From Pseudomonadota bacterium (GTDB lineage: Bacteria; Pseudomonadota; Gammaproteobacteria; Burkholderiales; Gallionellaceae), in assembly GCA_021782995.1 (NCBI GenBank), contig JAJXUI010000003.1, positions 1 to 64,000 of the forward strand: a DNA stretch of 64,000 nt, in the 5' to 3' direction. Numbering within the stretch: position 1 is the stretch's first letter; each line of letters starts with the position of its first letter. Of the stretch, positions 1 to 64,000 are shown one piece after another. The position numbers were made by a program, and so were the translations under genes. The notes under the pieces were generated by a model. It searched no databases and was not told the DNA's origin. It was given only the letters and a program-made list of their open reading frames with translations.

Positions 1-1276
1 GATGCGCGTCAATGTAATCCTTGATCTCGACAATGGAAGGCACGGCCTCGCGCACCTCGCCGAAAAATTCCAGACACACGGTGCGCGTGAATTTGTGCGC
101 ACGATGCAGGATGAAACGTGCCGAGGTGATGATGCCGTCGCAGCCTTCCTTCTGGATGCCGGGCAGGCCGGACAGGAATTTGTCGGTGACATCCTTGCCC
201 AGCCCGGTCTTGCGGAATTTTCCGCCGGGGATTTTCAGGATCTCGGCTTCACCATGCGGTGTCTTGCCGTCCGCTTCAAAGCGGGAGACGCGGAAGGTGG
301 TCATCTCCACATCATGGATCTTGCCCAGGTTGTGGTCGAGGCGTTCCACGTCCATCCACAGGCCATCCGGTGTCACCATGCGCCACGAGGCCAGGTTGTC
401 GAGCGCAGTGCCCCACAGCACGGCCTTCTTGCCACCGGCATTCATCGCCACGTTGCCGCCGATGCAGGAGGCATCGGCAGAAGTCGGATCGACCGCAAAT
501 ACCAGATCGTTGTCGTCGGCGCGTTCCATCACGCGACGGGTGACCACACCGGCACCGCAATGCACGGTCGGCACGGGCTGGTCCACGCCGGGCAGCTGCA
601 GCATTTCCACGGCTGACAGGGCGTCGAGTTTTTCGGTGTTGATCACTGCGGAGTGTGCAACCAGCGGCACGGCGCCGCCGGTGTAACCGGTACCGCCGCC
701 ACGCGGCACGATGGTGAGGCCGAGCTCGATACAGGCACGCACCAGCGGCGCGATTTCGGCTTCGGTGTCCGGGGTCAGGACTACGAACGGGTATTCCACA
801 CGCCAGTCGGTGGCATCGGTGACATGCGATACGCGGGCGAGGCCATCGAACTGGATATTGTCACGGCGCGTGTGGCGGCTGAGCGAGCGGAGCGCCTTGC
901 TGCGCAATTTGAGTGTGGCTTCGAAATCTCGGGCAAAAATATTGACGGCTTCATGTCCCAGTTCGAGCAGATGCTTCACCTTGTCGTTTTGCTGGCGACG
1001 CGACTCGATTTCATTCAGCCGGTGGCGCAGCGCGCCGATCAGTGCAGCACGGCGCTTGCGGTTGCCGAGCAGGTCGTCCTGCAGGTAAGGGTTGCGGGTG
1101 ACCACCCAGATGTCGCCCAGCACTTCATACAGCATCCGTGCCGAACGGCCGGTGCGGCGCTCCGCACGCAGGTCATCGATGATTGCCCAGGCCTCATGGC
1201 CCAGCAGGCGGATGACGATCTCGCGATCGGAAAACGAGGTGTAGTTGTATGGGATTTCGCGTAAACGAACTGTCAT
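1..1276 (-). CDS. DUF3683-type FAD-binding oxidoreductase, 5' part (runs off the left edge)
   Basis: Reading the minus strand from the ATG at 1276 gives an open frame to the window edge (about 425 residues), absent from the ORF track because it has no stop here. The protein starts [19 protein letters not shown], which I recognise as the N-terminal DUF3683 region of a very large (over 1,200 aa) betaproteobacterial flavoprotein. A glycine-rich FAD-binding segment [12 protein letters not shown] follows at about residue 190, typical of the FAD-linked oxidase (D-lactate/glycolate dehydrogenase-like) fold. Full-length family members carry further Fe-S and oxidase domains outside this window. The physiological substrate is not known from the sequence. 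It is divergent from thpR with a 92-bp shared promoter region. The plus-strand ORFs at 2-1264 are shadows of this gene. Confidence 0.85.
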
Positions 1277-1368
1277 GATCTGCATCTGGGATGTTCAAGG
1301 ACGGCATTTTACCGTATTCAGGCACATCGCTCGACCCTCAAGGTAACAGGGGCGTGTAAACTTTTGCC

Positions 1369-1932
1369 ATGAACGGGACGGTCAAACCATCGCATTCGCG
1401 CATTTTCCTTGCGCTGTGGCCCAATGCTGCCGAGCAGGCGGCGCTGGCCGGCTGGCAGGCGTCATTGAAAGCGTCGTGCAAAGGCAGGCTGATGCGCCAG
1501 GCCAACCTGCATGCGACGCTGGCCTTTATCGGGGCTGCCCGGGCGCAGCAGGTGGCGGCTGCCATGGACGCGGCAAAGCAAGTGCGGGGGCAGGCATTTG
1601 TCGTGCACTGGGACACTTTGTGCTACTGGCCGCACAGCCACATTGTGCATGCGGCGCTGTCGCAAATACCGGCTGCGTTGATTGCGCTCGAGGCGCAATT
1701 GAGGTCACAACTGGCGATTCACGGGTTCGAGCTTGCGCAGCGGGATTTCTTGCCGCATGTCACGCTGGTGCGAAATGCACGCTGTGGCGAGCATGAGTTG
1801 CCAGAAGTTGTTGCGGTGGAATGGCGGGTGCTGGCGTTTTCGCTGATGCAGTCGGTGAATGACGGAGAGGGGACGCACTACATTGAGTTGCAGCGTTTTC
1901 CGCTGGCCGGTGAAAAATTTTTAACGTTATGA
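1369..1932 (+). CDS. thpR: RNA 2',3'-cyclic phosphodiesterase (2'-5' RNA ligase family)
   Basis: This 187-aa protein belongs to the 2H phosphoesterase superfamily and is predicted to hydrolyse 2',3'-cyclic phosphate ends of RNA in the cytoplasm. The two catalytic HxTx motifs are visible as HATL (near residue 46) and HVTL (near residue 128), with the usual spacing and family length. The N-terminal RIFLALWP strand is also typical. The ATG at 1369 is the only reasonable start, although no strong ribosome binding site precedes it. It is divergent from the FAD oxidoreductase and convergent with the downstream CMD-family gene, so it is probably a single-gene unit. Confidence 0.9.
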   Translation: MNGTVKPSHSRIFLALWPNAAEQAALAGWQASLKASCKGRLMRQANLHATLAFIGAARAQQVAAAMDAAKQVRGQAFVVHWDTLCYWPHSHIVHAALSQIPAALIALEAQLRSQLAIHGFELAQRDFLPHVTLVRNARCGEHELPEVVAVEWRVLAFSLMQSVNDGEGTHYIELQRFPLAGEKFLTL

Positions 1933-2004
1933 ATATATTATGCTAATCGCCATATCCGGGCCTGCCGCCCGGCCCGGGAAGGCTCACCCGGATGGGTGCC
2001 CGGC

Positions 2005-2577
2005 TCAGGCAAACGCTCCCTGCGACTCGATATTGAAGGTACGCAAAATGCTGCTCAGTGCACGGTTGCCGGTCGCCTGGACTACGGCATCAAATATGTC
2101 CCGCTCTGTCCAGCCATGCGATTTCGCGGCCTGGATGTCCTGGTCGCTGACGTTTTCGGGTGCATTGACCGATTTGAGCGCGATATTCAGCAGTATTTTT
2201 TCCCTCGCCGAAACCGGAGCCAGCTCGGGGTTGTTGCGCGCGGCACGTATGTCATCGGGCTCGAGGCCCATGTGGGTCAGCATGCCTTCATTCATGTCGA
2301 TGCAGAAGGTGCATTTGGATTCCCATGACACCAGATAGCGGATCATCGCCATCAGCCTAGGGGCGATGCGTTCGCCGCTGTTGAAATAGGAAATGTTACC
2401 GACAAAATTTTCCAGCAGGGTAGGACTGAAACTGTAGATGCGCAGCGCATCCGGGATAAATCCCAGTCGCTGTTTCACGGCGCTGAAGACGGCATCGACG
2501 CGCGCCTCTTCGCCGGCGGGTGCGCGAGGGCTGAGCAGGGGTTTGTCATGCTGGATTGCGGTTTGGCTTTGCATCAT
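2005..2577 (-). CDS. Carboxymuconolactone decarboxylase (AhpD-like) family protein
   Basis: This 190-aa protein has the all-helical CMD/AhpD fold signature around CTFCIDMNEGML (near residue 90), where the Cys-x-x-Cys pair followed by acidic and hydrophobic residues is the redox centre of AhpD-like peroxidase-related enzymes. The function is therefore thiol-dependent peroxide reduction or a related redox reaction; the substrate cannot be told. The ATG at 2577 follows a good TAGGAGAA ribosome binding site. The TetR-type gene lies directly upstream on the same strand, and an operator-like sequence at 2613-2628 matches the one in front of that regulator, so this gene is probably the regulator's target. 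Confidence 0.85.
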   Translation of the reverse strand: MMQSQTAIQHDKPLLSPRAPAGEEARVDAVFSAVKQRLGFIPDALRIYSFSPTLLENFVGNISYFNSGERIAPRLMAMIRYLVSWESKCTFCIDMNEGMLTHMGLEPDDIRAARNNPELAPVSAREKILLNIALKSVNAPENVSDQDIQAAKSHGWTERDIFDAVVQATGNRALSSILRTFNIESQGAFA

Positions 2578-2612
2578 GTGTTTCTCCTATCGTCAGGGGC
2601 TGCGGTTAATAG

Positions 2613-2628
2613 TAGACCGGTCGGTAAA
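2613..2628. promoter_or_regulatory. Putative TetR operator upstream of the CMD gene
   Basis: TAGACCGGTCGGTAAA is an imperfect inverted repeat. Read on the minus strand it matches 12 of 16 positions of the operator-like element at 3293-3308. It lies 36-51 nt upstream of the CMD-family start codon, a normal place for a repressor site over a promoter. Binding by the adjacent TetR protein is inference. Confidence 0.55.
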
Positions 2629-2679
2629 CTATTTGGTTAAAAAAAACCAGTGCTGGTCACTGTTCTTTTGAAAATCCAA

Positions 2680-3279
2680 TCAGTTATTGTGTATGCGTAT
2701 GCTCGACATCGCGGGCAGCAGTTGCTTGATGACGTCGGTATTGTTCTGGTTTTTTGCCATCAGCATGACGCCTTCAAAGTATGCCAGCATGGCTTGCGCG
2801 GTTGCATCGGCATTGATGTGGTTCAGCGTACCCGAGTCGTTTGCTTCCTCAAGCGTATTGCGTATCAGTGTATGAAATTTTTTGAAAATCTGTTCCAGTC
2901 TTGCGCGTATGACTTCATCGTGGGTCGACACTTCATTGGCCAGGTTGCCAAAAGGACAGCCCAGTACCATGCCGGTTGTCTGGTGCAGTTGCAACTGGAA
3001 CTCGTAAGCCAGTTGGGTAAAGCGTTCCAGCCGGGCCAGCGGCGGCAGCTCGTCGATAAACGCCTTGTCGCCCAGCCTTTCCTTCATGTCGAGGTAAAAC
3101 GCATCCAGCATGGCCAGTACAAGTTCCTGTTTGCTCGGAAAAAAGTGGTAAAAACTGCCTTTCTTCACACCGGCATGGTCGCAAATCGCGGCTACGCCCA
3201 CTTCTGCATAGCTGTTGGCATAAATCAGATCCCGGGCTGAGTCGAGGATGCGCTGTCGGGTGTCGCATGTGTTTTCCAT
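2680..3279 (-). CDS. TetR/AcrR-family transcriptional regulator
   Basis: This 199-aa protein has a classical TetR N-terminal helix-turn-helix: TRQRILDSARDLIYANSY, then VAAICDHAGVKKGSFYHFFPSKQEL (residues 8-52). The C-terminal ligand domain resembles the group with a conserved GCPFGNLANE segment near residue 110. It should act as a ligand-responsive repressor. Two matching palindromes, one 13 nt upstream of its own start (3293-3308) and one upstream of the downstream CMD-family gene (2613-2628), suggest autoregulation plus control of that gene. The ligand is unknown; an electrophile or quinone would fit the redox target but is a guess. Confidence 0.9.
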   Translation of the reverse strand: MENTCDTRQRILDSARDLIYANSYAEVGVAAICDHAGVKKGSFYHFFPSKQELVLAMLDAFYLDMKERLGDKAFIDELPPLARLERFTQLAYEFQLQLHQTTGMVLGCPFGNLANEVSTHDEVIRARLEQIFKKFHTLIRNTLEEANDSGTLNHINADATAQAMLAYFEGVMLMAKNQNNTDVIKQLLPAMSSIRIHNN

Positions 3280-3292
3280 GAGCGGATTATAG

Positions 3293-3308
3293 TTGACTGA
3301 TCGGTCAA
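3293..3308. promoter_or_regulatory. Putative TetR operator (autoregulatory)
   Basis: TTGACTGATCGGTCAA is a near-perfect 16-bp palindrome with one mismatched base pair, immediately upstream of the TetR gene start at 3279. The TTGAC half resembles a -35 hexamer, so binding would block the promoter. A related palindrome stands before the CMD-family gene. Confidence 0.65.
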
Positions 3309-3410
3309 GTCAATAGGGTGCTTCGATCGTGCAAGGTTGAATTGCAAGCGGATTTACACTGGGAGGGCAGGGCGAAACAGTGGATTAAGGCGAAGCAGGA
3401 GGCAAGAGAA

Positions 3411-3443
3411 ATATATAATATATTGATTATATTATATATTATC
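3411..3443. repeat. AT-rich palindromic motif (TATAATATAATCA family)
   Basis: The segment reads on the minus strand as ATAATATATAATATAATCAATATATTATATAT, strongly AT-rich and nearly palindromic, in a region of roughly 53 percent GC. The same core (ATATAATCA) recurs at several other gene borders in this window. Confidence 0.6.
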
Positions 3444-3810
3444 TGCGAAATACATCCGGGCGTTCCGGCCGGTTGAATTGTGGGCGTTCCGGCCGATCGA
3501 TCTTGACTTGCGAGGGGCGATCTTCCATGCGGTTGCGCGACTGGAAATCGCGTCCATAGCTGCCTTCCGCCAGACCGGAATCGTCCTGTGGTTCGGCTGG
3601 TTTTTGTTCAACGACGGGTTGCTGCTTGTTATTTGCGGCAGGGGCGGTGCCACCAATGCGCTGGCGCATTTTCTGGCGGATGCTGGAGTATTCTTCATAG
3701 CTCATGCCGCGGCGTTGCGCAGGATCCGGTAGCACCAGGTCATATGCCAGCGCGGATCCTGCAAACATGCTCAATAGTGCACAGAGTGTTAATTGGCCGA
3801 GTTTAGTCAT
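3439..3810 (-). CDS. Small periplasmic protein with RPERP-rich tail, function unknown
   Basis: This 123-aa protein is not assigned to a family. It has a clear Sec signal peptide (MTKLGQLTLCALLSMFAGSALA, cleavage after ALA near residue 22). A charged mature part contains MSYEEYSSIRQKMRQRIGG, then a low-complexity linker, and the C-terminus repeats RPERPQ/NRPERP. The similar RPERP ending of the 4649-5119 product suggests the two are functionally linked. It lies downstream of the outer-membrane barrel gene on the same strand (28-nt gap), probably in one operon. The end of the gene is followed by the AT-rich palindromic motif at 3411-3443. Confidence 0.65.
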   Translation of the reverse strand: MTKLGQLTLCALLSMFAGSALAYDLVLPDPAQRRGMSYEEYSSIRQKMRQRIGGTAPAANNKQQPVVEQKPAEPQDDSGLAEGSYGRDFQSRNRMEDRPSQVKIDRPERPQFNRPERPDVFRR

Positions 3811-3837
3811 TTCATGCTCCTAGCTGCTTTCCTGCCG

Positions 3838-4587
3838 CTACATCGTACCTGTAAACATCACATTGATGCCAACATCCGGGCTGCCATCGGAAAATCCTTT
3901 CAGCACTGCAAATTGCACTTTGCCGGTTTTGCTGGTTTTTTTCGAGTAGTAAACCGTGACATCCAGCGGACCCGCAGTCACATCGCTGCTGCTTTGTGCC
4001 GCGTTCAGCATCGCACCGGCAGAGGCTTCATCGTTGAGTTTCTGGCTGGCACCCAGCGTGCCGTAAAAAATGTTGTGCAGGCTGGTCCCGGCGGGAACGC
4101 CGATGACCTTGTATCCTGCAGTGGCAAACCAGGTCTGTTTGCCGGCTGTATAAAAACCATCCAGCTGTGCCGAGTAGTCATTTTCGCCCGTACCCAGACT
4201 TTGCCCTGCGTCCGCCGTGCCAAATTTGATATTCGCCACGGTATCCAGGGCGAAGGTATCATTTTCAAACACGGTATATCCAGCTGTTGCCACAATATCG
4301 CCCAACCCTGAGTTGGTAGTGATTTTTGTGGTAACTGTTTTCTTGACCGGCCCGATGCCGGCAACCACTCCGCCCACACTGGTCACGCTGATGTACGGTA
4401 TGGTGAGCTTGAAATAAGCATAGTCATAAAGCACTTTCAGGGTTACCGGCACATACAGGATGGTGGTCTCGGAATTGGTGCCATATTTGCCTGTGCTGTA
4501 ATCAAAGCCTGACGTCAGCGTGGTGAGGCTTTCCGCGCGTATGGAGGTTGAGGCCAGCAAAACAGCAGCAAATAATAATTTATACAT
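3838..4587 (-). CDS. Outer-membrane beta-barrel protein, transporter-like
   Basis: This 249-aa protein has a signal peptide (MYKLLFAAVLLASTSIRAES, cut near residue 18) and then alternating hydrophobic/polar strands with aromatic residues, ending in a hydrophobic strand (VGINVMFTGTM). The architecture resembles the MetA-pathway/phenol-degradation type of small outer-membrane barrel proteins, whose substrates are generally undefined. It is followed by the RPERP periplasmic gene and preceded by the MTPEE-repeat gene on the same strand, so the three may be one operon divergent from the two-component system at 5287. Confidence 0.65.
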   Translation of the reverse strand: MYKLLFAAVLLASTSIRAESLTTLTSGFDYSTGKYGTNSETTILYVPVTLKVLYDYAYFKLTIPYISVTSVGGVVAGIGPVKKTVTTKITTNSGLGDIVATAGYTVFENDTFALDTVANIKFGTADAGQSLGTGENDYSAQLDGFYTAGKQTWFATAGYKVIGVPAGTSLHNIFYGTLGASQKLNDEASAGAMLNAAQSSSDVTAGPLDVTVYYSKKTSKTGKVQFAVLKGFSDGSPDVGINVMFTGTM

Positions 4588-4648
4588 TCAAGACCTTAAC
4601 TGTTGGTTTCCGGCTTCGTATGGTGCCGGGAACCAACAGTTTACCGCA

Positions 4649-5119
4649 TTACCTGCCGGGGCGCTCTGGACGCTCCAGTGACGGTTGGCGTTCGATTTTG
4701 TCTGCCTGGCGCTCCAGGCGCTCGGCGCGGCGCTCCATGCGTTCGACACGATGCTGTTGCATTTCAGCCTTGGCTGCCTCTTTTTCCTCGGGTGTCATCA
4801 TGTCGAATTTCGCCTTTATTTCCGCGCGGAAAGCCTCACGTTCTTCCTTGGTCATGCCGGCGATGGGGGAGCGGATCAGGTCGATGACGGACTTGCGCTC
4901 TTCAGGGGTCATGGTGTCCCATTTGGCGCGGATATCGGCAAAGAAGGCTTTGCGCTGCTCCGGGGTCATGTTGGCAATTTTTGCGCGTACGGCTGTGCCA
5001 TACGATTCCTTCTGGGGGGGCGTCGTTGTCGTGGTGGTAGTTTCCTCAGCCAGTGCGATCCCTGCTGTGAGAACACTGGTTGCGAGAATTGCGCTGCTGA
5101 TCAGTTTGGCGAATTTCAT
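4649..5119 (-). CDS. CpxP/Spy-like periplasmic helical protein with MTPEE repeats
   Basis: The preferred start is the ATG at 5119, preceded by GGGAAG, rather than the track start at 5143. This gives 156 aa with a Sec signal (MKFAKLISSAILATSVLTAGIALA). The mature part holds four similar helical units around MTPEQR, MTPEER, MTKEER and MTPEEK, each about 22 residues apart, and then an Arg/Glu-rich tail ending ERPERPGR. LTxxQ-like repeated helices and the divergent two-component operon recall CpxP/Spy periplasmic chaperones, but this is analogy and not a family match. Its tail echoes the 3439-3810 product. Confidence 0.6.
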   Translation of the reverse strand: MKFAKLISSAILATSVLTAGIALAEETTTTTTTPPQKESYGTAVRAKIANMTPEQRKAFFADIRAKWDTMTPEERKSVIDLIRSPIAGMTKEEREAFRAEIKAKFDMMTPEEKEAAKAEMQQHRVERMERRAERLERQADKIERQPSLERPERPGR

Positions 5120-5199
5120 TTTCTTCCCTTTCCGGTTGTACATGGCTCAGGAACAGCCAGGCTGGTCCATTCCTGATGGCGCTATGTTGAATGAATTGG

Positions 5200-5246
5200 G
5201 TTACATGATAATTTCCTGCCCGTAGCAAGTTGTAACAAATTGTTTC
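5200..5246. promoter_or_regulatory. Candidate OmpR-family binding sites between divergent operons
   Basis: The divergent intergenic region has GTTACAT at 5200-5206 and TGTAACAAATTGTTTC at 5231-5246. Read on the minus strand, the latter is GAAACA-N4-GTTACA, two similar hexamers 10 bp apart, the spacing favoured by OmpR/PhoB-type dimers. This is a pattern-based suggestion only. Confidence 0.35.
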
Positions 5247-5286
5247 AGCGCCTGTGAGAATTGTGGTTTCGGGTATAGTGCAAACC

Positions 5287-6003
5287 ATGGAAACGAGAAA
5301 AATACTGGTTGTGGATGATGATCCAGGCCTGCGCGACTTGTTGAAGGAATATCTGGCTTCTCAAGGATTTGAAGTGGAGGCCGTGGCAGATGGAATCGCC
5401 ATGGAGGCCTCCATGAAACTCAATAGTCCGGACCTGGTGATTCTGGACCTGATGTTGCCGGGTGAAGATGGTTTGTCCCTGGCGCGCAAGCTGCATGCGC
5501 AAGGGAATGTCCACATCATCATGCTTTCCGCGCGTGGCGAAGACATGGACCGCATCGTGGGGCTGGAGGTGGGGGCAGATGACTATCTGGCAAAGCCCTT
5601 CAACCCGAGGGAGTTGCTGGCGCGCATCCGCGCCGTGATGCGCCGCAGCAACGAGATCGAAGATCCGCTGCTGAATGACTGGCAACCCCTGCAGCACAAA
5701 TTTGGCCAGTTTGTACTGGACTTGAATACCCGTTCCTTGCAGCGGAATGGGGAAGCGATAGAACTGACCGCGGGGGAATTCTACCTGTTGAGGATTTTTG
5801 TAGAACATCCCAACAGGGTATTAAGCCGCGACCAGATCATGGACAAGCTGAAAGGCTATGAGCGTTCTCCATTTGACCGCAGTATCGATGTGCGCATCAC
5901 GCGCATGCGGCGCAAGATAGAAGAGGATCCGGCGGCGCCGTCCTATATCCGTACCGTGTGGGGCGAAGGATACATGTTCACCCCCTCGGGCAAGCCTGCC
6001 TGA
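5287..6003 (+). CDS. OmpR-family response regulator
   Basis: The start is taken at the ATG at 5287 (METRKILVVDDDPG), because the track start at 5254 adds residues before a canonical receiver domain. The 238-aa protein has the receiver acidic pair DDD, the phospho-acceptor Asp in LVILDLMLPG (near residue 55), the conserved Lys in LAKPFNP, and a C-terminal winged helix (RSIDVRITRMRRKIEEDP, VWGEGYMF). It overlaps the following kinase gene by one base (TGATG), so the two are co-translated. The natural candidate target is the divergent barrel/periplasmic protein operon. Confidence 0.9.
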   Translation: METRKILVVDDDPGLRDLLKEYLASQGFEVEAVADGIAMEASMKLNSPDLVILDLMLPGEDGLSLARKLHAQGNVHIIMLSARGEDMDRIVGLEVGADDYLAKPFNPRELLARIRAVMRRSNEIEDPLLNDWQPLQHKFGQFVLDLNTRSLQRNGEAIELTAGEFYLLRIFVEHPNRVLSRDQIMDKLKGYERSPFDRSIDVRITRMRRKIEEDPAAPSYIRTVWGEGYMFTPSGKPA

Positions 6004-7325
6004 TGGCGTTGCAGCGCAGTCGTCCATCGCTGTTTCGCAGCACGGTGCTGACGGTGGCATTTGCGCTGCTGGTCATGCAGCTGGTGATATTTGCGGTCAG
6101 CGCCTATTACATCCTGCTGCCGATGATACGCCGTTCGACAGATGACCTGGCTGCATTGATGGTGCTGTCTGCGCAGACCTGGGCCGAGCTGCCACCGCAT
6201 ACGCGTCCGGACTTCGAGCTGGAGCTGGCGCGCCAGCACAACCTGTGGCTGCTGGACAGCGCAACCATACTGCCTGACGAAAACAATCATATTCCCTACC
6301 TGATGCTGCTGAAAAGTGCCTTGCAGGCCCGCACCGGCAAGCCCACGCACATGAAGAAAACCGAATTCGACAAGACCTGGTACTGGGTCGAGTTCAAGGG
6401 TGGCGACAAACCTATCAGCATCGGCTTTCCCGAAGATCGACTGGGCGTGCAATCACCGCTTGCCATTGCGCTGATCATGCTGGCGACTTTCGTGCTCTCC
6501 ATCCTGACCTCCATCATCCTGGCGAGACGCATCGTGCAGCCCTTGCAGAAGCTGGCTGCAGCGGCACGCCATGTGGGGGCGGGCACTACGCCGGAAAAAT
6601 TGCCGGAAGAAGGGGTGCAGGAGCTGGCGGAGCTTGCGCATACCTTCAATACGATGGCGCAACAGGTGCAGGCATTGCTGGCAAATAGAACCACCTTGCT
6701 GGCGGGCATTTCGCATGACCTGCGCACGCCGCTGGCGCGCATGCGGATTGCGGTGGAAATGCTGTCTGAGGATGCTGCGCCGAAACAGGTTGCGCGCATG
6801 CGCCAGGACATTGACGAAATGAACCGGCTGATCGGTGAGTTTCTCGCATTCAGCCGGGGGCTGGAAAAGGAGACGCCACAGGAAACGGATGTCCGCGAGT
6901 TGATGCAGACGCTGACAGACAATGTGCGCGCTGAAAATGCCGCGATCCTGTTGCAGGATTGCCCGGCATGCATATGCAAGGTGGGGCAGATGGCACTGCG
7001 CCGCATTGTTTCCAACTTGCTCAGCAACGCAATGCGCTATGGTGAGGGCAAGGAAATCGGACTGGCATGCCGCTGCGATGACGATGTGCTGGTGATCAGC
7101 GTGCTCGACCGTGGTCCCGGCATTCCGCCGGAGGAAGTGGAAAATGTGTTCCGTCCGTTTTACCGGCTGGAGTCGTCGCGCAGCATCACCACCGGGGGCA
7201 GCGGACTGGGGCTTGCCATTACCCGGCAGCTTGCGGATGTGAATGGCTGGTCGATCGAGTTGCTGCCGCGCGCAGGCGGCGGTACGGAAGCGCGTTTAAC
7301 CATACCATTGCTTCTTAAATTATAA
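6003..7325 (+). CDS. EnvZ-like sensor histidine kinase
   Basis: Starting at the ATG overlapping the regulator stop codon (6003) gives 440 aa. There is a transmembrane helix near residues 18-40, a periplasmic loop of about 115 residues, a second helix near 155-178, then a HAMP linker. The dimerisation motif GISHDLRTPLARMR has the phospho-acceptor His (near residue 237). The ATP-binding domain shows NLLSNAMRYG (N box), DRGPGIPPEE (G1) and GGSGLGLAI (G2). It pairs with the regulator at 5287 and probably senses an envelope signal. The gene ends in an AT-rich motif copy shared by several gene borders. Confidence 0.92.
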   Translation: MALQRSRPSLFRSTVLTVAFALLVMQLVIFAVSAYYILLPMIRRSTDDLAALMVLSAQTWAELPPHTRPDFELELARQHNLWLLDSATILPDENNHIPYLMLLKSALQARTGKPTHMKKTEFDKTWYWVEFKGGDKPISIGFPEDRLGVQSPLAIALIMLATFVLSILTSIILARRIVQPLQKLAAAARHVGAGTTPEKLPEEGVQELAELAHTFNTMAQQVQALLANRTTLLAGISHDLRTPLARMRIAVEMLSEDAAPKQVARMRQDIDEMNRLIGEFLAFSRGLEKETPQETDVRELMQTLTDNVRAENAAILLQDCPACICKVGQMALRRIVSNLLSNAMRYGEGKEIGLACRCDDDVLVISVLDRGPGIPPEEVENVFRPFYRLESSRSITTGGSGLGLAITRQLADVNGWSIELLPRAGGGTEARLTIPLLLKL

Positions 7326-7349
7326 TAATATAATCAACATATTATTGCG
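7321..7349. repeat. AT-rich palindromic motif (TATAATATAATCA family)
   Basis: TATAATAATATAATCAACATATTATTGCG spans the convergent ends of the sensor kinase and the histidine phosphatase. It matches the elements at 3411-3443, 24611-24637 and 26842-26864. Confidence 0.6.
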
Positions 7350-7899
7350 AACCCATGGCGTTTGAATTGCGCCACTCAAGGTCCAGCCTGCCACAGTTTT
7401 CCAGCGCGTTGAACACCACTGTAGCCGGGTCTTCAACGGTCAGGGCCAGCGCGGCGATGATGGGATTTTCATGCGACACCGCGAGGATATGCCCTGCCGG
7501 AAATTGCTGCGCCAGTTCATCGAGAAAACGCTTCACCCGTGCCATTTGCTCCAGGAATGTTTCACCATGTGGCGTGCGATAGTGCAGCGGATTCAGCCTG
7601 ACCTGGTCGTTGAACAGGTGCACCGGCTGGCCATCGAGACCGGATTTCCTTTCATTCAGCCGTGCGTCTATCTGCAATTCAAGTGCGTGATGTTGCAGCA
7701 GGATGTGTGCAGTCTGCTGCGCGCGCGGAAATTGCGAGGCGAAGGCGTGCGTGAATTTTTCATCACGCAGCGCTTCTGCACGCGCAACAGCCTGTTCGCG
7801 CCCCTTGTCGGTGAGGCCTATCGGTTTGCCCGGATCGTCGCTGATGAAATTTCCGGCATTGGCCACGCTTTCACCATGGCGGATCAGGGTGATTTTCAT
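7342..7899 (-). CDS. Histidine phosphatase family protein (phosphoglycerate mutase-like)
   Basis: This 185-aa protein begins MKITLIRHGESVANA, the RHG motif carrying the catalytic phospho-histidine of the branch-1 histidine phosphatase superfamily. The second catalytic His is in LAVSHENPI near residue 140, and ERKSGLDG supplies the expected middle acidic region. Substrate cannot be deduced; homologues range from sugar-phosphate phosphatases to SixA-type protein phosphatases. It is convergent with the sensor kinase and divergent from cytochrome b561. Confidence 0.85.
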   Translation of the reverse strand: MKITLIRHGESVANAGNFISDDPGKPIGLTDKGREQAVARAEALRDEKFTHAFASQFPRAQQTAHILLQHHALELQIDARLNERKSGLDGQPVHLFNDQVRLNPLHYRTPHGETFLEQMARVKRFLDELAQQFPAGHILAVSHENPIIAALALTVEDPATVVFNALENCGRLDLEWRNSNAMGSQ

Positions 7900-7984
7900 G
7901 ATGCCTATTCTGGTTCAGGATGTCGCATTATGCCTGCCCGATGAAAAAAAGGTATGCTAGCCATACTGACAGGGAGAAAATAAA

Positions 7985-8515
7985 ATGGCTGAATTGAAAA
8001 AATACAATGGTGTGATGGTCGTGTTGCACTGGCTGCTGGCTGTCTTCATCCTGGGGGCGCTGTTCATGGGACTGGCGGTGCTGGACGAGATGCCGGCAGA
8101 TCACCCGCAGAAAATCTTCCTGCTGAAAACCCATGTCTTCGTCGGTATCGGCATCCTGTTGTTCACGCTGCTGCGGCTGGCCGTGCGGATTCTTTCAGCA
8201 CAGCCCGAACCTCTGCCCGGGGGCAGCCCCGTGCTGGACAGGGTGGCCAGGGGCGTGCACCTGCTGCTGTACCTGCTCACCCTGCTCAGTGCTGTGTCCG
8301 GCATTGCATTGGCGATTGCGGCCAGCCTGCCGGATATCCTGCTGAAGGGCCTGGGCACGCTGCCGCATGATTTCGAGGATTTTGCCGCACATGAGTTGCA
8401 CGGCCTGTTTGCCGACCTGTTGTTGCTGACCATCGCGTTGCATACGGCTGCCGCGCTGTATCACCATTTCATCCTGCGCGACGGCATTTTGTCGCGCATG
8501 TCGTTGAGGAAATAG
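7985..8515 (+). CDS. Cytochrome b561
   Basis: This 176-aa protein has four predicted transmembrane helices (roughly residues 10-30, 48-68, 90-112, 142-162), as in the bacterial b561 family that passes electrons from quinol or superoxide in the inner membrane. Haem-ligand histidines are in MVVLHWLLA (near residue 15), LLKTHVFVG, HELHGL and ALHTAAALYHH. A good AGGGAGAA ribosome binding site precedes the ATG at 7985. No obvious operon partner follows. Confidence 0.9.
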   Translation: MAELKKYNGVMVVLHWLLAVFILGALFMGLAVLDEMPADHPQKIFLLKTHVFVGIGILLFTLLRLAVRILSAQPEPLPGGSPVLDRVARGVHLLLYLLTLLSAVSGIALAIAASLPDILLKGLGTLPHDFEDFAAHELHGLFADLLLLTIALHTAAALYHHFILRDGILSRMSLRK

Positions 8516-8886
8516 CCTGAGCCTGTGATTGCTGCATGCCTGTCATCATCAAGGCAGGCGTTCAGCGGCGATGCGGCGTGTCTGCGGGGTTGATGATCTG
8601 ACACTTGCGAGTGCGGCGTTGCCTTATCGCAGCGTTCCGCGAACCGGCAGCATGCTTGCATCTGTTTGATGCTTTAAAATTTCCGCTGTGCCTGCAGAAT
8701 GAGGCTGCGCGTGGCTGATGGTCAGCTGGCAAATCAATGCACGTGCGTGCTGGCCAGAGTCAGGCTTTCGGCAAGGTGAACCGGAATGCTTCCTTCGCCG
8801 GTTCATCTTTCATTCCATATGGTGGAGTTGCCGGATGCGTCATGGGGAGGGTTACCTGCCGGCAGTTGTTCGCGGGTTATCTGGGT
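8516..8886. other. 371-bp intergenic region between b561 and the chemoreceptor gene
   Basis: The region lies between converging genes and shows no convincing coding frame; the plus-strand ORFs at 8718-9125 run antisense into the chemoreceptor. It holds one good hairpin, TGAACCGG-N13-CCGGTTCA (8777-8805), without a U-tract, which could stabilise the 3' end of either transcript. Confidence 0.5.
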
Positions 8887-10008
8887 TTATGCCTGGTGCG
8901 ATCGGGCAGTCCTGTTTTCTCCATCGTGTGCAATGCGGTCCAGTGCTTGCAGAACCTCCATGCTGGCGGCTTCCGTCTTTGCCATCAGCTCAAGCGCCAG
9001 GTCCATGTTGCCTTTTGCAAATGCATCCATCGCGCCACGCCCGGACTGATGCACTGACTTGTGAGGTGCATCCATCTCGCGAAAGCCATCCAGTTGTGAA
9101 TAAAGGCTCTGGCCATCACCATTGAAATACCATTTCCCCAGGCGGCATTCCGTGTGCGAGGCAAAACTTTCCGGTGTACGGGTGGATAGTCCCATCAATA
9201 CCTTGTACAGCTCGAATTTGTAAAGGATGTGGTCGATCTTGGCGACTTCTACAAAACTGCGCAGCGAAGATCCCGAGATGGTATTTTCCATGCGCGTGGA
9301 AAGGTCCAGCAGCTGACCCAGATTATTCATCACCATGCCGACTTCCTGGCTGAAGGCATCGGATTTGTGGGTCCATTTGTTCATTTGCTCGTGGGATTTT
9401 GTGGTGTCATCCTGAATGATGGCAACCAGGCCGGAAATGTCGTTGGTCGCAGTAGAGGTGCGCTCGGCAAGTTTGCGAACTTCGTCCGCCACCACGGCAA
9501 AGCCACGCCCCATTTCGCCGGCGCGGGCGGCTTCAATCGCGGCATTCAGCGCAAGGAGGTTGGTCTGGTCTGCCACTTCCTTGATGATCTGCAGGATACT
9601 GCCAATTTGTCCTACACGCTGGGCGAGATTCTGTACATGTTCGGCAGTCTGGCGGGTTTCCCGTGACAGGGATTCCAGGTTGCTGGCAATATTGGCCACT
9701 GCCGAGCGGTTCCGAGAAGAGATGCCGGCAGCTTCGCTGGCGTGATCCTTTTCTTCCTTCATGGCGTTGGCTACGCTGACCTGTGACTCCTGGATGGCAC
9801 TGAATGAATCGCCAAATGCCAGCATGCTCTGGTGCATGTTCCGGAAATTTTCCTGTTGATGTTCGGAGTCCTGCAGGGCCATCTGGGTGCTGGCCAGTTC
9901 ATCGCGCAGCTGGTCAATTTCCTCGATGAGCCGGCTGTTATCCTGTCGGGACTTGTCCAGTTCTGCTTGCAGGGTGGCAGATTGCGCCTTGTACCGATTG
10001 AAAAACAT
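8887..10008 (-). CDS. Soluble methyl-accepting chemotaxis protein with C-terminal CZB domain
   Basis: This 373-aa protein has no transmembrane segment. An N-terminal coiled coil (residues 1-55) leads into an MCP signalling hairpin with the conserved tip [18 protein letters not shown] followed by [18 protein letters not shown] (near residues 145-185). The C-terminal part has the chemoreceptor zinc-binding pattern: IDHILYK, then [15 protein letters not shown] and HKSVH. CZB receptors are known to sense zinc or hypochlorous acid. The protein should act in the cytoplasm through CheA/CheW, not encoded here. The ATG follows a strong GGAGG site. Confidence 0.92.
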
Positions 10009-10220
10009 GATTCCTCCGGAAAATTATCGATTGCCTGTTTGGGTCACTGTTGCCAGATTGTTGCAGAGAGCGGTGTGCTTCTTCCTGATTTTCGACAACG
10101 CCTGCTGAATCTTGAGTCCATTTGTGAGAAAGTGCTGGTATTTATCTTAACTATTTGAATAAATTATATTATTTATCGCGCTGTCAAAAATCGAGTTTCG
10201 ATGTTCCAGGCAAGCGTCAA

Positions 10221-10961
10221 TCAGCCTTCAAGCAATGCCTTGATGACAGCGCCCGCCAACAGGTAACCAAATAGCGGTGGCATATAACTGATGGTGCCGT
10301 TCACGGCACGGGCGCGCCCCTGGCCCTCAACGGGTTCCGGGGGAAGTGGGTCTGCAGGGGCTTCATCGGAAAATACCGTCAGCACACCCTTGCGGATTTT
10401 GTGGTGACGCAACAGTCGCTTGCGCATTTGCCTCGCCAACGGACACATTTCGGTCTGGCTGATATCGGCCAGTTTCACGCGGGAGGGATCGAGCCGGTTG
10501 CCGGCACCCATGCTGCTCGCCACTCTCAGGCCGCGCTTGTAGCTTTCGGCCACCAGTGCCGCCTTGCAATTCAGTGAATCAATGCAATCGATCACATAGT
10601 CTGCGCTCGCAGGCACCAGATCATTCACGTTTTCAGCAGTGATGAAGGTGCGCGTGACGCTGGCATCGCAGGCGGGATTGATGTCGCGGATGCGTGCGAG
10701 CATCAGCTCGGCCTTGGGCTGGCCGATGCTGGAATGCAGCGCGAGCAGCTGGCGGTTGATATTGCTGGCCACCACCACATCGTGGTCGATCAGGGTGAGT
10801 TTGCCGATGCCGGCGCGCGCCAGGGCTTCCGTGCAATAGGAGCCTACACCGCCGAGCCCGGCGACGAAAACATGTTTGGCGGAAAGTTTTGCCAGACCCT
10901 CATCGCCGACGAGGATCTGCGTGCGGGTGAATTGCGGGGGAATATTGTGCATGGCGCGCAT
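10221..10961 (-). CDS. tcdA: tRNA threonylcarbamoyladenosine dehydratase
   Basis: This 246-aa E1-like enzyme (also called CsdL) converts t6A to cyclic ct6A at tRNA position 37 using ATP. The Rossmann nucleotide loop is VFVAGLGGVGSYCTEALARAG (near residues 30-50), followed by DHDVVVASNINRQ, typical of ThiF/MoeB-like enzymes, and DCIDSLNCKAAL. The C-terminal NGTISYMPPLFGYLLAG matches the TcdA ending. The start overlaps the tatD stop by one base (TAATG), so translation is coupled. A second in-frame ATG (MHNIPPQF) nine bases inside is also possible. Confidence 0.9.
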   Translation of the reverse strand: MRAMHNIPPQFTRTQILVGDEGLAKLSAKHVFVAGLGGVGSYCTEALARAGIGKLTLIDHDVVVASNINRQLLALHSSIGQPKAELMLARIRDINPACDASVTRTFITAENVNDLVPASADYVIDCIDSLNCKAALVAESYKRGLRVASSMGAGNRLDPSRVKLADISQTEMCPLARQMRKRLLRHHKIRKGVLTVFSDEAPADPLPPEPVEGQGRARAVNGTISYMPPLFGYLLAGAVIKALLEG

Positions 10962-11761
10962 TATCGCGCAATTGTGGCGGGCGATAAACTTCCGGTGAGG
11001 CCGGGCAGCACGGCGATGGCATTGGCGCTGGTGGCGGCGGCAATTTCCGGCAGGGATATACAGCGCAATTCCGCCAGGGTGTGCGCGATGCGCGGCAGGT
11101 ATTCCGGTTTGTTGGGCATGCCACGCTCGAGAAAGGCCGGGGGAATGTCCGGCGCATCGGTTTCCAGTACGATGGCTTCCAGCGGCAGGGTCGCGGCGAG
11201 GTCGCGCAGGCGGTTGGCGCGGGTGTAGGTCATTGCGCCGCCGAAACCCAGCTTGAAGCCGAGTTTGATGAACTCGTCCGCCTGCTGGCGACTGCCATTG
11301 AATGCATGGGCAATGCCGCCGGGCACCCTGATCTGCCTCAGGTATTTGAGGATGGTGTCCACCGACTTGCGGACATGCAGCAGCACCGGCAGGTTGTATT
11401 TGCGCGCCAGCTTCAGTTGCGCGATGAAGAATTCTTCCTGACGTGGCTGGTCGTAATGTTCCACAAAGAAATCGAGGCCGATTTCACCGACGGCAATGAC
11501 AGTGCTGGCCTGCAGCAGCCGGTCCAGTGCGGCAAGATCGTCAGCTTTTGCATGCGCTACATACATGGGGTGGATGCCCAGTGCGGGCGCGCAACAGTCA
11601 TGCTGCCTGCCCAGATCAAGCACGGTCTGGAAATTGGCACGTTCCACCGCGGGCAGCACGATGCAATTTACGCCTGCATGTTGTGCCGCGGCAACCAGTG
11701 CTGCCTGTGTGTTGCCGAATTCGGCAGCGTCAAGATGGCAGTGGGTATCGATGAAGTGCAT
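10961..11761 (-). CDS. TatD-family metal-dependent hydrolase
   Basis: This 266-aa protein begins MHFIDTHCHLDAAEF, with the metal-binding HxH at the first strand of the amidohydrolase TIM barrel. Further metal and catalytic residues are in IAVGEIGLDFF (Glu), LLHVRKS (His), GIAHAFNGS (His) and LETDAPDIPP (Asp). Family members act as 3'-5' exonucleases or D-aminoacyl-tRNA deacylase-like hydrolases; the exact role here is open. It sits between an MDR reductase (7-nt gap) and tcdA (one-base overlap), probably one transcript. Confidence 0.9.
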   Translation of the reverse strand: MHFIDTHCHLDAAEFGNTQAALVAAAQHAGVNCIVLPAVERANFQTVLDLGRQHDCCAPALGIHPMYVAHAKADDLAALDRLLQASTVIAVGEIGLDFFVEHYDQPRQEEFFIAQLKLARKYNLPVLLHVRKSVDTILKYLRQIRVPGGIAHAFNGSRQQADEFIKLGFKLGFGGAMTYTRANRLRDLAATLPLEAIVLETDAPDIPPAFLERGMPNKPEYLPRIAHTLAELRCISLPEIAAATSANAIAVLPGLTGSLSPATIAR

Positions 11762-11768
11762 CTGAAAT

Positions 11769-12776
11769 TTACATTGTCAGAACAATCTTGCCGCTGACGC
11801 CACCTTGTTCCAGCAGGCGATGTGCCTCTGCCGATTTTGCCAGTGGCAGCGCATGGCTGACGACGGCTTGCAGTTTGCCGGCATCGACGAGCCGGCTTGC
11901 CTGATCCAGCAACTTGCGCTGGCGTGTACGCTCGTCATGCAGCTTCCATACCTGCGGTGTCAGCATCAATTCGAAACTCAATGTCAGGTTGCGCAACCTG
12001 GCCAGCTGGGTATCGGCCAGTGACATCGGCGTGGAGAGGATGCTCACCAGCTTGCCGCAATAGCGAACGGCATTGAGGGATTTGAGGAAGGTATCGCCTC
12101 CCACCGTGTCGAATACGACATCTGCGCCCTTGCCCTGAGTCCATGCCAGTGTTTCGGCGACAAAGTCCTGTTCCTTGTACAGGATGACTTTTTCCGCACC
12201 CAGTGTGCGACACAGCGCGGCTTTCTGTTCGTCACCCACGGTGACCGCCACACGTGCGCCCAGATGGCGCGCCAGCTGCACTGCAATATGGCCGACACCA
12301 CCGGCGCCCGCATGGATCAATACACTTTGTCCGGCCTGCAGGTTGACACGATCCACCAGGGATTCCCATGCGGTCAGCCACACCAGCGGCAAGGCGGCAG
12401 CGTGCTGCATGTCGATGCTGGCGGGTTTGGCGGCCGCATGATCTTCATGCACCGTCGTATATTCGGCATAGCAACCGGGCTCATCGCCCAGTCCGCCATT
12501 ACAGAAATAAACGGCGTCACCCGGCTTGAAGCGGGTCACAGCATCACCAGCGGACTCGACAATGCCGGCACCGTCACAGCCAAGTATTGCGGGCAACTTG
12601 TCCGGGTAATAGGCCGGTTTGCTGCGCAACTTCGTGTCCAGCGGGTTGAGGCCGGCAGCAGCCAGCCTGACCCGGATATGATTGTTGCCGGGCAGTGCGG
12701 GCAAGGGAATGTCATGCAGCTTGAGCACATCGGGTGTGCCTGCTGCGGTCATCAGGACGGCTGACATTTTCATCAT
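11769..12776 (-). CDS. Zinc-independent MDR-family quinone oxidoreductase
   Basis: This 335-aa protein has the two-domain MDR layout. The N-terminal GroES-like domain includes LGCDGAGIVESAGDAVTRFKPGD, and a Rossmann domain has GAGGVGHIAVQLARHLGA (near residue 150) for NADPH binding. It lacks the zinc-ligand cysteines of alcohol dehydrogenases, placing it with quinone oxidoreductase/zeta-crystallin-like enzymes. The substrate is unknown. The ATG at 12776 follows GAGGATAA. It heads the likely MDR-tatD-tcdA operon. Confidence 0.88.
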   Translation of the reverse strand: MMKMSAVLMTAAGTPDVLKLHDIPLPALPGNNHIRVRLAAAGLNPLDTKLRSKPAYYPDKLPAILGCDGAGIVESAGDAVTRFKPGDAVYFCNGGLGDEPGCYAEYTTVHEDHAAAKPASIDMQHAAALPLVWLTAWESLVDRVNLQAGQSVLIHAGAGGVGHIAVQLARHLGARVAVTVGDEQKAALCRTLGAEKVILYKEQDFVAETLAWTQGKGADVVFDTVGGDTFLKSLNAVRYCGKLVSILSTPMSLADTQLARLRNLTLSFELMLTPQVWKLHDERTRQRKLLDQASRLVDAGKLQAVVSHALPLAKSAEAHRLLEQGGVSGKIVLTM

Positions 12777-12895
12777 GTGAATTTATCCTCAAATTACGTG
12801 TGATCGTGTATGGGGGGGCAGCAGGCTGGCTGCAATCCAATCAGGAGTTGTCATGTGTTCAGTGCAAAACGTGGTGATTGAGTAGTATAGTCAAA

Positions 12896-12984
12896 ACCGA
12901 ATTTAGCCAAAGCCGAATTTAATCCAGTCCGAATATATTCCAAACAGAATATACCGGGTTCGAATTTAAGCGGGTTCGAGAAAG
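12896..12984. repeat. Six-copy degenerate 16-bp tandem array (CCGAATTTA units)
   Basis: Units with core yCGAATwTA start near 12897, 12913, 12929, 12945, 12960 and 12976, giving spacings of 16, 16, 16, 15 and 16 bp. Cores read CCGAATTTA, CCGAATTTA, CCGAATATA, CAGAATATA, TCGAATTTA and a final TCGAG. The array lies between the MDR reductase start and the response-regulator pseudogene. It may be an array of protein-binding sites or a decayed simple repeat. Confidence 0.7.
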
Positions 12985-13027
12985 GCCATTTACCGTGCCT
13001 CCAGGAACCGGTAAGCAATCCTTAATA

Positions 13028-13959
13028 ATTTTTGCGGTAGATGATACTCCCGTGAACCTGATCAAGGATTTTCCTGCGGGTTCTGGTTATTCGGCCATTA
13101 TTGCAGAATGGTGAGGATGCCGTTGCCCGATTCATCCGTGATCGCCCGAACCTGATCCGGATGGATGTGCGGATGCCTGGGTTGAATGGCATCGATGCCA
13201 TATGCAGCATACGCAAGCCGGGCAGGGTAACCGGGTGCTTGTCATGCAGGTCAGCGCGTTGAACCGTCGTAACGATATTGTCTGGGGCTGAATGGGGAGT
13301 GATTACATCGGCAAGCCGCTGGATTCTGTGTTGCTGCCGGCAAAGGCAATGCGTTGCAGCGCATTGCCTTGCTGGAAGAAAACTGGCGCGGCAGCAATAT
13401 GCAGCTCGATGCTTATCGCGAGCGTTCACAAAAAGCGCTGTGCTTTGCTGCCGAGCTGATGCAGCCAATGCTGGCTGGCGCTTCCCGGACATTTCCAGGG
13501 CAGTCGGTTTCAGCAATGGTGGGTGAAATGAATGCCAGTTTCAGATGCCTGATTCCGGCTGGCCAGCTTGTCACGCTGGCCTTGATCGGCATTGACAGGC
13601 AGATCAAGGAACTGAAAGTGTGGAATGGCGGCAACCCCTCGCTATTGCTGAGTGACACGGATGGCAAGGTGGTCCGGCGCTTCGTTTTCCTGCATGTTGC
13701 CATTGGTATTTGCAATGCTGATGAATTTGATGGCACTGCGGAAACTTTCCTGTGTGCGGGTGCCTGCACGCTGACACTGTATTCGGATGGGTTGCTGAAG
13801 GTGGCGAATATTGCCGGAGCGTCGTTAGGCGAAGTGCGCAACATCCTGGCGTTGCAGGAAAAGGAAAGCCATGACGCGCTGAAAAACAGCCTGTTTCAGC
13901 ATCTGGCGGGCAGGGAGGTGCTGGATGATATTTCGCTGGCTACCATACGCCTGTCCTGA
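13028..13959 (+). pseudogene. Decayed response regulator with PP2C (SpoIIE/RsbU-like) output domain
   Basis: Receiver-domain pieces appear in successive frames: FAVDDTPVNL (from 13031, stopped by TGA at 13112), NGEDAVARFIRDRPNL with MDVRMPGLNGIDA (from 13107), MQVSALNRRNDI (near 13244), and GSDYIGKPLDSVLL (from 13295, after an in-frame TGA at 13289). A last frameshift near 13340 leads into the 13354-13959 open frame. That frame contains KVWNGGNPSLLLSDTDG and TLTLYSDGLLKVAN, typical of the C-terminal half of SpoIIE-type phosphatases; the DxSGHG metal motif expected in the first half is missing. This was once an RssB/RsbU-type regulator controlling an anti-sigma antagonist or similar, and is now probably non-functional. 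The ORF track shows only the last segment. Confidence 0.8.
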
Positions 13960-14026
13960 AAGGCATGCGTAGCTGGGCGGTGTCCCGCTGTGCTAAAATG
14001 ACGCTGTTTTTTAAACAGGTTTTATC

Positions 14027-15127
14027 ATGTCCGGCAATTCAATAGGCAAGCTTTTCAGTGTCGCTTCATTCGGTGAATCCCATGGCCCAGCCATCGGGTG
14101 TGTGGTGGATGGCTGTCCGCCGGGCATGGAAATATCAGCTGAATATATCCAGCATGAACTGGACCGTCGCAAACCCGGTACCTCCAGGCATGTCACGCAG
14201 CGCCGTGAATCCGATACCGTGGAAATCCTGTCCGGCGTTTACGAAGGTAAAACGACAGGTACACCGATTGCCCTGCTGATTCGCAACGAGGATCAGCGCA
14301 GCAAGGATTACGGCAATATTGCCGAGACTTTCCGCCCGGGGCATGCCGATTACACCTACTGGCAGAAGTACGGCATCCGTGATCCGCGTGGCGGGGGCCG
14401 TTCTTCTGCGCGGGAAACCGCAGTACGCGTGGCAGCGGGTGCAATCGCGAAGAAATGGCTGGGTGAGCGTTATGGCATTGTGATCCGCGGATACATGACG
14501 CAACTGGGCGAGATCGAAGTGCCCTTCAAGAGCTGGGACATGGTGCGGGAGAATCCGTTCTTTGTTGCGGATGATGCCTATGTTGACAAGCTGGAAGCCT
14601 ATATGGACGCCTTGCGCAAATCGGGAGATTCGATCGGTGCAAAGCTGACGGTGGTTGCGGAAAATGTGCCGGTGGGCTGGGGCGAGCCGGTTTACGACCG
14701 GCTGGATGCGGATATTGCCTATGCGATGATGGGCATCAATGCGGTAAAGGGCGTGGAAATCGGTGCCGGTTTCGGCTGTGTCACGCAGCGCGGTAGTGAG
14801 CACGGCGATGAACTGACACCCGATGGCTTTCTTTCCAATCATGCGGGCGGAGTGCTGGGTGGCATTTCAACCGGTCAGGATGTCATTGCGCACATTGCGA
14901 TCAAGCCGACCTCCAGCATCCGCTTGCCGCGGCGCTCGATCAACAAGCAAGGCGAGCCGACCATCGTGGAAACGCACGGCCGTCATGATCCCTGCGTCGG
15001 CATTCGCGCCACACCCATTGCCGAAGCCATGCTGGCGCTGGTGCTGATCGACCATGCTTTGCGTCATCGTGCACAGAATGCCGATGTTCAGTGTCCTACC
15101 CCGAAAATCCCCGGTAGCGTGAAGTAA
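14027..15127 (+). CDS. aroC: Chorismate synthase
   Basis: This 366-aa FMN-dependent enzyme makes chorismate from EPSP, the last shikimate-pathway step, and feeds the pabB product encoded at 46778. The N-terminal [27 protein letters not shown] is the family signature, followed by the second signature [21 protein letters not shown] and the C-terminal [22 protein letters not shown]. The length equals that of E. coli AroC within a few residues. The ATG at 14027 follows a TAAAAT-containing promoter-like region (about 13992-14000). It appears monocistronic. Confidence 0.97.
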
Positions 15128-15133
15128 GTTTCA

Positions 15134-16816
15134 TTAGCCTGCATTAGCCTGCGGGGCAGATTTTGCAGGATCGGTCAGGTTGGTCGTATTGCGCTGGTAA
15201 AGGTAATACCGGTCTATTTTCTGTCCGCGGCGTCCGCCCACCCACACAATTTTCCAGTTGCCCTTATGCTGGTCTGATCTGGACAGGTTGCCTTGCGTCA
15301 GCAACAGGTCGCAGCGCAATTCGCCCCCCGGGATGGTGCGGACATTGCCAACATAATCCAGCATGGCCTTTTGCGCATCGCCCAGGTAACGGCTGGCGAT
15401 ACAACCATGCTGCTCGGGCAGGGCGGCAGACAGGGAAACCACCATCGAGCGGTAGCTTTTGTTCACATCCAGCCAGGGTAACCATAGCGACATGGTCAGT
15501 ACCCAGATCAGGGTGACACCGGTAGCCCAGTTGGTGACAGCACGGCGCATCGAACGGCCCACGCGCCACACAAAAACCAGCCACAGCAGGGTAGCCAATG
15601 CGGCAACCAGGAAGGATGCGGGGTGGAATACGGGCAGGTATTCGGCCTGGTAGTCCCGCAAGGCGCGTGCTGCGATCGTGTTGTTGCCTGCGATCAGGCC
15701 TTCCCAGCCCCACCACATGAGGAACGCAAGAAAGCCGAAGGTCATGATGCCGAAGCGATCCAGCGCATTCGCTGCGCCGCGGCGCAAGGAAGGCAGTGCC
15801 ATGGTCGCCAGCAGGACCAGCGGCAACAGCATCGGCATGGCAAACACCTCTTCACTGTAAGGCACGATGCTCAGGGCGACGAGCTGCGTCAGGAAGCTGA
15901 TGACCAGCAATTGTCCTTCACGTTGTTCCAGCAATTTCCTGCGCTGGTTCCAGACCAGCCATGATGCGATCGGCAGTGCAGGCCAGGCAAACCAGGGCAG
16001 CAGCTTGAGGTAGAACACCAGCGATGAACTGTTGGCATCATGGATGAAATCCAGCCAGTTTTCGACATTGTTCTGCCATAGCCAGACATGAAACAGATCC
16101 TGCGAGCGCTGGTAAAGCAGCCAGGGCCAGATCAACAGCCAGGGCAACGCAAACAGGATGGCCCTGAGCAGCACCATCAGGTAGTTTTTTGTGCGCCAGG
16201 GCCGGAACAGCAGGAGTGTCAGGCTGGTGGAAATGAAAATTGTCGGGGCAATAAAACCCTTGGTCATGAAACCCAGGCCAAGCCCGGTGCCAAGCAGGGC
16301 TGCTGCAAGCAATGGCCGGCGTGTGTGTATGGCATAGCCGCCCAGCATCATCGCAGTGCCCGCCAGAAATCCGAGGTCCGTGCTGAGCAGGTGGGCGTTG
16401 ATCAGCATGCCGAGGCAGCCTATGAAGATAATGATGGCGGCCCAGCCCATGTCCTTGCCGAACATCTGCTTTCCGGTAAAGCCGGTGAATAGCAGGGTCA
16501 GGCCGACATAGAAGCCCGTTGCCAGGCGGGCGCCATCATGTAATGGCAGAACAGGGCTGAACAGCTTGGCAAAAGCAGCCGCAGTCATGTAGAAAAATGG
16601 GGGCTTGTCGAGCCAGATTTCGCCGGCCATGGTGGGCACCAGCCAGTCGCCACTTTGCAGGATGTGGTAAACAATGCCGAATGAATAGGCTTCGTCAGGT
16701 TTCCAGGGATCGTGCCCGATCAATCCGGTCAGCAGCCAGGTGAGGCAGAGTGCAAGCAGGAATCTGGCCTTGGCGGGTGTGATGGCGGATTCTTTGTAAT
16801 AGGAAAAAGCGTGCAT
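15134..16816 (-). CDS. ArnT/PMT-like (GT39/GT83) inner-membrane glycosyltransferase
   Basis: This large polytopic membrane protein has an N-terminal catalytic loop motif PWKPDEAYSFGIVYHILQSGDW (near residues 35-56), the Asp-Glu pair of polyprenyl-phosphate-sugar glycosyltransferases, then DKPPFFY and about 11 further hydrophobic segments. It probably transfers a sugar from a lipid carrier to lipid A, a protein or another envelope target. The track start at 16891 lies inside the rpmE terminator, so I prefer the ATG at 16816 (MHAFSYYKES, 560 aa). The soluble C-terminal region (last 100 residues) resembles the periplasmic domain of ArnT-like enzymes. Confidence 0.85.
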   Translation of the reverse strand: MHAFSYYKESAITPAKARFLLALCLTWLLTGLIGHDPWKPDEAYSFGIVYHILQSGDWLVPTMAGEIWLDKPPFFYMTAAAFAKLFSPVLPLHDGARLATGFYVGLTLLFTGFTGKQMFGKDMGWAAIIIFIGCLGMLINAHLLSTDLGFLAGTAMMLGGYAIHTRRPLLAAALLGTGLGLGFMTKGFIAPTIFISTSLTLLLFRPWRTKNYLMVLLRAILFALPWLLIWPWLLYQRSQDLFHVWLWQNNVENWLDFIHDANSSSLVFYLKLLPWFAWPALPIASWLVWNQRRKLLEQREGQLLVISFLTQLVALSIVPYSEEVFAMPMLLPLVLLATMALPSLRRGAANALDRFGIMTFGFLAFLMWWGWEGLIAGNNTIAARALRDYQAEYLPVFHPASFLVAALATLLWLVFVWRVGRSMRRAVTNWATGVTLIWVLTMSLWLPWLDVNKSYRSMVVSLSAALPEQHGCIASRYLGDAQKAMLDYVGNVRTIPGGELRCDLLLTQGNLSRSDQHKGNWKIVWVGGRRGQKIDRYYLYQRNTTNLTDPAKSAPQANAG

Positions 16817-16874
16817 AGGCGCGAAGTTTACCTGAATCAGCAAATTATCCCGTAAGCGGGAAAGCGTAATGCCA

Positions 16875-16906
16875 TAAAAAAAGGCAGCCAAAGCTGCCTT
16901 TTTTCA
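16875..16906 (-). terminator. Rho-independent terminator of rpmE
   Basis: AAAAAAAGGCAGC-CAAA-GCTGCCTTTTTT forms a perfect stem with A/T runs on both sides, just after the rpmE stop at 16922. It is symmetrical and could work in both directions. Confidence 0.9.
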
Positions 16907-16921
16907 GGAAGCAACAGAAAA

Positions 16922-17137
16922 TCAGGCTGCTTTGGATTTGCCGTATTTCTGGTTGAATTTCTCGATGCGGCCAGCGGTATCGACGATCTTCTGGGTGCCA
17001 GTGTAGAAAGGATGGCACTCCGAGCATACTTCAATATGCAGGGTAGGCTTGCCCAGTGTGGATTTGGTTTTGAAGGTGTTGCCGCAGCTGCAGGTCACTG
17101 CAACTTCGTCGTATTGTGGGTGAGCATCGGTTTTCAT
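16922..17137 (-). CDS. rpmE: 50S ribosomal protein L31
   Basis: The start is set at MKTDAHPQY (17137), giving 71 aa, the normal length; the track's 101-aa version adds an unrelated leader. The sequence has the zinc-binding cysteines of the C+ form: CSCGNTF and [13 protein letters not shown]. This ribosomal protein joins the large subunit at the intersubunit bridge. A TAAGGAAAATTAC ribosome binding region precedes the ATG, and a strong terminator follows, so it is a single-gene unit. Confidence 0.96.
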
Positions 17138-17320
17138 GTAATTTTCCTTGTATTCAGTATTCGGTGCGGCAGATAGTACGCACGCATAAGGGGTGCGGAT
17201 TATCCATGAAAACGGGGGGTAATGCAAGTTATACAGACTTGCCCGGGGGCTGATGTGTGAAAGTAAAGTGATGTAGAATCATGAAGTTGTGGAAGACAAT
17301 ATCTATACAGGGGCACGGGG

Positions 17321-18580
17321 ATGGAAAAACTGACAGGGCGGGACTACAAAACGCTGGTGCTGGCTGCTTTGGGCGGCGCGCTGGAATTCTACGATTTCAT
17401 CATTTACGTTTTTTTTGCAGTTGCCATCGGCAAGCTGTTCTTCCCGGCCGATATGCCGGAATGGCTGAGCACCTTGCAGACCTATGGCATCTTTGCTGCA
17501 GGTTACCTGGCGCGCCCGCTGGGCGGGATCATCATGGCGCATTTTGGTGATCTTGCAGGGCGCAAGCGCATGTTCATGCTGAGTATTGTCCTGATGACAG
17601 TGCCTACGCTGGGAATCGGTTTGCTGCCTACTTACCAGACAGCCGGCATCCTTGCGCCGATCCTGCTTCTGGTGTTCCGCGTGCTGCAAGGCGCGGCTGT
17701 GGGCGGCGAGGTGCCGGGCGCCTGGGTGTTTGTTTCCGAACATGTGCCACAGAAGCATGTAGGGTTTGCCTGCGGTGTTTTGACTGCCGGCCTGACCTTC
17801 GGCATTCTGCTGGGCTCACTGGTGGCGCTGGGCATCAATCGCAGCTACACCCCGGAAGAGTTGCTGGCCGAAGGCTGGCGCGTGCCTTTCATCATCGGTG
17901 GCATCTTTGGTTTCATTGCTTTCTGGGTACGCCAGTGGCTGCATGAAACACCTGTTTTCAAGGAGATGCAGGCCAAGCAGACGCTGGCCAAGGAAATGCC
18001 GCTGAAAATGGTGCTGCGTGAACATGTGGGATCGATTTCCCTGACCATGCTGATGACCTGGCTGCTGTCGGCTGCGATCGTGGTGATGATCCTGATGACG
18101 CCGCCCTTGTTCCAGAAGCTGTACAAGGTGCCGGCCGATGTGACATTGCTGGCCAACAGCATCGCGATACTGACACTGAGCGCAGGCTGTATCGTGTTCG
18201 GCATGCTGGCTGACAAATACGGGCCCGGCCGCATGCTGGCGGCCGGCAGCGTGGTGCTGGGCATCAGTTCGCTGCTGCTGTATCAGCAGGTGTCGGTGTC
18301 CATCGAGAATATCAATGTCCTGTATGCCTTCTGCGGGTTCTTTGTTGGTGTAATCGGCATTGTGCCGAGCACCGCGGTCAAGTTGTTTCCGGCGGCGGTA
18401 CGCTTTTCCGGCCTGTCATTCAGTTATAACGTAGCCTATGCAATCTTCGGCGGGCTGACCCCGGTATTTGTCAGCACCATGCTGAAAAGCAATCCGATGG
18501 CAGCGCCGCAGTATGTTGCCGCGATGAGCGTGCTGGGTGTCCTGATTGGCCTCTACCTGTGGCTGGGTAAACGGCAGTGA
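17321..18580 (+). CDS. MHS-family MFS transporter (metabolite:H+ symporter)
   Basis: This 419-aa protein has 12 predicted membrane helices. The first, AALGGALEFYDFIIYVFFA, is the typical beginning of metabolite:H+ symporters such as ProP, ShiA and KgtP. The loop 2-3 motif GDLAGRKRMFMLSI (near residue 80) and FRVLQGAAVGGEVPGAWVFVSEHVP (helix 4-5) are MFS signatures. The substrate is undetermined; organic acids, proline or betaine are common in the family. The gene stands alone between rpmE (divergent) and the prenyl synthase. Confidence 0.88.
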   Translation: MEKLTGRDYKTLVLAALGGALEFYDFIIYVFFAVAIGKLFFPADMPEWLSTLQTYGIFAAGYLARPLGGIIMAHFGDLAGRKRMFMLSIVLMTVPTLGIGLLPTYQTAGILAPILLLVFRVLQGAAVGGEVPGAWVFVSEHVPQKHVGFACGVLTAGLTFGILLGSLVALGINRSYTPEELLAEGWRVPFIIGGIFGFIAFWVRQWLHETPVFKEMQAKQTLAKEMPLKMVLREHVGSISLTMLMTWLLSAAIVVMILMTPPLFQKLYKVPADVTLLANSIAILTLSAGCIVFGMLADKYGPGRMLAAGSVVLGISSLLLYQQVSVSIENINVLYAFCGFFVGVIGIVPSTAVKLFPAAVRFSGLSFSYNVAYAIFGGLTPVFVSTMLKSNPMAAPQYVAAMSVLGVLIGLYLWLGKRQ

Positions 18581-18660
18581 TTTATGAGACAATGCGCGCC
18601 GTTATTCAAGCGCGGATAAGCGCATCTGCCTTGAGGAAATTTCAATCATCATGGTGTTGA

Positions 18661-19629
18661 GTGTCACAAGATAACCTGAAACAACTGATTGCGGCGGACA
18701 TGTCTGCCGTGGATCAGGTCATCCGCAACCGTCTGCATTCGGAAGTCGTGCTGGTCAGCCAGATTGGCGAATATATCGTCAACAGTGGCGGCAAGCGCTT
18801 GCGTCCGTCGCTGGTTGTGCTGTCTGCGCTCGCTTTCGGTTATCAGGGCAAACATCATCATGATCTCGCTGCGGTGGTGGAGTTCATCCACACCGCCACG
18901 CTGTTGCATGACGATGTGGTGGATGACTCCGATATGCGTCGTGGCCAGGCTTCGGCCAGCGCATTGTTCGGCAATTCCGCCAGTGTCCTGGTCGGCGATT
19001 TCCTGTATTCGCGTGCGTTCCAGATGATGGTGGAAGTGGGCGACATGCGCGTGATGCAGACGCTGGCGGATGCGACCAACATCATTGCCGAAGGCGAAGT
19101 GCTGCAGTTGCTGAATTGTCATGACGCGAGCGTGACTGCAGAAAATTACCTGCGGGTGATCTACTGCAAGACGGCCAAGCTGTTTGAGGCCGGCATGCGC
19201 CTGGGTGCGATCATCAGCAAGGCGGATGCCGCAGCCGAACAGGCCGTGGCGGAATATGGCGTGCATCTCGGCACGGCGTTCCAGCTGGTGGATGATGTGC
19301 TGGATTATTCCGGCGATGCCGAAGCCATCGGCAAGAACCTGGGTGACGACCTGGCAGAAGGCAAACCGACCTTGCCGCTGATTTATGCGATGCAGCACGG
19401 CAATGCAGAGCAGGCTGCGGTGATCCGTGTGGCGGTCGAGCAGGGCGACATCGGCAGGTTTGATGACGTCCTGAAAATCGTGAAGCAGACCGGTGCACTG
19501 GATTACACCCGCCAGCAGGCAAAGCGTGAAGCGGAGACGGCGATTGCCGCCATTGCCGGTCTGCCTGAATCCATCTACAAGACTGCGCTGGTACTGCTGG
19601 CGCAGTTCGCTGCCGAGCGCGAATTCTAA
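18661..19629 (+). CDS. ispB: Octaprenyl diphosphate synthase (trans-polyprenyl synthase)
   Basis: This 322-aa enzyme elongates FPP with IPP to make the side chain of ubiquinone. The first Asp-rich motif is LLHDDVVDDSDMRRG (near residue 82), the second is LVDDVLDYSGD (near residue 210), and GGKRLRPSLVVL is the N-terminal substrate motif. An in-frame TGA ends just before GTG at 18661, which forces the GTG start. The nearby GAGGAAA (18633) fits better to an overlapping ATG at 18651 that reads MVLSVTR and stops at 18674 inside ispB, so the mini-ORF may couple translation. Confidence 0.92.
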   Translation: MSQDNLKQLIAADMSAVDQVIRNRLHSEVVLVSQIGEYIVNSGGKRLRPSLVVLSALAFGYQGKHHHDLAAVVEFIHTATLLHDDVVDDSDMRRGQASASALFGNSASVLVGDFLYSRAFQMMVEVGDMRVMQTLADATNIIAEGEVLQLLNCHDASVTAENYLRVIYCKTAKLFEAGMRLGAIISKADAAAEQAVAEYGVHLGTAFQLVDDVLDYSGDAEAIGKNLGDDLAEGKPTLPLIYAMQHGNAEQAAVIRVAVEQGDIGRFDDVLKIVKQTGALDYTRQQAKREAETAIAAIAGLPESIYKTALVLLAQFAAEREF

Positions 19630-19726
19630 AAATTTAATTAAATCAAATAATTACATTTCTGCTGACATCGATTGCTGATCACCCCTGCACGCGCGTCACC
19701 CAACCCTATAGAGATCAAGCAGCCTG

Positions 19727-20947
19727 TCATTTCACCAGCTGGTTCATGTCGATGATCGGCATCAGGATCGCCAGCACGATCATCAGGACGATTGCGCCCA
19801 TCAACAGGATCAGCACCGGCTCCAGCAGAGAAGTCAGCACTGAGGTATAGCCGCTGATTTCCTGTTCCTGCTGTTGCGCGGCACGCTCCAGCATGTTGTC
19901 CAGCTTGCCGCTGCTTTCGCCGCTGGCGATCAGATGAACGAGGATGGGAGGGAACATTTTCGAGGCACCCAGGGCGCGGCTCAGCGTCACGCCCTCACGC
20001 ACTTTCTTGGCCGCCTCTTCCAGTGCTTGCCGCATCGGCAGGTTGCTCACCACACCGGCAGCGGCCTGCAGTGAAAGCAGCAGCGGCACGCCGCTGCCGG
20101 CGAGGATGGCGAGCGTACTGGCCATCCTCGCCGTATTCAGGCCGCGGATCAGGCGGCCGACCAGCGGCATGCGCAGCAGCCGCTTGTGCCACTGGAAGCG
20201 GATTTCCTCGCGTTGCAGCAAAACGTGCACACTAAACCCGAAGGCGATGATCAGGCCCAGCAGGTAATACCAGGTGGCCTGCAGGAAATTGCTCAAGCCG
20301 ATCAGCAAGCGGGTGAGCAGAGGCAGGGCTTGGTGCGTTTGCTGGAATACGCCAACGACCTGAGGCACCACATAGATCAGCAGGCCTGTTACGACCAGGA
20401 TGGCGACGACGGTCACGATGGCGGGGTAGACAAACGCCAGCACCACTTTCTGCTTCAGCATCTGCCGCGACTCGGTGTATTCGGCGAGGCGCAGCATCAC
20501 ATGGCTCAATTCGCCCGAGGCTTCACCGGCCTTGATCAGTGCGCGGTAAATGTCGGGGAAAACTTTCTTGTACTGGCTCATTGCCTGCGCCAGGGTATGA
20601 CCAGCCAGCAGTTCGGAGCGCACGCCGGCGAGAATCTGGTGCAGCGATTCGTCTTCGGTTTGTTCTATCAGTGCGCTCAGCGCCTGCTCCAGCGGCAGGC
20701 TGGCTTCCAGCAGGGTGGCGAGCTGGCGCGTGATCATGCTGAGCTGCGAGCTGGAAATGCCGCGACGCAGCTGAAATTTGCGCGAGGATGCGGCATGCAG
20801 GCTATCTTCGCTGACCGCCCCGACACTGACCACGGTCAAGCCCAGTTCGCGCACGCGCAAGCGTGCCTGGCGCATGCCATCGGCTTCGACCACGCCACGA
20901 GTGGTGCGGCCTATATGATCCAGGGCTTCGTATCGGAAAGCGGCCAC
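19727..20947 (-). CDS. gspF: Type II secretion system inner-membrane protein GspF
   Basis: This 406-aa protein has the duplicated GspF/PilC fold. The start MAAFRYEALDHIGRTTRGVVEADG is the family's N-terminus. Cytoplasmic helical domain 1 (about residues 70-165) includes LEQALSALIEQTEDE, and domain 2 (about 270-370) repeats the pattern. Membrane helices lie near residues 170-190, 222-240 and 375-398. It contacts the GspE ATPase and the pseudopilus assembly platform. It is the last gene of the minus-strand gspCDEF arm, 13 nt after gspE. Confidence 0.96.
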   Translation of the reverse strand: MAAFRYEALDHIGRTTRGVVEADGMRQARLRVRELGLTVVSVGAVSEDSLHAASSRKFQLRRGISSSQLSMITRQLATLLEASLPLEQALSALIEQTEDESLHQILAGVRSELLAGHTLAQAMSQYKKVFPDIYRALIKAGEASGELSHVMLRLAEYTESRQMLKQKVVLAFVYPAIVTVVAILVVTGLLIYVVPQVVGVFQQTHQALPLLTRLLIGLSNFLQATWYYLLGLIIAFGFSVHVLLQREEIRFQWHKRLLRMPLVGRLIRGLNTARMASTLAILAGSGVPLLLSLQAAAGVVSNLPMRQALEEAAKKVREGVTLSRALGASKMFPPILVHLIASGESSGKLDNMLERAAQQQEQEISGYTSVLTSLLEPVLILLMGAIVLMIVLAILMPIIDMNQLVK

Positions 20948-20960
20948 GGTAATCTGCTTT

Positions 20961-22457
20961 CTAGTCGCGCGAGACGCGCAGGAGTTCTTCGAGCGAGGTG
21001 ATGCCGGTTACAACCAGGCGGATGCCATCTGCACGCAGGGTGTGCATGCCCTTGTGCAGGGCATGCTCGCGCAATGTCTGCTCGGGTGCCTGGTCGTGGA
21101 TCAGGCGGCGGGCCTCATCATCGACCTGCATCAGTTCGTATATGCCGGTACGTTTATGGTAACCGGTATTGCCGCAGGCAGCACAACCCGCCGGGCGATA
21201 CAGCACTTCCGGTTTCACCCCATCCAGCAAGGCAATCTCATGGGCATCGGGTGCATAGGCTACACGGCATTGCGTGCACAGGCGTCGCACCAGCCGTTGT
21301 GCGAGGATGCCGAGCATGCTGGAAGACAGCAGGAAGGGTTCCACGCCCATGTCGATCAGGCGGGTGACTGAACTGGCGGTGTCGTTGGTATGCAAGGTGG
21401 CCAGTACGAGGTGGCCGGTGAGGCTGGCCTGCACGGCAATCTGTGCGGTTTCCAGGTCGCGGATCTCACCGATCATGATCACGTCCGGGTCCTGGCGCAG
21501 GATGGCGCGCAAGGCGCGCGCAAAATTCATGTCGATGCGCGGATTGACCTGGGTCTGGCCAATGCCGTCGAGGTCGTACTCGATCGGGTCTTCCACCGTC
21601 ATCACATTGGTGGTGGTGGCATCGATGCGCGACAGGGCAGCATACAGCGTGGTGGTTTTGCCGGAACCCGTTGGCCCGGTGACCAGCACAATGCCATGCG
21701 GCTGGCGAATCAGGCTGTCGATCTGCTCCAGGGTGCGGCCATCCATGCCGAGCTTTTCCAGATCGAGGCGGCCGGCATCCTTGTCCAGCAGGCGCAGTAC
21801 CACACGCTCTCCATGCCCGGTGGGCAGGGTGGAAACGCGCACATCGACAGGCCGGCCGGCGAGGCGCAGGGTAATGCGGCCGTCCTGCGGCAGGCGCTTT
21901 TCGGCAATATCCAGTTCGGCCATGATCTTCAGGCGCGACACCATTGCTGCATGCAGTGCGCGATGCGGCTCCACCACATCCTTGAGTGTGCCGTCCACGC
22001 GGTAGCGCACCACGGAGCGGGTTTCAAATGGTTCGATATGGATGTCGGAGGCATTGTCGCGCACCGCCTGCGTCAGCAGCGCATTGATCATGCGGATCAC
22101 CGGCGCATCGTTTTCCGCATCCAGCAGGTCTTCGGTCTGCGGCAGGTCGTGCACCAGCTGGGATAAATCCATATCCTGCTCGACATCATCCACCATCGAG
22201 GCGGCACCATCGGATTGTGCGTAGGCCAGCGTCAGTGCCTTGTCGAATTCATCTGCGGTGATCAGTGTGGCATGCACAGGCACGCCGAGCACGCGCCGCA
22301 CTTCGGCGATGGTGATGGCATCTGCACCTGCGCGTACCGTGATTTCGGCGCGGGTGTCATCCAGTGAAGCCAGCAGCACCCCTTTCGCTTTCGCAAACGG
22401 ATAGGGGATGCGGCGGGTGATCTGGCGTTCGCTCAGGGCGGTGGCTTTCTGTTCCAT
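20961..22457 (-). CDS. gspE: Type II secretion system ATPase GspE
   Basis: I place the start at [16 protein letters not shown] (22457, 498 aa). The longer track ORF (580 aa) runs back through the end of gspD in another frame and is not credible. The Walker A is [17 protein letters not shown] (near residue 260), followed by the Asp box around [17 protein letters not shown], Walker [15 protein letters not shown], and a His-box [16 protein letters not shown] four-cysteine zinc-binding insert CTQC/CAAC separates the C-terminal domains, as in GspE/PilB. It powers pseudopilus assembly from the cytoplasm. The start lies 5 nt after the gspD stop, indicating coupled translation. Confidence 0.95.
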
Positions 22458-22462
22458 GATGC

Positions 22463-24613
22463 TTATGGTTGTGTGGACGCTGCCCCTGTCTGGCTGGCCA
22501 TGGCGGGGGCGTTGCTGCTTGCGCTGACGGGTTGCTCGCTTTGTGCTGCAGGGCCTGCAACGGGTTCGCCAGAATCTGCGGCGGGTGCAGCCGATGCTGA
22601 TGAGGATGTGCTGGCGGGTTCGGTGGCGGCTACGCCAGAGGCGGCACCTTGAGCCAGGTCGGGCAGCTTCGGTGCCTGCATGCTGGGCAGCATCAGGTGC
22701 CATGACAGTTGCGACAGATCCTGCTGATCTTGCAGATATTTATAACGGTCTTCGGTGAGGCCATTCGAGGCTTCGGCCGTACGCAATATTTTCGGTTTGA
22801 TGAAGATCATCAGGTTGGTCTTGCTGCTCTTGCGGGTCTCATAGCGGAACAGCCAGCCGATCAGGGGAATGTCGCCCAGCAGTGGCACTTTGTATTCACC
22901 CTTGTTGACCTGGTTCTGGATCAGGCCGCCGAGCACCAGGGTCTGGCCATCGTTGACCAGCACCGAGGTGTCCAGCGAGCGTTTGCTGGTGATGATGCCT
23001 GCGGGATTTGAGGTGTCGTCCACACTGGAGACTTCCTGGTAGATCACCATCTTCACGGTGCCGCTTTCCGAAATCTGCGGCTTGATTTTCAGCGTGAGGC
23101 CGACATCCTTGCGCTCTATGGTCTGGAACGGGTTGGGGTTGGCGGTGGTGCCCTGCTGCGAGCCGGTGATGAAAGGAACGTTCTTGCCGATAACGATCTT
23201 GGCCTCTTCGTTGTCCAGCATCATCAGGTTGGGCGTGGAAAGGATGTTGGCATTGGTATCGGTCTGCATGGTGCGGGCGATGGCGCCAATATTGTTGTTG
23301 CGCATGATGCCGATATTGAGGCCGTCACCCAGGGTGGCCGTGCCCGCATTGATGGCGGCCGCGGTGGTATTGAGGCTGGGGTTGGCGGCAGAGAAATTGG
23401 TGGCGCCGCCATATTGTGTACCATGCCCGTCCGCTGCGCCTGCCATCCATTGCACGCCAAAGTCGGCGGACTTGTCTGCATTCACTTCAGCGATCAGCGC
23501 TTCGACGAATATCTGCGCGCGCCGCACATCCAGTTTTTCGATCACTGCGCGCAGATTGTTATAGACATTGGGCGGGGCCGTGATGATCAGCGAATTGGTG
23601 GCATTATCGGCCTGTATCATGCCGCCACCGGAGGGAGTGGCGGCGGTGGAGTGCGTGGCGGTTGTGGCGGGAGATTGCGGGGTGGCAGGCGCGCTGCTGG
23701 AAGCAGCTGCAGCGCTGTCGCCAGAGAGGATGGAGCGCAATGTCTGCGCGAGTTTTGCTGCCTCGGCATTCTTCAGGTAGACCACATGCATATTGCCCAG
23801 CGTCCCGGTTTCCACATCCAGTTTCTGCACCAGCTCCTGGATGCGGGCAAGTTTCTCAGGGTTGTCGGTACGCAACAGCAGGCTGTTGGTGCGCGGATCG
23901 GCCAGCAGGATGAAGCGCTGGCTGGTGTCCGCGCCGCCTGCCGGCGCGCCAGCGATGGAGCCCTCCAGCATGAGGCGATTGATGGTCTGCGCCAGTTCGA
24001 CTGCGGAGGCCAGCTTGACCGGGATGATGACCGGATCAAATTTTCCAGGCTGGTCTATGGTGTTGACGATCTGTTCGATGCGCCGCATGTTGCTCGCATA
24101 GTCGGTGACCACCAGCGTGTTGTTGTTGGGATAGGCAACCACGATGTTGTTGGGCGGAATCAGTGGCCGCAATACTGGCACCAGTTGCGATGCAGACTCA
24201 TATTGCAGCACAAACACACGGGTGATCAGTTTTTCGCCGCTCACTTTTCCATGCACATTGGATACATACAGCTTGGCGTCAGCTTCAGGCAGGATTTTGG
24301 TAATGCCGCCAGACTCGACTGCGGCAAAACCCTGCATGCGCAGCGTGGAAAGGAGGATGTCGTAGGCCAGCGGGGCGGCAACCGGTGTGGCGGAAATGAT
24401 GTTGATGTTGCCTTTTACCCTGGGGTCAACCACGAAGTTCCTGCCGGTGATATGCGAGATGGCCTTGATGACCTCTTCAATATCCGCATTCACAAAATTC
24501 AGCGAAACCTTTTCCTCGGCGGCATAAGTCGCGGTCATCGGCATGAGGGTTGTTGCGGCAAATGCAAGCATCAGCAGTGACAAGGCGAGCAGGCGGTGTG
24601 ATCTATCTAGCAT
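22463..24613 (-). CDS. gspD: Type II secretion system secretin GspD
   Basis: This 716-aa outer-membrane channel subunit has a signal peptide (to about ATYA, residue 31). An N0 domain begins [20 protein letters not shown], then N1-N3 repeats ([40 protein letters not shown]). The secretin core includes [10 protein letters not shown] and [10 protein letters not shown]. An Ala/Ser/Thr-rich insertion (about residues 295-335) lies in N3, and the C-terminus has an Ala/Ser/Pro-rich tail of about 85 residues, where a pilotin could bind; no pilotin gene is recognisable here. An AT-rich motif copy sits at its 5' end (24611-24637). Confidence 0.96.
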
Positions 24614-24637
24614 ATTGATTATATTATACTAATTATG
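24611..24637. repeat. AT-rich palindromic motif (TATAATATAATCA family)
   Basis: On the minus strand this reads TTAGTATAATATAATCAATATGCTAG and covers the ribosome binding region and the start codon of gspD. It shares the ATATAATCAAtAT core with the copies at 3411, 7321 and 26842. Confidence 0.6.
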
Positions 24638-24671
24638 TATATCATCAGTTTTCGGTTGGTTGCCGGGCGCA

Positions 24672-25388
24672 TTACCTGTCGGGAGGAGGATGACTTCCCC
24701 TGAATTGCGGTCCGGGATACGCGCCAGGAGGAATGGATCCCGGCTGATTGACGCCAGGTGGCAGCCTGGGCGGGGTAAATTGTGGAACGCCACGTGGAAA
24801 TGCATTATTGTTTGCAGTGCTCGCTGCGGCGCCAAAGGCGGGCAACCTGGCCTGTTCCGAATTGGCAGGGGATTGTTGAATGGTTGTCATGACCGCGCCA
24901 TTGCCCGGGACATACTGGTTTTCCAGATTCACTTTTTGCTGGATACCGTTGCGCTCGAGCACGACGTGGGTGCTTTTGATTGCCACTAGCTTTACCCCTT
25001 GGGCAACCTCCTCTCCAATGCCTGCGCCTACCTGACGACCACTTTCCAGTTTCAGGATGGCAAAGCCCGGTTTATAAGCACTTGCGGCGAACACGCCGAT
25101 CAGCTTGGCATTTGGCAGGGCAACTCCCTGCGAGGTGTCCTTGTTGTTGATCGCCTGGCCAAACAGGCGTTCAGCTTCCTCTGCTGCGGGCCGCTCGGGA
25201 AGGGCAGAGGTATAAATGGGCTGTGGGGCAAACAGGATCCAGACCCAGCGCGCAAACAAAGCGCCCAGAACAATTGCACTCAATCCTTTCCAGGAAAGCG
25301 GCCAGTAGCGCGCAACAAAGGTCAGGAATGTAGACAGCACATCGCCTGCGGTATTGAAAATTCCCGTATTGAATCTGAACGCAGCCAT
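24672..25388 (-). CDS. gspC: Type II secretion system inner-membrane protein GspC
   Basis: The start is placed at MAAFRFNTGIFN (25388), which follows GGAGAA; the track's extra 55 residues lack support. The 238-aa protein has one membrane helix (about residues 35-53, LSAIVLGALFARWVWILFA), a linker, and a homology region resembling GspC HR (AKLIGVFAASAYKPGFAILKLESGRQVGAGIGEEVAQGVKL). It ends in a Pro/Gly-rich tail and has no PDZ domain. GspC links the inner-membrane platform to the secretin N-domains. It leads the minus-strand arm gspC-D-E-F. Confidence 0.88.
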   Translation of the reverse strand: MAAFRFNTGIFNTAGDVLSTFLTFVARYWPLSWKGLSAIVLGALFARWVWILFAPQPIYTSALPERPAAEEAERLFGQAINNKDTSQGVALPNAKLIGVFAASAYKPGFAILKLESGRQVGAGIGEEVAQGVKLVAIKSTHVVLERNGIQQKVNLENQYVPGNGAVMTTIQQSPANSEQARLPAFGAAASTANNNAFPRGVPQFTPPRLPPGVNQPGSIPPGAYPGPQFRGSHPPPDR

Positions 25389-25443
25389 TAATTCTCCAGA
25401 GCAGGGTACGGAGTATACATCGATAACGGGAGGATTTCCTTGA

Positions 25444-25473
25444 TCATTTTGTGAAATCCCTGACACAAAATGA
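25444..25473. promoter_or_regulatory. Perfect inverted repeat upstream of gspC
   Basis: TCATTTTGTG-N10-CACAAAATGA is a perfect 10-bp inverted repeat, 56 nt upstream of the gspC start. Position and symmetry suggest an operator, or a hairpin in the leader. No U-tract of terminator type follows. The rest of 25389-25641 has no coding potential that I can see. Confidence 0.5.
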
Positions 25474-25641
25474 GGGGGCGGGGCATTTTTTCCTGCGAGG
25501 GCGGAATGACGGCAATCAGTCGCGTTACCCGCGATCGCGATTGCTGCAGCCATGGGTGCTGGAATGGACTAGTTGCAGGACATGCAGAAATCCTGCGTTG
25601 GAGCCGCCGGATAGCGGGAGGCTTGAAATCCAGGCGAAAAA

Positions 25642-25666
25642 AAAGCGCAGGAATGACCTGCGCTTT
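25642..25666 (-). terminator. Rho-independent terminator after the 331-aa lipoprotein gene
   Basis: AAAGCGCAGG-AATGA-CCTGCGCTTT, followed on the minus strand by an eight-T run (25637-25644), is a strong intrinsic terminator 20 nt past the stop at 25686. It separates this gene from gspC. Confidence 0.9.
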
Positions 25667-25685
25667 GCGCTCTGGTTAAATCAGA

Positions 25686-26681
25686 TCAGAGCTGATCCCA
25701 GGTAAGCTGCTTGGTGGTTTTTGTGGTGCCGTCATAAATCTCGATATCGGCATGCACGCCATCTGCATTGGCAGTAATGATGATGTATGTGCCATTTGCA
25801 CCTTCAATCTTCATCTGGCCTGAGGTCGGGTTGCCACCTTTTGCGCCGCTGAAAGCGGTTGGGGTGGAAATATTGATGGTGCCTTCTGTGCCGCCTGTTG
25901 GGGTTACCTTGATCGTCAGGTCAACAGAGCTGGTCCATGTCGTGGCATTCACGCTGCCCTTGAAGCTGAAATTGGAGAAGGTAACAGAACCGGCATTGAC
26001 TGAAGACACCGTATAAGAACTGCCACTCAAGCTGGCAGAAACTGTTGTACCGTCATAGGTGAAGCTCAGGGTCATGTCGCCGTTGAAGGTGACAGTATCC
26101 TTGGCGGTGGCAACCGACAGGTTATTGTATGTCAGGGTGGCTGAGACGCTTTCGGGATTGCTGGAAGTCGGCACAGAGGGCGAACTGTAGCTGTTGACTT
26201 TCAGGCTGAAACTGCCTTTGGTGGTCACAGTGCCGGCAACGCAGTCTGTATAGGTATAGACCGCGGAATCGCCAACGGTAAAGGTGCCGGAATTGTCTGC
26301 ATCAGTAATATCAACCTGATAGGTTCCGCTGGTCGAGCAGTTGTAGGTTTTAGGATAGCCGGAAACCGCTTTGGTGGTGTTCGATGCCGGGAATGTCAGG
26401 TTCTGCGTTTCAAAAAAACGATTGATGGCAAAGTTCATCGCACTTTGCGGATTGCTGCCATCGGCCACCATGCCGGCCGCTTTGGCGGTATTTGCTGTCG
26501 TGGTGCCGGTTTGCGCGCTGCTGTTTGCAGTCATCGCGCTTTTGGCAACCTGGTCGGCATTGCTGGCGGTGATTGAAACGGTCGCTGCTGGTTTGCTGGA
26601 TCCTGAACTGGAACCGCCGCCGCCACAGGCGGAAAGCAAAGCGGCAACGAGAATGGATACGGCAAGGCTGAGGTATTTCAT
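25686..26681 (-). CDS. Secreted lipoprotein, Ser/Thr-rich beta-type, function unknown
   Basis: This 331-aa protein has a lipoprotein signal peptide with lipobox LLSAC (MKYLSLAVSILVAALLSAC; lipidated Cys near residue 19) and then a GGGGSSSGSS linker. The mature part is Thr/Ser/Gly-rich, with few charges and many short beta-strand-like stretches (for example TVTFNGDMTLSFTYDGTTVSASLSG). One cysteine pair (TYNCSTSG, TDCVAG) could form a disulfide. No family was recognised. It lies between the two arms of the T2SS locus, so it may be a secreted or surface-exposed substrate; that is inference. A good GGGAGA ribosome binding site precedes the ATG. Confidence 0.7.
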   Translation of the reverse strand: MKYLSLAVSILVAALLSACGGGGSSSGSSKPAATVSITASNADQVAKSAMTANSSAQTGTTTANTAKAAGMVADGSNPQSAMNFAINRFFETQNLTFPASNTTKAVSGYPKTYNCSTSGTYQVDITDADNSGTFTVGDSAVYTYTDCVAGTVTTKGSFSLKVNSYSSPSVPTSSNPESVSATLTYNNLSVATAKDTVTFNGDMTLSFTYDGTTVSASLSGSSYTVSSVNAGSVTFSNFSFKGSVNATTWTSSVDLTIKVTPTGGTEGTINISTPTAFSGAKGGNPTSGQMKIEGANGTYIIITANADGVHADIEIYDGTTKTTKQLTWDQL

Positions 26682-26836
26682 GGGTGTCTCCCTGAATGCT
26701 TGATTGGTAATCTCCCGCTTTATTGGCTGATTTTTGAACTCTGAGCGGGGTTGTCCTCCTAATCGTTAATTGTATGTAAATTTATCATTAATTGGTATGG
26801 GGTGTTGCAAAAATGTAACCGTTGCAACGTGCAGAA

Positions 26837-27592
26837 TTAATTTAATATAATCAACTTATTACGGTTGCTGGTGAAGAAAAATTCACGTTTGTGTACTGAG
26901 GTATTTTGCGTGGCATGCATCAGTTGTTCAATCTGATGCTGGTAAGGCAGGATGACTTCCTTCAATTCAGGCGTATCACAACGCAGGGTTTGCTCTGCTG
27001 TGCCCTGAGCGGCGGCATAAATGCAATGCCCAGCAATGCCCGGATGGCTTGCAGCAAATTGGTGCAATAGCGACTCAAGCTGCCTGAGTTTGATTTGTGC
27101 TTCAATTTCCTGTTGGGGCCTGTCGCTATTTCGTGGTTGAAGTTGTTGCTGCCTGTCGCGTGCTTGCATTTCGGCATGATGCTGGCTAAAAAATGCATCG
27201 CCTTCGACCGTAAGGTTTGAAAAGGGGGTGGGTGCGGGTCCTGGGAATGCGATACCTGTGATGGGTTCCTTGTCGTTATTTGGATCGGTAGCCTGATCGG
27301 GTGGTACTGCAGCTGGCTCAGGTTTGTCATTTACAGGTTCTGATGCCAGAACCGGTGAAGGTTTTTGTATGGTCAGCAGTTTTTTTTCAGGTTTTATCGG
27401 GGGCAATACCTTCTGTCTGGGGATCAGTGAAACTTGAAGCGGGCCGAATGGAGGCGTTTGAGGTTGCTGCTGGTGCTGGAAGGCAAGATATAACTGCAAT
27501 GCGGCCAACAAGATGCCATGAATCAGCAAGGATATAAATGCGCTTGCCGTCATTCTGGAGCCGGGTTGAAGACTGAAGTTAAGGGCGTACAT
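26837..27592 (-). CDS. TonB-like proline-rich inner-membrane protein
   Basis: This 251-aa protein has an N-terminal membrane anchor (about residues 15-37, TASAFISLLIHGILLAALQLYLAF), as in TonB, and a following Pro/Lys-rich segment (PLQVSLIPRQKVLPPIKPEKKLL). The C-terminal half is not a recognisable TonB domain; it holds a Gln-rich helical stretch and then HCIYAAAQGTAEQTLRCD with two cysteines. It could energise or anchor the neighbouring exported proteins, but this is speculation. The last codons (KLIILN) fall inside a copy of the AT-rich TATAATATAATCA motif, so the native C-terminus may have been changed by it. Confidence 0.6.
   Translation of the reverse strand: MYALNFSLQPGSRMTASAFISLLIHGILLAALQLYLAFQHQQQPQTPPFGPLQVSLIPRQKVLPPIKPEKKLLTIQKPSPVLASEPVNDKPEPAAVPPDQATDPNNDKEPITGIAFPGPAPTPFSNLTVEGDAFFSQHHAEMQARDRQQQLQPRNSDRPQQEIEAQIKLRQLESLLHQFAASHPGIAGHCIYAAAQGTAEQTLRCDTPELKEVILPYQHQIEQLMHATQNTSVHKREFFFTSNRNKLIILN
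26842..26864. repeat. AT-rich motif copy at the end of the TonB-like gene
   Basis: TTAATATAATCAACTTATTACGG covers the last codons and stop region of the TonB-like gene and resembles the copy at 7321-7349, including the ATCAAC-TATT-aCGg flank. Confidence 0.5.
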
Positions 27593-27602
27593 GTTCAGGG
27601 GT

Positions 27603-27629
27603 AAAAAAAGGGGCGCTTGTGCGCCCCTT
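27603..27629 (-). terminator. Rho-independent terminator after the 915-aa secreted protein gene
   Basis: GGGGCGC-TTGT-GCGCCCC with a minus-strand run of seven T bases (27603-27609). It lies 30 nt past the stop codon at 27659. Confidence 0.9.
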
Positions 27630-27658
27630 ATTCTATTGCAGTTTACTTGGGATCAGGA

Positions 27659-30406
27659 TCAGTACTGTTTTACCCCGCTAATCACGCGTGGTGCTGGCAG
27701 AGGGTCAAGTACCGGTTTGGAACCCGCATTGTCTGAAGGATTTTTCCAGTCACTGTCTGAAGGTAGTTTGGAGACGGTGATATTGGTACCCAAGCCCTGT
27801 GTGGTGCAGATGCTGAGCAGGTCATTCAGCAATCGATCCTCTTTTTCCAATGATTTAACCAGGTATTGAGTTCCGGGTGCAACATATGCAGGGTCATTGG
27901 AATTGTCGCCGTTATAACTTGAAGTCACAACGCCGTAGGTTGTATCAAAGGGAATGCTGAACGCTGCAGTCCAGTATTGTCTGTCCGGTGGTGTAATGAC
28001 AGTAGACTTGGTGTAGTCGTAGGTGCCGGCGTTGCTGTTATAGCTGGCATCATAGTAAACACAGTCGCCATTGTTTCTCAGGTCTACACATTTGTATGGG
28101 ATGCCCCACAGGCTGCCATAATCGCCATATTGCAAATACCAGGTAGTGCTGCGATATATGCCGTACATGGATGCATTCGGAACGTCGTATTTTACGTTCA
28201 ATGGCGGATAGAGCTTGACAGGATTGCCGCTGCTGTCAACCAGGTATGCGAGATGGCTCCACTGGTCCGGTCCCGTGCTCCAGTTATAGTAGCTGTAGCC
28301 GGTACTGCCTGGCTTGTTGGCCAGCAGCTCGATGTCGCTATCGGCGATGGTGCCACTGCAGGTACTGGGATAGTTGCTGCATTTTTGCGAAACGATGTAA
28401 TCGAAATCGCTCTTGGAGATATATCTTCCATTGCCATACAGGCTTTCCGGGTAAGTATAAGGCGCATCACCTCTCAGGTTTGTCTGAGACTGAATGACAT
28501 CCCCCGTTGCATCAGCCAGGTTGCCGGTAGAGGCATTAAGCGTATAGGCGTAGTTGCTTAGGGGATAAGCGGTTGTCGAGGAAGTTGCTGTCGGACCCGT
28601 GGAAGTCGATGTGCCTGTGCTGTATACATAACTGTAGGTATAGGCGGTTGAATCATCTTTCAGCGAGGTCACGCTGCCGTTTGAAGATAATGTATAGGTA
28701 TGATAACTGTATGAATTTGATGAATCATAGGTTGTCGGGTTGTAAGTATAAGTGTATGCATAGCTGGGGCGTGTCAGATACGCATAGCTGTATGTATTTT
28801 TGTTGAAGCTGGCGTTATAGCTGTTGATGTTGGCACGTGTCATGCAATCCGTGATGCAATACAACCCGCCGGCAGTATTCACTGCAGCAAATGCGGATGG
28901 ATACATGGTTTCGTAACTGTATGTGATTACCCTTGTTGTATTTCCGGTGCTTGCGAGATTATTGAACGATGCTGAGTCAATATTGAAGCTGCCGAAGGAG
29001 TTGGACCACGCAGATAAACCGTATGGACTTGAGGTTACGAGGGTTGTTGTATCCAGTGCCACGGCAGGATCATATTTGACATCCTGGGAGTTGCCGGAAA
29101 CGGGATCTACTATCTGATAGCTGTATGCATAGAACTTGCCGGCATCTTTATCCCAGTAGATTTGGTAGTTATTGTATGCAGTCAGCTGGGCAGTGGTCGT
29201 GCCATCCTTGTAAACATTGCTGTAGGGATAGAAGTAGAAGGGCAGCTTGTGGTAATCCGCCAGTGTTTTGAAGATGGTGGAATATTTGTAAAGAATGCCG
29301 CCCGCTTGCTTCAGGGTATAGTTGGTTGAGGTGCCAGTATCAATATCCTTGCGTGTAACCGTTGCATTATTTTCCAGGGTGACCGGCATGGATAGTCCCC
29401 AGTAACTGATATAGCCGTAATAGGTATCACCGACTGTGCCGGTGCCGCTGGTATTGGCGCTGGTATATGTGTAAGAAATCGGGAAACCGGAATCACGGCT
29501 CAGGCGGCTTCCATCGGTGTTGTATAAACCATAGCGCCATACCGATTCCTGAGCCTTGCTTTCGGCACGGTTAAAGCATTTCTTATTGGTGCCATCATCG
29601 CGGTAGAAGTAGTTGTCACTGTTCGCAAATACGACAGCGGTCGTCGAGGGGGTGCCTGTAGAATTATTGGTATTCGATTTGATGATGATACCGCTACCAT
29701 TGCTGGTTGAGGAACTGGCAGTGAGCTGCAGGGAAAATTCATCATAGTACTCGCCATAATCTCCGGTTTTGATGTCCTTGGTATAGAAAGACAAGCCGGT
29801 TTTGGAGGCATCTACATAACCGATATGCTTGGTGCATGTAGTGTCGGATGTATCACTCAAGTCTTGCCGGCAATAGTCCATACGGAATACGCCATAAGGC
29901 ACAAACTTGCTGGGTGCCTGTGTGGCGGAAGCATACATGCGGATTTTGGATTTATTCGAGTTTGCTGACGAATCTGAAAAATCATCAATCCAAACTTTGG
30001 TAATCATCGGTTTTGTATTGGATTCCCGGGTTGCGTTGACTTCAAAGGTCTGATATTTGACCTGTTTCTGGCTGCCGCCGCCGCCGCCGCCGCCACCGCC
30101 ACCGCCACCGCCACCGCCACCGCCACCGCCACCGCCACTTTGTGTGTTAGGTTTGCAGGAATTGGTATCGACCATCGCAAGGTATGGGCCAAGGTTGATC
30201 ATCTGGTCTGGAGCCATGGCGGTTACCATGCACAGGAAGCTATTGAGTCCTTCCATGTCTTTGGATACCTGGTCTTGAACATAGCTGGTTGCTTTGTCGG
30301 TGTAATAGGGTGTAGTGGAAGCAGGTGCTGTGACTGCGGCTGCACCAATTGGCATGGTTATGCTGAGTGCAGTGAAGAGCAGGGATTTGAAGTGTCGAGC
30401 TTTCAT
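27659..30406 (-). CDS. 915-aa secreted Tyr/Ser/Thr-rich protein with Gly21 tract, function unknown
   Basis: The protein has a signal peptide (MKARHFKSLLFTALSITMPIGAAA, cleaved near residue 24). A short N-terminal domain with two cysteines precedes 21 consecutive glycines (about residues 90-111). A long region very rich in Tyr, Ser, Thr and Asn follows (for example NTYSYAYLTRPSYAYTYTYN), with few Lys or Glu. I count 12 cysteines, compatible with disulfides and export. I recognise no domain. It lies between gspC and gspG with a strong terminator downstream, so it is a natural candidate for a type II secretion substrate or an extracellular surface structure. A 51-aa lipoprotein gene begins 198 nt upstream, probably in the same transcript. 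Confidence 0.75.
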   Translation of the reverse strand: MKARHFKSLLFTALSITMPIGAAAVTAPASTTPYYTDKATSYVQDQVSKDMEGLNSFLCMVTAMAPDQMINLGPYLAMVDTNSCKPNTQSGGGGGGGGGGGGGGGGGGGGGSQKQVKYQTFEVNATRESNTKPMITKVWIDDFSDSSANSNKSKIRMYASATQAPSKFVPYGVFRMDYCRQDLSDTSDTTCTKHIGYVDASKTGLSFYTKDIKTGDYGEYYDEFSLQLTASSSTSNGSGIIIKSNTNNSTGTPSTTAVVFANSDNYFYRDDGTNKKCFNRAESKAQESVWRYGLYNTDGSRLSRDSGFPISYTYTSANTSGTGTVGDTYYGYISYWGLSMPVTLENNATVTRKDIDTGTSTNYTLKQAGGILYKYSTIFKTLADYHKLPFYFYPYSNVYKDGTTTAQLTAYNNYQIYWDKDAGKFYAYSYQIVDPVSGNSQDVKYDPAVALDTTTLVTSSPYGLSAWSNSFGSFNIDSASFNNLASTGNTTRVITYSYETMYPSAFAAVNTAGGLYCITDCMTRANINSYNASFNKNTYSYAYLTRPSYAYTYTYNPTTYDSSNSYSYHTYTLSSNGSVTSLKDDSTAYTYSYVYSTGTSTSTGPTATSSTTAYPLSNYAYTLNASTGNLADATGDVIQSQTNLRGDAPYTYPESLYGNGRYISKSDFDYIVSQKCSNYPSTCSGTIADSDIELLANKPGSTGYSYYNWSTGPDQWSHLAYLVDSSGNPVKLYPPLNVKYDVPNASMYGIYRSTTWYLQYGDYGSLWGIPYKCVDLRNNGDCVYYDASYNSNAGTYDYTKSTVITPPDRQYWTAAFSIPFDTTYGVVTSSYNGDNSNDPAYVAPGTQYLVKSLEKEDRLLNDLLSICTTQGLGTNITVSKLPSDSDWKNPSDNAGSKPVLDPLPAPRVISGVKQY
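30074..30136. repeat. GGC/GGT microsatellite coding 21 glycines
   Basis: Sixty-three bases made of (GCC)n followed by about eight GCCACC hexamers code for 21 glycines in the 915-aa protein. Unit-length changes would alter the linker length without shifting the frame. Confidence 0.9.
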
Positions 30407-30448
30407 GATTTGCCTCGATGAGTGATCTTGAAGGGTATTGGGAAAGGA

Positions 30449-30604
30449 TCAGTTCGTATTGACAACGGAAACCTTGGAGGGGGTGGAAACGCCCGTTACC
30501 CCGCCACCGCTGCTGGATGTGCTGCCGCCACTGCATCCCTGCACTGAGATTGCGAGTATTGCGGCGCTCAAAATATATACAATTGTGCTGGAAATGTTTT
30601 TCAT
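30449..30604 (-). CDS. Small lipoprotein, 51 aa, function unknown (not in the ORF track)
   Basis: Reading the minus strand from ATG at 30604 gives MKNISSTIVYILSAAILAIS then VQGCSGGSTSSSGGG and ends ...VSVVNTN before TGA at 30449-30451. It was too short for the track. A basic/hydrophobic signal ends in lipobox SVQGC (Cys 24), followed by a Gly/Ser linker, as in the larger lipoprotein at 25686. A ribosome binding site AGAGGTC lies 5 nt upstream. It ends 42 nt before the start of the 915-aa protein gene, on the same strand. A partner role for that secreted protein is possible but unproven. Confidence 0.75.
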   Translation of the reverse strand: MKNISSTIVYILSAAILAISVQGCSGGSTSSSGGGVTGVSTPSKVSVVNTN

Positions 30605-31195
30605 GTTGACCTCTGTCGAAAGTGCTGATTTTGCGGAATATGCCGTATGAATAACGGGCTATTCGCCTATGCTACGAACGTACTGCAATCAGGTGGGGTT
30701 GTCAATAATACATAAGTACCAGGCCATTTATTTTTCAGCGACTTAAATGCACTGCCGGTGCTTGGCCCAGATTGGGCAGGAGCACTTCAGGCTGCATGAT
30801 GGTTTCTGCCGGGTGCATCCTATACCAGAAAATTCGTGCAGCTCGTCTCATGGATTTGAAATTACGCTTGTGGTGTGAGTGATGCAAAAGCAAACTGACT
30901 GATTGCATTTATTGATGCATCAATGGCGGAATTCCGATTGTGTAGGGTGAATATTCGTATCTATTTGAATATATTGATATTTTATAAATAAAGGCCTGCT
31001 CGTTGCTTATGTATTGATATAGATGGAAAGTGTGGATTGAGTGGAGCAGATACGGGGTGTGGCGGGTTTCCGGGCAGGGAATCGATAATAACTTTGCCAT
31101 TTCTCCCCGGCTGTTTCATGCTGACTTGCGTGCAAAAACGCTGGGCTATAATTGTAAGGATATCAGGCTAAATTTATTCAGGAGACGAGGCAGAC
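30605..31195. other. 591-bp divergent promoter region between the two T2SS-linked transcripts
   Basis: I see no convincing gene; the short minus-strand ORF at 30909-31100 lacks a credible start or recognisable protein. The segment 30950-31010 is AT-rich. A gspG promoter candidate has -10 TATAAT at 31147-31152, and GGAGACGAGG at 31181-31190 is a strong ribosome binding region for gspG. The other end must carry the promoter for the lipoprotein/915-aa unit. Confidence 0.6.
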
Positions 31196-31636
31196 ATGCA
31201 AGGTGTTAACAATATAAATCATTCGCGCGGTTTTACCTTGATCGAGATCATGATCGTGGTGGTCATCATCGGCATCCTGGGGGCGTTTATCGTGCCCAAG
31301 ATCATGGGTCGTCCGGATGAGGCGCGCATCATTGCGGCAAAACAGGATATTGCCACCATTTCGCAGGCACTGAAATTGTACAAGCTGGACAACATGCGCT
31401 ATCCAACCACCGAACAAGGCTTGCAGGCGTTGGTGAAAAAGCCGGTGATCGACCCGATTCCGCCCAACTGGAAAGGCAATGGTTATCTGGAGCGTTTGCC
31501 GGCCGACCCCTGGAAAAATGCCTATCAATACCTGCAACCTGGCCTGCATGGCGAATTTGATGTGATGAGTCTGGGCGCAGATGGCGCGCAGGGTGGTGAC
31601 GGAAATGATGCGGATATCGGCAACTGGGAGCTGTGA
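31196..31636 (+). CDS. gspG: Type II secretion major pseudopilin GspG
   Basis: This 146-aa prepilin-like protein has a short leader and the cleavage/methylation site RG-FTLIEIMIVVVIIGILGAF (Glu at +5). The C-terminal calcium-site region GEFDVMSLGADGAQGGDGNDADIGNW is diagnostic of GspG. It polymerises into the pseudopilus after processing by a prepilin peptidase not encoded here. It starts the plus-strand arm; a 51-nt gap follows before gspH. Confidence 0.97.
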   Translation: MQGVNNINHSRGFTLIEIMIVVVIIGILGAFIVPKIMGRPDEARIIAAKQDIATISQALKLYKLDNMRYPTTEQGLQALVKKPVIDPIPPNWKGNGYLERLPADPWKNAYQYLQPGLHGEFDVMSLGADGAQGGDGNDADIGNWEL

Positions 31637-31687
31637 TCGATTGGCGTCATATTGCACGCCGCGTGATATGAACGCCTCTTTTTTCTT

Positions 31688-32203
31688 GTGAATTATCAAA
31701 CTGCATACCGTCACGCCGGATTTACGCTGATTGAGCTGCTGGTCGTGATCGTGGTCATGGGCATCGCCCTGGGCATGGTTGTGTTGCAATTGATGCCCGA
31801 CCGCCTGGCCAGCCTGCGGGAAGAATCGGCCAGGCTTTCCCTGTTGCTGGAAAACGCAGGGATGGAAGCGCGTGCCAGCGGTCGCGCGATCGCCTGGATG
31901 GGCGAGCGTGGCAGTTACCGTTTCTTCCACAAGAATGATTATGGCGACTGGGTGCCTATCGATGATGATGCAATGTTTCGTTCTCGTACCCTCCCTGAGG
32001 GCGTGAACATCAATGAGGTCACAGTTGAATCGCAGCCGCTCAAGCCCGGGGAATATGTGATTTTCAGTGCCAATACTTATGCCGTTCCCTTCCGCATCCG
32101 GTTGGCCAATGAGGCGGGAAGCGCTGCGGTAACTGGCCGGAGTACAGGTGATGTGAGCTATGCGCTTGAGGGCGGGCAAACAGTGGCGGTGGGCGGGACA
32201 TGA
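31688..32203 (+). CDS. gspH: Type II secretion minor pseudopilin GspH
   Basis: This 171-aa protein has the prepilin signature HAGFTLIELLVVIVVMGIALGM after an 11-residue leader. The start is GTG at 31688 (MNYQTAYRHAG). The mature domain has the GspH-type beta-rich fold pattern (GSYRFFHKNDYGDWVPI). It is a minor pseudopilin that probably joins the tip or body of the pseudopilus. The stop overlaps the gspI start as ATGA. Confidence 0.9.
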   Translation: MNYQTAYRHAGFTLIELLVVIVVMGIALGMVVLQLMPDRLASLREESARLSLLLENAGMEARASGRAIAWMGERGSYRFFHKNDYGDWVPIDDDAMFRSRTLPEGVNINEVTVESQPLKPGEYVIFSANTYAVPFRIRLANEAGSAAVTGRSTGDVSYALEGGQTVAVGGT

Positions 32204-32580
32204 ATGCAGTGCGCCGGGATGCCGGGTTTACCCTGCTGGAAACGCTGGTTGCGCTGGCAATTCTGGCCATTGCAATGGCTGCCGTAATGCGTGCCAGCGG
32301 GGGCGGCATCAATCATGCCGATGCGATGCGCCTGCGCGTGCTGGCGGACTGGGTCGCGCAGGATCGTCTGGCTGAGCATGCGGCCCGCGGCGACTATCTT
32401 GCAGTCGGCGTGCAGAATGGCGAGGTGACCGAGGCAGGGGTGCATTTGATGTGGAAGGAAGAAATCAGTGCCACACCGAATCCAGCCTTTCGCCGTATCC
32501 AGGTCAGCGTCTATACGCCGGAAGATCCTTCCTACGCGTTACGCCAGCTAACCGGCTTCCTCACGCAACAACGCCGCTGA
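32200..32580 (+). CDS. gspI: Type II secretion minor pseudopilin GspI
   Basis: This 126-aa protein starts MNAVRRDAGFTLLETLVALAILAIA, the GspI form of the class III prepilin signal. It contains the short soluble domain ending in the pattern RRIQVSVYTPEDPSYALRQLTGF, as in other GspI proteins. It nucleates the GspIJK tip complex. The stop overlaps the gspJ start (TGATG). Confidence 0.92.
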   Translation: MNAVRRDAGFTLLETLVALAILAIAMAAVMRASGGGINHADAMRLRVLADWVAQDRLAEHAARGDYLAVGVQNGEVTEAGVHLMWKEEISATPNPAFRRIQVSVYTPEDPSYALRQLTGFLTQQRR

Positions 32581-33182
32581 TGAAAAATACATTGCGCGGT
32601 TTCACCCTGATCGAGCTGCTGGTGGCGCTGGTGGTGCTTTCCATCATTGCAATTGCAGGTTACCGCGGACTGGATGCGGTGCTGCAGACACGGGAAAAAG
32701 TGGCTGCAGAAACGCGCAAATGGCAGCATGCGGCATTTTTCTTTTCGCGCATGAGCCAGGATATTGCACAGGCCATAGCGCGTCCGGTGCGCAATGCAGA
32801 TGGCAACCCGAACATTCCGGCGATGATCGGCAATGCGGTGACGGTTGGTGAAAATGATGCGGAGCTGATCTTCAGTCGTGCCGGGATTCCGGATGCGGGC
32901 GGCGCATTGCAGCCGCCGCAGCGCATAGGCTACCGCTTTGACCACGGCAATATCGTGCTGCTGCGCTGGCCTGCGCTGGATCAGGCAGCGAATACCGTGC
33001 CGGTGCGATATGCCTTGCTGGAAGGCGTGCGAGACTTTTCGCTGCGTTATCTGGATGACCAGGGCGTGCTGCAGTTCCAGTGGCAGGTGCAGTCCCAGCC
33101 TGACAAGTTGCCGCGGGCAATTGAAGTGACATTGACGCTGGCCAGTGGCGAGACTATACGTCGCCTGTTTGCATTGCAGTAG
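32580..33182 (+). CDS. gspJ: Type II secretion minor pseudopilin GspJ
   Basis: The start is set at the overlapping ATG at 32580 (MKNTLRGFTLIELLVALVVLSI, 200 aa), discarding the 43 extra residues of the track ORF. The GspJ pattern continues with YRGLDAVLQTREKVAAETRKWQ and RMSQDIAQAIARPVR. It forms the tip complex with GspI and GspK. The gspK start follows the stop by 10 nt. Confidence 0.93.
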   Translation: MKNTLRGFTLIELLVALVVLSIIAIAGYRGLDAVLQTREKVAAETRKWQHAAFFFSRMSQDIAQAIARPVRNADGNPNIPAMIGNAVTVGENDAELIFSRAGIPDAGGALQPPQRIGYRFDHGNIVLLRWPALDQAANTVPVRYALLEGVRDFSLRYLDDQGVLQFQWQVQSQPDKLPRAIEVTLTLASGETIRRLFALQ

Positions 33183-33192
33183 GCGAATCGCG

Positions 33193-34098
33193 ATGGTAGA
33201 GATAAAAATAAAATATAATCAAGGCGTTGCGATAATTCTGGTGATGCTGGTGGTGACCCTCGCGACCACGCTGGCAATATATATCGCCAACCAGCAGACC
33301 CTGTGGCAGCGCCAGGTGGAAAGCCAGTTTGAGCGCGCACAGGCGCGGCAACTGGGAATGGCCGGCATCAATTGGGCGCGTGCCGTGCTGGCTGAAGACC
33401 AGCGCACCACGACGATAGACAGCGACAAGGAAATCTGGGCGTTGCGGTTGCCGGCGATCCCGGTTGAGGGGGGCGAAGTCATCGGTGCGATAGAAGACCG
33501 GCAGGGTTTGTATAATCTGAACAATGTTGCCTCCAACGTGGCACAATTCCAGAGATTGCTGAATGTGCTGGGCTTGCCGGAAGAGCTGGCGGCGACGCTC
33601 GCGGACTGGGAGGATGCGGACAGCGATACGCTGCCGGGTGGTGCAGAGGATAATTATTATCTGGGACTTGCACAGCCATACCGGGCGGCCAACAGAAGCC
33701 TGGCGGAAATTGGAGAGTTGATAAAAGTAAAGGGATACGACAGCAAGACGATCGATACTTTACGGCCATTTGTAACGGTGCTGCCAGCAACACGTACTGC
33801 AATCAATGTGAATTTTGCGCCAGCTGAAGTGCTGGTGGCAGTGGTTGAAGGGCTGAGCCTTTCGGATGCGCGTGCGCTGGTACAGATGCGGCAAAATGAG
33901 CCGTTCAGGGACAAGGTGTCTTTCAAGCAGTTGCTGCCGCAGGCGGGGAAAAATGTAATGGATGATCAGGTAGACGTGAAAAGCGATTTCTTCTGGGTGA
34001 CCGGGCGGGCGACGGTAGGCAAGTCGCAGGTGCTCACCCAGGCACTGCTGCAGCGCGCGGTCAATTGGCCCTCTGTCGTCTGGCAAAGCGTGCAATGA
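33193..34098 (+). CDS. gspK: Type II secretion minor pseudopilin GspK
   Basis: I choose the ATG at 33193 (MVEIKIKYNQGVAIILVML, 301 aa). GspK is the large tip pseudopilin and lacks Glu at +5; after the leader comes GVAIILVMLVVTLATTLAIYIANQQ. The soluble part has IEDRQGLYNLNNV and INVNFAPAEVLVAV, the helical-domain insertions typical of GspK. The codons for KYNQG lie in an AAATATAATCAAGG motif copy. It overlaps gspL as ATGA. Confidence 0.92.
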   Translation: MVEIKIKYNQGVAIILVMLVVTLATTLAIYIANQQTLWQRQVESQFERAQARQLGMAGINWARAVLAEDQRTTTIDSDKEIWALRLPAIPVEGGEVIGAIEDRQGLYNLNNVASNVAQFQRLLNVLGLPEELAATLADWEDADSDTLPGGAEDNYYLGLAQPYRAANRSLAEIGELIKVKGYDSKTIDTLRPFVTVLPATRTAINVNFAPAEVLVAVVEGLSLSDARALVQMRQNEPFRDKVSFKQLLPQAGKNVMDDQVDVKSDFFWVTGRATVGKSQVLTQALLQRAVNWPSVVWQSVQ

Positions 34099-35324
34099 GC
34101 GAGCTGAGGGTATACATCACTTCTGCCTGGCGTGATGCCGACAGCATCTGCCCGTGGGCGGTGCTGGATGATCAGGGCGCGCTGCAGCAATATGGTGAAG
34201 CAACATTTGCACACATGCCCAAAGGCTATGATTGTCATGTGGTTGTTGCCGCAGACCGCGTGTTGAGTGTGGCGGCTGCGTTGCCGCCGGGAGGACGCGG
34301 CCGCTGGCAGAAAATCCTGCCATTTGTGGTGGAGGAGTTTTCGCTCGCCGATCCAGAAGACAATCATGTGGTACCCGGCGCTGTCCTCGCGGATGGCAGG
34401 CACCAGCTGTATGTGATGGATAGGACATGGCTGAAGCGGATTGTGAGTGCGGCGCAGCAGGCAGGCATTTCCTTGCGTAGCCTGGTGTCGGAAACTTTCC
34501 TGCTGCAAACTGATGAAAAGCACTGGACTGTGGTGTGGGATGGCGCGGGCGGCTTTGTTGCTACTGGCGATAACCGGGGGGTTGCGCTGGATGCCGGAGA
34601 GGCAACGGCTGCGCCGCTGGCATTAAAGCTGGCGCTGGCCAATGCACCCCAGATGCCGCAAAACATACAGCTTAGAGGTATGCAGGATGCGACGGGCAAG
34701 CCGCAGGCATTACCGCAATGGCAGGACATGCAAGTGCCAGTGCTGGAAGGGGCAGTATGGGACTGGCGCAGGCAACCGAGGCCGGCTGCTGCCCTGAACA
34801 TGTTGTGGGGGGAGTTCACGCCGCGCGCCAAGATCAGGGGGTGGTGGCCCGGCATTCGCCCTGCCATCATGCTGTTGCTGGCAATTTTTGTGCTGGAAGT
34901 TGCGGGCAGCAATTTGCAATGGGTGCGGCTCCTGATTCAGCAGAACGGGCTGAACCTTGAAATGCAGAAGACATTTCGGAGAACTTTCGGGGATGATGTG
35001 ACACTGGTCAATGCGCCTTTGCAGATGCAACGTAATCTCGCCAGCTTGCGGCATGCCGCGGGTGTGCCGGATGCCGGTGATTTCCTGCCATTGCTGAACC
35101 GTGCTTCGCCCGTGCTTTCGGTACTGCCGGCCGGCAGTCTGGCCGGCATGCATTATGAAAGTGGCAGGCTGGATTTTGATGTCCGGTTACCGCGCAGGGA
35201 CGGGTTGGCTATTTTGAAACAGGGATTGCAGGAAAGCGGGCTGGCAGTACGCCAGGGCGAATTGCATGACTTGGGAAATGGCATTGCAGCCAGGATAACC
35301 GTGATGCCGGAGGGAATGCAATGA
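34095..35324 (+). CDS. gspL: Type II secretion inner-membrane protein GspL
   Basis: The start is the ATG at 34095 overlapping the gspK stop, giving 409 aa (MSELRVYITSAWRDAD). The N-terminal two-thirds is the cytoplasmic actin-like GspL domain that binds GspE; PPGGRGRWQKILPFVVEEFSLADPE is a typical segment. A single membrane helix is near residues 255-275 (IRPAIMLLLAIFVLEVAG), followed by a ferredoxin-like periplasmic domain. It overlaps gspM by 4 nt (ATGA). Confidence 0.9.
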   Translation: MSELRVYITSAWRDADSICPWAVLDDQGALQQYGEATFAHMPKGYDCHVVVAADRVLSVAAALPPGGRGRWQKILPFVVEEFSLADPEDNHVVPGAVLADGRHQLYVMDRTWLKRIVSAAQQAGISLRSLVSETFLLQTDEKHWTVVWDGAGGFVATGDNRGVALDAGEATAAPLALKLALANAPQMPQNIQLRGMQDATGKPQALPQWQDMQVPVLEGAVWDWRRQPRPAAALNMLWGEFTPRAKIRGWWPGIRPAIMLLLAIFVLEVAGSNLQWVRLLIQQNGLNLEMQKTFRRTFGDDVTLVNAPLQMQRNLASLRHAAGVPDAGDFLPLLNRASPVLSVLPAGSLAGMHYESGRLDFDVRLPRRDGLAILKQGLQESGLAVRQGELHDLGNGIAARITVMPEGMQ

Positions 35325-35833
35325 AGGGTGTGCTGCAGTCCGTGCGCAAGCGGTACTGGGATAACCGTGCGCCAGAAGAGCAGCGTTTGCTCAGGTGGAT
35401 GGGCTGGCTGATGCTGCCCTTGCTGGGATATTTTGTATTGTGGATGCCGGCGCATCAGGCGGTGAGCAAACTGCAGGCAAAAACCCAGCTCATGGCCCTG
35501 CAGGCTGAACGCCTGCACGCTCAGGCGGATGAAGTGGAAATGTTGCGTCATCGTCCCAGGCCGGCCGCGCTGGATGCCGTTGCACTGAAGGCCGCGCTTG
35601 AAGAATCGGCAACGCGCCATGGTTTGCGCGACGCCGTTACCGCGATGGACCTGCAGCAGCCCAATGCTGTACGAATTGCTTTTGGAGCGGTTGCATTCGA
35701 GCAATGGCTGCGCTGGTTGCGTGCATTACAGCAGGAGCAGCATGTGCGTGCCGACTCGTTGAGCATATCGATATTGCCCCAGCCCGGCATGGTGAAAGTC
35801 AGCGCAACCCTGATCAATGGCGGGGACCAATGA
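35321..35833 (+). CDS. gspM: Type II secretion inner-membrane protein GspM
   Basis: This 170-aa protein has one membrane helix (near residues 27-45, GWLMLPLLGYFVLWMPA) with a coiled-coil segment after it (SKLQAKTQLMALQAERLHAQADEVEML) and a periplasmic ferredoxin-like domain. It is similar in size to other GspM proteins and partners GspL in the platform. Start and stop both overlap neighbours as ATGA. Confidence 0.9.
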   Translation: MKGVLQSVRKRYWDNRAPEEQRLLRWMGWLMLPLLGYFVLWMPAHQAVSKLQAKTQLMALQAERLHAQADEVEMLRHRPRPAALDAVALKAALEESATRHGLRDAVTAMDLQQPNAVRIAFGAVAFEQWLRWLRALQQEQHVRADSLSISILPQPGMVKVSATLINGGDQ

Positions 35834-36588
35834 GAAAACAGGGCTGGCGTTTATCATGGCTGTTTTTGGCGGTTTTTTGCATTGTCCTGATTGCAACAGC
35901 ACCAGCAACACTGCTTTCGTCAGCAGTATCCGCCGCCAGCAAAGGGCAGTTTGTGCTTGCAAATGCAGAGGGCAGCATCTGGCGCGGAAGTGCGACACCA
36001 GCCTTGCGCCAGCATAACGGCAACCTGCTGGTGCTGGAAAAGCTGCACTGGGACATGGCCTTGCTGCGTTTTTTTACAGGCAAGCTGGTCATTGATCTGC
36101 AGTGGAGCCATGTTGAGCAGGCACAGCCGATGATTGTGACGGTGACGGTTAACCAGATCGAGTTGCGTAATGCCGTGCTGCCGCTGTATGCCGGCCTGTT
36201 CGGCGAAGTAGTGCCGATGATGAAGCCGATACAGCTGAGTGGGCCATTGCTGATCCGCAGTCCGCTGTTTACGCTGACCCGCCAGGGCGTGAACGGGACA
36301 GCAACGGCGGTCTGGAGCAATGCTTCTTCCGTGTTGAGTGCAGTGCAGCCGCTTGGTCAGTATCATATCGATCTGCAGGGAGCGGGTAGCCGACTCGATG
36401 TGGCGTTACGTACCGAAAGTGGCATGTTGTTGCTGGAGGGAAATGGGAGTTTTACTCCCGCCGATGGTTTCCGCTTTCATGGTACGGCGCGGGCCGCGAC
36501 GGAAAGCAAGGGACGTCTGGATGAGCTGCTTGGGAATTTCGGGCCGGAATCTGCGCCCGGAGTGCATGTGCTGAATGTAATGCAGTGA
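35830..36588 (+). CDS. gspN: Type II secretion protein GspN
   Basis: The true start is the ATG at 35830 (MRKQGWRLSWLFLAVFCIV, 252 aa), not the track start at 35704. The N-terminal membrane helix (about residues 9-28) is followed by the periplasmic GspN domain with GQFVLANAEGSIWRGSATPAL, a signature of the family. Its role in T2SS is accessory; many systems lack it. It ends the gspG-N operon, and the next gene starts 22 nt later. Confidence 0.87.
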   Translation: MRKQGWRLSWLFLAVFCIVLIATAPATLLSSAVSAASKGQFVLANAEGSIWRGSATPALRQHNGNLLVLEKLHWDMALLRFFTGKLVIDLQWSHVEQAQPMIVTVTVNQIELRNAVLPLYAGLFGEVVPMMKPIQLSGPLLIRSPLFTLTRQGVNGTATAVWSNASSVLSAVQPLGQYHIDLQGAGSRLDVALRTESGMLLLEGNGSFTPADGFRFHGTARAATESKGRLDELLGNFGPESAPGVHVLNVMQ

Positions 36589-36610
36589 TTGTTTACTGGA
36601 GTATGTCTGT

Positions 36611-36829
36611 ATGAGTCGTTTGTTGTTTATCCTGATCATTGTGGCCTTCATCTTCTGGTTGTTGAAGTCCAAGCGCCGTGAACCGCCCAGCACTAATCAC
36701 CAAACCCCTGCCGCTCAGGACATGGTGCGTTGCAGCTATTGCGGGGTGCATTTGCCGCGCAATGAGGCCATCCTGAAAGGCGGGAAGATTTATTGCTGCA
36801 CTGCCCATAGCGAAGGCAGGCAAGCGTAA
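36611..36829 (+). CDS. PP0621-type small membrane protein
   Basis: This 72-aa protein has one N-terminal hydrophobic helix (MSRLLFILIIVAFIFWLLKS) and a C-terminal four-cysteine-type element CSYCGVHLPRNEAIL...YCCTAHS, probably zinc-binding. It matches the family annotated as PP0621, commonly next to pilS in gammaproteobacteria and betaproteobacteria, with unknown function. It directly precedes pilS here. Confidence 0.8.
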   Translation: MSRLLFILIIVAFIFWLLKSKRREPPSTNHQTPAAQDMVRCSYCGVHLPRNEAILKGGKIYCCTAHSEGRQA

Positions 36830-36883
36830 CGGGGCCTGGCACTGTCACGTTGTGCTACAAGTTAAACCTTGAGGAACAGAATC

Positions 36884-38506
36884 TTGGAAGGAACGCAACC
36901 CTGGCCGGTATTCAAGGCGCGTAACCAGGAGGTCGGCAATTCGGATGAATTGTGGAGATCCCTTTTCCTGTTCAGCATTTACCGGGTATTGCTGGGTATC
37001 CTGCTGTTGATGCTGGCTGTATTGCTGGGCAAAAACCTGGTATTCGGCCAGGGTAATTACACACTGTTTTACCAGGCCAACATCGCCTACATCGCATTGA
37101 GCCTGCTGGCATTGCCACTGGTCAAGCTGCGCAGGGTTCCATTCAACGCCATGCTGGGAGCGCAAATCGGTATCGACATCGTTTGCATCGTGACCATGTC
37201 GCATGCCAGTGGTGGCTTTGCCAGCAACCTGAATGTATTGCTGCTGGTATCGCTGGCCTCAGCCGGACTGATATGTCGTGGCAGGATCACCCTGTTCTTT
37301 GCGGCCTTGGCCAGCATTGCTGTTCTGCTGGAACATTCCTACTCTTTGCTGACACAGGATGATGCACAGGTCGCCCAGTACATGCAGGCCGGTTTGTTGA
37401 GTATCGCGTATTTCGCGGTGGCGTGGGTCGCTCACCGCCTGTCACGTTATGCAGTTGCCAGCGAGAAGCTTGCCAAATTGCGTGGTGACGATATTTCCTA
37501 CCTGGCTGAGGCCAACCGGCTGGTAATCCAGGAAATGCCGGATGGTGTAATGCTGGTGGATGAACGTGGGGTGATCCGCCAGTCCAATCCGGGGGCTGCC
37601 AGGCTGCTCGGTTACCGATTCGCGGAGGACAACAAGGAGTTGCTGGGCGAGTGTTCTCCCTTGCTGGACGCGTTATATGGTGTATGGCGGCAAAGCCGCA
37701 TCAATCGTGATGAGGTATTGAACTTGCCGGAAACCCACAGTGAAGTGCGTGTTCGTTTCCTGCCTGTGCAGCGCGAAGGATTTGCTGGCGCTGTGGTGGT
37801 GCTGGAGGATATGCGCCGAGCCCAGCAGCAGGCGCAACAGGTCAAGCTTGCGGCGCTTGGGCGGCTGACGGCGAATATCGCGCACGAAGTGCGCAATCCC
37901 TTGTCCTCGATCAGTTATGCCGCGGAGCTGCTTGGGGAAGGGGAAAAGCTGGATGGGCAGGACAGGCTGGTCAACATCATCCTGGAGAATGCAGCGCGCC
38001 TGAACAATATCGTACTGGATGTGCTGCAGATCAACCGTCGCGACCGGGTGCAGAAGGAGGCCTTCAATCTGGCAGAACATTTGCCGCATTTTATCGAGAA
38101 CCTGCAGCATTCCGAGAGTTTCAATCCGGCCATATTCGCCATTGATGTTGCGACGACGTGCGTCGTGCATTTTGATCGTGGTCACTTTGACCAGGTGTTG
38201 TGGAACTTGTGCCGTAATGCCCTGCGATACAGCCTGCGTCAGCCCGGTAGTGTGAAAATTTCTGCAAAATGTGCTGATGAAGGCAGGACCGTGCTTGAAA
38301 TTGCCAATGACGGTGCAGTCATTTCGGATGAGCTGGCACAACGCCTGTTCGAGCCTTTCTTTACGACTTCAACTGGCGGCACCGGGCTCGGCCTCTATAT
38401 AGCACGTGAACTCTGCGAGGCCAATGGCTCCATCCTGGAGTACCGGCCGGGCAGTGATGGCATGACGAATTTCCGTGTCATTTTCGGAGGTGCAGATGCG
38501 GACTGA
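36884..38506 (+). CDS. pilS: Two-component sensor histidine kinase PilS
   Basis: I prefer the TTG at 36884 (MEGTQPWPVFKARN, 540 aa), 7 nt after GAGGAA, over the TTG at 36869. Six membrane helices (about residues 25-190) precede a PAS domain (residues about 205-320, MPDGVMLVDERGVIRQSNPGA). The H box is ANIAHEVRNPLSSISYAAELL, and the kinase domain has NLCRNALRYS and GGTGLGLYIA. In other bacteria PilS senses pilin in the inner membrane and phosphorylates PilR. The overlapping pilR start follows within the last codons. Confidence 0.92.
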   Translation: MEGTQPWPVFKARNQEVGNSDELWRSLFLFSIYRVLLGILLLMLAVLLGKNLVFGQGNYTLFYQANIAYIALSLLALPLVKLRRVPFNAMLGAQIGIDIVCIVTMSHASGGFASNLNVLLLVSLASAGLICRGRITLFFAALASIAVLLEHSYSLLTQDDAQVAQYMQAGLLSIAYFAVAWVAHRLSRYAVASEKLAKLRGDDISYLAEANRLVIQEMPDGVMLVDERGVIRQSNPGAARLLGYRFAEDNKELLGECSPLLDALYGVWRQSRINRDEVLNLPETHSEVRVRFLPVQREGFAGAVVVLEDMRRAQQQAQQVKLAALGRLTANIAHEVRNPLSSISYAAELLGEGEKLDGQDRLVNIILENAARLNNIVLDVLQINRRDRVQKEAFNLAEHLPHFIENLQHSESFNPAIFAIDVATTCVVHFDRGHFDQVLWNLCRNALRYSLRQPGSVKISAKCADEGRTVLEIANDGAVISDELAQRLFEPFFTTSTGGTGLGLYIARELCEANGSILEYRPGSDGMTNFRVIFGGADAD

Positions 38507-39878
38507 AGGCAATCCTGGATCACGCCTCGCACCCCGCGTGCTGGTGGTGGATGATGAACCGGACATCCTTGAGCTGCTTGAGCTCACACTGTTGCGCATG
38601 GGTCTGGAAGTGGATCGTGCGCACAATGTGCAGGAGGCCATCCATAAAATTTCCGGGCAGCAATACCAGTTGTGCCTGACTGACATGCGTATGCCGGATG
38701 GCGAAGGACTGGACGTTGTCAGGCACATCACAGCCAATAACCTGGATATTCCGGTGGCAGTGATAACAGCCCACGGTAATCTTGATAATGCGGTGGCAGC
38801 ACTCAAGGCAGGAGCCTTTGATTATTTGTCCAAACCGGTATCGCTGGATCAGCTCAGAGCATTGATCCATGCAGCCATCAGTTTGCCGGCCGCAGCAGCA
38901 AGCAACAAAAAAGGGGCGCGTGAACTGCTGGGGAAATCTCACGCCATGCAGCAGGTGCGCGAGTTGATCGGCCGTGTCGCACGCAGTCAGGCGCCGGTGC
39001 ATATCAGTGGTGAGTCGGGCAGTGGCAAGGAGCTGGCGGCAAGGCTGATCGTTGAACAGAGTGGACGTGCGGATCAGCCCTTGATTGCGGTGAATTGTGG
39101 TGCGATTCCGGAAAATCTGATGGAAAGCGAATTTTTCGGCTATCGCAAAGGGGCTTTTACTGGCGCAGAACAAGATCGGGAGGGTTTCTTCCAGGCGGCC
39201 AATAAAGGAACGCTGTTTCTCGATGAGGTGGCAGATTTGCCGCTGAACATGCAGGTCAAGCTGCTGCGTGCGATCCAGGAGCGGAAAGTGCGCAAAGTCG
39301 GTGCGACCGAAGAGGAGGCTGTTGATGTGCGTATCCTGAGTGCCACGCATCACAACCTGGCGGAGCTGGTGAGGCAGGGGAAATTCCGGCAGGACCTTTT
39401 TTATCGCTTGAACGTGATCACCCTGCCGATGCCGGCCTTGCGCGAGATGCGGGAGGATATTCCGGAGATTGCCCGGCAGATCCTGAACCGCTTGCGCAGC
39501 AATGCGGCGGTTGAATTGTCACCGGAAGCACTCCTGGCTTTAAGCAACTATGATTTTCCTGGCAATGTACGTGAGCTGGAAAACGTGATCGAGCGTGGCC
39601 TGGCGTTGTGCATGGATAACCGGATAGACGTCCAGGACCTGCAGATTTTGCCGAACGAAACCGATTCCGCACATTCAGGACAGGGAATTCAGGGTAAGTA
39701 TCCGTTGACCGATTATCTGGATCGCATCGAGCGCGAAGCCATTCTGGAGGCTTTGGGGCAAACAGGCTTCAACCGAACAGCCGCGGCGAAAATCCTGGGG
39801 GTGACTTTCCGGGCATTGCGTTACCGTATGGCGCGCCTGGAAATCAGCGCACCTGCCGATGGCGAGTGTGATAAATAA
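38496..39878 (+). CDS. pilR: Sigma-54-dependent response regulator PilR
   Basis: The ATG at 38496 follows a GGAGG site and gives 460 aa. The receiver domain (residues about 15-130) has LVVDDEPDILELL and LTDMRMPDGEGL. The AAA+ domain shows the Walker A GESGSGKE (near residue 177), the sigma-54 contact loop KGAFTGAEQDREG, and Walker B TLFLDEVADLP. The Fis-type HTH is TAAAKILGVTFRALRYRMARL. PilR activates pilin promoters with RpoN; possible targets here include the adjacent T2SS genes, though I found no clear -24/-12 promoter. Confidence 0.94.
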   Translation: MRTEGNPGSRLAPRVLVVDDEPDILELLELTLLRMGLEVDRAHNVQEAIHKISGQQYQLCLTDMRMPDGEGLDVVRHITANNLDIPVAVITAHGNLDNAVAALKAGAFDYLSKPVSLDQLRALIHAAISLPAAAASNKKGARELLGKSHAMQQVRELIGRVARSQAPVHISGESGSGKELAARLIVEQSGRADQPLIAVNCGAIPENLMESEFFGYRKGAFTGAEQDREGFFQAANKGTLFLDEVADLPLNMQVKLLRAIQERKVRKVGATEEEAVDVRILSATHHNLAELVRQGKFRQDLFYRLNVITLPMPALREMREDIPEIARQILNRLRSNAAVELSPEALLALSNYDFPGNVRELENVIERGLALCMDNRIDVQDLQILPNETDSAHSGQGIQGKYPLTDYLDRIEREAILEALGQTGFNRTAAAKILGVTFRALRYRMARLEISAPADGECDK

Positions 39879-39896
39879 TATAATATAATCATGAAG
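39875..39896. repeat. AT-rich TATAATATAATCA motif copy between pilR and ampD
   Basis: AATAATATAATATAATCATGAAG runs from the pilR stop codon into the ampD start codon, so the motif itself supplies the ATG context of ampD. Confidence 0.6.
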
Positions 39897-40436
39897 ATAA
39901 GTGAATGTGGCTGGCTGAGTGGCGTACGCAGGCTGGCCTCGCCAAATTTCGACCCTCGTCCTGCCGGCTCCCGCATCGACATGCTGGTGATCCATAACAT
40001 CAGCTTGCCACCAGAACAGTTTGGTGGTGCGGAGATTGAAGATTTCTTTACCAACCGGCTGGATCATGATGCACATCCCTATTTTGCGCAGCTGAAGGGG
40101 GTGCGGGTGTCATCGCATTTCCTGCTCCGGCGTAACGGGGGGATTGTCCAGTTTGTGCCCTGTTCCCGGCGTGCCTGGCATGCGGGGGTTTCGGCATGGC
40201 AAGGCCGGACGCGCTGTAATGATTTTTCGATCGGCATCGAAATGGAAGGCAGTGATTTCATTGCGTTTACCGATGCACAATATGTCTCTCTGGCAAGACT
40301 GAGCCGCTTGCTGCTGCGCAAATACCCTTTGCGTCACCTGGTTGGTCATTCTGATATTGCGCCTGGACGCAAGACGGATCCCGGTCCGTATTTTGACTGG
40401 CAGCGCTATCTCTCCAGCATACAATTATCACGCTGA
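39891..40436 (+). CDS. ampD: 1,6-anhydro-N-acetylmuramyl-L-alanine amidase AmpD
   Basis: This 181-aa cytoplasmic amidase cleaves recycled anhydro-muropeptides. Zinc-binding residues are visible in IDMLVIHNISLPP (His near residue 34), RRAWHAGVSAWQG, and LVGHSDIAPGRKTDPGP (His near 150, Asp near 160). The length equals that of E. coli AmpD. It shares a peptidoglycan-recycling role with anmK further along. The start codon directly follows the pilR stop region with an AT-rich spacer and no clear ribosome binding site. Confidence 0.95.
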   Translation: MKISECGWLSGVRRLASPNFDPRPAGSRIDMLVIHNISLPPEQFGGAEIEDFFTNRLDHDAHPYFAQLKGVRVSSHFLLRRNGGIVQFVPCSRRAWHAGVSAWQGRTRCNDFSIGIEMEGSDFIAFTDAQYVSLARLSRLLLRKYPLRHLVGHSDIAPGRKTDPGPYFDWQRYLSSIQLSR

Positions 40437-40574
40437 CCGTTTGTAACAGGTCGGGTGTAACACGTCCAGTTCCCCTCAATTCCGGAAATCATACTCTGCT
40501 CAATGAGTTGCTTTTTCAGCAAATGATAATATTCATTTGCAAGCAAGTTTTTTCTTGCGTAGAAAAACAACAAT

Positions 40575-40622
40575 ACACTAGAATTAGCGAAAATTTATTA
40601 CAAGAAACACTATAGGTTGTGG
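40575..40622. promoter_or_regulatory. Pair of NrdR-like boxes upstream of nrdA
   Basis: Box 1 is ACACTAGAATTAGCGA (40575-40590) and box 2 is ACACTATAGGTTGTGG (40607-40622). Against the NrdR consensus acaCWaTATaTWGtgt I count about 11 and 12 matches of 16. Their starts are 32 bp apart, matching known paired NrdR sites. No nrdR gene is in this window. The rest of 40437-40728 shows no gene. Confidence 0.55.
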
Positions 40623-40728
40623 TTTTGAGTTTCAGGGGAAATTTCTGGTTTCCTCTCCGGTTCGGCCAGATCCAGGGGGATTTTGTAGTCTCGTTGTCAA
40701 TAATAAATACACTAAAGGGGCTGTATAT

Positions 40729-43608
40729 ATGCAAATCAGTGGTGAAAGCGTTTCCTCTACATCTTCCATGTCGGCCATGCAGGCTGAAAATTTCACAAGC
40801 CCGTCTGAGGGCTCTTCGATCCAGCTCGATCAGTTCAAGGTAGTGCGTCGTAACGGCTCGGTCGTTTCGTTTGAGCCCTCCAAGATATCCATTGCGATGA
40901 CCAAGGCGTTTATCGCGGTTAATGGTGGCCAGGGAGCGGCCTCCGCGCGCGTGCGCGAGCTGGTCGAACACCTGACTGCCTCGGTAGTGGCGGCACTGGT
41001 GCGCCGTCAACCGCATGGCGGCACCGTGCATATCGAAGACATCCAGGACCAGGTTGAGCTGGCACTGATGCGTTCCAGCGAACACGATGTGGCGCGCAGT
41101 TATGTGCTGTACCGTGAAGACCGCAATCGTGAGCGGGCAAAACAGAAGAAGGAAAACGAACCGTCGATCACGCTGAATGTGAACGTCAATGGCAACCTGC
41201 ATCCGCTGGATATAGCCGGATTGACTGCCCAGATCAAGGCGGCCTGTGCCGGACTTGACCATGTGGATGCCGGCCAGATCCTGAATCTGACCCTGAAAGA
41301 CCTGTATGACGGCGTGCCGGCGGAAGAAGTACGCAAGTGCACCATCCTGTCTGCGCGTTCGCTGATCGAAAAGGAACCTGAATACAGCTATGTCACTGCC
41401 CGCCTGCTGCTCAACAACATCTGCAGCGAAATTCTTGGCGAGGAAGTGACCCAGGCCGATATGGCCACCCGCTATGCGGAGAATTTCCCCAAATACATCA
41501 GGCAGGGTATCGAAGCCGAGTTGCTGGACAAGGATCTGGCGCAATTCGACCTGGTGCGTCTGGGCCGCGAACTGGATGCCAGCCGCGACCTGCAGTTCAC
41601 CTATCTGGGCCTGCAGACCTTGTATGACCGCTATTTCCTGCATGTGGACGGCAAGCGCATCGAGCTGCCGCAGGCCTTCTTCATGCGCGTGGCGATGGGT
41701 CTGGCACTGCGCGAGATCGACCGCGACAGCCGTGCAATCGAATTCTACCGCCTGTTGTCCAGCTTTGACTTCATGAGCTCTACGCCGACATTGTTCAATT
41801 CCGGCACGCAACGCTCGCAACTCTCGTCCTGCTACCTGACGACCGTATCCGATGATCTGGATGGCATTTATGAGGCGCTGAAGGAAAATGCGCTGCTGTC
41901 CAAATTTGCCGGCGGATTGGGCAACGACTGGACGCCAGTACGTGCGTTGGGTAGCCATATCAAGGGGACCAATGGCAAATCGCAGGGTGTGGTGCCTTTC
42001 CTCAAGGTGGTGAACGACACTGCGGTGGCGGTAAACCAGGGCGGCAAGCGCAAGGGCGCGGTGTGCGCGTACCTGGAAACCTGGCATCTGGATATCGAAG
42101 AGTTTCTTGAATTGCGCAAGAACACCGGTGACGATCGTCGCCGCACACACGACATGAACACTGCGAACTGGATTCCTGACCTGTTCATGAAGCGAGTGAT
42201 GGAAAACGGCGAATGGACACTGTTTACGCCTTCTACCTGCCCGGACCTGCATGACAAGTTTGGTGCGGAGTTCGAGCAGGCTTACCTGGCCTACGAGGCC
42301 AAGGCGGCAGCCGGCGAGATCAAGCTGTTCAAGAAAGTGCAGGCTACCAGCCTGTGGCGAAAAATGCTGACCATGCTGTTCGAAACCGGTCATCCATGGA
42401 TAACCTTCAAGGATCCGTGCAACATCCGTTCACCGCAGCAGCATAATGGCGTGGTGCACAGCTCCAACCTGTGTACCGAGATTACGCTGAATACCTCAGA
42501 CAGCGAAATCGCCGTGTGCAACCTGGGCTCGGTGAACCTGCGCGCGCACCTGTACCCGCAGGGTCACGAGAAATTCGGCCAGCTGGATCTGGACAAGTTG
42601 CGCAAGACCGTTTCCACTGCGATGCGCATGCTGGATAACGTGATCGACATCAATTATTACGCCGTTGCCAAGGCGCGCAACTCCAACCTGAAGCACCGAC
42701 CGGTGGGCCTGGGCATCATGGGATTCCAGGATTGCCTGCATGAAATGCGCGTGCCCTATGCTTCCGAGCCGGCAGTGGAATTTGCTGACCGTTCAATGGA
42801 GGCAGTGTGCTATTACGCATACATGGCTTCAACTGAGCTGGCAGAAGAGCGCGGCCGCTATGCCAGCTACCGTGGGAGCCTGTGGGACCAGGGCAAGCTG
42901 CCGCAGGACACGCTCAACATGCTGCGCGACCAGCGCGGCGGATATGTTGAAGTGGATAGTTCCAGCACATTGGACTGGGAAGCATTGCGTTCCCGCATCA
43001 AGCAGTACGGCATGCGCAATTCCAACTGCGTGGCGATCGCCCCGACTGCAACAATTTCCAACATCATCGGCGTGTCGGCCTGCATCGAACCGACATACCA
43101 GAACCTGTTCGTGAAATCCAACCTGTCCGGTGAATTCACCATCATCAACGACTACCTGGTGCGTGACTTGAAGCGCCTTGGCCTGTGGGATGAGGTGATG
43201 ATAGCCGATCTCAAGTATTTCGACGGCAGCGTGTCCAGGATAGACCGTATTCCGCCCGAATTGCGCGAGTTGTATGCCACCGCGTTCGAGTTCGAGCCGA
43301 AGTGGCTGATTGAAGCCGCTTCCCGCCGTCAGAAGTGGATAGACCAGGCGCAATCGCTGAACATCTATATGTCAGGCGTGTCTGGCCGCAAGCTGGATGA
43401 AACCTACAAGCTGGCATGGCTGCGTGGCCTGAAAACCACTTATTACCTGCGTACGATGGGTGCGACTTCTGCTGAAAAATCCACCTCGCGTATCGGAGCG
43501 TTGAACGCAGTTTCAAGCGGGGGCGGAGAGGGCGGAATGGTGGCTGCGGCGGCTGAAGAATCCAAGTTCTGCTCGATTGACAACCCAGAATGCGAGGCCT
43601 GCCAGTGA
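40729..43608 (+). CDS. nrdA: Class Ia ribonucleoside-diphosphate reductase, alpha subunit
   Basis: This 959-aa protein reduces ribonucleotides using the NrdB radical. An N-terminal ATP-cone (KVVRRNGSVVSFEPSKISIAMTKAF, near residue 35) is followed by a second cone-like region around residues 150-240, so it is longer than E. coli NrdA (761 aa) and like the Pseudomonas two-cone form. Active-site cysteine regions are in SSCYLTT and SSNLCTEITLN, with NCVAIAPTATIS later. The C-terminal redox pair ends CSIDNPECEACQ. The ATG at 40729 follows AAGGGG. The last 25 bases form the left arm of a large hairpin in the spacer. Confidence 0.96.
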   Translation: MQISGESVSSTSSMSAMQAENFTSPSEGSSIQLDQFKVVRRNGSVVSFEPSKISIAMTKAFIAVNGGQGAASARVRELVEHLTASVVAALVRRQPHGGTVHIEDIQDQVELALMRSSEHDVARSYVLYREDRNRERAKQKKENEPSITLNVNVNGNLHPLDIAGLTAQIKAACAGLDHVDAGQILNLTLKDLYDGVPAEEVRKCTILSARSLIEKEPEYSYVTARLLLNNICSEILGEEVTQADMATRYAENFPKYIRQGIEAELLDKDLAQFDLVRLGRELDASRDLQFTYLGLQTLYDRYFLHVDGKRIELPQAFFMRVAMGLALREIDRDSRAIEFYRLLSSFDFMSSTPTLFNSGTQRSQLSSCYLTTVSDDLDGIYEALKENALLSKFAGGLGNDWTPVRALGSHIKGTNGKSQGVVPFLKVVNDTAVAVNQGGKRKGAVCAYLETWHLDIEEFLELRKNTGDDRRRTHDMNTANWIPDLFMKRVMENGEWTLFTPSTCPDLHDKFGAEFEQAYLAYEAKAAAGEIKLFKKVQATSLWRKMLTMLFETGHPWITFKDPCNIRSPQQHNGVVHSSNLCTEITLNTSDSEIAVCNLGSVNLRAHLYPQGHEKFGQLDLDKLRKTVSTAMRMLDNVIDINYYAVAKARNSNLKHRPVGLGIMGFQDCLHEMRVPYASEPAVEFADRSMEAVCYYAYMASTELAEERGRYASYRGSLWDQGKLPQDTLNMLRDQRGGYVEVDSSSTLDWEALRSRIKQYGMRNSNCVAIAPTATISNIIGVSACIEPTYQNLFVKSNLSGEFTIINDYLVRDLKRLGLWDEVMIADLKYFDGSVSRIDRIPPELRELYATAFEFEPKWLIEAASRRQKWIDQAQSLNIYMSGVSGRKLDETYKLAWLRGLKTTYYLRTMGATSAEKSTSRIGALNAVSSGGGEGGMVAAAAEESKFCSIDNPECEACQ

Positions 43609-43627
43609 GGCAAGCCTGCATTCTGGG
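43584..43627 (+). repeat. Large hairpin spanning the nrdA stop codon
   Basis: CCCAGAATGC (43584-43593, coding) pairs perfectly with GCATTCTGGG (43618-43627, non-coding), and the inner stem AGGC/GCCT and GCC/GGC continues to an AGTGA loop that contains the TGA stop. There is no U-tract behind it, so it is not a simple intrinsic terminator. It may slow ribosomes, stabilise the upstream transcript, or be the kind of stem-loop next to which group IIC introns insert. Confidence 0.85.
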
Positions 43628-43850
43628 GTGCGGCGGAGACTAACTCTTTCCTCGTAAAGAGGAGCCCGTATCTGTAAGCAGATAAATCTGCAACAGCTAC
43701 ACTCAGGTTATGTCGGAGTCGCAATCCGGAAGAGTGCGAAGGCTCTCGTGCCCTTTAAGGTGAACTTGCGTAGCAAGTTAGCGCCACTGGCGCGGCCAGT
43801 GCCACAAGCCCGAGTATGAAGCGTGTCAGTAACAAACTGCGCACACGATA
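43628..43850 (+). ncRNA. Hairpin-rich nrdA-nrdB spacer; candidate group II intron domain I remnant or structured RNA
   Basis: The 288-nt spacer has no credible gene but a dense series of perfect short hairpins: CTCTTT/AAAGAG (43644-43661), TATCTG-TAAG-CAGATA (43669-43684), GAGTCGCA/TGCGAaggCTC (about 43716-43745), AACTTGC-GTA-GCAAGTT (43763-43779) and CACTGGC-GCG-GCCAGTG (43785-43801). It begins GTGCG, the 5' consensus of group II introns, directly after a stem-loop, the usual target of group IIC introns. No reverse transcriptase, domain V or 3' end is seen before nrdB, so it would be a truncated remnant. A nrdAB-specific regulatory RNA is the alternative. Confidence 0.45.
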
Positions 43851-43896
43851 ATATATATTATTTAATGAAATCAAATAGATAAGAGGGAGCTGGAAA

Positions 43897-45045
43897 ATGT
43901 TGTCTTTCGAAGACGAATCCGTGCCAGAAAATAGAACAATGGGGTTGAATCCGGTTGCTGCAAGTGCCAATCCGGCACAGCACACTGAGTCCGCCAAACG
44001 CGCCTATACGATGGCAGCGGAAAGCAACAACCGCATCCGCGTGGAAGACAAGAGCGTCATTAACTGCAAGGCCGACGTCAATCAGCTGGTGCCGTTCAAA
44101 TACAAATGGGCGTGGGAGAAATACCTGGCTGGTTGCGCCAACCACTGGATGCCGCAGGAAATCAACATGAGCGCGGATATCGCGCTATGGAAAAACCCGA
44201 ACGGCCTGACCGCGGACGAGCGCTTGCTGATCAAGCGCAACCTAGGATTCTTCAGTACGGCAGACAGCCTCGCCGCCAACAATATCGTGCTGGGTACCTA
44301 TCGCCACATTACCAACCCCGAGTGTCGCCAGTACCTGTTGCGCCAGGCATTCGAGGAAGCGATTCATACCCATGCCTACCAGTACATCATCGAGAGCCTG
44401 GGGCTGGATGACGGCGAAATCTTCAATATGTATCACGAAGTATCCTGCATCCGTGACAAGGACGAGTTCCTGCTGCCTTACATCGACACGCTGACCAACC
44501 CTGAATTCCAAACGGGCACCGTGGAAGCCGACCAGCAGCTGCTGAAAAGCCTGATTGTGTTTGCCTGCATCATGGAAGGCATGTTCTTCTATGTCGGCTT
44601 TGTGCAGATCCTGGCGCTGGGACGCCAGAACAAGATGACCGGTGCTGCCGAGCAATACCAGTACATCATGCGTGATGAATCCATGCACCTGAACTTCGGG
44701 GTGGACCTGATCAACCAGATCAAACTGGAAAATCCGCACCTGTGGACCCCGGCCTTCCGTGAGGAAATCCGAGGCCTGTTGCAGAAAGGCGTGGAGCTGG
44801 AATACCGCTATGCGGAAGACACCATGCCGCGCGGCATCCTTGGCCTGAATGCAGGTATGTTCAAGGAATATCTGCGCTTTATTGCCAATCGCCGCTGCCA
44901 GCAGATCGGCGTGGATATTCTGTATCAGGGCGCAACGAACCCGTTCCCGTGGATGGCGGAGATGATCGACCTGAAGAAAGAGAAGAATTTCTTTGAGACC
45001 CGCGTCACTGAATATCAGACAGGCGGGGCACTTTCCTGGGACTGA
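43897..45045 (+). CDS. nrdB: Class Ia ribonucleoside-diphosphate reductase, beta subunit
   Basis: This 382-aa protein carries the dinuclear metal and tyrosyl radical that start NrdA catalysis. Metal ligands fall in [17 protein letters not shown] (Glu, His; radical Tyr in the AYQYI position aligned to E. coli Tyr122), [15 protein letters not shown] (Glu) and [14 protein letters not shown] (Glu, His). The C-terminus [19 protein letters not shown] is the tail docking on NrdA. Ribosome binding GAGGGAG lies 10 nt upstream of the ATG. A strong terminator follows. Confidence 0.96.
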
Positions 45046-45069
45046 TACCTTTAAAAGCATTCGCAGATT

Positions 45070-45100
45070 AAAAAATGCACCTTTAGAGGTGCATTTTTTT
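45070..45100 (+). terminator. Rho-independent terminator of nrdAB
   Basis: AAAAAATGCACCT-TTAG-AGGTGCATTTTTTT forms a 13-bp stem with a seven-T tail, 25 nt after the nrdB stop. Confidence 0.95.
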
Positions 45101-45101
45101 G

Positions 45102-45440
45102 TCTGTTGAACGACGAAATTGCATATGAAATTTCGGCTCATGTACATTGGCCGAGTAATTTCTGTGCTGTGAAGATTCTTGCATTGCTAATGCTGGCAAT
45201 CATTTTGCTGCATATTTTTTAGGCAAAAATGATACGGGCGGTTTAAAAAAATTCACTTTTGTCAACAAAAAAATAGTTTTTTTTTAAAAAGTATGATAAG
45301 TTGCTGACTATTAATGAGAGCTCGGCATTTTTTGAGTGAACGAACGTTCGATTGCGTCATAAATAGGCGTTGCGGGTGTAAGGGGTAGTTGTTGTTTTTA
45401 TTGATGTTTTAATTTTCACCATTGACTAAGGAGAAAAAAA
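45102..45440. promoter_or_regulatory. AT-rich upstream region of the histone H1-like gene
   Basis: This 339-bp region has no gene. It has several A- and T-tracts (45245-45290) that probably bend DNA, and a palindrome CGAACGTTCG (45345-45354). GGAGAAAAAAA directly precedes the ATG. Such a region fits a growth-phase-regulated nucleoid protein promoter, but no specific operator is identified. Confidence 0.45.
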
Positions 45441-45947
45441 ATGGCAGCAGCAAAGAAAGCAAAACCAGCAGCAAAGAAGGCAGCAACGGCTAAAAAGCCT
45501 GCTGCCAAAAAAGCAACAGCAACGAAAAAGCCAGTAGCCAAGAAAGCCGCAGCGAAAAAGCCAGCAGCCAAGAAAGCCGTAGCGAAAAAACCAGCAGCCA
45601 AAAAAGTTGCAGCCAAAAAAGTTGCAGCCAAAAAAGTTGCAGCCAAAAAGCCAGCAGCCAAGAAAGTTGCAGCGAAAAAGCCAGCAGCCAAGAAAGCCGT
45701 AGCGAAAAAGCCAGCAGCCAAGAAAGCCGCAGCGAAAAAGCCAGCAGCCAAGAAAGCCGCTGCTGCGAAGATGCCTGCCGCGAAGAAGCCTGTTGCGAAA
45801 AAAGCCGCTGCTCCAAAAAAACCAGCTGCTCCAGCCGCAGCACCAGCAGCACCGGCCAGCTCTTCCGTGTCTCCATCGGCACAGGCTCCTGTCCGCCCAG
45901 CCGCTACATGGCCATTCCCGACATTGGGTATCGGCAAGCCTAACTGA
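45441..45947 (+). CDS. Histone H1-like DNA-binding protein (Ala/Lys/Pro-rich)
   Basis: This 168-aa protein consists mainly of near-repeats of AKKPAAKKA and KKVAAKK with about 28 percent Lys, no acidic residues to speak of, and then an Ala/Pro/Ser-rich hinge. The end [12 protein letters not shown] resembles the conserved WPFPTG-type tail of betaproteobacterial histone H1-like proteins. It is expected to bind and compact DNA in the nucleoid. The repeat DNA (GCCAGCAGCCAAGAAAGCC) makes unit-number variation likely. The antisense ORF at 45416-45958 is a compositional shadow. Confidence 0.9.
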
Positions 45948-46028
45948 TGGGGCGCCACTGCTGCATGGTTCTACTGATTTGTATTACAGAGCATTAACCC
46001 CGTGTAGCAGTGAAGTTGGCATCTGACA

Positions 46029-46055
46029 GGCGTGCTCGAAAGTGTGCGCCTTTTT
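46029..46055 (+). terminator. Rho-independent terminator of the H1-like gene
   Basis: GGCGTGC-TCGAAAGT-GTGCGCC with G-U pairs and a T-rich tail (TTTTTCTTTTT). Confidence 0.75.
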
Positions 46056-46167
46056 CTTTTTAAACCCGGACTAAGTTCGGGGTTGAATGTCTTCCTCATT
46101 TAGCAAGAACATGACGGCTGCATGCCGCTTGCCTGACCTGGCAGGGAGAGTGTGTATCCAGACTGAT

Positions 46168-46737
46168 TCAGCGAGTAAGCCTTATGCTATATTGCGTTAT
46201 GGGCGCTGCACTGTTTTTGTCGAATGCGATGCCGGCTTCCACGCCTGCCATGGCAATATCCTTGGCATCTGCTACTCTGGAATAGGCATATTGCATGGCG
46301 CCCAACGCAAATTCATGTCCTGAGCCTATCGCCCAATATTGAGTATATTCAAATACTTCACGCATCGAAAAGATGGCATATAAACCACTGGAGTTGATGA
46401 TCAGTGCGGTAATCTGGCTGGATTCATAGGGATCTTCTTCGTCTTCCTTGGGGTTCAGGAAGCACTCTTCCTTCAATACGGGATGAAGTTTGCGAAACGT
46501 TTCAAAAATGGCGGCCTTTCCGTGCAAATGCATATCCGGTGTTTTGGCGAGCAGGTTGGCAAGTACCAGGTGATGCGCGGCGCTGCCGCATACACCAACG
46601 AAACTGTCGCCGATTTGCAGGATTTTGTCATGCGAGCTGTCCATCGCAGCGGGCAAGCGGGTGTTGCCAAAAGTTGTCAATGTGTCGGCGGCAATGGTTA
46701 CAATGCCATTCTTTCTGGCTGCTACGATGGTGGTCAT
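46168..46737 (-). CDS. Betaproteobacterial proteasome homologue (BPH), Ntn-hydrolase
   Basis: This 189-aa protein has the proteasome beta/HslV-like fold start MTTIVAARKNGIVTIAADTLTTFGNTRL. The nucleophile Thr would follow the initiator Met, the Asp comes in AADT (near residue 18), and the Lys in SSHDKILQIGD (near 39). GSGHEFALGAMQYAY (near residue 142) is the Ntn C-terminal motif. The sequence matches BPH better than HslV, and there is no hslU beside it. BPH forms a double-heptamer ring; its native partner and substrates are poorly known. It is divergent from pabB with only 40 bp between. Confidence 0.85.
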   Translation of the reverse strand: MTTIVAARKNGIVTIAADTLTTFGNTRLPAAMDSSHDKILQIGDSFVGVCGSAAHHLVLANLLAKTPDMHLHGKAAIFETFRKLHPVLKEECFLNPKEDEEDPYESSQITALIINSSGLYAIFSMREVFEYTQYWAIGSGHEFALGAMQYAYSRVADAKDIAMAGVEAGIAFDKNSAAPITQYSIRLTR

Positions 46738-46777
46738 TTCTGATGTTCCTCTTTTATGTTGACTGATTTTAGCACTG

Positions 46778-48160
46778 ATGTTGCAAAGAACAGCGCTTCC
46801 TTACTTAGCTGATGTCGCCAGGTATTTTATGGCGATTGCAGATTTGCCATGGGCCATGTGGCTGGATAGTGGCGGGCGTGCACGCTATGACATCATCGTG
46901 GCACACCCTGCTGTGACCCTGGTGACGCAGGATGGGCAGACGCAGATCGAGTATCAGGGAAAGACCTCATTTTCAGACCTGCAGCCGTTGCAGTTGATCA
47001 GGCAGTATCTGGGCGAGTACAGCGAGACTCCGCCGGATATCCGTTTTGCCGGGGGGGCGCTGGGATATTGGTCCTATGATTTTGCGCGTTTACTGCATCC
47101 CTTGCCGAACATGGCGAAGGATGCAGAGCAACTGCCGGAAATGGCTGTAGGTATTTATGACTGGGCATTACAGGTCGATCATCAGGAAAAGCGGGCTGAG
47201 CTGATTTCAATGTTCAGGTTTCCCCAGACTGAAAGTCATTTCGGGCAGGTGCTTGACAGGCTGCAGAACCCAGGCGGGGCTCAGCAAGCGGGTTGCTTTA
47301 GCGTTGTGGGTCAAATCAGTTCGAATTTTGAGCGGCATGTGTACGCCCAGAAATTTGAAAGGATCAAGCATTTCCTTGCGGAAGGGGATTGCTACCAGGT
47401 CAATCTGGCGCAGCGCTTCAGTGCGCATGCGGAAGGAAATGCCTTGCCTGCCTACTTGGCATTACGTGAATTGAGTCCGGCACCGTATGCGGCTTTCATG
47501 AATTTTCCTTTTGTGCAGATACTCTGCGCTTCACCCGAGCAATTCCTGCAGCTGGATGCGGGCAGTGTGACAACACGTCCGATCAAGGGAACGCGACCGG
47601 TCAGGGCGGATGCAGAGGAAAATGCGGCGATGGTCAGTGAGCTGCAAAAAAGCAGCAAGGACCGGGCCGAAAACCTGATGATCGTGGATTTGTTACGCAA
47701 TGACCTGGGCAAGCACTGCAAAGCCGGCTCGGTGAAGGTGCCCGAACTTTTTAAAGTGGAGAGTTTCCGTACGGTGCACCATCTGGTCAGCACGGTTACG
47801 GGATCCTTGTCGCCTGACAGCGATGCACTGACCTTGCTTGCGGATTGTCTGCCGGGAGGTTCCATAACAGGAGCGCCCAAGCAACGTGCTATGGAAATTA
47901 TCGAGCTGCTGGAGCCGGATCGCAGGGGAGTGTATTGCGGGGCGATTGGTTATATCGGATTTGATGGCAGAATGGACACCAATATCGCCATACGCACGAT
48001 GGTGTATGGAAACGGAGAGATTCGATTATGGGCCGGGGGCGGGATCGTGGCTGATTCAGATGCGGCGTCCGAGTTTCAGGAAACGCTGGATAAAGCCGCA
48101 GCTATGCTTCAGGTCTTGTATCATTTCGGCGCCAGAAGAAAAATAGATGGAGATATATAA
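46778..48160 (+). CDS. pabB: Aminodeoxychorismate synthase component I
   Basis: This 460-aa enzyme aminates chorismate to ADC for folate synthesis, using ammonia from PabA (not in this window). The chorismate-binding domain has TRPIKGTRPVRADAEENAAMVSEL, DLLRNDLGKHCKAGSVKVPEL, and LLADCLPGGSITGAPKQRAMEII, which contain catalytic Lys and Glu residues of the PabB/TrpE family. The N-terminal domain is the usual all-beta Trp-binding-like part. The ATG at 46778 has no strong ribosome binding site. The pirin gene follows by 4 nt. Confidence 0.93.
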   Translation: MLQRTALPYLADVARYFMAIADLPWAMWLDSGGRARYDIIVAHPAVTLVTQDGQTQIEYQGKTSFSDLQPLQLIRQYLGEYSETPPDIRFAGGALGYWSYDFARLLHPLPNMAKDAEQLPEMAVGIYDWALQVDHQEKRAELISMFRFPQTESHFGQVLDRLQNPGGAQQAGCFSVVGQISSNFERHVYAQKFERIKHFLAEGDCYQVNLAQRFSAHAEGNALPAYLALRELSPAPYAAFMNFPFVQILCASPEQFLQLDAGSVTTRPIKGTRPVRADAEENAAMVSELQKSSKDRAENLMIVDLLRNDLGKHCKAGSVKVPELFKVESFRTVHHLVSTVTGSLSPDSDALTLLADCLPGGSITGAPKQRAMEIIELLEPDRRGVYCGAIGYIGFDGRMDTNIAIRTMVYGNGEIRLWAGGGIVADSDAASEFQETLDKAAAMLQVLYHFGARRKIDGDI

Positions 48161-48164
48161 TATT

Positions 48165-48863
48165 ATGATTATTTTAAGAAAATCAACCGATCGAGGACGT
48201 GCTGAACATGGCTGGCTGGATAGTTGGCACAGTTTCTCGTTTGCCGATTATCACGATCCGGCACATGTCAATTTTTCCGTCTTGCGTGTGATCAATGAAG
48301 ACAGGGTGGCCGCAGGTCAGGGGTTTGCCACGCACGGTCATCGTGATATGGAAATCCTCAGTTATGTTCTGAGCGGTTCCCTGCAACACAGGGACAGTAT
48401 GGGGAATGGCAAGGTAATGACGTGGGGTGAGGTGCAGCTGATGAGTGCCGGCACCGGCGTCATGCATAGTGAATTCAATCCGTCAGTCACGGAAGGGGTG
48501 CATTTTCTGCAGATCTGGATTGTGCCAAACCAGCAAGGCGTTACACCTGGCTATCAGCAAAAACATTTCAGTGCAGAAGAAAAGCGCGGGCGCTGGTGCT
48601 TGCTGATTTCACCCGATGGCAATTCCGGTTCCTTGAAGGTGCATCAGGCTGCAAATGTCTATGCGGCACTTGTAAATGGTGATGAGACGCTGTCGTTTGC
48701 AATTCCGCCGGGCAGGAATGTGTATCTGCATCTGGCAAGAGGTGCGGTGAGGTGTGGTGAGTATGCGCTTGCCGCTGGTGATGCACTGATGTTCAGCGGG
48801 GAGCATGCCTTGCAGCTGGAGCAAGGCAAGGAAGCAGAATTATTGTTGTTTGACCTGCCCTGA
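48165..48863 (+). CDS. Pirin-family protein (YhhW/quercetinase-like)
   Basis: I set the start at MIILRKSTDRGRAEHGWLDS (48165, 232 aa) rather than six codons earlier. The bicupin pirin fold has the metal ligands in FATHGHRDMEILSYVLSG (His, His) and VMHSEFNP (His, Glu). Family members have quercetin 2,3-dioxygenase activity or redox-sensing roles; the natural substrate is not known. Its 3' end overlaps the convergent spoT 3' end by 24 nt, which includes a G8 run just past the stop codon. Confidence 0.9.
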   Translation: MIILRKSTDRGRAEHGWLDSWHSFSFADYHDPAHVNFSVLRVINEDRVAAGQGFATHGHRDMEILSYVLSGSLQHRDSMGNGKVMTWGEVQLMSAGTGVMHSEFNPSVTEGVHFLQIWIVPNQQGVTPGYQQKHFSAEEKRGRWCLLISPDGNSGSLKVHQAANVYAALVNGDETLSFAIPPGRNVYLHLARGAVRCGEYALAAGDALMFSGEHALQLEQGKEAELLLFDLP

Positions 48864-50981
48864 GGGGGGGGCATTTTTCACCCGCGTGATGCGGGTGACT
48901 TCAGGAATCAGGCGCAGGTTGCGCATCACATTGGCCAGATGGATTCGGTTGTTGACTTGCAGGGTGAAGTACAGTGCGGTGTAATCGCCCTCGCTGCTGA
49001 AATTGACATTTTCAATATTGGAATCTGCTTCGGCAATGGCAGTTGCCACCTTGGCCAGTACGCCGCGCTGATTGGCGACAATCAATTTGATATTAACCTC
49101 AAACAGCTTGTTGATGTTTTTGTCCCAGGCTACATCCAGCCAGTCATCGGAAGTGGTCTTGCCCTTGCGCAGTGTCTGGCAATCGTGGGTATGCACCACC
49201 AGTCCCTGGCCGCTCTTGATCACGCCGATGATGGGGTCTCCCGGTATCGGCATGCAGCATTTGCCGAATTGAACGGCCATACCCTCGGTGCCAAGGATGG
49301 TGATGATGCCTTTGCTGGCGGCAGCCTGCAGGCTGGAGTCCTCTGTCACCATCGCCAGCTTGCGGGCGATCACGGTATTCAGGCTGCGTCCGAGCCCGAT
49401 GTCGGTAAATATTTCCTGGCGGGATTTTGCGCTGGATTCGCGGATCAGCTTGTCCCAGCTTGCGTCGTCTATTTCTGCAAGCTTCTTGCCCAGTGCTTGC
49501 AGGGCCTGGTTAAGCAGGCGCTCACCCAGCGCGGCAGACTCTTCCTGATGCATCGTTTTCAGTGTATGTCGAATCTGGCTGCGCGCCTTGCTGGTGACGA
49601 CAAAACTCAACCATGCCGGATTGGGGTGGGCGTGGGGTGCGGTAATGATCTCGACCCGGTCGCCGTTGTTCAGTTCGGTGCGGAGCGGGACCAGTTCAAA
49701 ATTCACCTTGGCAGCCACGCAGCGGTTGCCGATGTCGGTATGCACACTGTAGGCAAAATCAACTGTGGTTGCACCGCGTGGTAAAGACAGGATCTTGCCT
49801 TGCGGGGTAAACACATAGACCTCGTCCGGGAACAGGTCAATTTTCAGGTGTTCCAGAAACTCCACAGAGTCGCCGCTCTGGCTCAGGCTTTCGAGCAGGC
49901 TTTGCAGCCATTGGTGGGTTTTTACATGCAGTTCGTTGATCTGCGTTTCGCCAGTCTTGTACAGCCAGTGAGAAGCCACGCCCGCATCGGCAACGCGTGC
50001 CATTTCTTCAGTGCGTATCTGCACTTCGATGGGGGTCCCATAGGGACCAAACAGGGTGGTGTGCAGCGACTGATAGCCATTGGCTTTGGGGATGGCAATG
50101 TAGTCCTTGAATTTTCCCGGGATGGGTTTGTACAGGCCATGCAGCAAACCCAGCGCGATATAGCAGGCGTTGACGTCCTTTACCAGCACGCGGAAACCAT
50201 AAATATCCAGTACCTGGGAAAAGGTCAGCGACTTTGCCTGCATCTTCAGGTAAATGCCATACAGATGCTTTTCACGTCCCTTTACTTCGGCCTGGATGTG
50301 GTTTTCGGCAAGGCGCAGGCGGATGGCGTCCTGAATTTTGCCGATCACTTCAGGTCGGTTGCCACGAGCGGCCTTGAGCGCCTTGGCCAGTACGTTGTAG
50401 CGATTGGGATGCAGGTACCTGAAACTGAGATCTTCCAGTTCGTGGAAAATATCGTTCAACCCAAGCCGGTTGGCGATAGGGGCATAGATTTCCAGCGTTT
50501 CCTTGGCAATACGCGCAGATTTGGCTGGTGGAACCGAGCCCAGCGTACGCATATTGTGTAGCCGGTCAGCCAGTTTGATCAGGATAACCCGCACATCACG
50601 GGCCATCGCCAGCAGCATTTTGCGGAAGTTTTCAGCCTGGGCATCTGCTACGGTTTCGAACTTGAGCTTGTCGATCTTGCTGAGGCCTTCCACCACATCA
50701 GCCACCGGCTTGCCGAATTGTGATGCAATGTCTGTTGCAGTGATTTCCGTATCTTCCACGACATCATGCAACAGCGCTGCAATGATGGCCTGGGTATCGA
50801 GATGCAGCTGGGTGAGAATGCGGGCGACAGCGATGGGGTGGGTAACGTAGGCTTCGCCAGACTGGCGGAACTGACCCTGATGTGCGGTCTTGCTGAGCTC
50901 GACAGCGCGCTGGATGTGTTCTACATCCTCGGGTTTCAGGTAGCCTGAAACCTCCTGAATGAGCTCTTCAACCTCAGACAT
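48840..50981 (-). CDS. spoT: Bifunctional (p)ppGpp synthetase/hydrolase SpoT
   Basis: This 713-aa protein controls the stringent alarmone. The N-terminal HD hydrolase domain has THPIAVARIL and ALLHDVVEDTEITATDI (HD motif near residue 71). The synthetase domain includes GREKHLYGIYLKMQAK and IYGFRVLVKDVNACYIALG, then the TGS domain (VYVFTPQGKILSLPRGATTVDFAYSVHTDIG) and a C-terminal ACT domain. The last codons cross a C8 run and give the tail APPSGQVKQQ, so slippage would change only the tail. It is third in gmk-rpoZ-spoT. Confidence 0.96.
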   Translation of the reverse strand: MSEVEELIQEVSGYLKPEDVEHIQRAVELSKTAHQGQFRQSGEAYVTHPIAVARILTQLHLDTQAIIAALLHDVVEDTEITATDIASQFGKPVADVVEGLSKIDKLKFETVADAQAENFRKMLLAMARDVRVILIKLADRLHNMRTLGSVPPAKSARIAKETLEIYAPIANRLGLNDIFHELEDLSFRYLHPNRYNVLAKALKAARGNRPEVIGKIQDAIRLRLAENHIQAEVKGREKHLYGIYLKMQAKSLTFSQVLDIYGFRVLVKDVNACYIALGLLHGLYKPIPGKFKDYIAIPKANGYQSLHTTLFGPYGTPIEVQIRTEEMARVADAGVASHWLYKTGETQINELHVKTHQWLQSLLESLSQSGDSVEFLEHLKIDLFPDEVYVFTPQGKILSLPRGATTVDFAYSVHTDIGNRCVAAKVNFELVPLRTELNNGDRVEIITAPHAHPNPAWLSFVVTSKARSQIRHTLKTMHQEESAALGERLLNQALQALGKKLAEIDDASWDKLIRESSAKSRQEIFTDIGLGRSLNTVIARKLAMVTEDSSLQAAASKGIITILGTEGMAVQFGKCCMPIPGDPIIGVIKSGQGLVVHTHDCQTLRKGKTTSDDWLDVAWDKNINKLFEVNIKLIVANQRGVLAKVATAIAEADSNIENVNFSSEGDYTALYFTLQVNNRIHLANVMRNLRLIPEVTRITRVKNAPPSGQVKQQ

Positions 50982-51000
50982 AGGGTGGCAGGGTGAATCA

Positions 51001-51207
51001 TCAGGCCATGCCGCGATTCAGGATCTCAAGGCCAACCTTGCCTTCACTGATTTCTCGCAGCGCGATCACGGTGGGTTTGTCATTGCTTTCGGAAACCATG
51101 AAGTTCGAGCCATTTGCAATCTGGCGAGCGCGGTAGGCGGCAGCGAGTGTCAGCTCAAAACGGTTTGGGATGTGGTGCAAGCAATCTTCAACTGTAATAC
51201 GTGCCAT
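51001..51207 (-). CDS. rpoZ: RNA polymerase omega subunit
   Basis: This 68-aa protein is the omega subunit that assists beta-prime folding and binds ppGpp with it. [34 protein letters not shown] is the family signature. It starts 3 nt after the gmk stop, with the ribosome binding site inside the gmk end (CAGGAGAA), and ends 19 nt before spoT. The arrangement ties transcription machinery to ppGpp metabolism. Confidence 0.96.
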
Positions 51208-51210
51208 TTT

Positions 51211-51831
51211 TCATTTCTCCTGCTTCTGCAATTGGTTGATCAAGTCGGCGTGGCGTGCCAGCTGGCGTTCACGGCCCAGGGCAGACGCCACGGTGATGGC
51301 ATTGAGCTGCAGCAGCGCAACGTCCAGAATGTCGTTAATAATAACATAGTCGAACTCGGCTACATGACCGATATCCTCTTGCGCAGCCTGCAAACGGCGC
51401 GAGATGATATCGGCGCTGTCCTGCTTGCGGCCTGTCAGTCGAGTTTCAAGTGCGGTCAGTGAAGGGGGAAGTATGTAAATTGAAATGCTATCCGGGAATT
51501 TCTTGCGAACTTGCGCGGCACCTTGCCAGTCAATTTCCAGCAGGATGTCCCTTCCTGCGGCCATTTCCTTGCTGATCCACGATTGCGAAGTGCCATACAG
51601 GTTGCCGTAAACCTCGGCACTTTCGACAAAATCGCCATGTTTTGCCATTTCAAGGAATTGTTCCTTGCTGATAAAGTGGTAGTCCTTGCCATCAGTTTCG
51701 CCCGGACGGGCAGGTCTTGTTGTATAGGAGACTGATAGATCGATATTTTTATTGATGCCCAGCAGTGCATTGACCAGGCTGGTTTTCCCTGCACCGGATG
51801 GGGCGCTGACGACAAACAGATTGCCTTTCAT
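51211..51831 (-). CDS. gmk: Guanylate kinase
   Basis: The start is MKGNLFVVSAPSG at 51831 (206 aa), with GGAG just upstream; the track's 17 extra residues are unlikely. The P-loop is SAPSGAGKTSLVNAL (near residue 10), with the GMP-binding TTRPARPGETDGKDYHFIS and the DWQGAAQVRKKFP motif after it. It phosphorylates GMP to GDP, linking it to (p)ppGpp precursors. First gene of gmk-rpoZ-spoT. Confidence 0.96.
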   Translation of the reverse strand: MKGNLFVVSAPSGAGKTSLVNALLGINKNIDLSVSYTTRPARPGETDGKDYHFISKEQFLEMAKHGDFVESAEVYGNLYGTSQSWISKEMAAGRDILLEIDWQGAAQVRKKFPDSISIYILPPSLTALETRLTGRKQDSADIISRRLQAAQEDIGHVAEFDYVIINDILDVALLQLNAITVASALGRERQLARHADLINQLQKQEK

Positions 51832-52287
51832 GAATACTCCGTGGTGTAAGTTATGGAGCTGCCTGGTCAGCATAAAGGCCAAAAGAATGCCTTGGCGCTA
51901 ATGCAGGTGTCCAGAAAGCCGTGATGGATTTGGAAGGCATGAATTATGCCTTATGTAACGGCTTTATTGCATGATCGTACAGGCTGTATTTCTGAATGTT
52001 AAGTATTGCAGTACTGAATTTCAGCTTGGGTGTTGTTCGGTTCGGCTCCGGCATGCCGTGGTGTCGAGTCGGCTGATAACAGATTATTGATCCGCAGCCA
52101 GCCAAGGCTTCGGCGGTTTTCTGGATTGATGCGTGAATTTTCAAATATTTCATCAGGATACAGGTGATTTTGAATGGATTTGGCAGGCGAATGTTGACTT
52201 GCCTCGCAGGGAGTATTTGACAGTCGGGCAATGTATCTTTAAAATCCGCGCCCTTCGAAGTTTACTCATTACCGTATTGGAAGTGCC
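51832..52287. other. Divergent region between gmk and rplM (456 bp)
   Basis: The 95-aa minus-strand ORF at 51944-52231 has no family resemblance or ribosome binding site and I do not accept it as a gene. The region carries the rplM promoter at its right end; otherwise I see no notable structure. Confidence 0.5.
52217..52245 (+). promoter_or_regulatory. Sigma-70 promoter for rplM-rpsI
   Basis: TTGACA (52217-52222) and TAAAAT (52240-52245) are separated by 17 bp, an almost consensus housekeeping promoter 43 nt upstream of the rplM start. Confidence 0.8.
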
Positions 52288-52725
52288 ATGAAAACATTTT
52301 CCGCAAAAGCACATGAAGTTCAGCATGACTGGCTGCTGGTCGATGCATCTGACAAAGTTCTGGGCCGTCTGGCTAGCCAGATTGCAGCTCGTCTGCGCGG
52401 CAAGCACAAGGCTATCTATACGCCGCACACAGACACCGGCGATTTCGTTGTCGTGGTGAATGCTGACAAGATTCGCGTAACCGGTACCAAGGCCAAGGAC
52501 AAAATGTACTACCGTCACTCTACTTATCCGGGCGGTATTTACGAAACCAATTTCACCAAGCTGTTGAACCGTCATCCGCACCGTGTGCTGCACAAGGCTG
52601 TGCGCGGAATGATGCCCAAGGGCCCGCTGGGTTATGCAATGCTGCGCAAACTGAAGGTTTATGCAGGCGCAGAGCATCCGCATAGCGCACAGCAGCCAAA
52701 ACCTGTTGATCTGTTGAAGGCATAA
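52288..52725 (+). CDS. rplM: 50S ribosomal protein L13
   Basis: This 145-aa protein has the L13 family pattern [32 protein letters not shown] and the internal signature [12 protein letters not shown], plus [19 protein letters not shown]. It is an early-assembly large-subunit protein. It is followed after 2 nt by rpsI, the usual L13-S9 operon. Confidence 0.98.
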
Positions 52726-52727
52726 TC

Positions 52728-53120
52728 ATGAGCGTAAATTACAACTACGGCACAGGCCGTCGCAAAAATGCGGTAGCCCGCGTTTTCATCAAGCCAGGCA
52801 AAGGCGACATCATCGTTAACGATAAGCCGCTTGATGTTTACTTCTCCCGCGAAACTGGCCGCATGGTCGTACGTCAGCCACTGGAGCTGACAGACAATGT
52901 TGGCAAGTTCGACATCATGGTGAATGTACAAGGTGGTGGTGAGTCCGGCCAGGCAGGCGCAGTACGCCATGGCATTAGCCGCGCACTCGTAGATTTTGAT
53001 GAGTCACTGCGCTCCGCCTTGCGTGTGGCTGGTTTGCTGACCCGTGACGCGCGTGAAGTAGAACGTAAGAAAATGGGTTTGCGCAAAGCCCGCAAGCGCA
53101 AGCAATATTCCAAGCGCTAA
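52728..53120 (+). CDS. rpsI: 30S ribosomal protein S9
   Basis: This 130-aa protein starts [23 protein letters not shown] and ends in the basic tail [12 protein letters not shown] that reaches the P-site t[22 protein letters not shown] is the family signature. It is the second gene of the L13-S9 operon and is followed by a terminator. Confidence 0.98.
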
Positions 53121-53136
53121 TTGCTGCAAAACATGG

Positions 53137-53161
53137 AAAAACCGCCTTATGGCGGTTTTTT
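53137..53161 (+). terminator. Rho-independent terminator of rplM-rpsI
   Basis: AAAAACCGCC-TTAT-GGCGGTTTTTT, 16 nt after the rpsI stop. Confidence 0.95.
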
Positions 53162-53362
53162 CATTTAACATTCCGAAATTATCTGCATGGGTTGCAAAAC
53201 TTTTTGAGCTGAATTGTGCCAAACCTTGATATCGGTACAGGATGTATGATGTTTTGGCTGAGCATTTGCCGATGCATAGGAAAAGCTGGATCAGAAAAAC
53301 TGATCATGTTGGTTTCGCAGATTTGACTGGGATCTATTTCTTTCCGAAATTACCTTGCTAGT

Positions 53363-54115
53363 ATGAGATTAAAAAGACATATAGAACGCAGATTCAGCAT
53401 TTCAGCGCAAAGGCTGGCAGTAAAGCCGCATATCCCCTGGTATATCCGCTGGGCAATAGCCATACCACTGATAGCGGTGTTAAGCAGTTTGGTCTGGTGG
53501 GCTTACGATTCGGGACTGGAGCTGGCCGGATTTCATCGTGGAGAGGCTGCTCGCGAGCTTTCCGATTTACATGAAAAAGTCAGCATGTTGCAGGATGAAA
53601 ATGCAAAATTAAGTAGCAGGGCAGCCTCATTTGAGCGGCAGGCGCAGATGGAGCACGCGGCAAATGAGGAAATCGTTAATCAAATCAAAAACCTCAGTGA
53701 GGAGAATGTCCGTCTCAAGGATAATCTGTCGTTTTTCCAGACTTTGCCTTTGACCCAGACGGATGTGGAAAGTGATCTGTCCATCTTGAAGCTGAAGGTT
53801 GAACATGACTCGTTGCCGGGTGAATATTTCTGCCGCATGATACTGGTGCAGTCAGTGAAGCAGCGTAACAAGGCTTTTCAGGGGAATATGCAGCTGATCG
53901 TAAATGCGGTTCAGAATGGCAAAAAAGTAGTGATACAATTCCCGTCAGCAAATGCAGAAGAACAATCTGCATATCAGTTGAATTTCAAGTATTATCAAGT
54001 GATTGACCGCGGTTTCAAGGTTTCTCCCGATATCTCCATTCAGAATGTCCAGGTTAGGGTTTATGAACGAGGAACCAAGGAGCCCAAAGTGATTGAAAGC
54101 GCGAGCTTGATATAA
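53363..54115 (+). CDS. DUF6776-type inner-membrane coiled-coil protein
   Basis: This 250-aa protein has a basic N-terminus, one membrane helix (about residues 28-50, WAIAIPLIAVLSSLVWWAY), a coiled coil (residues 65-125) and a C-terminal beta-rich domain. It matches the uncharacterised betaproteobacterial and gammaproteobacterial family (DUF6776) usually found before a bactofilin gene. It likely works with the bactofilin at the envelope; the function is unknown. The bactofilin starts 22 nt downstream. Confidence 0.8.
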   Translation: MRLKRHIERRFSISAQRLAVKPHIPWYIRWAIAIPLIAVLSSLVWWAYDSGLELAGFHRGEAARELSDLHEKVSMLQDENAKLSSRAASFERQAQMEHAANEEIVNQIKNLSEENVRLKDNLSFFQTLPLTQTDVESDLSILKLKVEHDSLPGEYFCRMILVQSVKQRNKAFQGNMQLIVNAVQNGKKVVIQFPSANAEEQSAYQLNFKYYQVIDRGFKVSPDISIQNVQVRVYERGTKEPKVIESASLI

Positions 54116-54137
54116 GTTGTTAACTTCAGGAGGTTAA

Positions 54138-54548
54138 ATGTTTGGTTCAGGAAACAGCAAGCCGCAAAATCGTATTGATTCCCTGATTGGCGCAGGAACC
54201 AGGATAGTCGGCGATGTTCATTTTACCGGCGGATTGCGCGTAGACGGCGAAATTGATGGCAGTATCATTGCAACTCCGGGCAAACCCAGCACACTGGTAT
54301 TGAGCGAGCATGCGCGTGTGAATGGTGAAGTGAATGTAACCCACCTGGTCGTGAATGGTGAAGTGACAGGGCCGGTAAGTGTGGCAGAATATCTGGAACT
54401 GCAAAGCAAGGCCAAGGTCACAGGAGATGTGCATTACAAGACCCTGGAAATCCAGCTGGGTGCAGTCGTGGAAGGCAAGCTGATTCATTTGGCAGATGCG
54501 GCAGAAAAAGTTGTGGCTTTCAAATTGGGTAATTCTGAACCTGCCTGA
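54138..54548 (+). CDS. Bactofilin (polymer-forming cytoskeletal protein)
   Basis: This 136-aa protein has the bactofilin right-handed beta-helix: repeating RVDGEIDGSI, ARVNGEVN, VTHLVVNGEVTGPV and AKVTGDVHYKTLEIQLGAVVEGKL, with a unit of about 16-18 residues. Termini are short and unstructured. Bactofilins form filaments that position cell-wall or envelope machinery. It sits between the DUF6776 protein and erpA; the DUF6776 membrane protein may anchor it. Confidence 0.92.
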   Translation: MFGSGNSKPQNRIDSLIGAGTRIVGDVHFTGGLRVDGEIDGSIIATPGKPSTLVLSEHARVNGEVNVTHLVVNGEVTGPVSVAEYLELQSKAKVTGDVHYKTLEIQLGAVVEGKLIHLADAAEKVVAFKLGNSEPA

Positions 54549-54568
54549 TGGAATTCTGAATTTATTTC

Positions 54569-54584
54569 ATATAATCATATAGTT
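54569..54584. repeat. AT-rich ATATAATCATATAG motif copy upstream of erpA
   Basis: ATATAATCATATAG lies 20-35 nt upstream of the erpA start, sharing the ATATAATCA core with the copies at 3411, 7321, 24611, 26842, 33211 and 39875. Confidence 0.5.
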
Positions 54585-54601
54585 ATGCAAAGGAGATGGT
54601 C

Positions 54602-54952
54602 ATGAACGCAGTGACTGAAATGCAGGATCCCCTGCTGTTTACCGATAGTGCTGCAAACAAGGTAAAACAGCTGATAGATGAGGAAGGCAATACTGACCTG
54701 AAATTGCGGGTATTTGTTACGGGTGGTGGATGTTCCGGTTTCCAGTACGGATTTACCTTTGATGAGGTGATCAACGATGATGACACCGTCATGATGAAAA
54801 ACGGTGTGCAATTGCTGGTTGACCCCATGAGCTTCCAGTATCTGGTTGGTGCAGAAATCGATTATCAGGAAGGTCTGGAGGGCGCTCAGTTTGTGATCAA
54901 GAACCCGAACGCCGTCACGACCTGCGGTTGCGGTTCTTCATTCTCTGCCTGA
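54602..54952 (+). CDS. erpA: A-type iron-sulfur carrier ErpA
   Basis: The ATG at 54602 (MNAVTEMQ, 116 aa) follows AGGAGAT. The three cluster-binding cysteines are in [13 protein letters not shown] (one) and [11 protein letters not shown] (two), the ErpA/IscA C-x(n)-C-x-C pattern. It carries Fe-S clusters to target proteins, essential in respiring bacteria. A terminator follows. Confidence 0.95.
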
Positions 54953-54972
54953 TCAAGGCGAAGCGGCAAGCG

Positions 54973-55004
54973 AAAGCGAGGGTGCTCAGCCCCCTCGCTT
55001 TTTT
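54973..55004 (+). terminator. Rho-independent terminator of erpA
   Basis: AAAGCGAGGG-N9-CCCTCGCTTTTTT (54973-55004) forms a 10-bp stem with a T tail. Confidence 0.88.
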
Positions 55005-55034
55005 CATGCCTGAATTTCAGTGAATGGGGGACGC

Positions 55035-56132
55035 TCAAGCCTGATGGATCGCGCCCAGGATGCATGGATGCCGGGCGCCAGTTACTTCGGGCAGGTTGGC
55101 AGGGTGTCGATCCAGTGTCTGTTTCGCCAGCCATGCAAAAGCAATGGCCTCCAGCCAGTCAGCGTTGATGCCGAGATCATCGGTGAGTCTGATCAATGCC
55201 TCAGGCAACATTGCCTGCAGGCGACTGATCAGCGCTGCATTATGCGCGCCGCCGCCGCACAAATAAATTTCCTGAGCACCTTCACAGTGCCGGATAATGG
55301 ATGTGGCGATACAGGTGCAGGTCAATTCAAGCAATGTGGCCTGTACATCTGCCACGGATTCATTGCCTTTCAGCTTGCTGGAAAGCCAGTGCAAATTGAA
55401 CAGGTCGCGTCCACAGCTTTTGGGTGGGGGCATGCTGAAATAGGATTCCTGCAACAGGTTTTCCAGCAGGGATTTCAGTACAGCTCCGCTTGCCGCAAGG
55501 GCGCCATTCTTGTCGTAAGTCTGGCCGGTATGATGCTGCATCCAGGCGTCCATCAGCAGGTTGCCTGGGCCGCAGTCGAAGCCGCACGCGGGTTTTCCTG
55601 GAGCAAGATCAGTCAGATTGCTGATGCCGCCTATATTCACAATGACGCGATGTGTTTCTGGATGGCGCAATAACTGTTGATGGAAAGCCGGCACAAGTGG
55701 CGCACCTTGTCCGCCTGCGGCGATATCACGACTGCGGAAGTCGTTGATCGTGGTAATGCCGCTGATTTCGGCGAGCATGGCGCCATTGCCAAGCTGGATG
55801 GTATATCCATGCTCCGGACGGTGACGTATGGTCTGTCCATGGCAGCCGATCGCGCGGATTTCGGCGGGGCTTGCATCCGACTTTTCCAGTAATTTGCTGA
55901 CCGCGTCCGCATACAAGGTTGCCAGTGTGTTCGCAATCAGGCTTGCACGTTGCAGCTCGTCGCCGGCAGGCGTGTGCAAGGCCAGCAAAGATTGGCGTAA
56001 TGCTTCCTGATAGGGTTCGTAGTGGGTGGCGATCAGTTTCGGTGCGCGACCGGAAAAATCCAGCAGGGCGACATCAATGCCATCGAGACTGGTCCCGGAC
56101 ATGATGCCTATATAAAGTTCCGGGTTTTCCAT
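55035..56132 (-). CDS. anmK: Anhydro-N-acetylmuramic acid kinase
   Basis: This 365-aa enzyme cleaves and phosphorylates anhydro-MurNAc to MurNAc-6-P in peptidoglycan recycling, complementing ampD at 39891. The N-terminal ATP-loop YIGIMSGTSLDGIDVALLDF is the family signature, with AIGCHGQTIRH, AGGQGAPLVPAFH and NIGGISNLTDL. It is convergent with erpA and is preceded by the M23 peptidase gene (21-nt gap), probably co-transcribed. Confidence 0.94.
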   Translation of the reverse strand: MENPELYIGIMSGTSLDGIDVALLDFSGRAPKLIATHYEPYQEALRQSLLALHTPAGDELQRASLIANTLATLYADAVSKLLEKSDASPAEIRAIGCHGQTIRHRPEHGYTIQLGNGAMLAEISGITTINDFRSRDIAAGGQGAPLVPAFHQQLLRHPETHRVIVNIGGISNLTDLAPGKPACGFDCGPGNLLMDAWMQHHTGQTYDKNGALAASGAVLKSLLENLLQESYFSMPPPKSCGRDLFNLHWLSSKLKGNESVADVQATLLELTCTCIATSIIRHCEGAQEIYLCGGGAHNAALISRLQAMLPEALIRLTDDLGINADWLEAIAFAWLAKQTLDRHPANLPEVTGARHPCILGAIHQA

Positions 56133-56153
56133 GCTGTCTGCCGATGTGACGTA

Positions 56154-57455
56154 TCAGTTGGCAGCGGCGAGTTGCTTGCTATCGAGCAGGTTGAGTTGCT
56201 CCTTCAATGCTGACGTACTGGCGAGGAACTGGCGCTTTTGTGCCGGATTGATCGGTTTGGCATCGGGTAATGCGACATTCAGCGGGTTATGGTGCACGCC
56301 GTTGATCTTGAATTCATAGTGCAGGTGTGGGCCGGTCGCCAGGCCGGTCTGGCCGACATAGCCGATGATATCGCCTTGCTGCACGCGCTGCCCCTTATGC
56401 AGGCCGGTAGCAAAGCGTGACAGATGGCCGTATGCAGTAGAGTATGGGCTCTGGTGGTTGATCATGATCACATTGCCGTAGCCGCCCATATTGCCTACAA
56501 AGCTCACGACGCCATCTGCAGTGGCCTTCACCTTGGTGCCTATGGATGCGGCGTAGTCTACGCCTTTGTGCGCGCGCCATTTGTTGAGGATGGGGTGAAA
56601 ACGCGAAAGGCTAAAGCCGGAACTGACGCGAGTGAATTCCAGCGGGGAGCGCAGGAAGGCTTTATGCATGCTGTGGCCGTCAGGACTGTAATAATTGCCG
56701 TGCCCTGGAGATGATTCAAAATATAGCGCCTGATAGGCGTGGCCCTGGTTGATGAACTCTGCAGCGAGTATCTTGCCGGTGGAAACCGGTTCGCCATTGC
56801 TGTAATTCATTTCATAAATCACCGAGAAATGATCTCCTTTACGCAGGTCTCGGTGGAAATCGATATCACCACTGAAAATGTCCGCGAGTTGTACTGCTGC
56901 GGAGTCGGAAATGCCTGCCTGGTCGGTTGCAGCAAACAGCGTGCTGCTGATCCTGCCTGTGCGCACGAGGATGCGCTTTTCTGACTGCAGCTCGGCTTCA
57001 CGGGTTTCAAATCTGCCCTGCCTGTTTTCAGTTATGACTTGCTTGCCCGCGCTATTGATGTATCGCAGGGAAACCAGGCTGCCATCAGCCAGGGTTTCAG
57101 CCTGTACATTTTTGCCAACCGGCAGGTGTTGCAGCGAATCCGGATTTTTTGCGTTACGCAAATACTGGCTTGCTGCAGGATCGTCTACATTCAGCCTGCG
57201 CAGCAGCTCATCTACAGTATCGCCGCGCTGGACACGTTCAGAACGCCAGAATGTGCCGGTCGCAACACTGTCATGCGCGTGAGTGGGCAGGACAAGGTTC
57301 TCTACCACTTTCTGGTTAAGGTCAAAGGGGATTTCACTTTGCGGGATGATGCCGAAAGCGGATACCACTGCAAGTAAGGGGATGGTAGAAATCGCAGTAA
57401 ACCAGCGTAGTTTCAGTTTATGCTCGTGTAACAGGGATTTTTTTTGGTTTAGCAT
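56154..57455 (-). CDS. M23-family peptidoglycan DD-endopeptidase (MepM-like)
   Basis: This 433-aa protein has an N-terminal membrane helix (about residues 19-37), a LysM-like/OapA-like region (ERVQRGDTVDELLRRLN), a coiled segment and a C-terminal lysostaphin-type peptidase domain. The zinc residues are in WRAHKGVDYAA (HxxxD) and GPHLHYEF (HxH). It should cut cross-links in periplasmic murein. It is divergent from tyrS and precedes anmK. Confidence 0.9.
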   Translation of the reverse strand: MLNQKKSLLHEHKLKLRWFTAISTIPLLAVVSAFGIIPQSEIPFDLNQKVVENLVLPTHAHDSVATGTFWRSERVQRGDTVDELLRRLNVDDPAASQYLRNAKNPDSLQHLPVGKNVQAETLADGSLVSLRYINSAGKQVITENRQGRFETREAELQSEKRILVRTGRISSTLFAATDQAGISDSAAVQLADIFSGDIDFHRDLRKGDHFSVIYEMNYSNGEPVSTGKILAAEFINQGHAYQALYFESSPGHGNYYSPDGHSMHKAFLRSPLEFTRVSSGFSLSRFHPILNKWRAHKGVDYAASIGTKVKATADGVVSFVGNMGGYGNVIMINHQSPYSTAYGHLSRFATGLHKGQRVQQGDIIGYVGQTGLATGPHLHYEFKINGVHHNPLNVALPDAKPINPAQKRQFLASTSALKEQLNLLDSKQLAAAN

Positions 57456-57590
57456 TTAAAATTCGGGTCTTGAATGGATTTTGCCAATCGGTCGATTTGT
57501 TATGATCGGCCTGTCTCAATTGCCAAGCATCTTAGCAGAAATGCATGTATGCTCAAAATTTAAATAAATACATAAAGTTATAGTTTGGGT

Positions 57591-58787
57591 ATGGAACAGC
57601 GCGAAGTTATTGAAATCATTAAACGAGGATCCAGTGAATTATTGCTGGAAGCTGAATTGAAACAGAAGCTGGCTCAGGGACGACCGCTGCGTATCAAGGC
57701 CGGATTTGACCCTACTGCACCAGACCTGCATCTGGGACATACTGTTTTGATTAATAAATTGAAGCAGTTGCAGGATCTTGGGCATCAGATATTGTTTCTG
57801 ATCGGAGATTTCACCGGCATGATTGGTGACCCTACCGGAAAAAATGCCGCACGCCCGCCCCTGTCACGTGAACAGGTGAAGGCGAATGCAGATACTTATC
57901 AGGAACAGGTTTTCAAGATACTGGATCCGGCAAAGACCGAAGTGGTATTCAATTCCACCTGGATGGATAAGTTCAGCGCAGTGGACCTGATACGCCTTGC
58001 CTCTACCCATACGGTTGCACAGATGCTGGAGCGGGATGATTTTTCCAAGCGCTATGCCGGCAATCTGCCAATCGCAATTCATGAATTCATCTATCCGCTG
58101 GTGCAGGGGTATGACTCTGTTGCCCTCAAGGCGGACATCGAGCTGGGCGGCACTGACCAGAAATTCAATTTGCTGATGGGGCGCGAGTTGCAGAAGCATT
58201 TCGGCCAGCCGTCGCAATGTATCCTGATGATGCCCTTGCTGGAAGGGACGGATGGCATTAACAAGATGTCCAAATCGATGGGCAACTATATTGGCATTAC
58301 CGATACGCCGCAGGATATGTTCGGCAAACTGATGTCTATCTCGGATGAACTGATGTGGCGCTATCTGGAGCTGTTGTCATTCGAGAGCATGTCAACCATC
58401 AAGGGCTGGCAAGAAGAAGTGAACCGGGGCAGGAATCCGCGGGACATCAAGGTGATGCTGGCGCAGGAGTTGGTGGCGCGTTTCCATAGCCGCAAGGCTG
58501 CCGAAGATGCGCTGGCAGAATTCGAGGCGCGCTTCAGGCAAGGTGTATTGCCTGACGACATGCCCGAAGTTATGGTCAGTTCCAGTGACGGAGGCATAGG
58601 GATAACGCACCTGCTGAAACAGGCTGGCCTGGTGGATAGCACATCAGATGCGATACGCATGATTGCCCAGTCTGCGGTCAAGCTGGATGGCGAGCGGGTG
58701 AGTGACAAGACGTTGCAGATCAAGGCAGGCGCCATCGTTGTGGCGCAGGTAGGCAAACGGAAATTTGCGAGGATTACTGTCAGTTGA
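57591..58787 (+). CDS. tyrS: Tyrosyl-tRNA synthetase
   Basis: I choose the ATG at 57591 (398 aa) over the TTG two codons upstream. This class I synthetase has the HIGH-like [10 protein letters not shown] (near residue 44), the KMSKS motif [12 protein letters not shown] (near residue 225), and a C-terminal S4 RNA-binding domain ([19 protein letters not shown]). The length and motif form match the TyrZ-like bacterial subfamily. Its leader contains no recognisable T-box. Confidence 0.96.
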
Positions 58788-59359
58788 TTTGTTTGGCGGG
58801 TAATTGTTACAACGACAATTAATATAATATAAACATATACTTATATAATTTACTGCAGAGAGAAGGCGCAATGCCAGCGGGCTTATGCCTGGGAAGCTTC
58901 AGCCTGATCCGGCCATAAAGTTTCGACAATGCTTGCCGATAAGCCTAAATAACTGGCACAAGAGTCAATATCGGGCGTGAATTATCGGCAGACAGAAGCT
59001 CAATGGAAATACTCAACCAGTACCAAGCTGACGTGAATAAACTGAACCCATTTCGAAATACGTAGCGGGTTTTGACTGCAACATGCAGGATCGAATGGAA
59101 AGTTAAGTCTACTGACGAAATGGATGATTAATGTCTGCCAAGATGTAGCTCTGCATTTCCATTTGACTATTCCAACCTGGGGCCGGACGTGATAATTGAA
59201 GTGCAAATGCACTGAAGCGTGAGCTGCAGCGAGCGGCAATTGATGCGATACTTGGCCAGAGGCATTGTTTTCAGGCTGGTGCATTGCGAGGGCTGTAAGG
59301 CACAGTTACCTTGTGCGGGCTATATTTATGACAGAAGTGGCGGACGATACGGCATACGC
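58788..59359. other. 572-bp intergenic region between tyrS and the MCP-like gene
   Basis: The segment after tyrS is AT-rich (58815-58850, TTAATATAATATAAACATATAC, related to the recurrent motif). I see only very short open frames, such as MEILNQYQADVNKLNPFRNT (59003-59065), without support. The track's early start for the MCP-like gene (59219) also falls here. Confidence 0.5.
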
Positions 59360-60559
59360 ATGAAAACAGAATACATTGCAAAACATGCTTGGCAGGCTGT
59401 AACACTGGTTGCGGGTGAAGTGCTGCTTTTTGCATTTGGCGAGCCTATGCTTGCAATGCTGGTATACGCAGTGCCTGTGATTCTATGGAGCCTGCTGGGG
59501 ACTGCCGGCAGCATCAGGGAGGAAGCCGAAAGCGAATCTGTAAATGAGTCTCAAGCGGGCCGGCCAGAACAATCCAGGGTGGCGCTGCTGCAAGACGGAT
59601 TTGCCTCTTTGAGGCAGGAGGTCATGGATTTGATTGATGAAGTCGGCTCTGATCTGTCTCAGCAGCGCAGTGTCCAGTCAGACGCGGTCAGGCGCCTGAT
59701 TGCAAGTTTCCAGAGCATTGAATCGCTGATCAGGGAGCAGACCAGGCTGTCGACGGGCGTTATCAATATTGTTAGCCACAAGCAAGCTGATACGGATATT
59801 TCGGAAACCAGCCACTTTGATGAAATTGTCGGGATTGTGCACCGCATGGCTGACAGCATATCAAGCAACGGACAATCCAGTGTGGAAATGGTGCAAGTGT
59901 TTGCCTCTCTGAAAGGGCGTATTGAAGCGGTGACGCAATTGCTGGGAGAAATGGAAAGCATCAGCAAGCAGACCAATCTTCTGGCCCTGAATGCGGCAAT
60001 TGAGGCGGCTCGCGCAGGAGAATTCGGCAGGGGATTTGCTGTAGTGGCCGATGAGGTCAGGTCGCTATCGGCCCGGAGTGGCGATTTTTCCAGCCAGATT
60101 GAGGCTGAGACATCGGGAATGCGGCAGATCATGGGCAAGGCTGCTGCCATCATTGCAGACCTTGCTTCAAAAGATTTAAACTTGGCCTTGGACACGCAGG
60201 GGCGTGTGCAGCAGATACTGGATGAGGCCGAGAAAAATTCTAGCATGGTTGCCATGCAGCTTGAGCAGATGTCCGCAATTACCGGCAAGGTCGGTATCGA
60301 GGTGGATGCCGCAATCCGTTCTTTGCAGTTTGAAGATCTCTTGCGTCAATTGAATGAAAGAATCGATGGCCGTGTCCAGGCACTGGAAGAGGGATTTGAT
60401 ACATTATTTGATACTGCGGAACAGGGAATCATGAATAACAGTGCTGAAAAAATTGCCGGCCAACTGGAATCTGCGCGTCTCAAAATGCACCAGGCAGCAA
60501 CACATCGCGTGAGTGTACATCAGGAAAACATGGATGGCGGCGATGTTGAGCTTTTCTGA
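59360..60559 (+). CDS. Membrane MCP-like signalling protein
   Basis: I place the start at [14 protein letters not shown] (59360, 399 aa); the track adds 47 unsupported residues. Two closely spaced hydrophobic segments near residues 12-45 would anchor it, with almost no periplasmic part. The MCP signalling tip [23 protein letters not shown] with [17 protein letters not shown] lies near residues 205-245. The C-terminal half is helical, with [22 protein letters not shown]. It is the first of three linked signalling genes, with 12 nt to the next. Its role may be cell-internal sensing rather than classical chemotaxis. Confidence 0.85.
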
Positions 60560-60571
60560 TTTTTACGCGGG

Positions 60572-60952
60572 ATGAATGGCATGAAAAGGCTGCTGGTGGT
60601 GGATGATGAGCAACCCATTCGTTCAATGCTCAATGACCTGTTGGGTGATGACTACGAAGTCATGCTGGCTGCAAATGGCCAGGAGGCGTTTGCATTGCTG
60701 AACAGCCATTCATTTGACCTGATCATCACTGATCTGGTCATGCCTGAAATGAATGGCATCGATCTGATCACTTCAATACAGAAAATCAGTCCTGATCTCA
60801 AAATTATCGCCATTTCTGGCGGTGGCGGTCTCAATGGCAGGTTTGACTACTTGCCGGTGGCTGAGCTTTTGGGTGCAGAAAAGATATTCCGCAAACCTTT
60901 CGAGCTGAGCAAGCTGAAGAAAACCGTGGATGCCATGCTGGGCCAGCATTGA
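60572..60952 (+). CDS. Single-domain response regulator (CheY-like)
   Basis: This 126-aa protein is one receiver domain: RLLVVDDEQPIRSML, acceptor Asp in LIITDLVMPEMNGIDL (near residue 54), the Thr/Ser switch in IIAISGGGG and the Lys in IFRKPFE. It is only slightly larger than CheY. It lies between an MCP-like protein and a hybrid kinase, probably as phosphoryl shuttle or output among them. A second possible ATG lies three codons in. Confidence 0.9.
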   Translation: MNGMKRLLVVDDEQPIRSMLNDLLGDDYEVMLAANGQEAFALLNSHSFDLIITDLVMPEMNGIDLITSIQKISPDLKIIAISGGGGLNGRFDYLPVAELLGAEKIFRKPFELSKLKKTVDAMLGQH

Positions 60953-61041
60953 AGGGCCAGTGCGCGCATATTTTTATAAACAGGCCGGGCGCATTGCACC
61001 GGATACCGTATTTTGGATAAGCAGCAGGGTGACAAGCGCGC

Positions 61042-64000
61042 ATGAGCGAACAACCTGACTTGAGCGGTAAACAGGCATTTGCAGAACGTTTGAGCGTCAT
61101 GCGTTCCGAGTATGTCCGGAATTTGCCTGGCAAACTGTCCAGCATGCAATATGCCTGGGATGCAATTCAGCATAAAACAGCTTCTTCTGAAACAATAGAC
61201 TCCCTTTACTGGGCAGCCCACAACCTTTCCGGGTCTGGCGGCACATTCGGTTTTCCGGACATTACAGCGACCTCAAGATCCTTATTGGCAGCCCTGATGG
61301 ATTTCAAGCATGCGGGCTACCGGCTTGATGTCGAGTCAGCTGCTCAAATTGGCAAAGCACTGAATGCCCTCGGCATCGCAATCAGGCGTGAAGTCGTGAA
61401 TGGCAACCTGCAGGCAGTTACACTGATTGATGACTCTGGCAACGAGCGGGGACATGAAATGCGGCGGCAGGTGTATCTGGTTGACTCCGACAGTGAGTTT
61501 GCATACAGGATTGCAGAGAAGTTGCAGAACTATGGCTATGCAGTCAGAATCTTCGAAGGCACTGCAGAATTCGAGGTGATGGTGGCGTCCGGACGGCCAG
61601 ATGCCATCCTGATGGAAATGTCGCTTCCATCAGGAGCGTTTGCGGGAGCAGACTGCATATTGAGGCACAAGGAAAGTCTTGACGGCATTCCAGTCATTTT
61701 TCTCAGCAGGCGTGATGACCTGGAATCAAGATTACATGCAGCACGCGCAGGTTCCTATCATTATTTTGTCAAGCCGGTTGATATGCCTCTGTTACACCAG
61801 AAACTGGATTGGGTGACCAAATTCTGGGGAAAACCGGAATACAAGGTGTTGCTGGTAGATGATGATGAATACCTGACCGGGGTATATAAGTCGATATTTG
61901 AAGCTGCGGGCATAACGGTCAGTTTGCTGAATGACCCAGCACTGGTCATCGGGAAAATGCAGCAGGACATGCCGGACCTGATCCTGCTTGATGTCAATAT
62001 GCCGGGAATCAATGGGCTCGAGCTTGGGTCAGTCATCAGGCAGTTCGAAGCCTTCATGCACATTCCGATCGTTTTCCTCACCGCAGATGTAAATATGGAC
62101 AAGCGTCTTGCGGCGATGCATCTGGGGGGGGATGATTTTCTTGGAAAGGGCGTTGCCCCTGCATTCCTGATTGAGGTGGTCCGTACCCGAATTGAAAAAT
62201 CCCGCAACCTGAAATCCGGCGAGCAGCAAATCAAGAAACTGATCCATGAGTATGAGAACCTGCGAAAAGCACAGGATAACCACTCCATGATTTGCACGAT
62301 TGATCCTGCGGGAAATATGACGGACGTGAATGACAGGATGTGCAGTAGTACGGGTTATACAAGAGCAGAGTTGCTGAATAAATCCTTCAGAATGCTGGGT
62401 TCCGAAGTGAACCCGGCGTCATTTTATGACAGGATGTGGGACATACTGTGCCAAGGCAAGGTGTGGCAAGGCCAGATCCAGAAGAGAACGAAAAGCGGAC
62501 AGCCATTATGGCTGGATGTCACGACAACGCCTATACAGGATGGGTTCGGAACTATCGAGAAATTCATTTCGATAAGAACCGACATTACAAAACTGAAAGC
62601 GCTGGAGCTGGGTCTGCGCGAAGAACGGGAGCGTCTGACGCTGGCTATGGAAGCAACCAACACGGGATTGTGGGAGTGGAACATTGCCGAGAACGCAACT
62701 TATTACAGTGAGCGATGCAGGAAATTGCTGAATATGTCACCGGAAGTCGACATTTCCTGGCCAGAGCTTATTCATCCTGATGATTTTGATGTTGCAGTGG
62801 AACAGTTGGTGCGCCACATCATTGGAGAGGTCGGGATGTATACCTCCGAGCACAGGAAAATAAATGCTGACGGCGGTTGGGATTGGGTGCTGGAGAGTGG
62901 AAAAGTGGTAGAAACCGATGAGCAGGGTGAAATCGTGCGCATGATAGGCACCATGCAAATCATCAATGCGCGTAAAGCGCTTGAGGCAATACAGGAGCAG
63001 CTCAGCAGGCAGCTATTGCAGTCTTCCAAAATGGAAGCCATTGGCCAATTGACCAGTGGTGTTGCACATGACTTCAATAATATCCTTGGCGGAATGCTTG
63101 GATATGTTGAGTTGTCGACGGGTTTGCTGGGGCGTGACAATCCGAATCTGGACAAGTTGCAGCGGTATCTTGGTGAAATCCAGAGTGCAGGTACGCGGGC
63201 AAAGGAGCTTGTTGAACAGATGCTGGTTTTCTCCAGGCTGTTGCCCGAAGCTGAAGAGCAGGCCCAGCCCGTTACCCGGGTTCTGCCTGTGGTCAAGGAA
63301 GTCATCAATCTCCTGATATCAACGATCCCTGCAACTATCAAATTGAGTTTTCATTTGCCTGAAGAGGATCTCAGGACGGCGATACAGCCAGTTCATCTGC
63401 ACCAGATACTGCTGAATCTCGGAATCAATGCGAGGGATGCCATAGGTAAGTATGGCGAGATTGATATCAAGGTGGGCAAGTCCGAAATTTCCGGGCTGGA
63501 ATGCGCATCCTGTCATCAGCGATTCACAGGAAAATTCATTGAATTGATCGTCAAAGACAATGGTTCCGGCATACCGCCGGAAATTCTGAACAAGATCTTC
63601 GATCCTTTCTTTACGACCAAAAGCGCTGATAAGGGTACAGGCATGGGGCTGGCGGTTGTGAGCAGTGTGGTACACCCCCTCGGCGGGCATATTCGGGTGG
63701 AAACGGAACCGGGCCGGGGATCAATGTTCAGGATATACCTGCTTGAGGCGGAGGGAGGGCTGGGCGAAAGCCTGCAGGGAAGTGGCGAATCGGAAATGGA
63801 GGTGCCGGGGCTCACCGGAGTGCGCATATTGCTGGTCGATGATGAACATACCATGGCTGCAATGCTCAAGGAATTGTTGAGCATCAATGGCGCAGAAGTT
63901 TCTGCTTTTACTGATTCAGGGGCGGCTCTCAGGGAATATTTGCTCAGGCCGGATGAATTTGACCTGGTCATTACGGATGAAACCATGCCGGAGCTTACCG
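61042..64000 (+). CDS. Large hybrid sensor kinase with N-terminal Hpt (partial, runs off the right edge)
   Basis: The open frame from ATG 61042 continues to the window edge (986 codons so far) and is missing from the track. The domain order I read is: Hpt with SLYWAAHNLSGSGGTFGFPD (His near residue 60); a receiver (about 143-255) in which the acceptor position is Glu (DAILMEMSLP); a second receiver with VLLVDDDEY and LILLDVNMPGINGLEL (about 270-385); two PAS domains (about 410-650); HisKA with SGVAHDFNNILGGMLGYVEL (His near 675); an ATPase domain with NLGINARDAIG and DNGSGIPPEI; then a third receiver starting ILLVDDEHTMAAML. It follows the MCP-like/regulator pair by 89 nt. Confidence 0.88.
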   Translation, partial: MSEQPDLSGKQAFAERLSVMRSEYVRNLPGKLSSMQYAWDAIQHKTASSETIDSLYWAAHNLSGSGGTFGFPDITATSRSLLAALMDFKHAGYRLDVESAAQIGKALNALGIAIRREVVNGNLQAVTLIDDSGNERGHEMRRQVYLVDSDSEFAYRIAEKLQNYGYAVRIFEGTAEFEVMVASGRPDAILMEMSLPSGAFAGADCILRHKESLDGIPVIFLSRRDDLESRLHAARAGSYHYFVKPVDMPLLHQKLDWVTKFWGKPEYKVLLVDDDEYLTGVYKSIFEAAGITVSLLNDPALVIGKMQQDMPDLILLDVNMPGINGLELGSVIRQFEAFMHIPIVFLTADVNMDKRLAAMHLGGDDFLGKGVAPAFLIEVVRTRIEKSRNLKSGEQQIKKLIHEYENLRKAQDNHSMICTIDPAGNMTDVNDRMCSSTGYTRAELLNKSFRMLGSEVNPASFYDRMWDILCQGKVWQGQIQKRTKSGQPLWLDVTTTPIQDGFGTIEKFISIRTDITKLKALELGLREERERLTLAMEATNTGLWEWNIAENATYYSERCRKLLNMSPEVDISWPELIHPDDFDVAVEQLVRHIIGEVGMYTSEHRKINADGGWDWVLESGKVVETDEQGEIVRMIGTMQIINARKALEAIQEQLSRQLLQSSKMEAIGQLTSGVAHDFNNILGGMLGYVELSTGLLGRDNPNLDKLQRYLGEIQSAGTRAKELVEQMLVFSRLLPEAEEQAQPVTRVLPVVKEVINLLISTIPATIKLSFHLPEEDLRTAIQPVHLHQILLNLGINARDAIGKYGEIDIKVGKSEISGLECASCHQRFTGKFIELIVKDNGSGIPPEILNKIFDPFFTTKSADKGTGMGLAVVSSVVHPLGGHIRVETEPGRGSMFRIYLLEAEGGLGESLQGSGESEMEVPGLTGVRILLVDDEHTMAAMLKELLSINGAEVSAFTDSGAALREYLLRPDEFDLVITDETMPELT

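Follow-up and report, generated by a model that had tools for sequence, protein, structure and literature searches.

The window analysed here, a 64-kb stretch of DNA at the start of one contig from a Gallionellaceae draft genome (G000; 2.75 Mb, 85% complete), carries near-identical AT-rich stretches at a succession of gene borders, and these raise the question of what kind of element recurs there and what it does. A sequence-only reading had listed seven near-identical cores, and all seven (7/7) are present, its coordinates being accurate to about 15 bases: ATATAATCA occurs at 3424(-), 7328(+), 24616(-), 26845(+), 33213(+), 39883(+) and 54569(+), compared with 0.35 copies expected from dinucleotide shuffling, and none of 100 shuffles reached seven. 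Across the whole G000 draft, the 13-mer TATAATATAATCA has 28 exact matches while its reversed control has none, and the genome-wide frequency therefore lies above random expectation. Chance arising from intergenic AT content is ruled out by the absence of reversed-control matches, together with the few or no matches in shuffles that keep local composition. An exact search for TATAATATAATCA in relatives returned no match in the four congeners (G001-G004) and, elsewhere, a single match, in G015 only.

Match to the IHF consensus

When the exact copies of TATAATATAATCA are aligned and the downstream bases are left free, an A directly follows the TCA in 20/27 copies, after which come four unconstrained or weakly constrained bases and then, at the positions expected from IHF spacing, T in 24/27, T in 26/27 and a purine in 27/27. 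Joined to this independently recovered TTR, TATAATATAATCA therefore yields the pattern WATCAANNNNTTR, which is one written form of the IHF consensus (PMC8942017), the other being WATCARNNNNTTR (PMC8421141). To judge from the sequence, TATAATATAATCA forms the left half of an IHF-type site and is followed, at the correct spacing, by the right half, NNNNTTR.

The complete element in G000 is 33-36 bp long with the consensus AAATAATATAATATAATCAANWWRTTA, whose right half reproduces the IHF consensus WATCARNNNNTTR with its exact spacing. In G001 the consensus from an iterated matrix is AAAATATTCAATATAATCAAWTACTTACA, a dialect of its own. Both position weight matrices, each iterated on about 460 kb per species, contain an A-run at -14 to -12 from the core, and in both the conservation stops near -16 and +20; AT content is 82-100% across most of -14 to +5 and falls to the background level beyond about -20 and +20. 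The elements thus combine a WATCARNNNNTTR core at fixed spacing with an A/T-rich left arm bearing an A-tract, over a total of about 35 bp. In published IHF sites, 35 bp are likewise wrapped or footprinted, with the core on the right and, in the strongest sites, an A-tract on the left (PMC8421141).

The core is exact in 116/145 sites of G001 and in only 44/137 of G000, where a further 59 have one mismatch. Intergenic enrichment of the IHF core amounts to 73 and 102 per Mb of genome in the two species, while the reversed core, two scrambles and versions with 3- or 5-nt spacers mostly give 0-11 per Mb (in G001, one scramble reaches 24 per Mb). Together, these observations make it highly probable that the elements are IHF-type sites, and we infer that they may be bound by IHF in vivo.

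The genome also encodes part of the expected binding partner. An IHF beta gene is present in G000 (its product scores over the NCBIfam cut-off, and its closest solved relatives are IHF beta chains, e.g. 1ihf), with the residue that we take to be the equivalent of Arg46 in E. coli numbering, and there are two HU-like proteins in addition. IHF alpha was found in G001-G003. No ihfA was found in the 85%-complete G000 assembly; pheT, which is essential and lies side by side with ihfA in the congeners, is absent from the draft as well (loci L068-L070), and the missing ihfA is therefore likely to be an assembly gap.

The fifteen copies in the window

A matrix scan of the window finds 15 elements, five of which (at 1912, 10138, 19625, 30948 and 57552) had been overlooked by the sequence-only reading. 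Three lie where genes converge: 1912..1950 (-; score 33.2) at the 3' end of ORF 1369-1932, convergent with ORF 2005-2577; 7316..7354 (+; 34.8), in a convergent gap with stops at 7325 and 7342; and 19625..19663 (+; 37.9), in a convergent gap whose G001 orthologue carries a site in the same orientation. The copy at 3406..3444 (-; 42.9), from which that reading had started, has its IHF core at 3416-3428 and lies where ORF 3439-3810(-) stops, with a TetR-family gene (2680-3279, -) downstream of it. Four occupy tandem gaps, namely 10138..10176 (-; 45.3) between ORFs 8887-10008 and 10221-10961, 43853..43891 (+; 30.1) upstream of ORF 43897-45045, 54557..54595 (+; 29.5) upstream of an Fe-S biosynthesis gene (54596-54952), and 58815..58853 (+; 41.1) downstream of ORF 57591-58787. 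A further copy, 48148..48186 (-; 32.7), marks the junction of a chorismate-binding gene (46778-48160) and ORF 48165-48863. The copies at 43853, 48148 and 58815 are those previously described as weaker versions, and all three are true members.

Of the remainder, 26833..26871 (+; 31.6) lies between ORFs 25686-26681(-) and 27659-30406(-), 30948..30986 (-; 37.3) in the gap before ORF 31196-31636, and 57552..57590 (+; 25.5), the weakest of all, in a divergent gap. Two overlap gene starts: 24598..24636 (-; 34.2) that of gspD (22463-24613, -), and 39871..39909 (+; 37.5) the start codon of an Amidase_2 gene (39891-40436), with an orthologous site in the same orientation in G001. Gene calls came from a simple, purpose-written hexamer-based finder, and start positions are therefore approximate.

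The last copy, 33201..33239 (+; 32.2), is inside the 5' end of gspK (33193-34098), where, as had been proposed, it supplies coding residues: the leader K-I-K-Y-N-Q is encoded directly before the conserved GVAI. The positively charged leader of this pseudopilin (window 33193-33240; MVEIKIKYNQG before VAIILVML) thus comes from the element, and the IHF-type site doubles as a coding leader.

Two further observations concern similar DNA. At 45264-45302 of the window lies a different AT-rich stretch, TCAATAAAAAAATAG-TTTTTTT...GTGTGATAAGTTGCTGACTAT, which recurs in three congeners (L064 6754, L066 18136 and L067 6722) in seemingly similar places and is possibly a conserved promoter or leader. Elsewhere in G000, a single contig has two near-identical stretches separated by about 5.8 kb (C16:22864 and C16:28681; L007, L008), both of which contain the element; it has therefore been copied there by local duplication.

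Abundance, spacing and divergence between sister species

The conclusions on the elements draw on 804 kb sampled from G000, with 137 sites (4 in composition-preserving block shuffles), or 170 per Mb, and on 1.25 Mb from G001, with 145 (0 in shuffles), or 116 per Mb. From these densities we estimate some 470 elements per G000 genome and 380 per G001 genome. With hundreds of copies whose sequence is specific to the species, the proposal of a short dispersed repeat is borne out, as is the placement at gene borders, since 131/137 G000 sites lie in an intergenic gap or within 25 bp of one. Around 95% of G000 sites and 88% of G001 sites are intergenic, and occupied gaps hold one site in 123 cases and two in 4 (G000), or one in 126 and two in 1 (G001).

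Ordinary E. coli and lambda IHF sites likewise span about 35 bp, with a WATCARNNNNTTR core and an AT-rich left arm (PMC8421141), but the same G000 and G001 matrices find only 10 and 7 per Mb in a 300-kb sample of E. coli MG1655, against 170 here, and the left arm in G000 is a species-specific near-repeat. The bare IHF core is as frequent in the MG1655 sample as in G000 and G001. Among congeners, G002 has about 29 per Mb, on 103 kb only, and matrix scans of the G003 and G004 samples gave zero elements. IHF genes are present in both of these species, and an element-based architecture is therefore not required. In 229 genomes of the class, a strict IHF-type pattern was most abundant in G000 (71; control 0), followed by 51 against 7 in the control, 48 against 11 and 41 against 8. 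By GspE comparison, the closest named relatives are Gallionellales/Gallionellaceae MAGs; the gspE-region loci of relatives served taxonomy only, matrix matches there being due to N runs or to genomes rich in AT. The history of the family is best described as a multiplication of IHF sites in one part of a single genus, after which the left arm drifted in concert across copies.

The sites are also spaced more evenly than expected. Relative to a null in which sites are placed at random in gaps matched for type and length preference, the coefficient of variation (CV) of the intervals is 0.694 versus 0.908 (sd 0.074) in G000 and 0.627 versus 0.927 (sd 0.072) in G001, and in neither species did any of 2000 simulations fall as low. 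Intervals are about 5.6 kb in G000 and 8.6 kb in G001, and pairs less than 1.5 kb apart are rarer than under the null (10% versus 19%, and 3.5% versus 12%, respectively). Even spacing holds under three nulls at most score thresholds, although in G000 the effect loses strength (P about 0.03-0.07) once a high threshold leaves few sites; no such regularity is seen for AT-rich islands that lack the element (CV 1.05-1.5). The effect was first seen on partial data and confirmed with added stretches, the two sets overlapping. No alternation of orientation along the chromosome was detected (68:59 and 71:71 in the two species). Orientation agrees with local GC skew in 57/137 sites of G000 and 60/145 of G001, slightly under half, and a weak link to replication direction is possible.

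Divergence between the two species was examined at 172 gaps with the same neighbours in both, of which 6 have a site in each species, 17 in G000 only and 9 in G001 only; sharing thus exceeds chance (odds ratio 5.5, P=0.007), with orientation unchanged in each of the six pairs (6/6). Furthermore, each copy of these six pairs scores higher by the matrix of its own species, the matrices having been trained on sets that include these copies. Shared positions and own-dialect scores together imply that the positions are partly old and that the left arm has changed in concert. At about 70% protein identity, the congener gaps are too diverged for base-by-base alignment and were compared by length alone; in relation to their orthologues, gaps occupied in G000 alone are longer than gaps free of sites (P=0.02), albeit noisily.

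Alternative readings and the proposed architectural role

The flanks of the elements contain no conserved sequence and no information, and complementarity between left and right flanks equals that of permuted flanks. No terminal inverted repeats or hairpins occur beyond the site itself, hairpins being no more frequent than in shuffled sequence. The idea of a preferred insertion or recombination sequence finds no support in these flanks, and site-bearing gaps tend, noisily, to be longer; a REP/BIME structure is ruled out by the uninformative flanks and their chance-level complementarity. The closest known kind is nevertheless the RIB elements of E. coli, here without REP palindromes: RIB/BIME-1 elements are dispersed, intergenic, present in many copies, equipped with an IHF site and placed at transcription-unit 3' ends (PMC2817692), and the present elements too are intergenic and lie toward 3' ends. 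In BIME-1, however, the IHF-binding sequence stands between two REP palindromes, while the Gallionellaceae flanks are devoid of inverted repeats or conservation. The Correia/NEMIS elements of Neisseria (155-bp form) similarly recur, dispersed, between genes and carry an IHF site (PMC2229807), but they are 105-155 bp long with terminal inverted repeats, whereas conservation here is limited to the site itself and such repeats are lacking.

Could the family then be a tiny non-autonomous mobile element, MITE- or REP-like, that carries an IHF site and owes its distribution to transposition rather than function? The functional IHF site of the Correia elements (PMC2229807), the longer gaps around G000-only sites (P=0.02), the confinement of the family to part of one genus and the Y1 transposase (PF01797) genes in all five genomes would all be consistent with this. 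Yet the copies have no terminal inverted repeats beyond the site, conserved flank or hairpin, Y1 transposases also occur in congeners without the family, and over-regular spacing and retained orientation are unexpected under random insertion; we regard this reading as unlikely.

Uptake-sequence dialects differ between related species, and uptake sequences often lie inside genes. A motif of this kind, spread by preferential uptake and recombination or another molecular drive, would owe its likeness to an IHF site to the recognition of bent AT-rich DNA. Uptake sequences (USS/DUS) also reach hundreds of copies or more, in both orientations and with significantly even genomic spacing (PMC1939737), and homogenised dialects at orthologous positions in G000 and G001 require some concerted process. 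However, the Gallionellaceae element is an AT-rich IHF-type site that is about 90-95% intergenic and has a loose core, with a copy-to-copy uniformity in G000 that is low for an uptake core, and it matches all nine constrained positions of the IHF core, the 4-nt gap and the A-tract offset. Its intergenic share of about 95% in G000 and 88% in G001 also contrasts with uptake sequences, at near 1965 copies (PMC1939737), and uptake-like drive is accordingly rather improbable. An architectural role, in compaction, was itself proposed for evenly spaced uptake sequences and later disputed (PMC1939737).

In tandem gaps, the sites are biased toward the stop of the upstream gene (mean 0.39-0.41; P=0.0004 in G001 and 0.016 in G000), as would be expected if IHF at 3' ends acted as a roadblock or boundary replacing hairpin terminators. 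RIB elements lie at such ends in E. coli, according to the title of Boccard and Prentki 1993 (cited in PMC2817692), and in G001 gaps of 60-400 bp intrinsic terminators are found in 2/88 with the element versus 41/367 without (P=0.008). No such deficit exists in G000 (P=0.5), however, both orientations are equally used, most transcription units have no element and spacing is set over kilobases, so that a role at transcription ends appears quite improbable.

Divergent gaps are depleted of sites: in G001 they hold 6/128 sites in 35 of 171 kb (20% of intergenic DNA), where about 26 are expected from length, and in G000 26 sites in 31 of 104 kb, where about 39 are expected. Since orientation relative to the neighbouring gene is also random (32:27 and 20:21 in the two species) and the sites tend toward stop codons, a sigma-70 promoter is not supported, and neither is the promoter activity once suggested by a TATAAT. 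Thus the dispersed repeat of the sequence-only reading stands, its insertion sequence and promoter find no support, and the IHF-type identity had escaped it. IHF is a classic regulator and some sites do lie upstream of genes, but the same random orientation, bias toward upstream stops and depletion of G001 divergent gaps make conventional regulatory sites upstream of promoters (e.g. for sigma-54 activation), merely numerous, the least probable of these readings.

An architectural main role, the likeliest for this dispersed family of IHF-type sites, seems to us about as probable as not, and, taken as a combined statement, IHF-type sites with such a role are what we favour, by a little. Each copy would present a single high-quality predicted IHF site, its 13-bp WATCARNNNNTTR core and 15-20 bp A/T left arm together spanning about the length wrapped by IHF. 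Several hundred such copies, one per gap, facing either way and for the most part outside promoter-only gaps, would allow IHF to bend the DNA by roughly 160 degrees at each, and the bends might pin plectoneme tips or loop ends, partitioning the chromosome into loops of similar size. IHF has been described to pin plectonemes and to split DNA into topological domains by bridging (PMC9519438). Chromosome folding or supercoil partition would then be the selected function.

More tentatively, some Gallionellaceae may possess a quasi-regular chromosome scaffold, encoded in the sequence and made up of standardised IHF wrap sites in their hundreds, at one per about 5-9 kb, whose spacing is selected, whose consensus has shifted in concert between sister species and whose positions are partly kept. 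What is new relative to IHF-binding interspersed repeats is the absence of REP palindromes, the even spacing and the species dialects; among open-licence papers, neither evenly spaced IHF sites nor these elements were found described, and a literature search turned up no account of even spacing of RIBs. That hundreds of copies have changed in concert from one sister species to the other poses the question of whether the sites co-evolve with the protein or are subject to molecular drive. For the question of whether DNA sequence sets the loops of bacterial chromosomes, an evenly spaced set of IHF-type sites, restricted to one genus and occurring in some of its species but not in samples of close, IHF-bearing relatives, offers a natural comparison, with loop or supercoil boundaries predicted at named coordinates.
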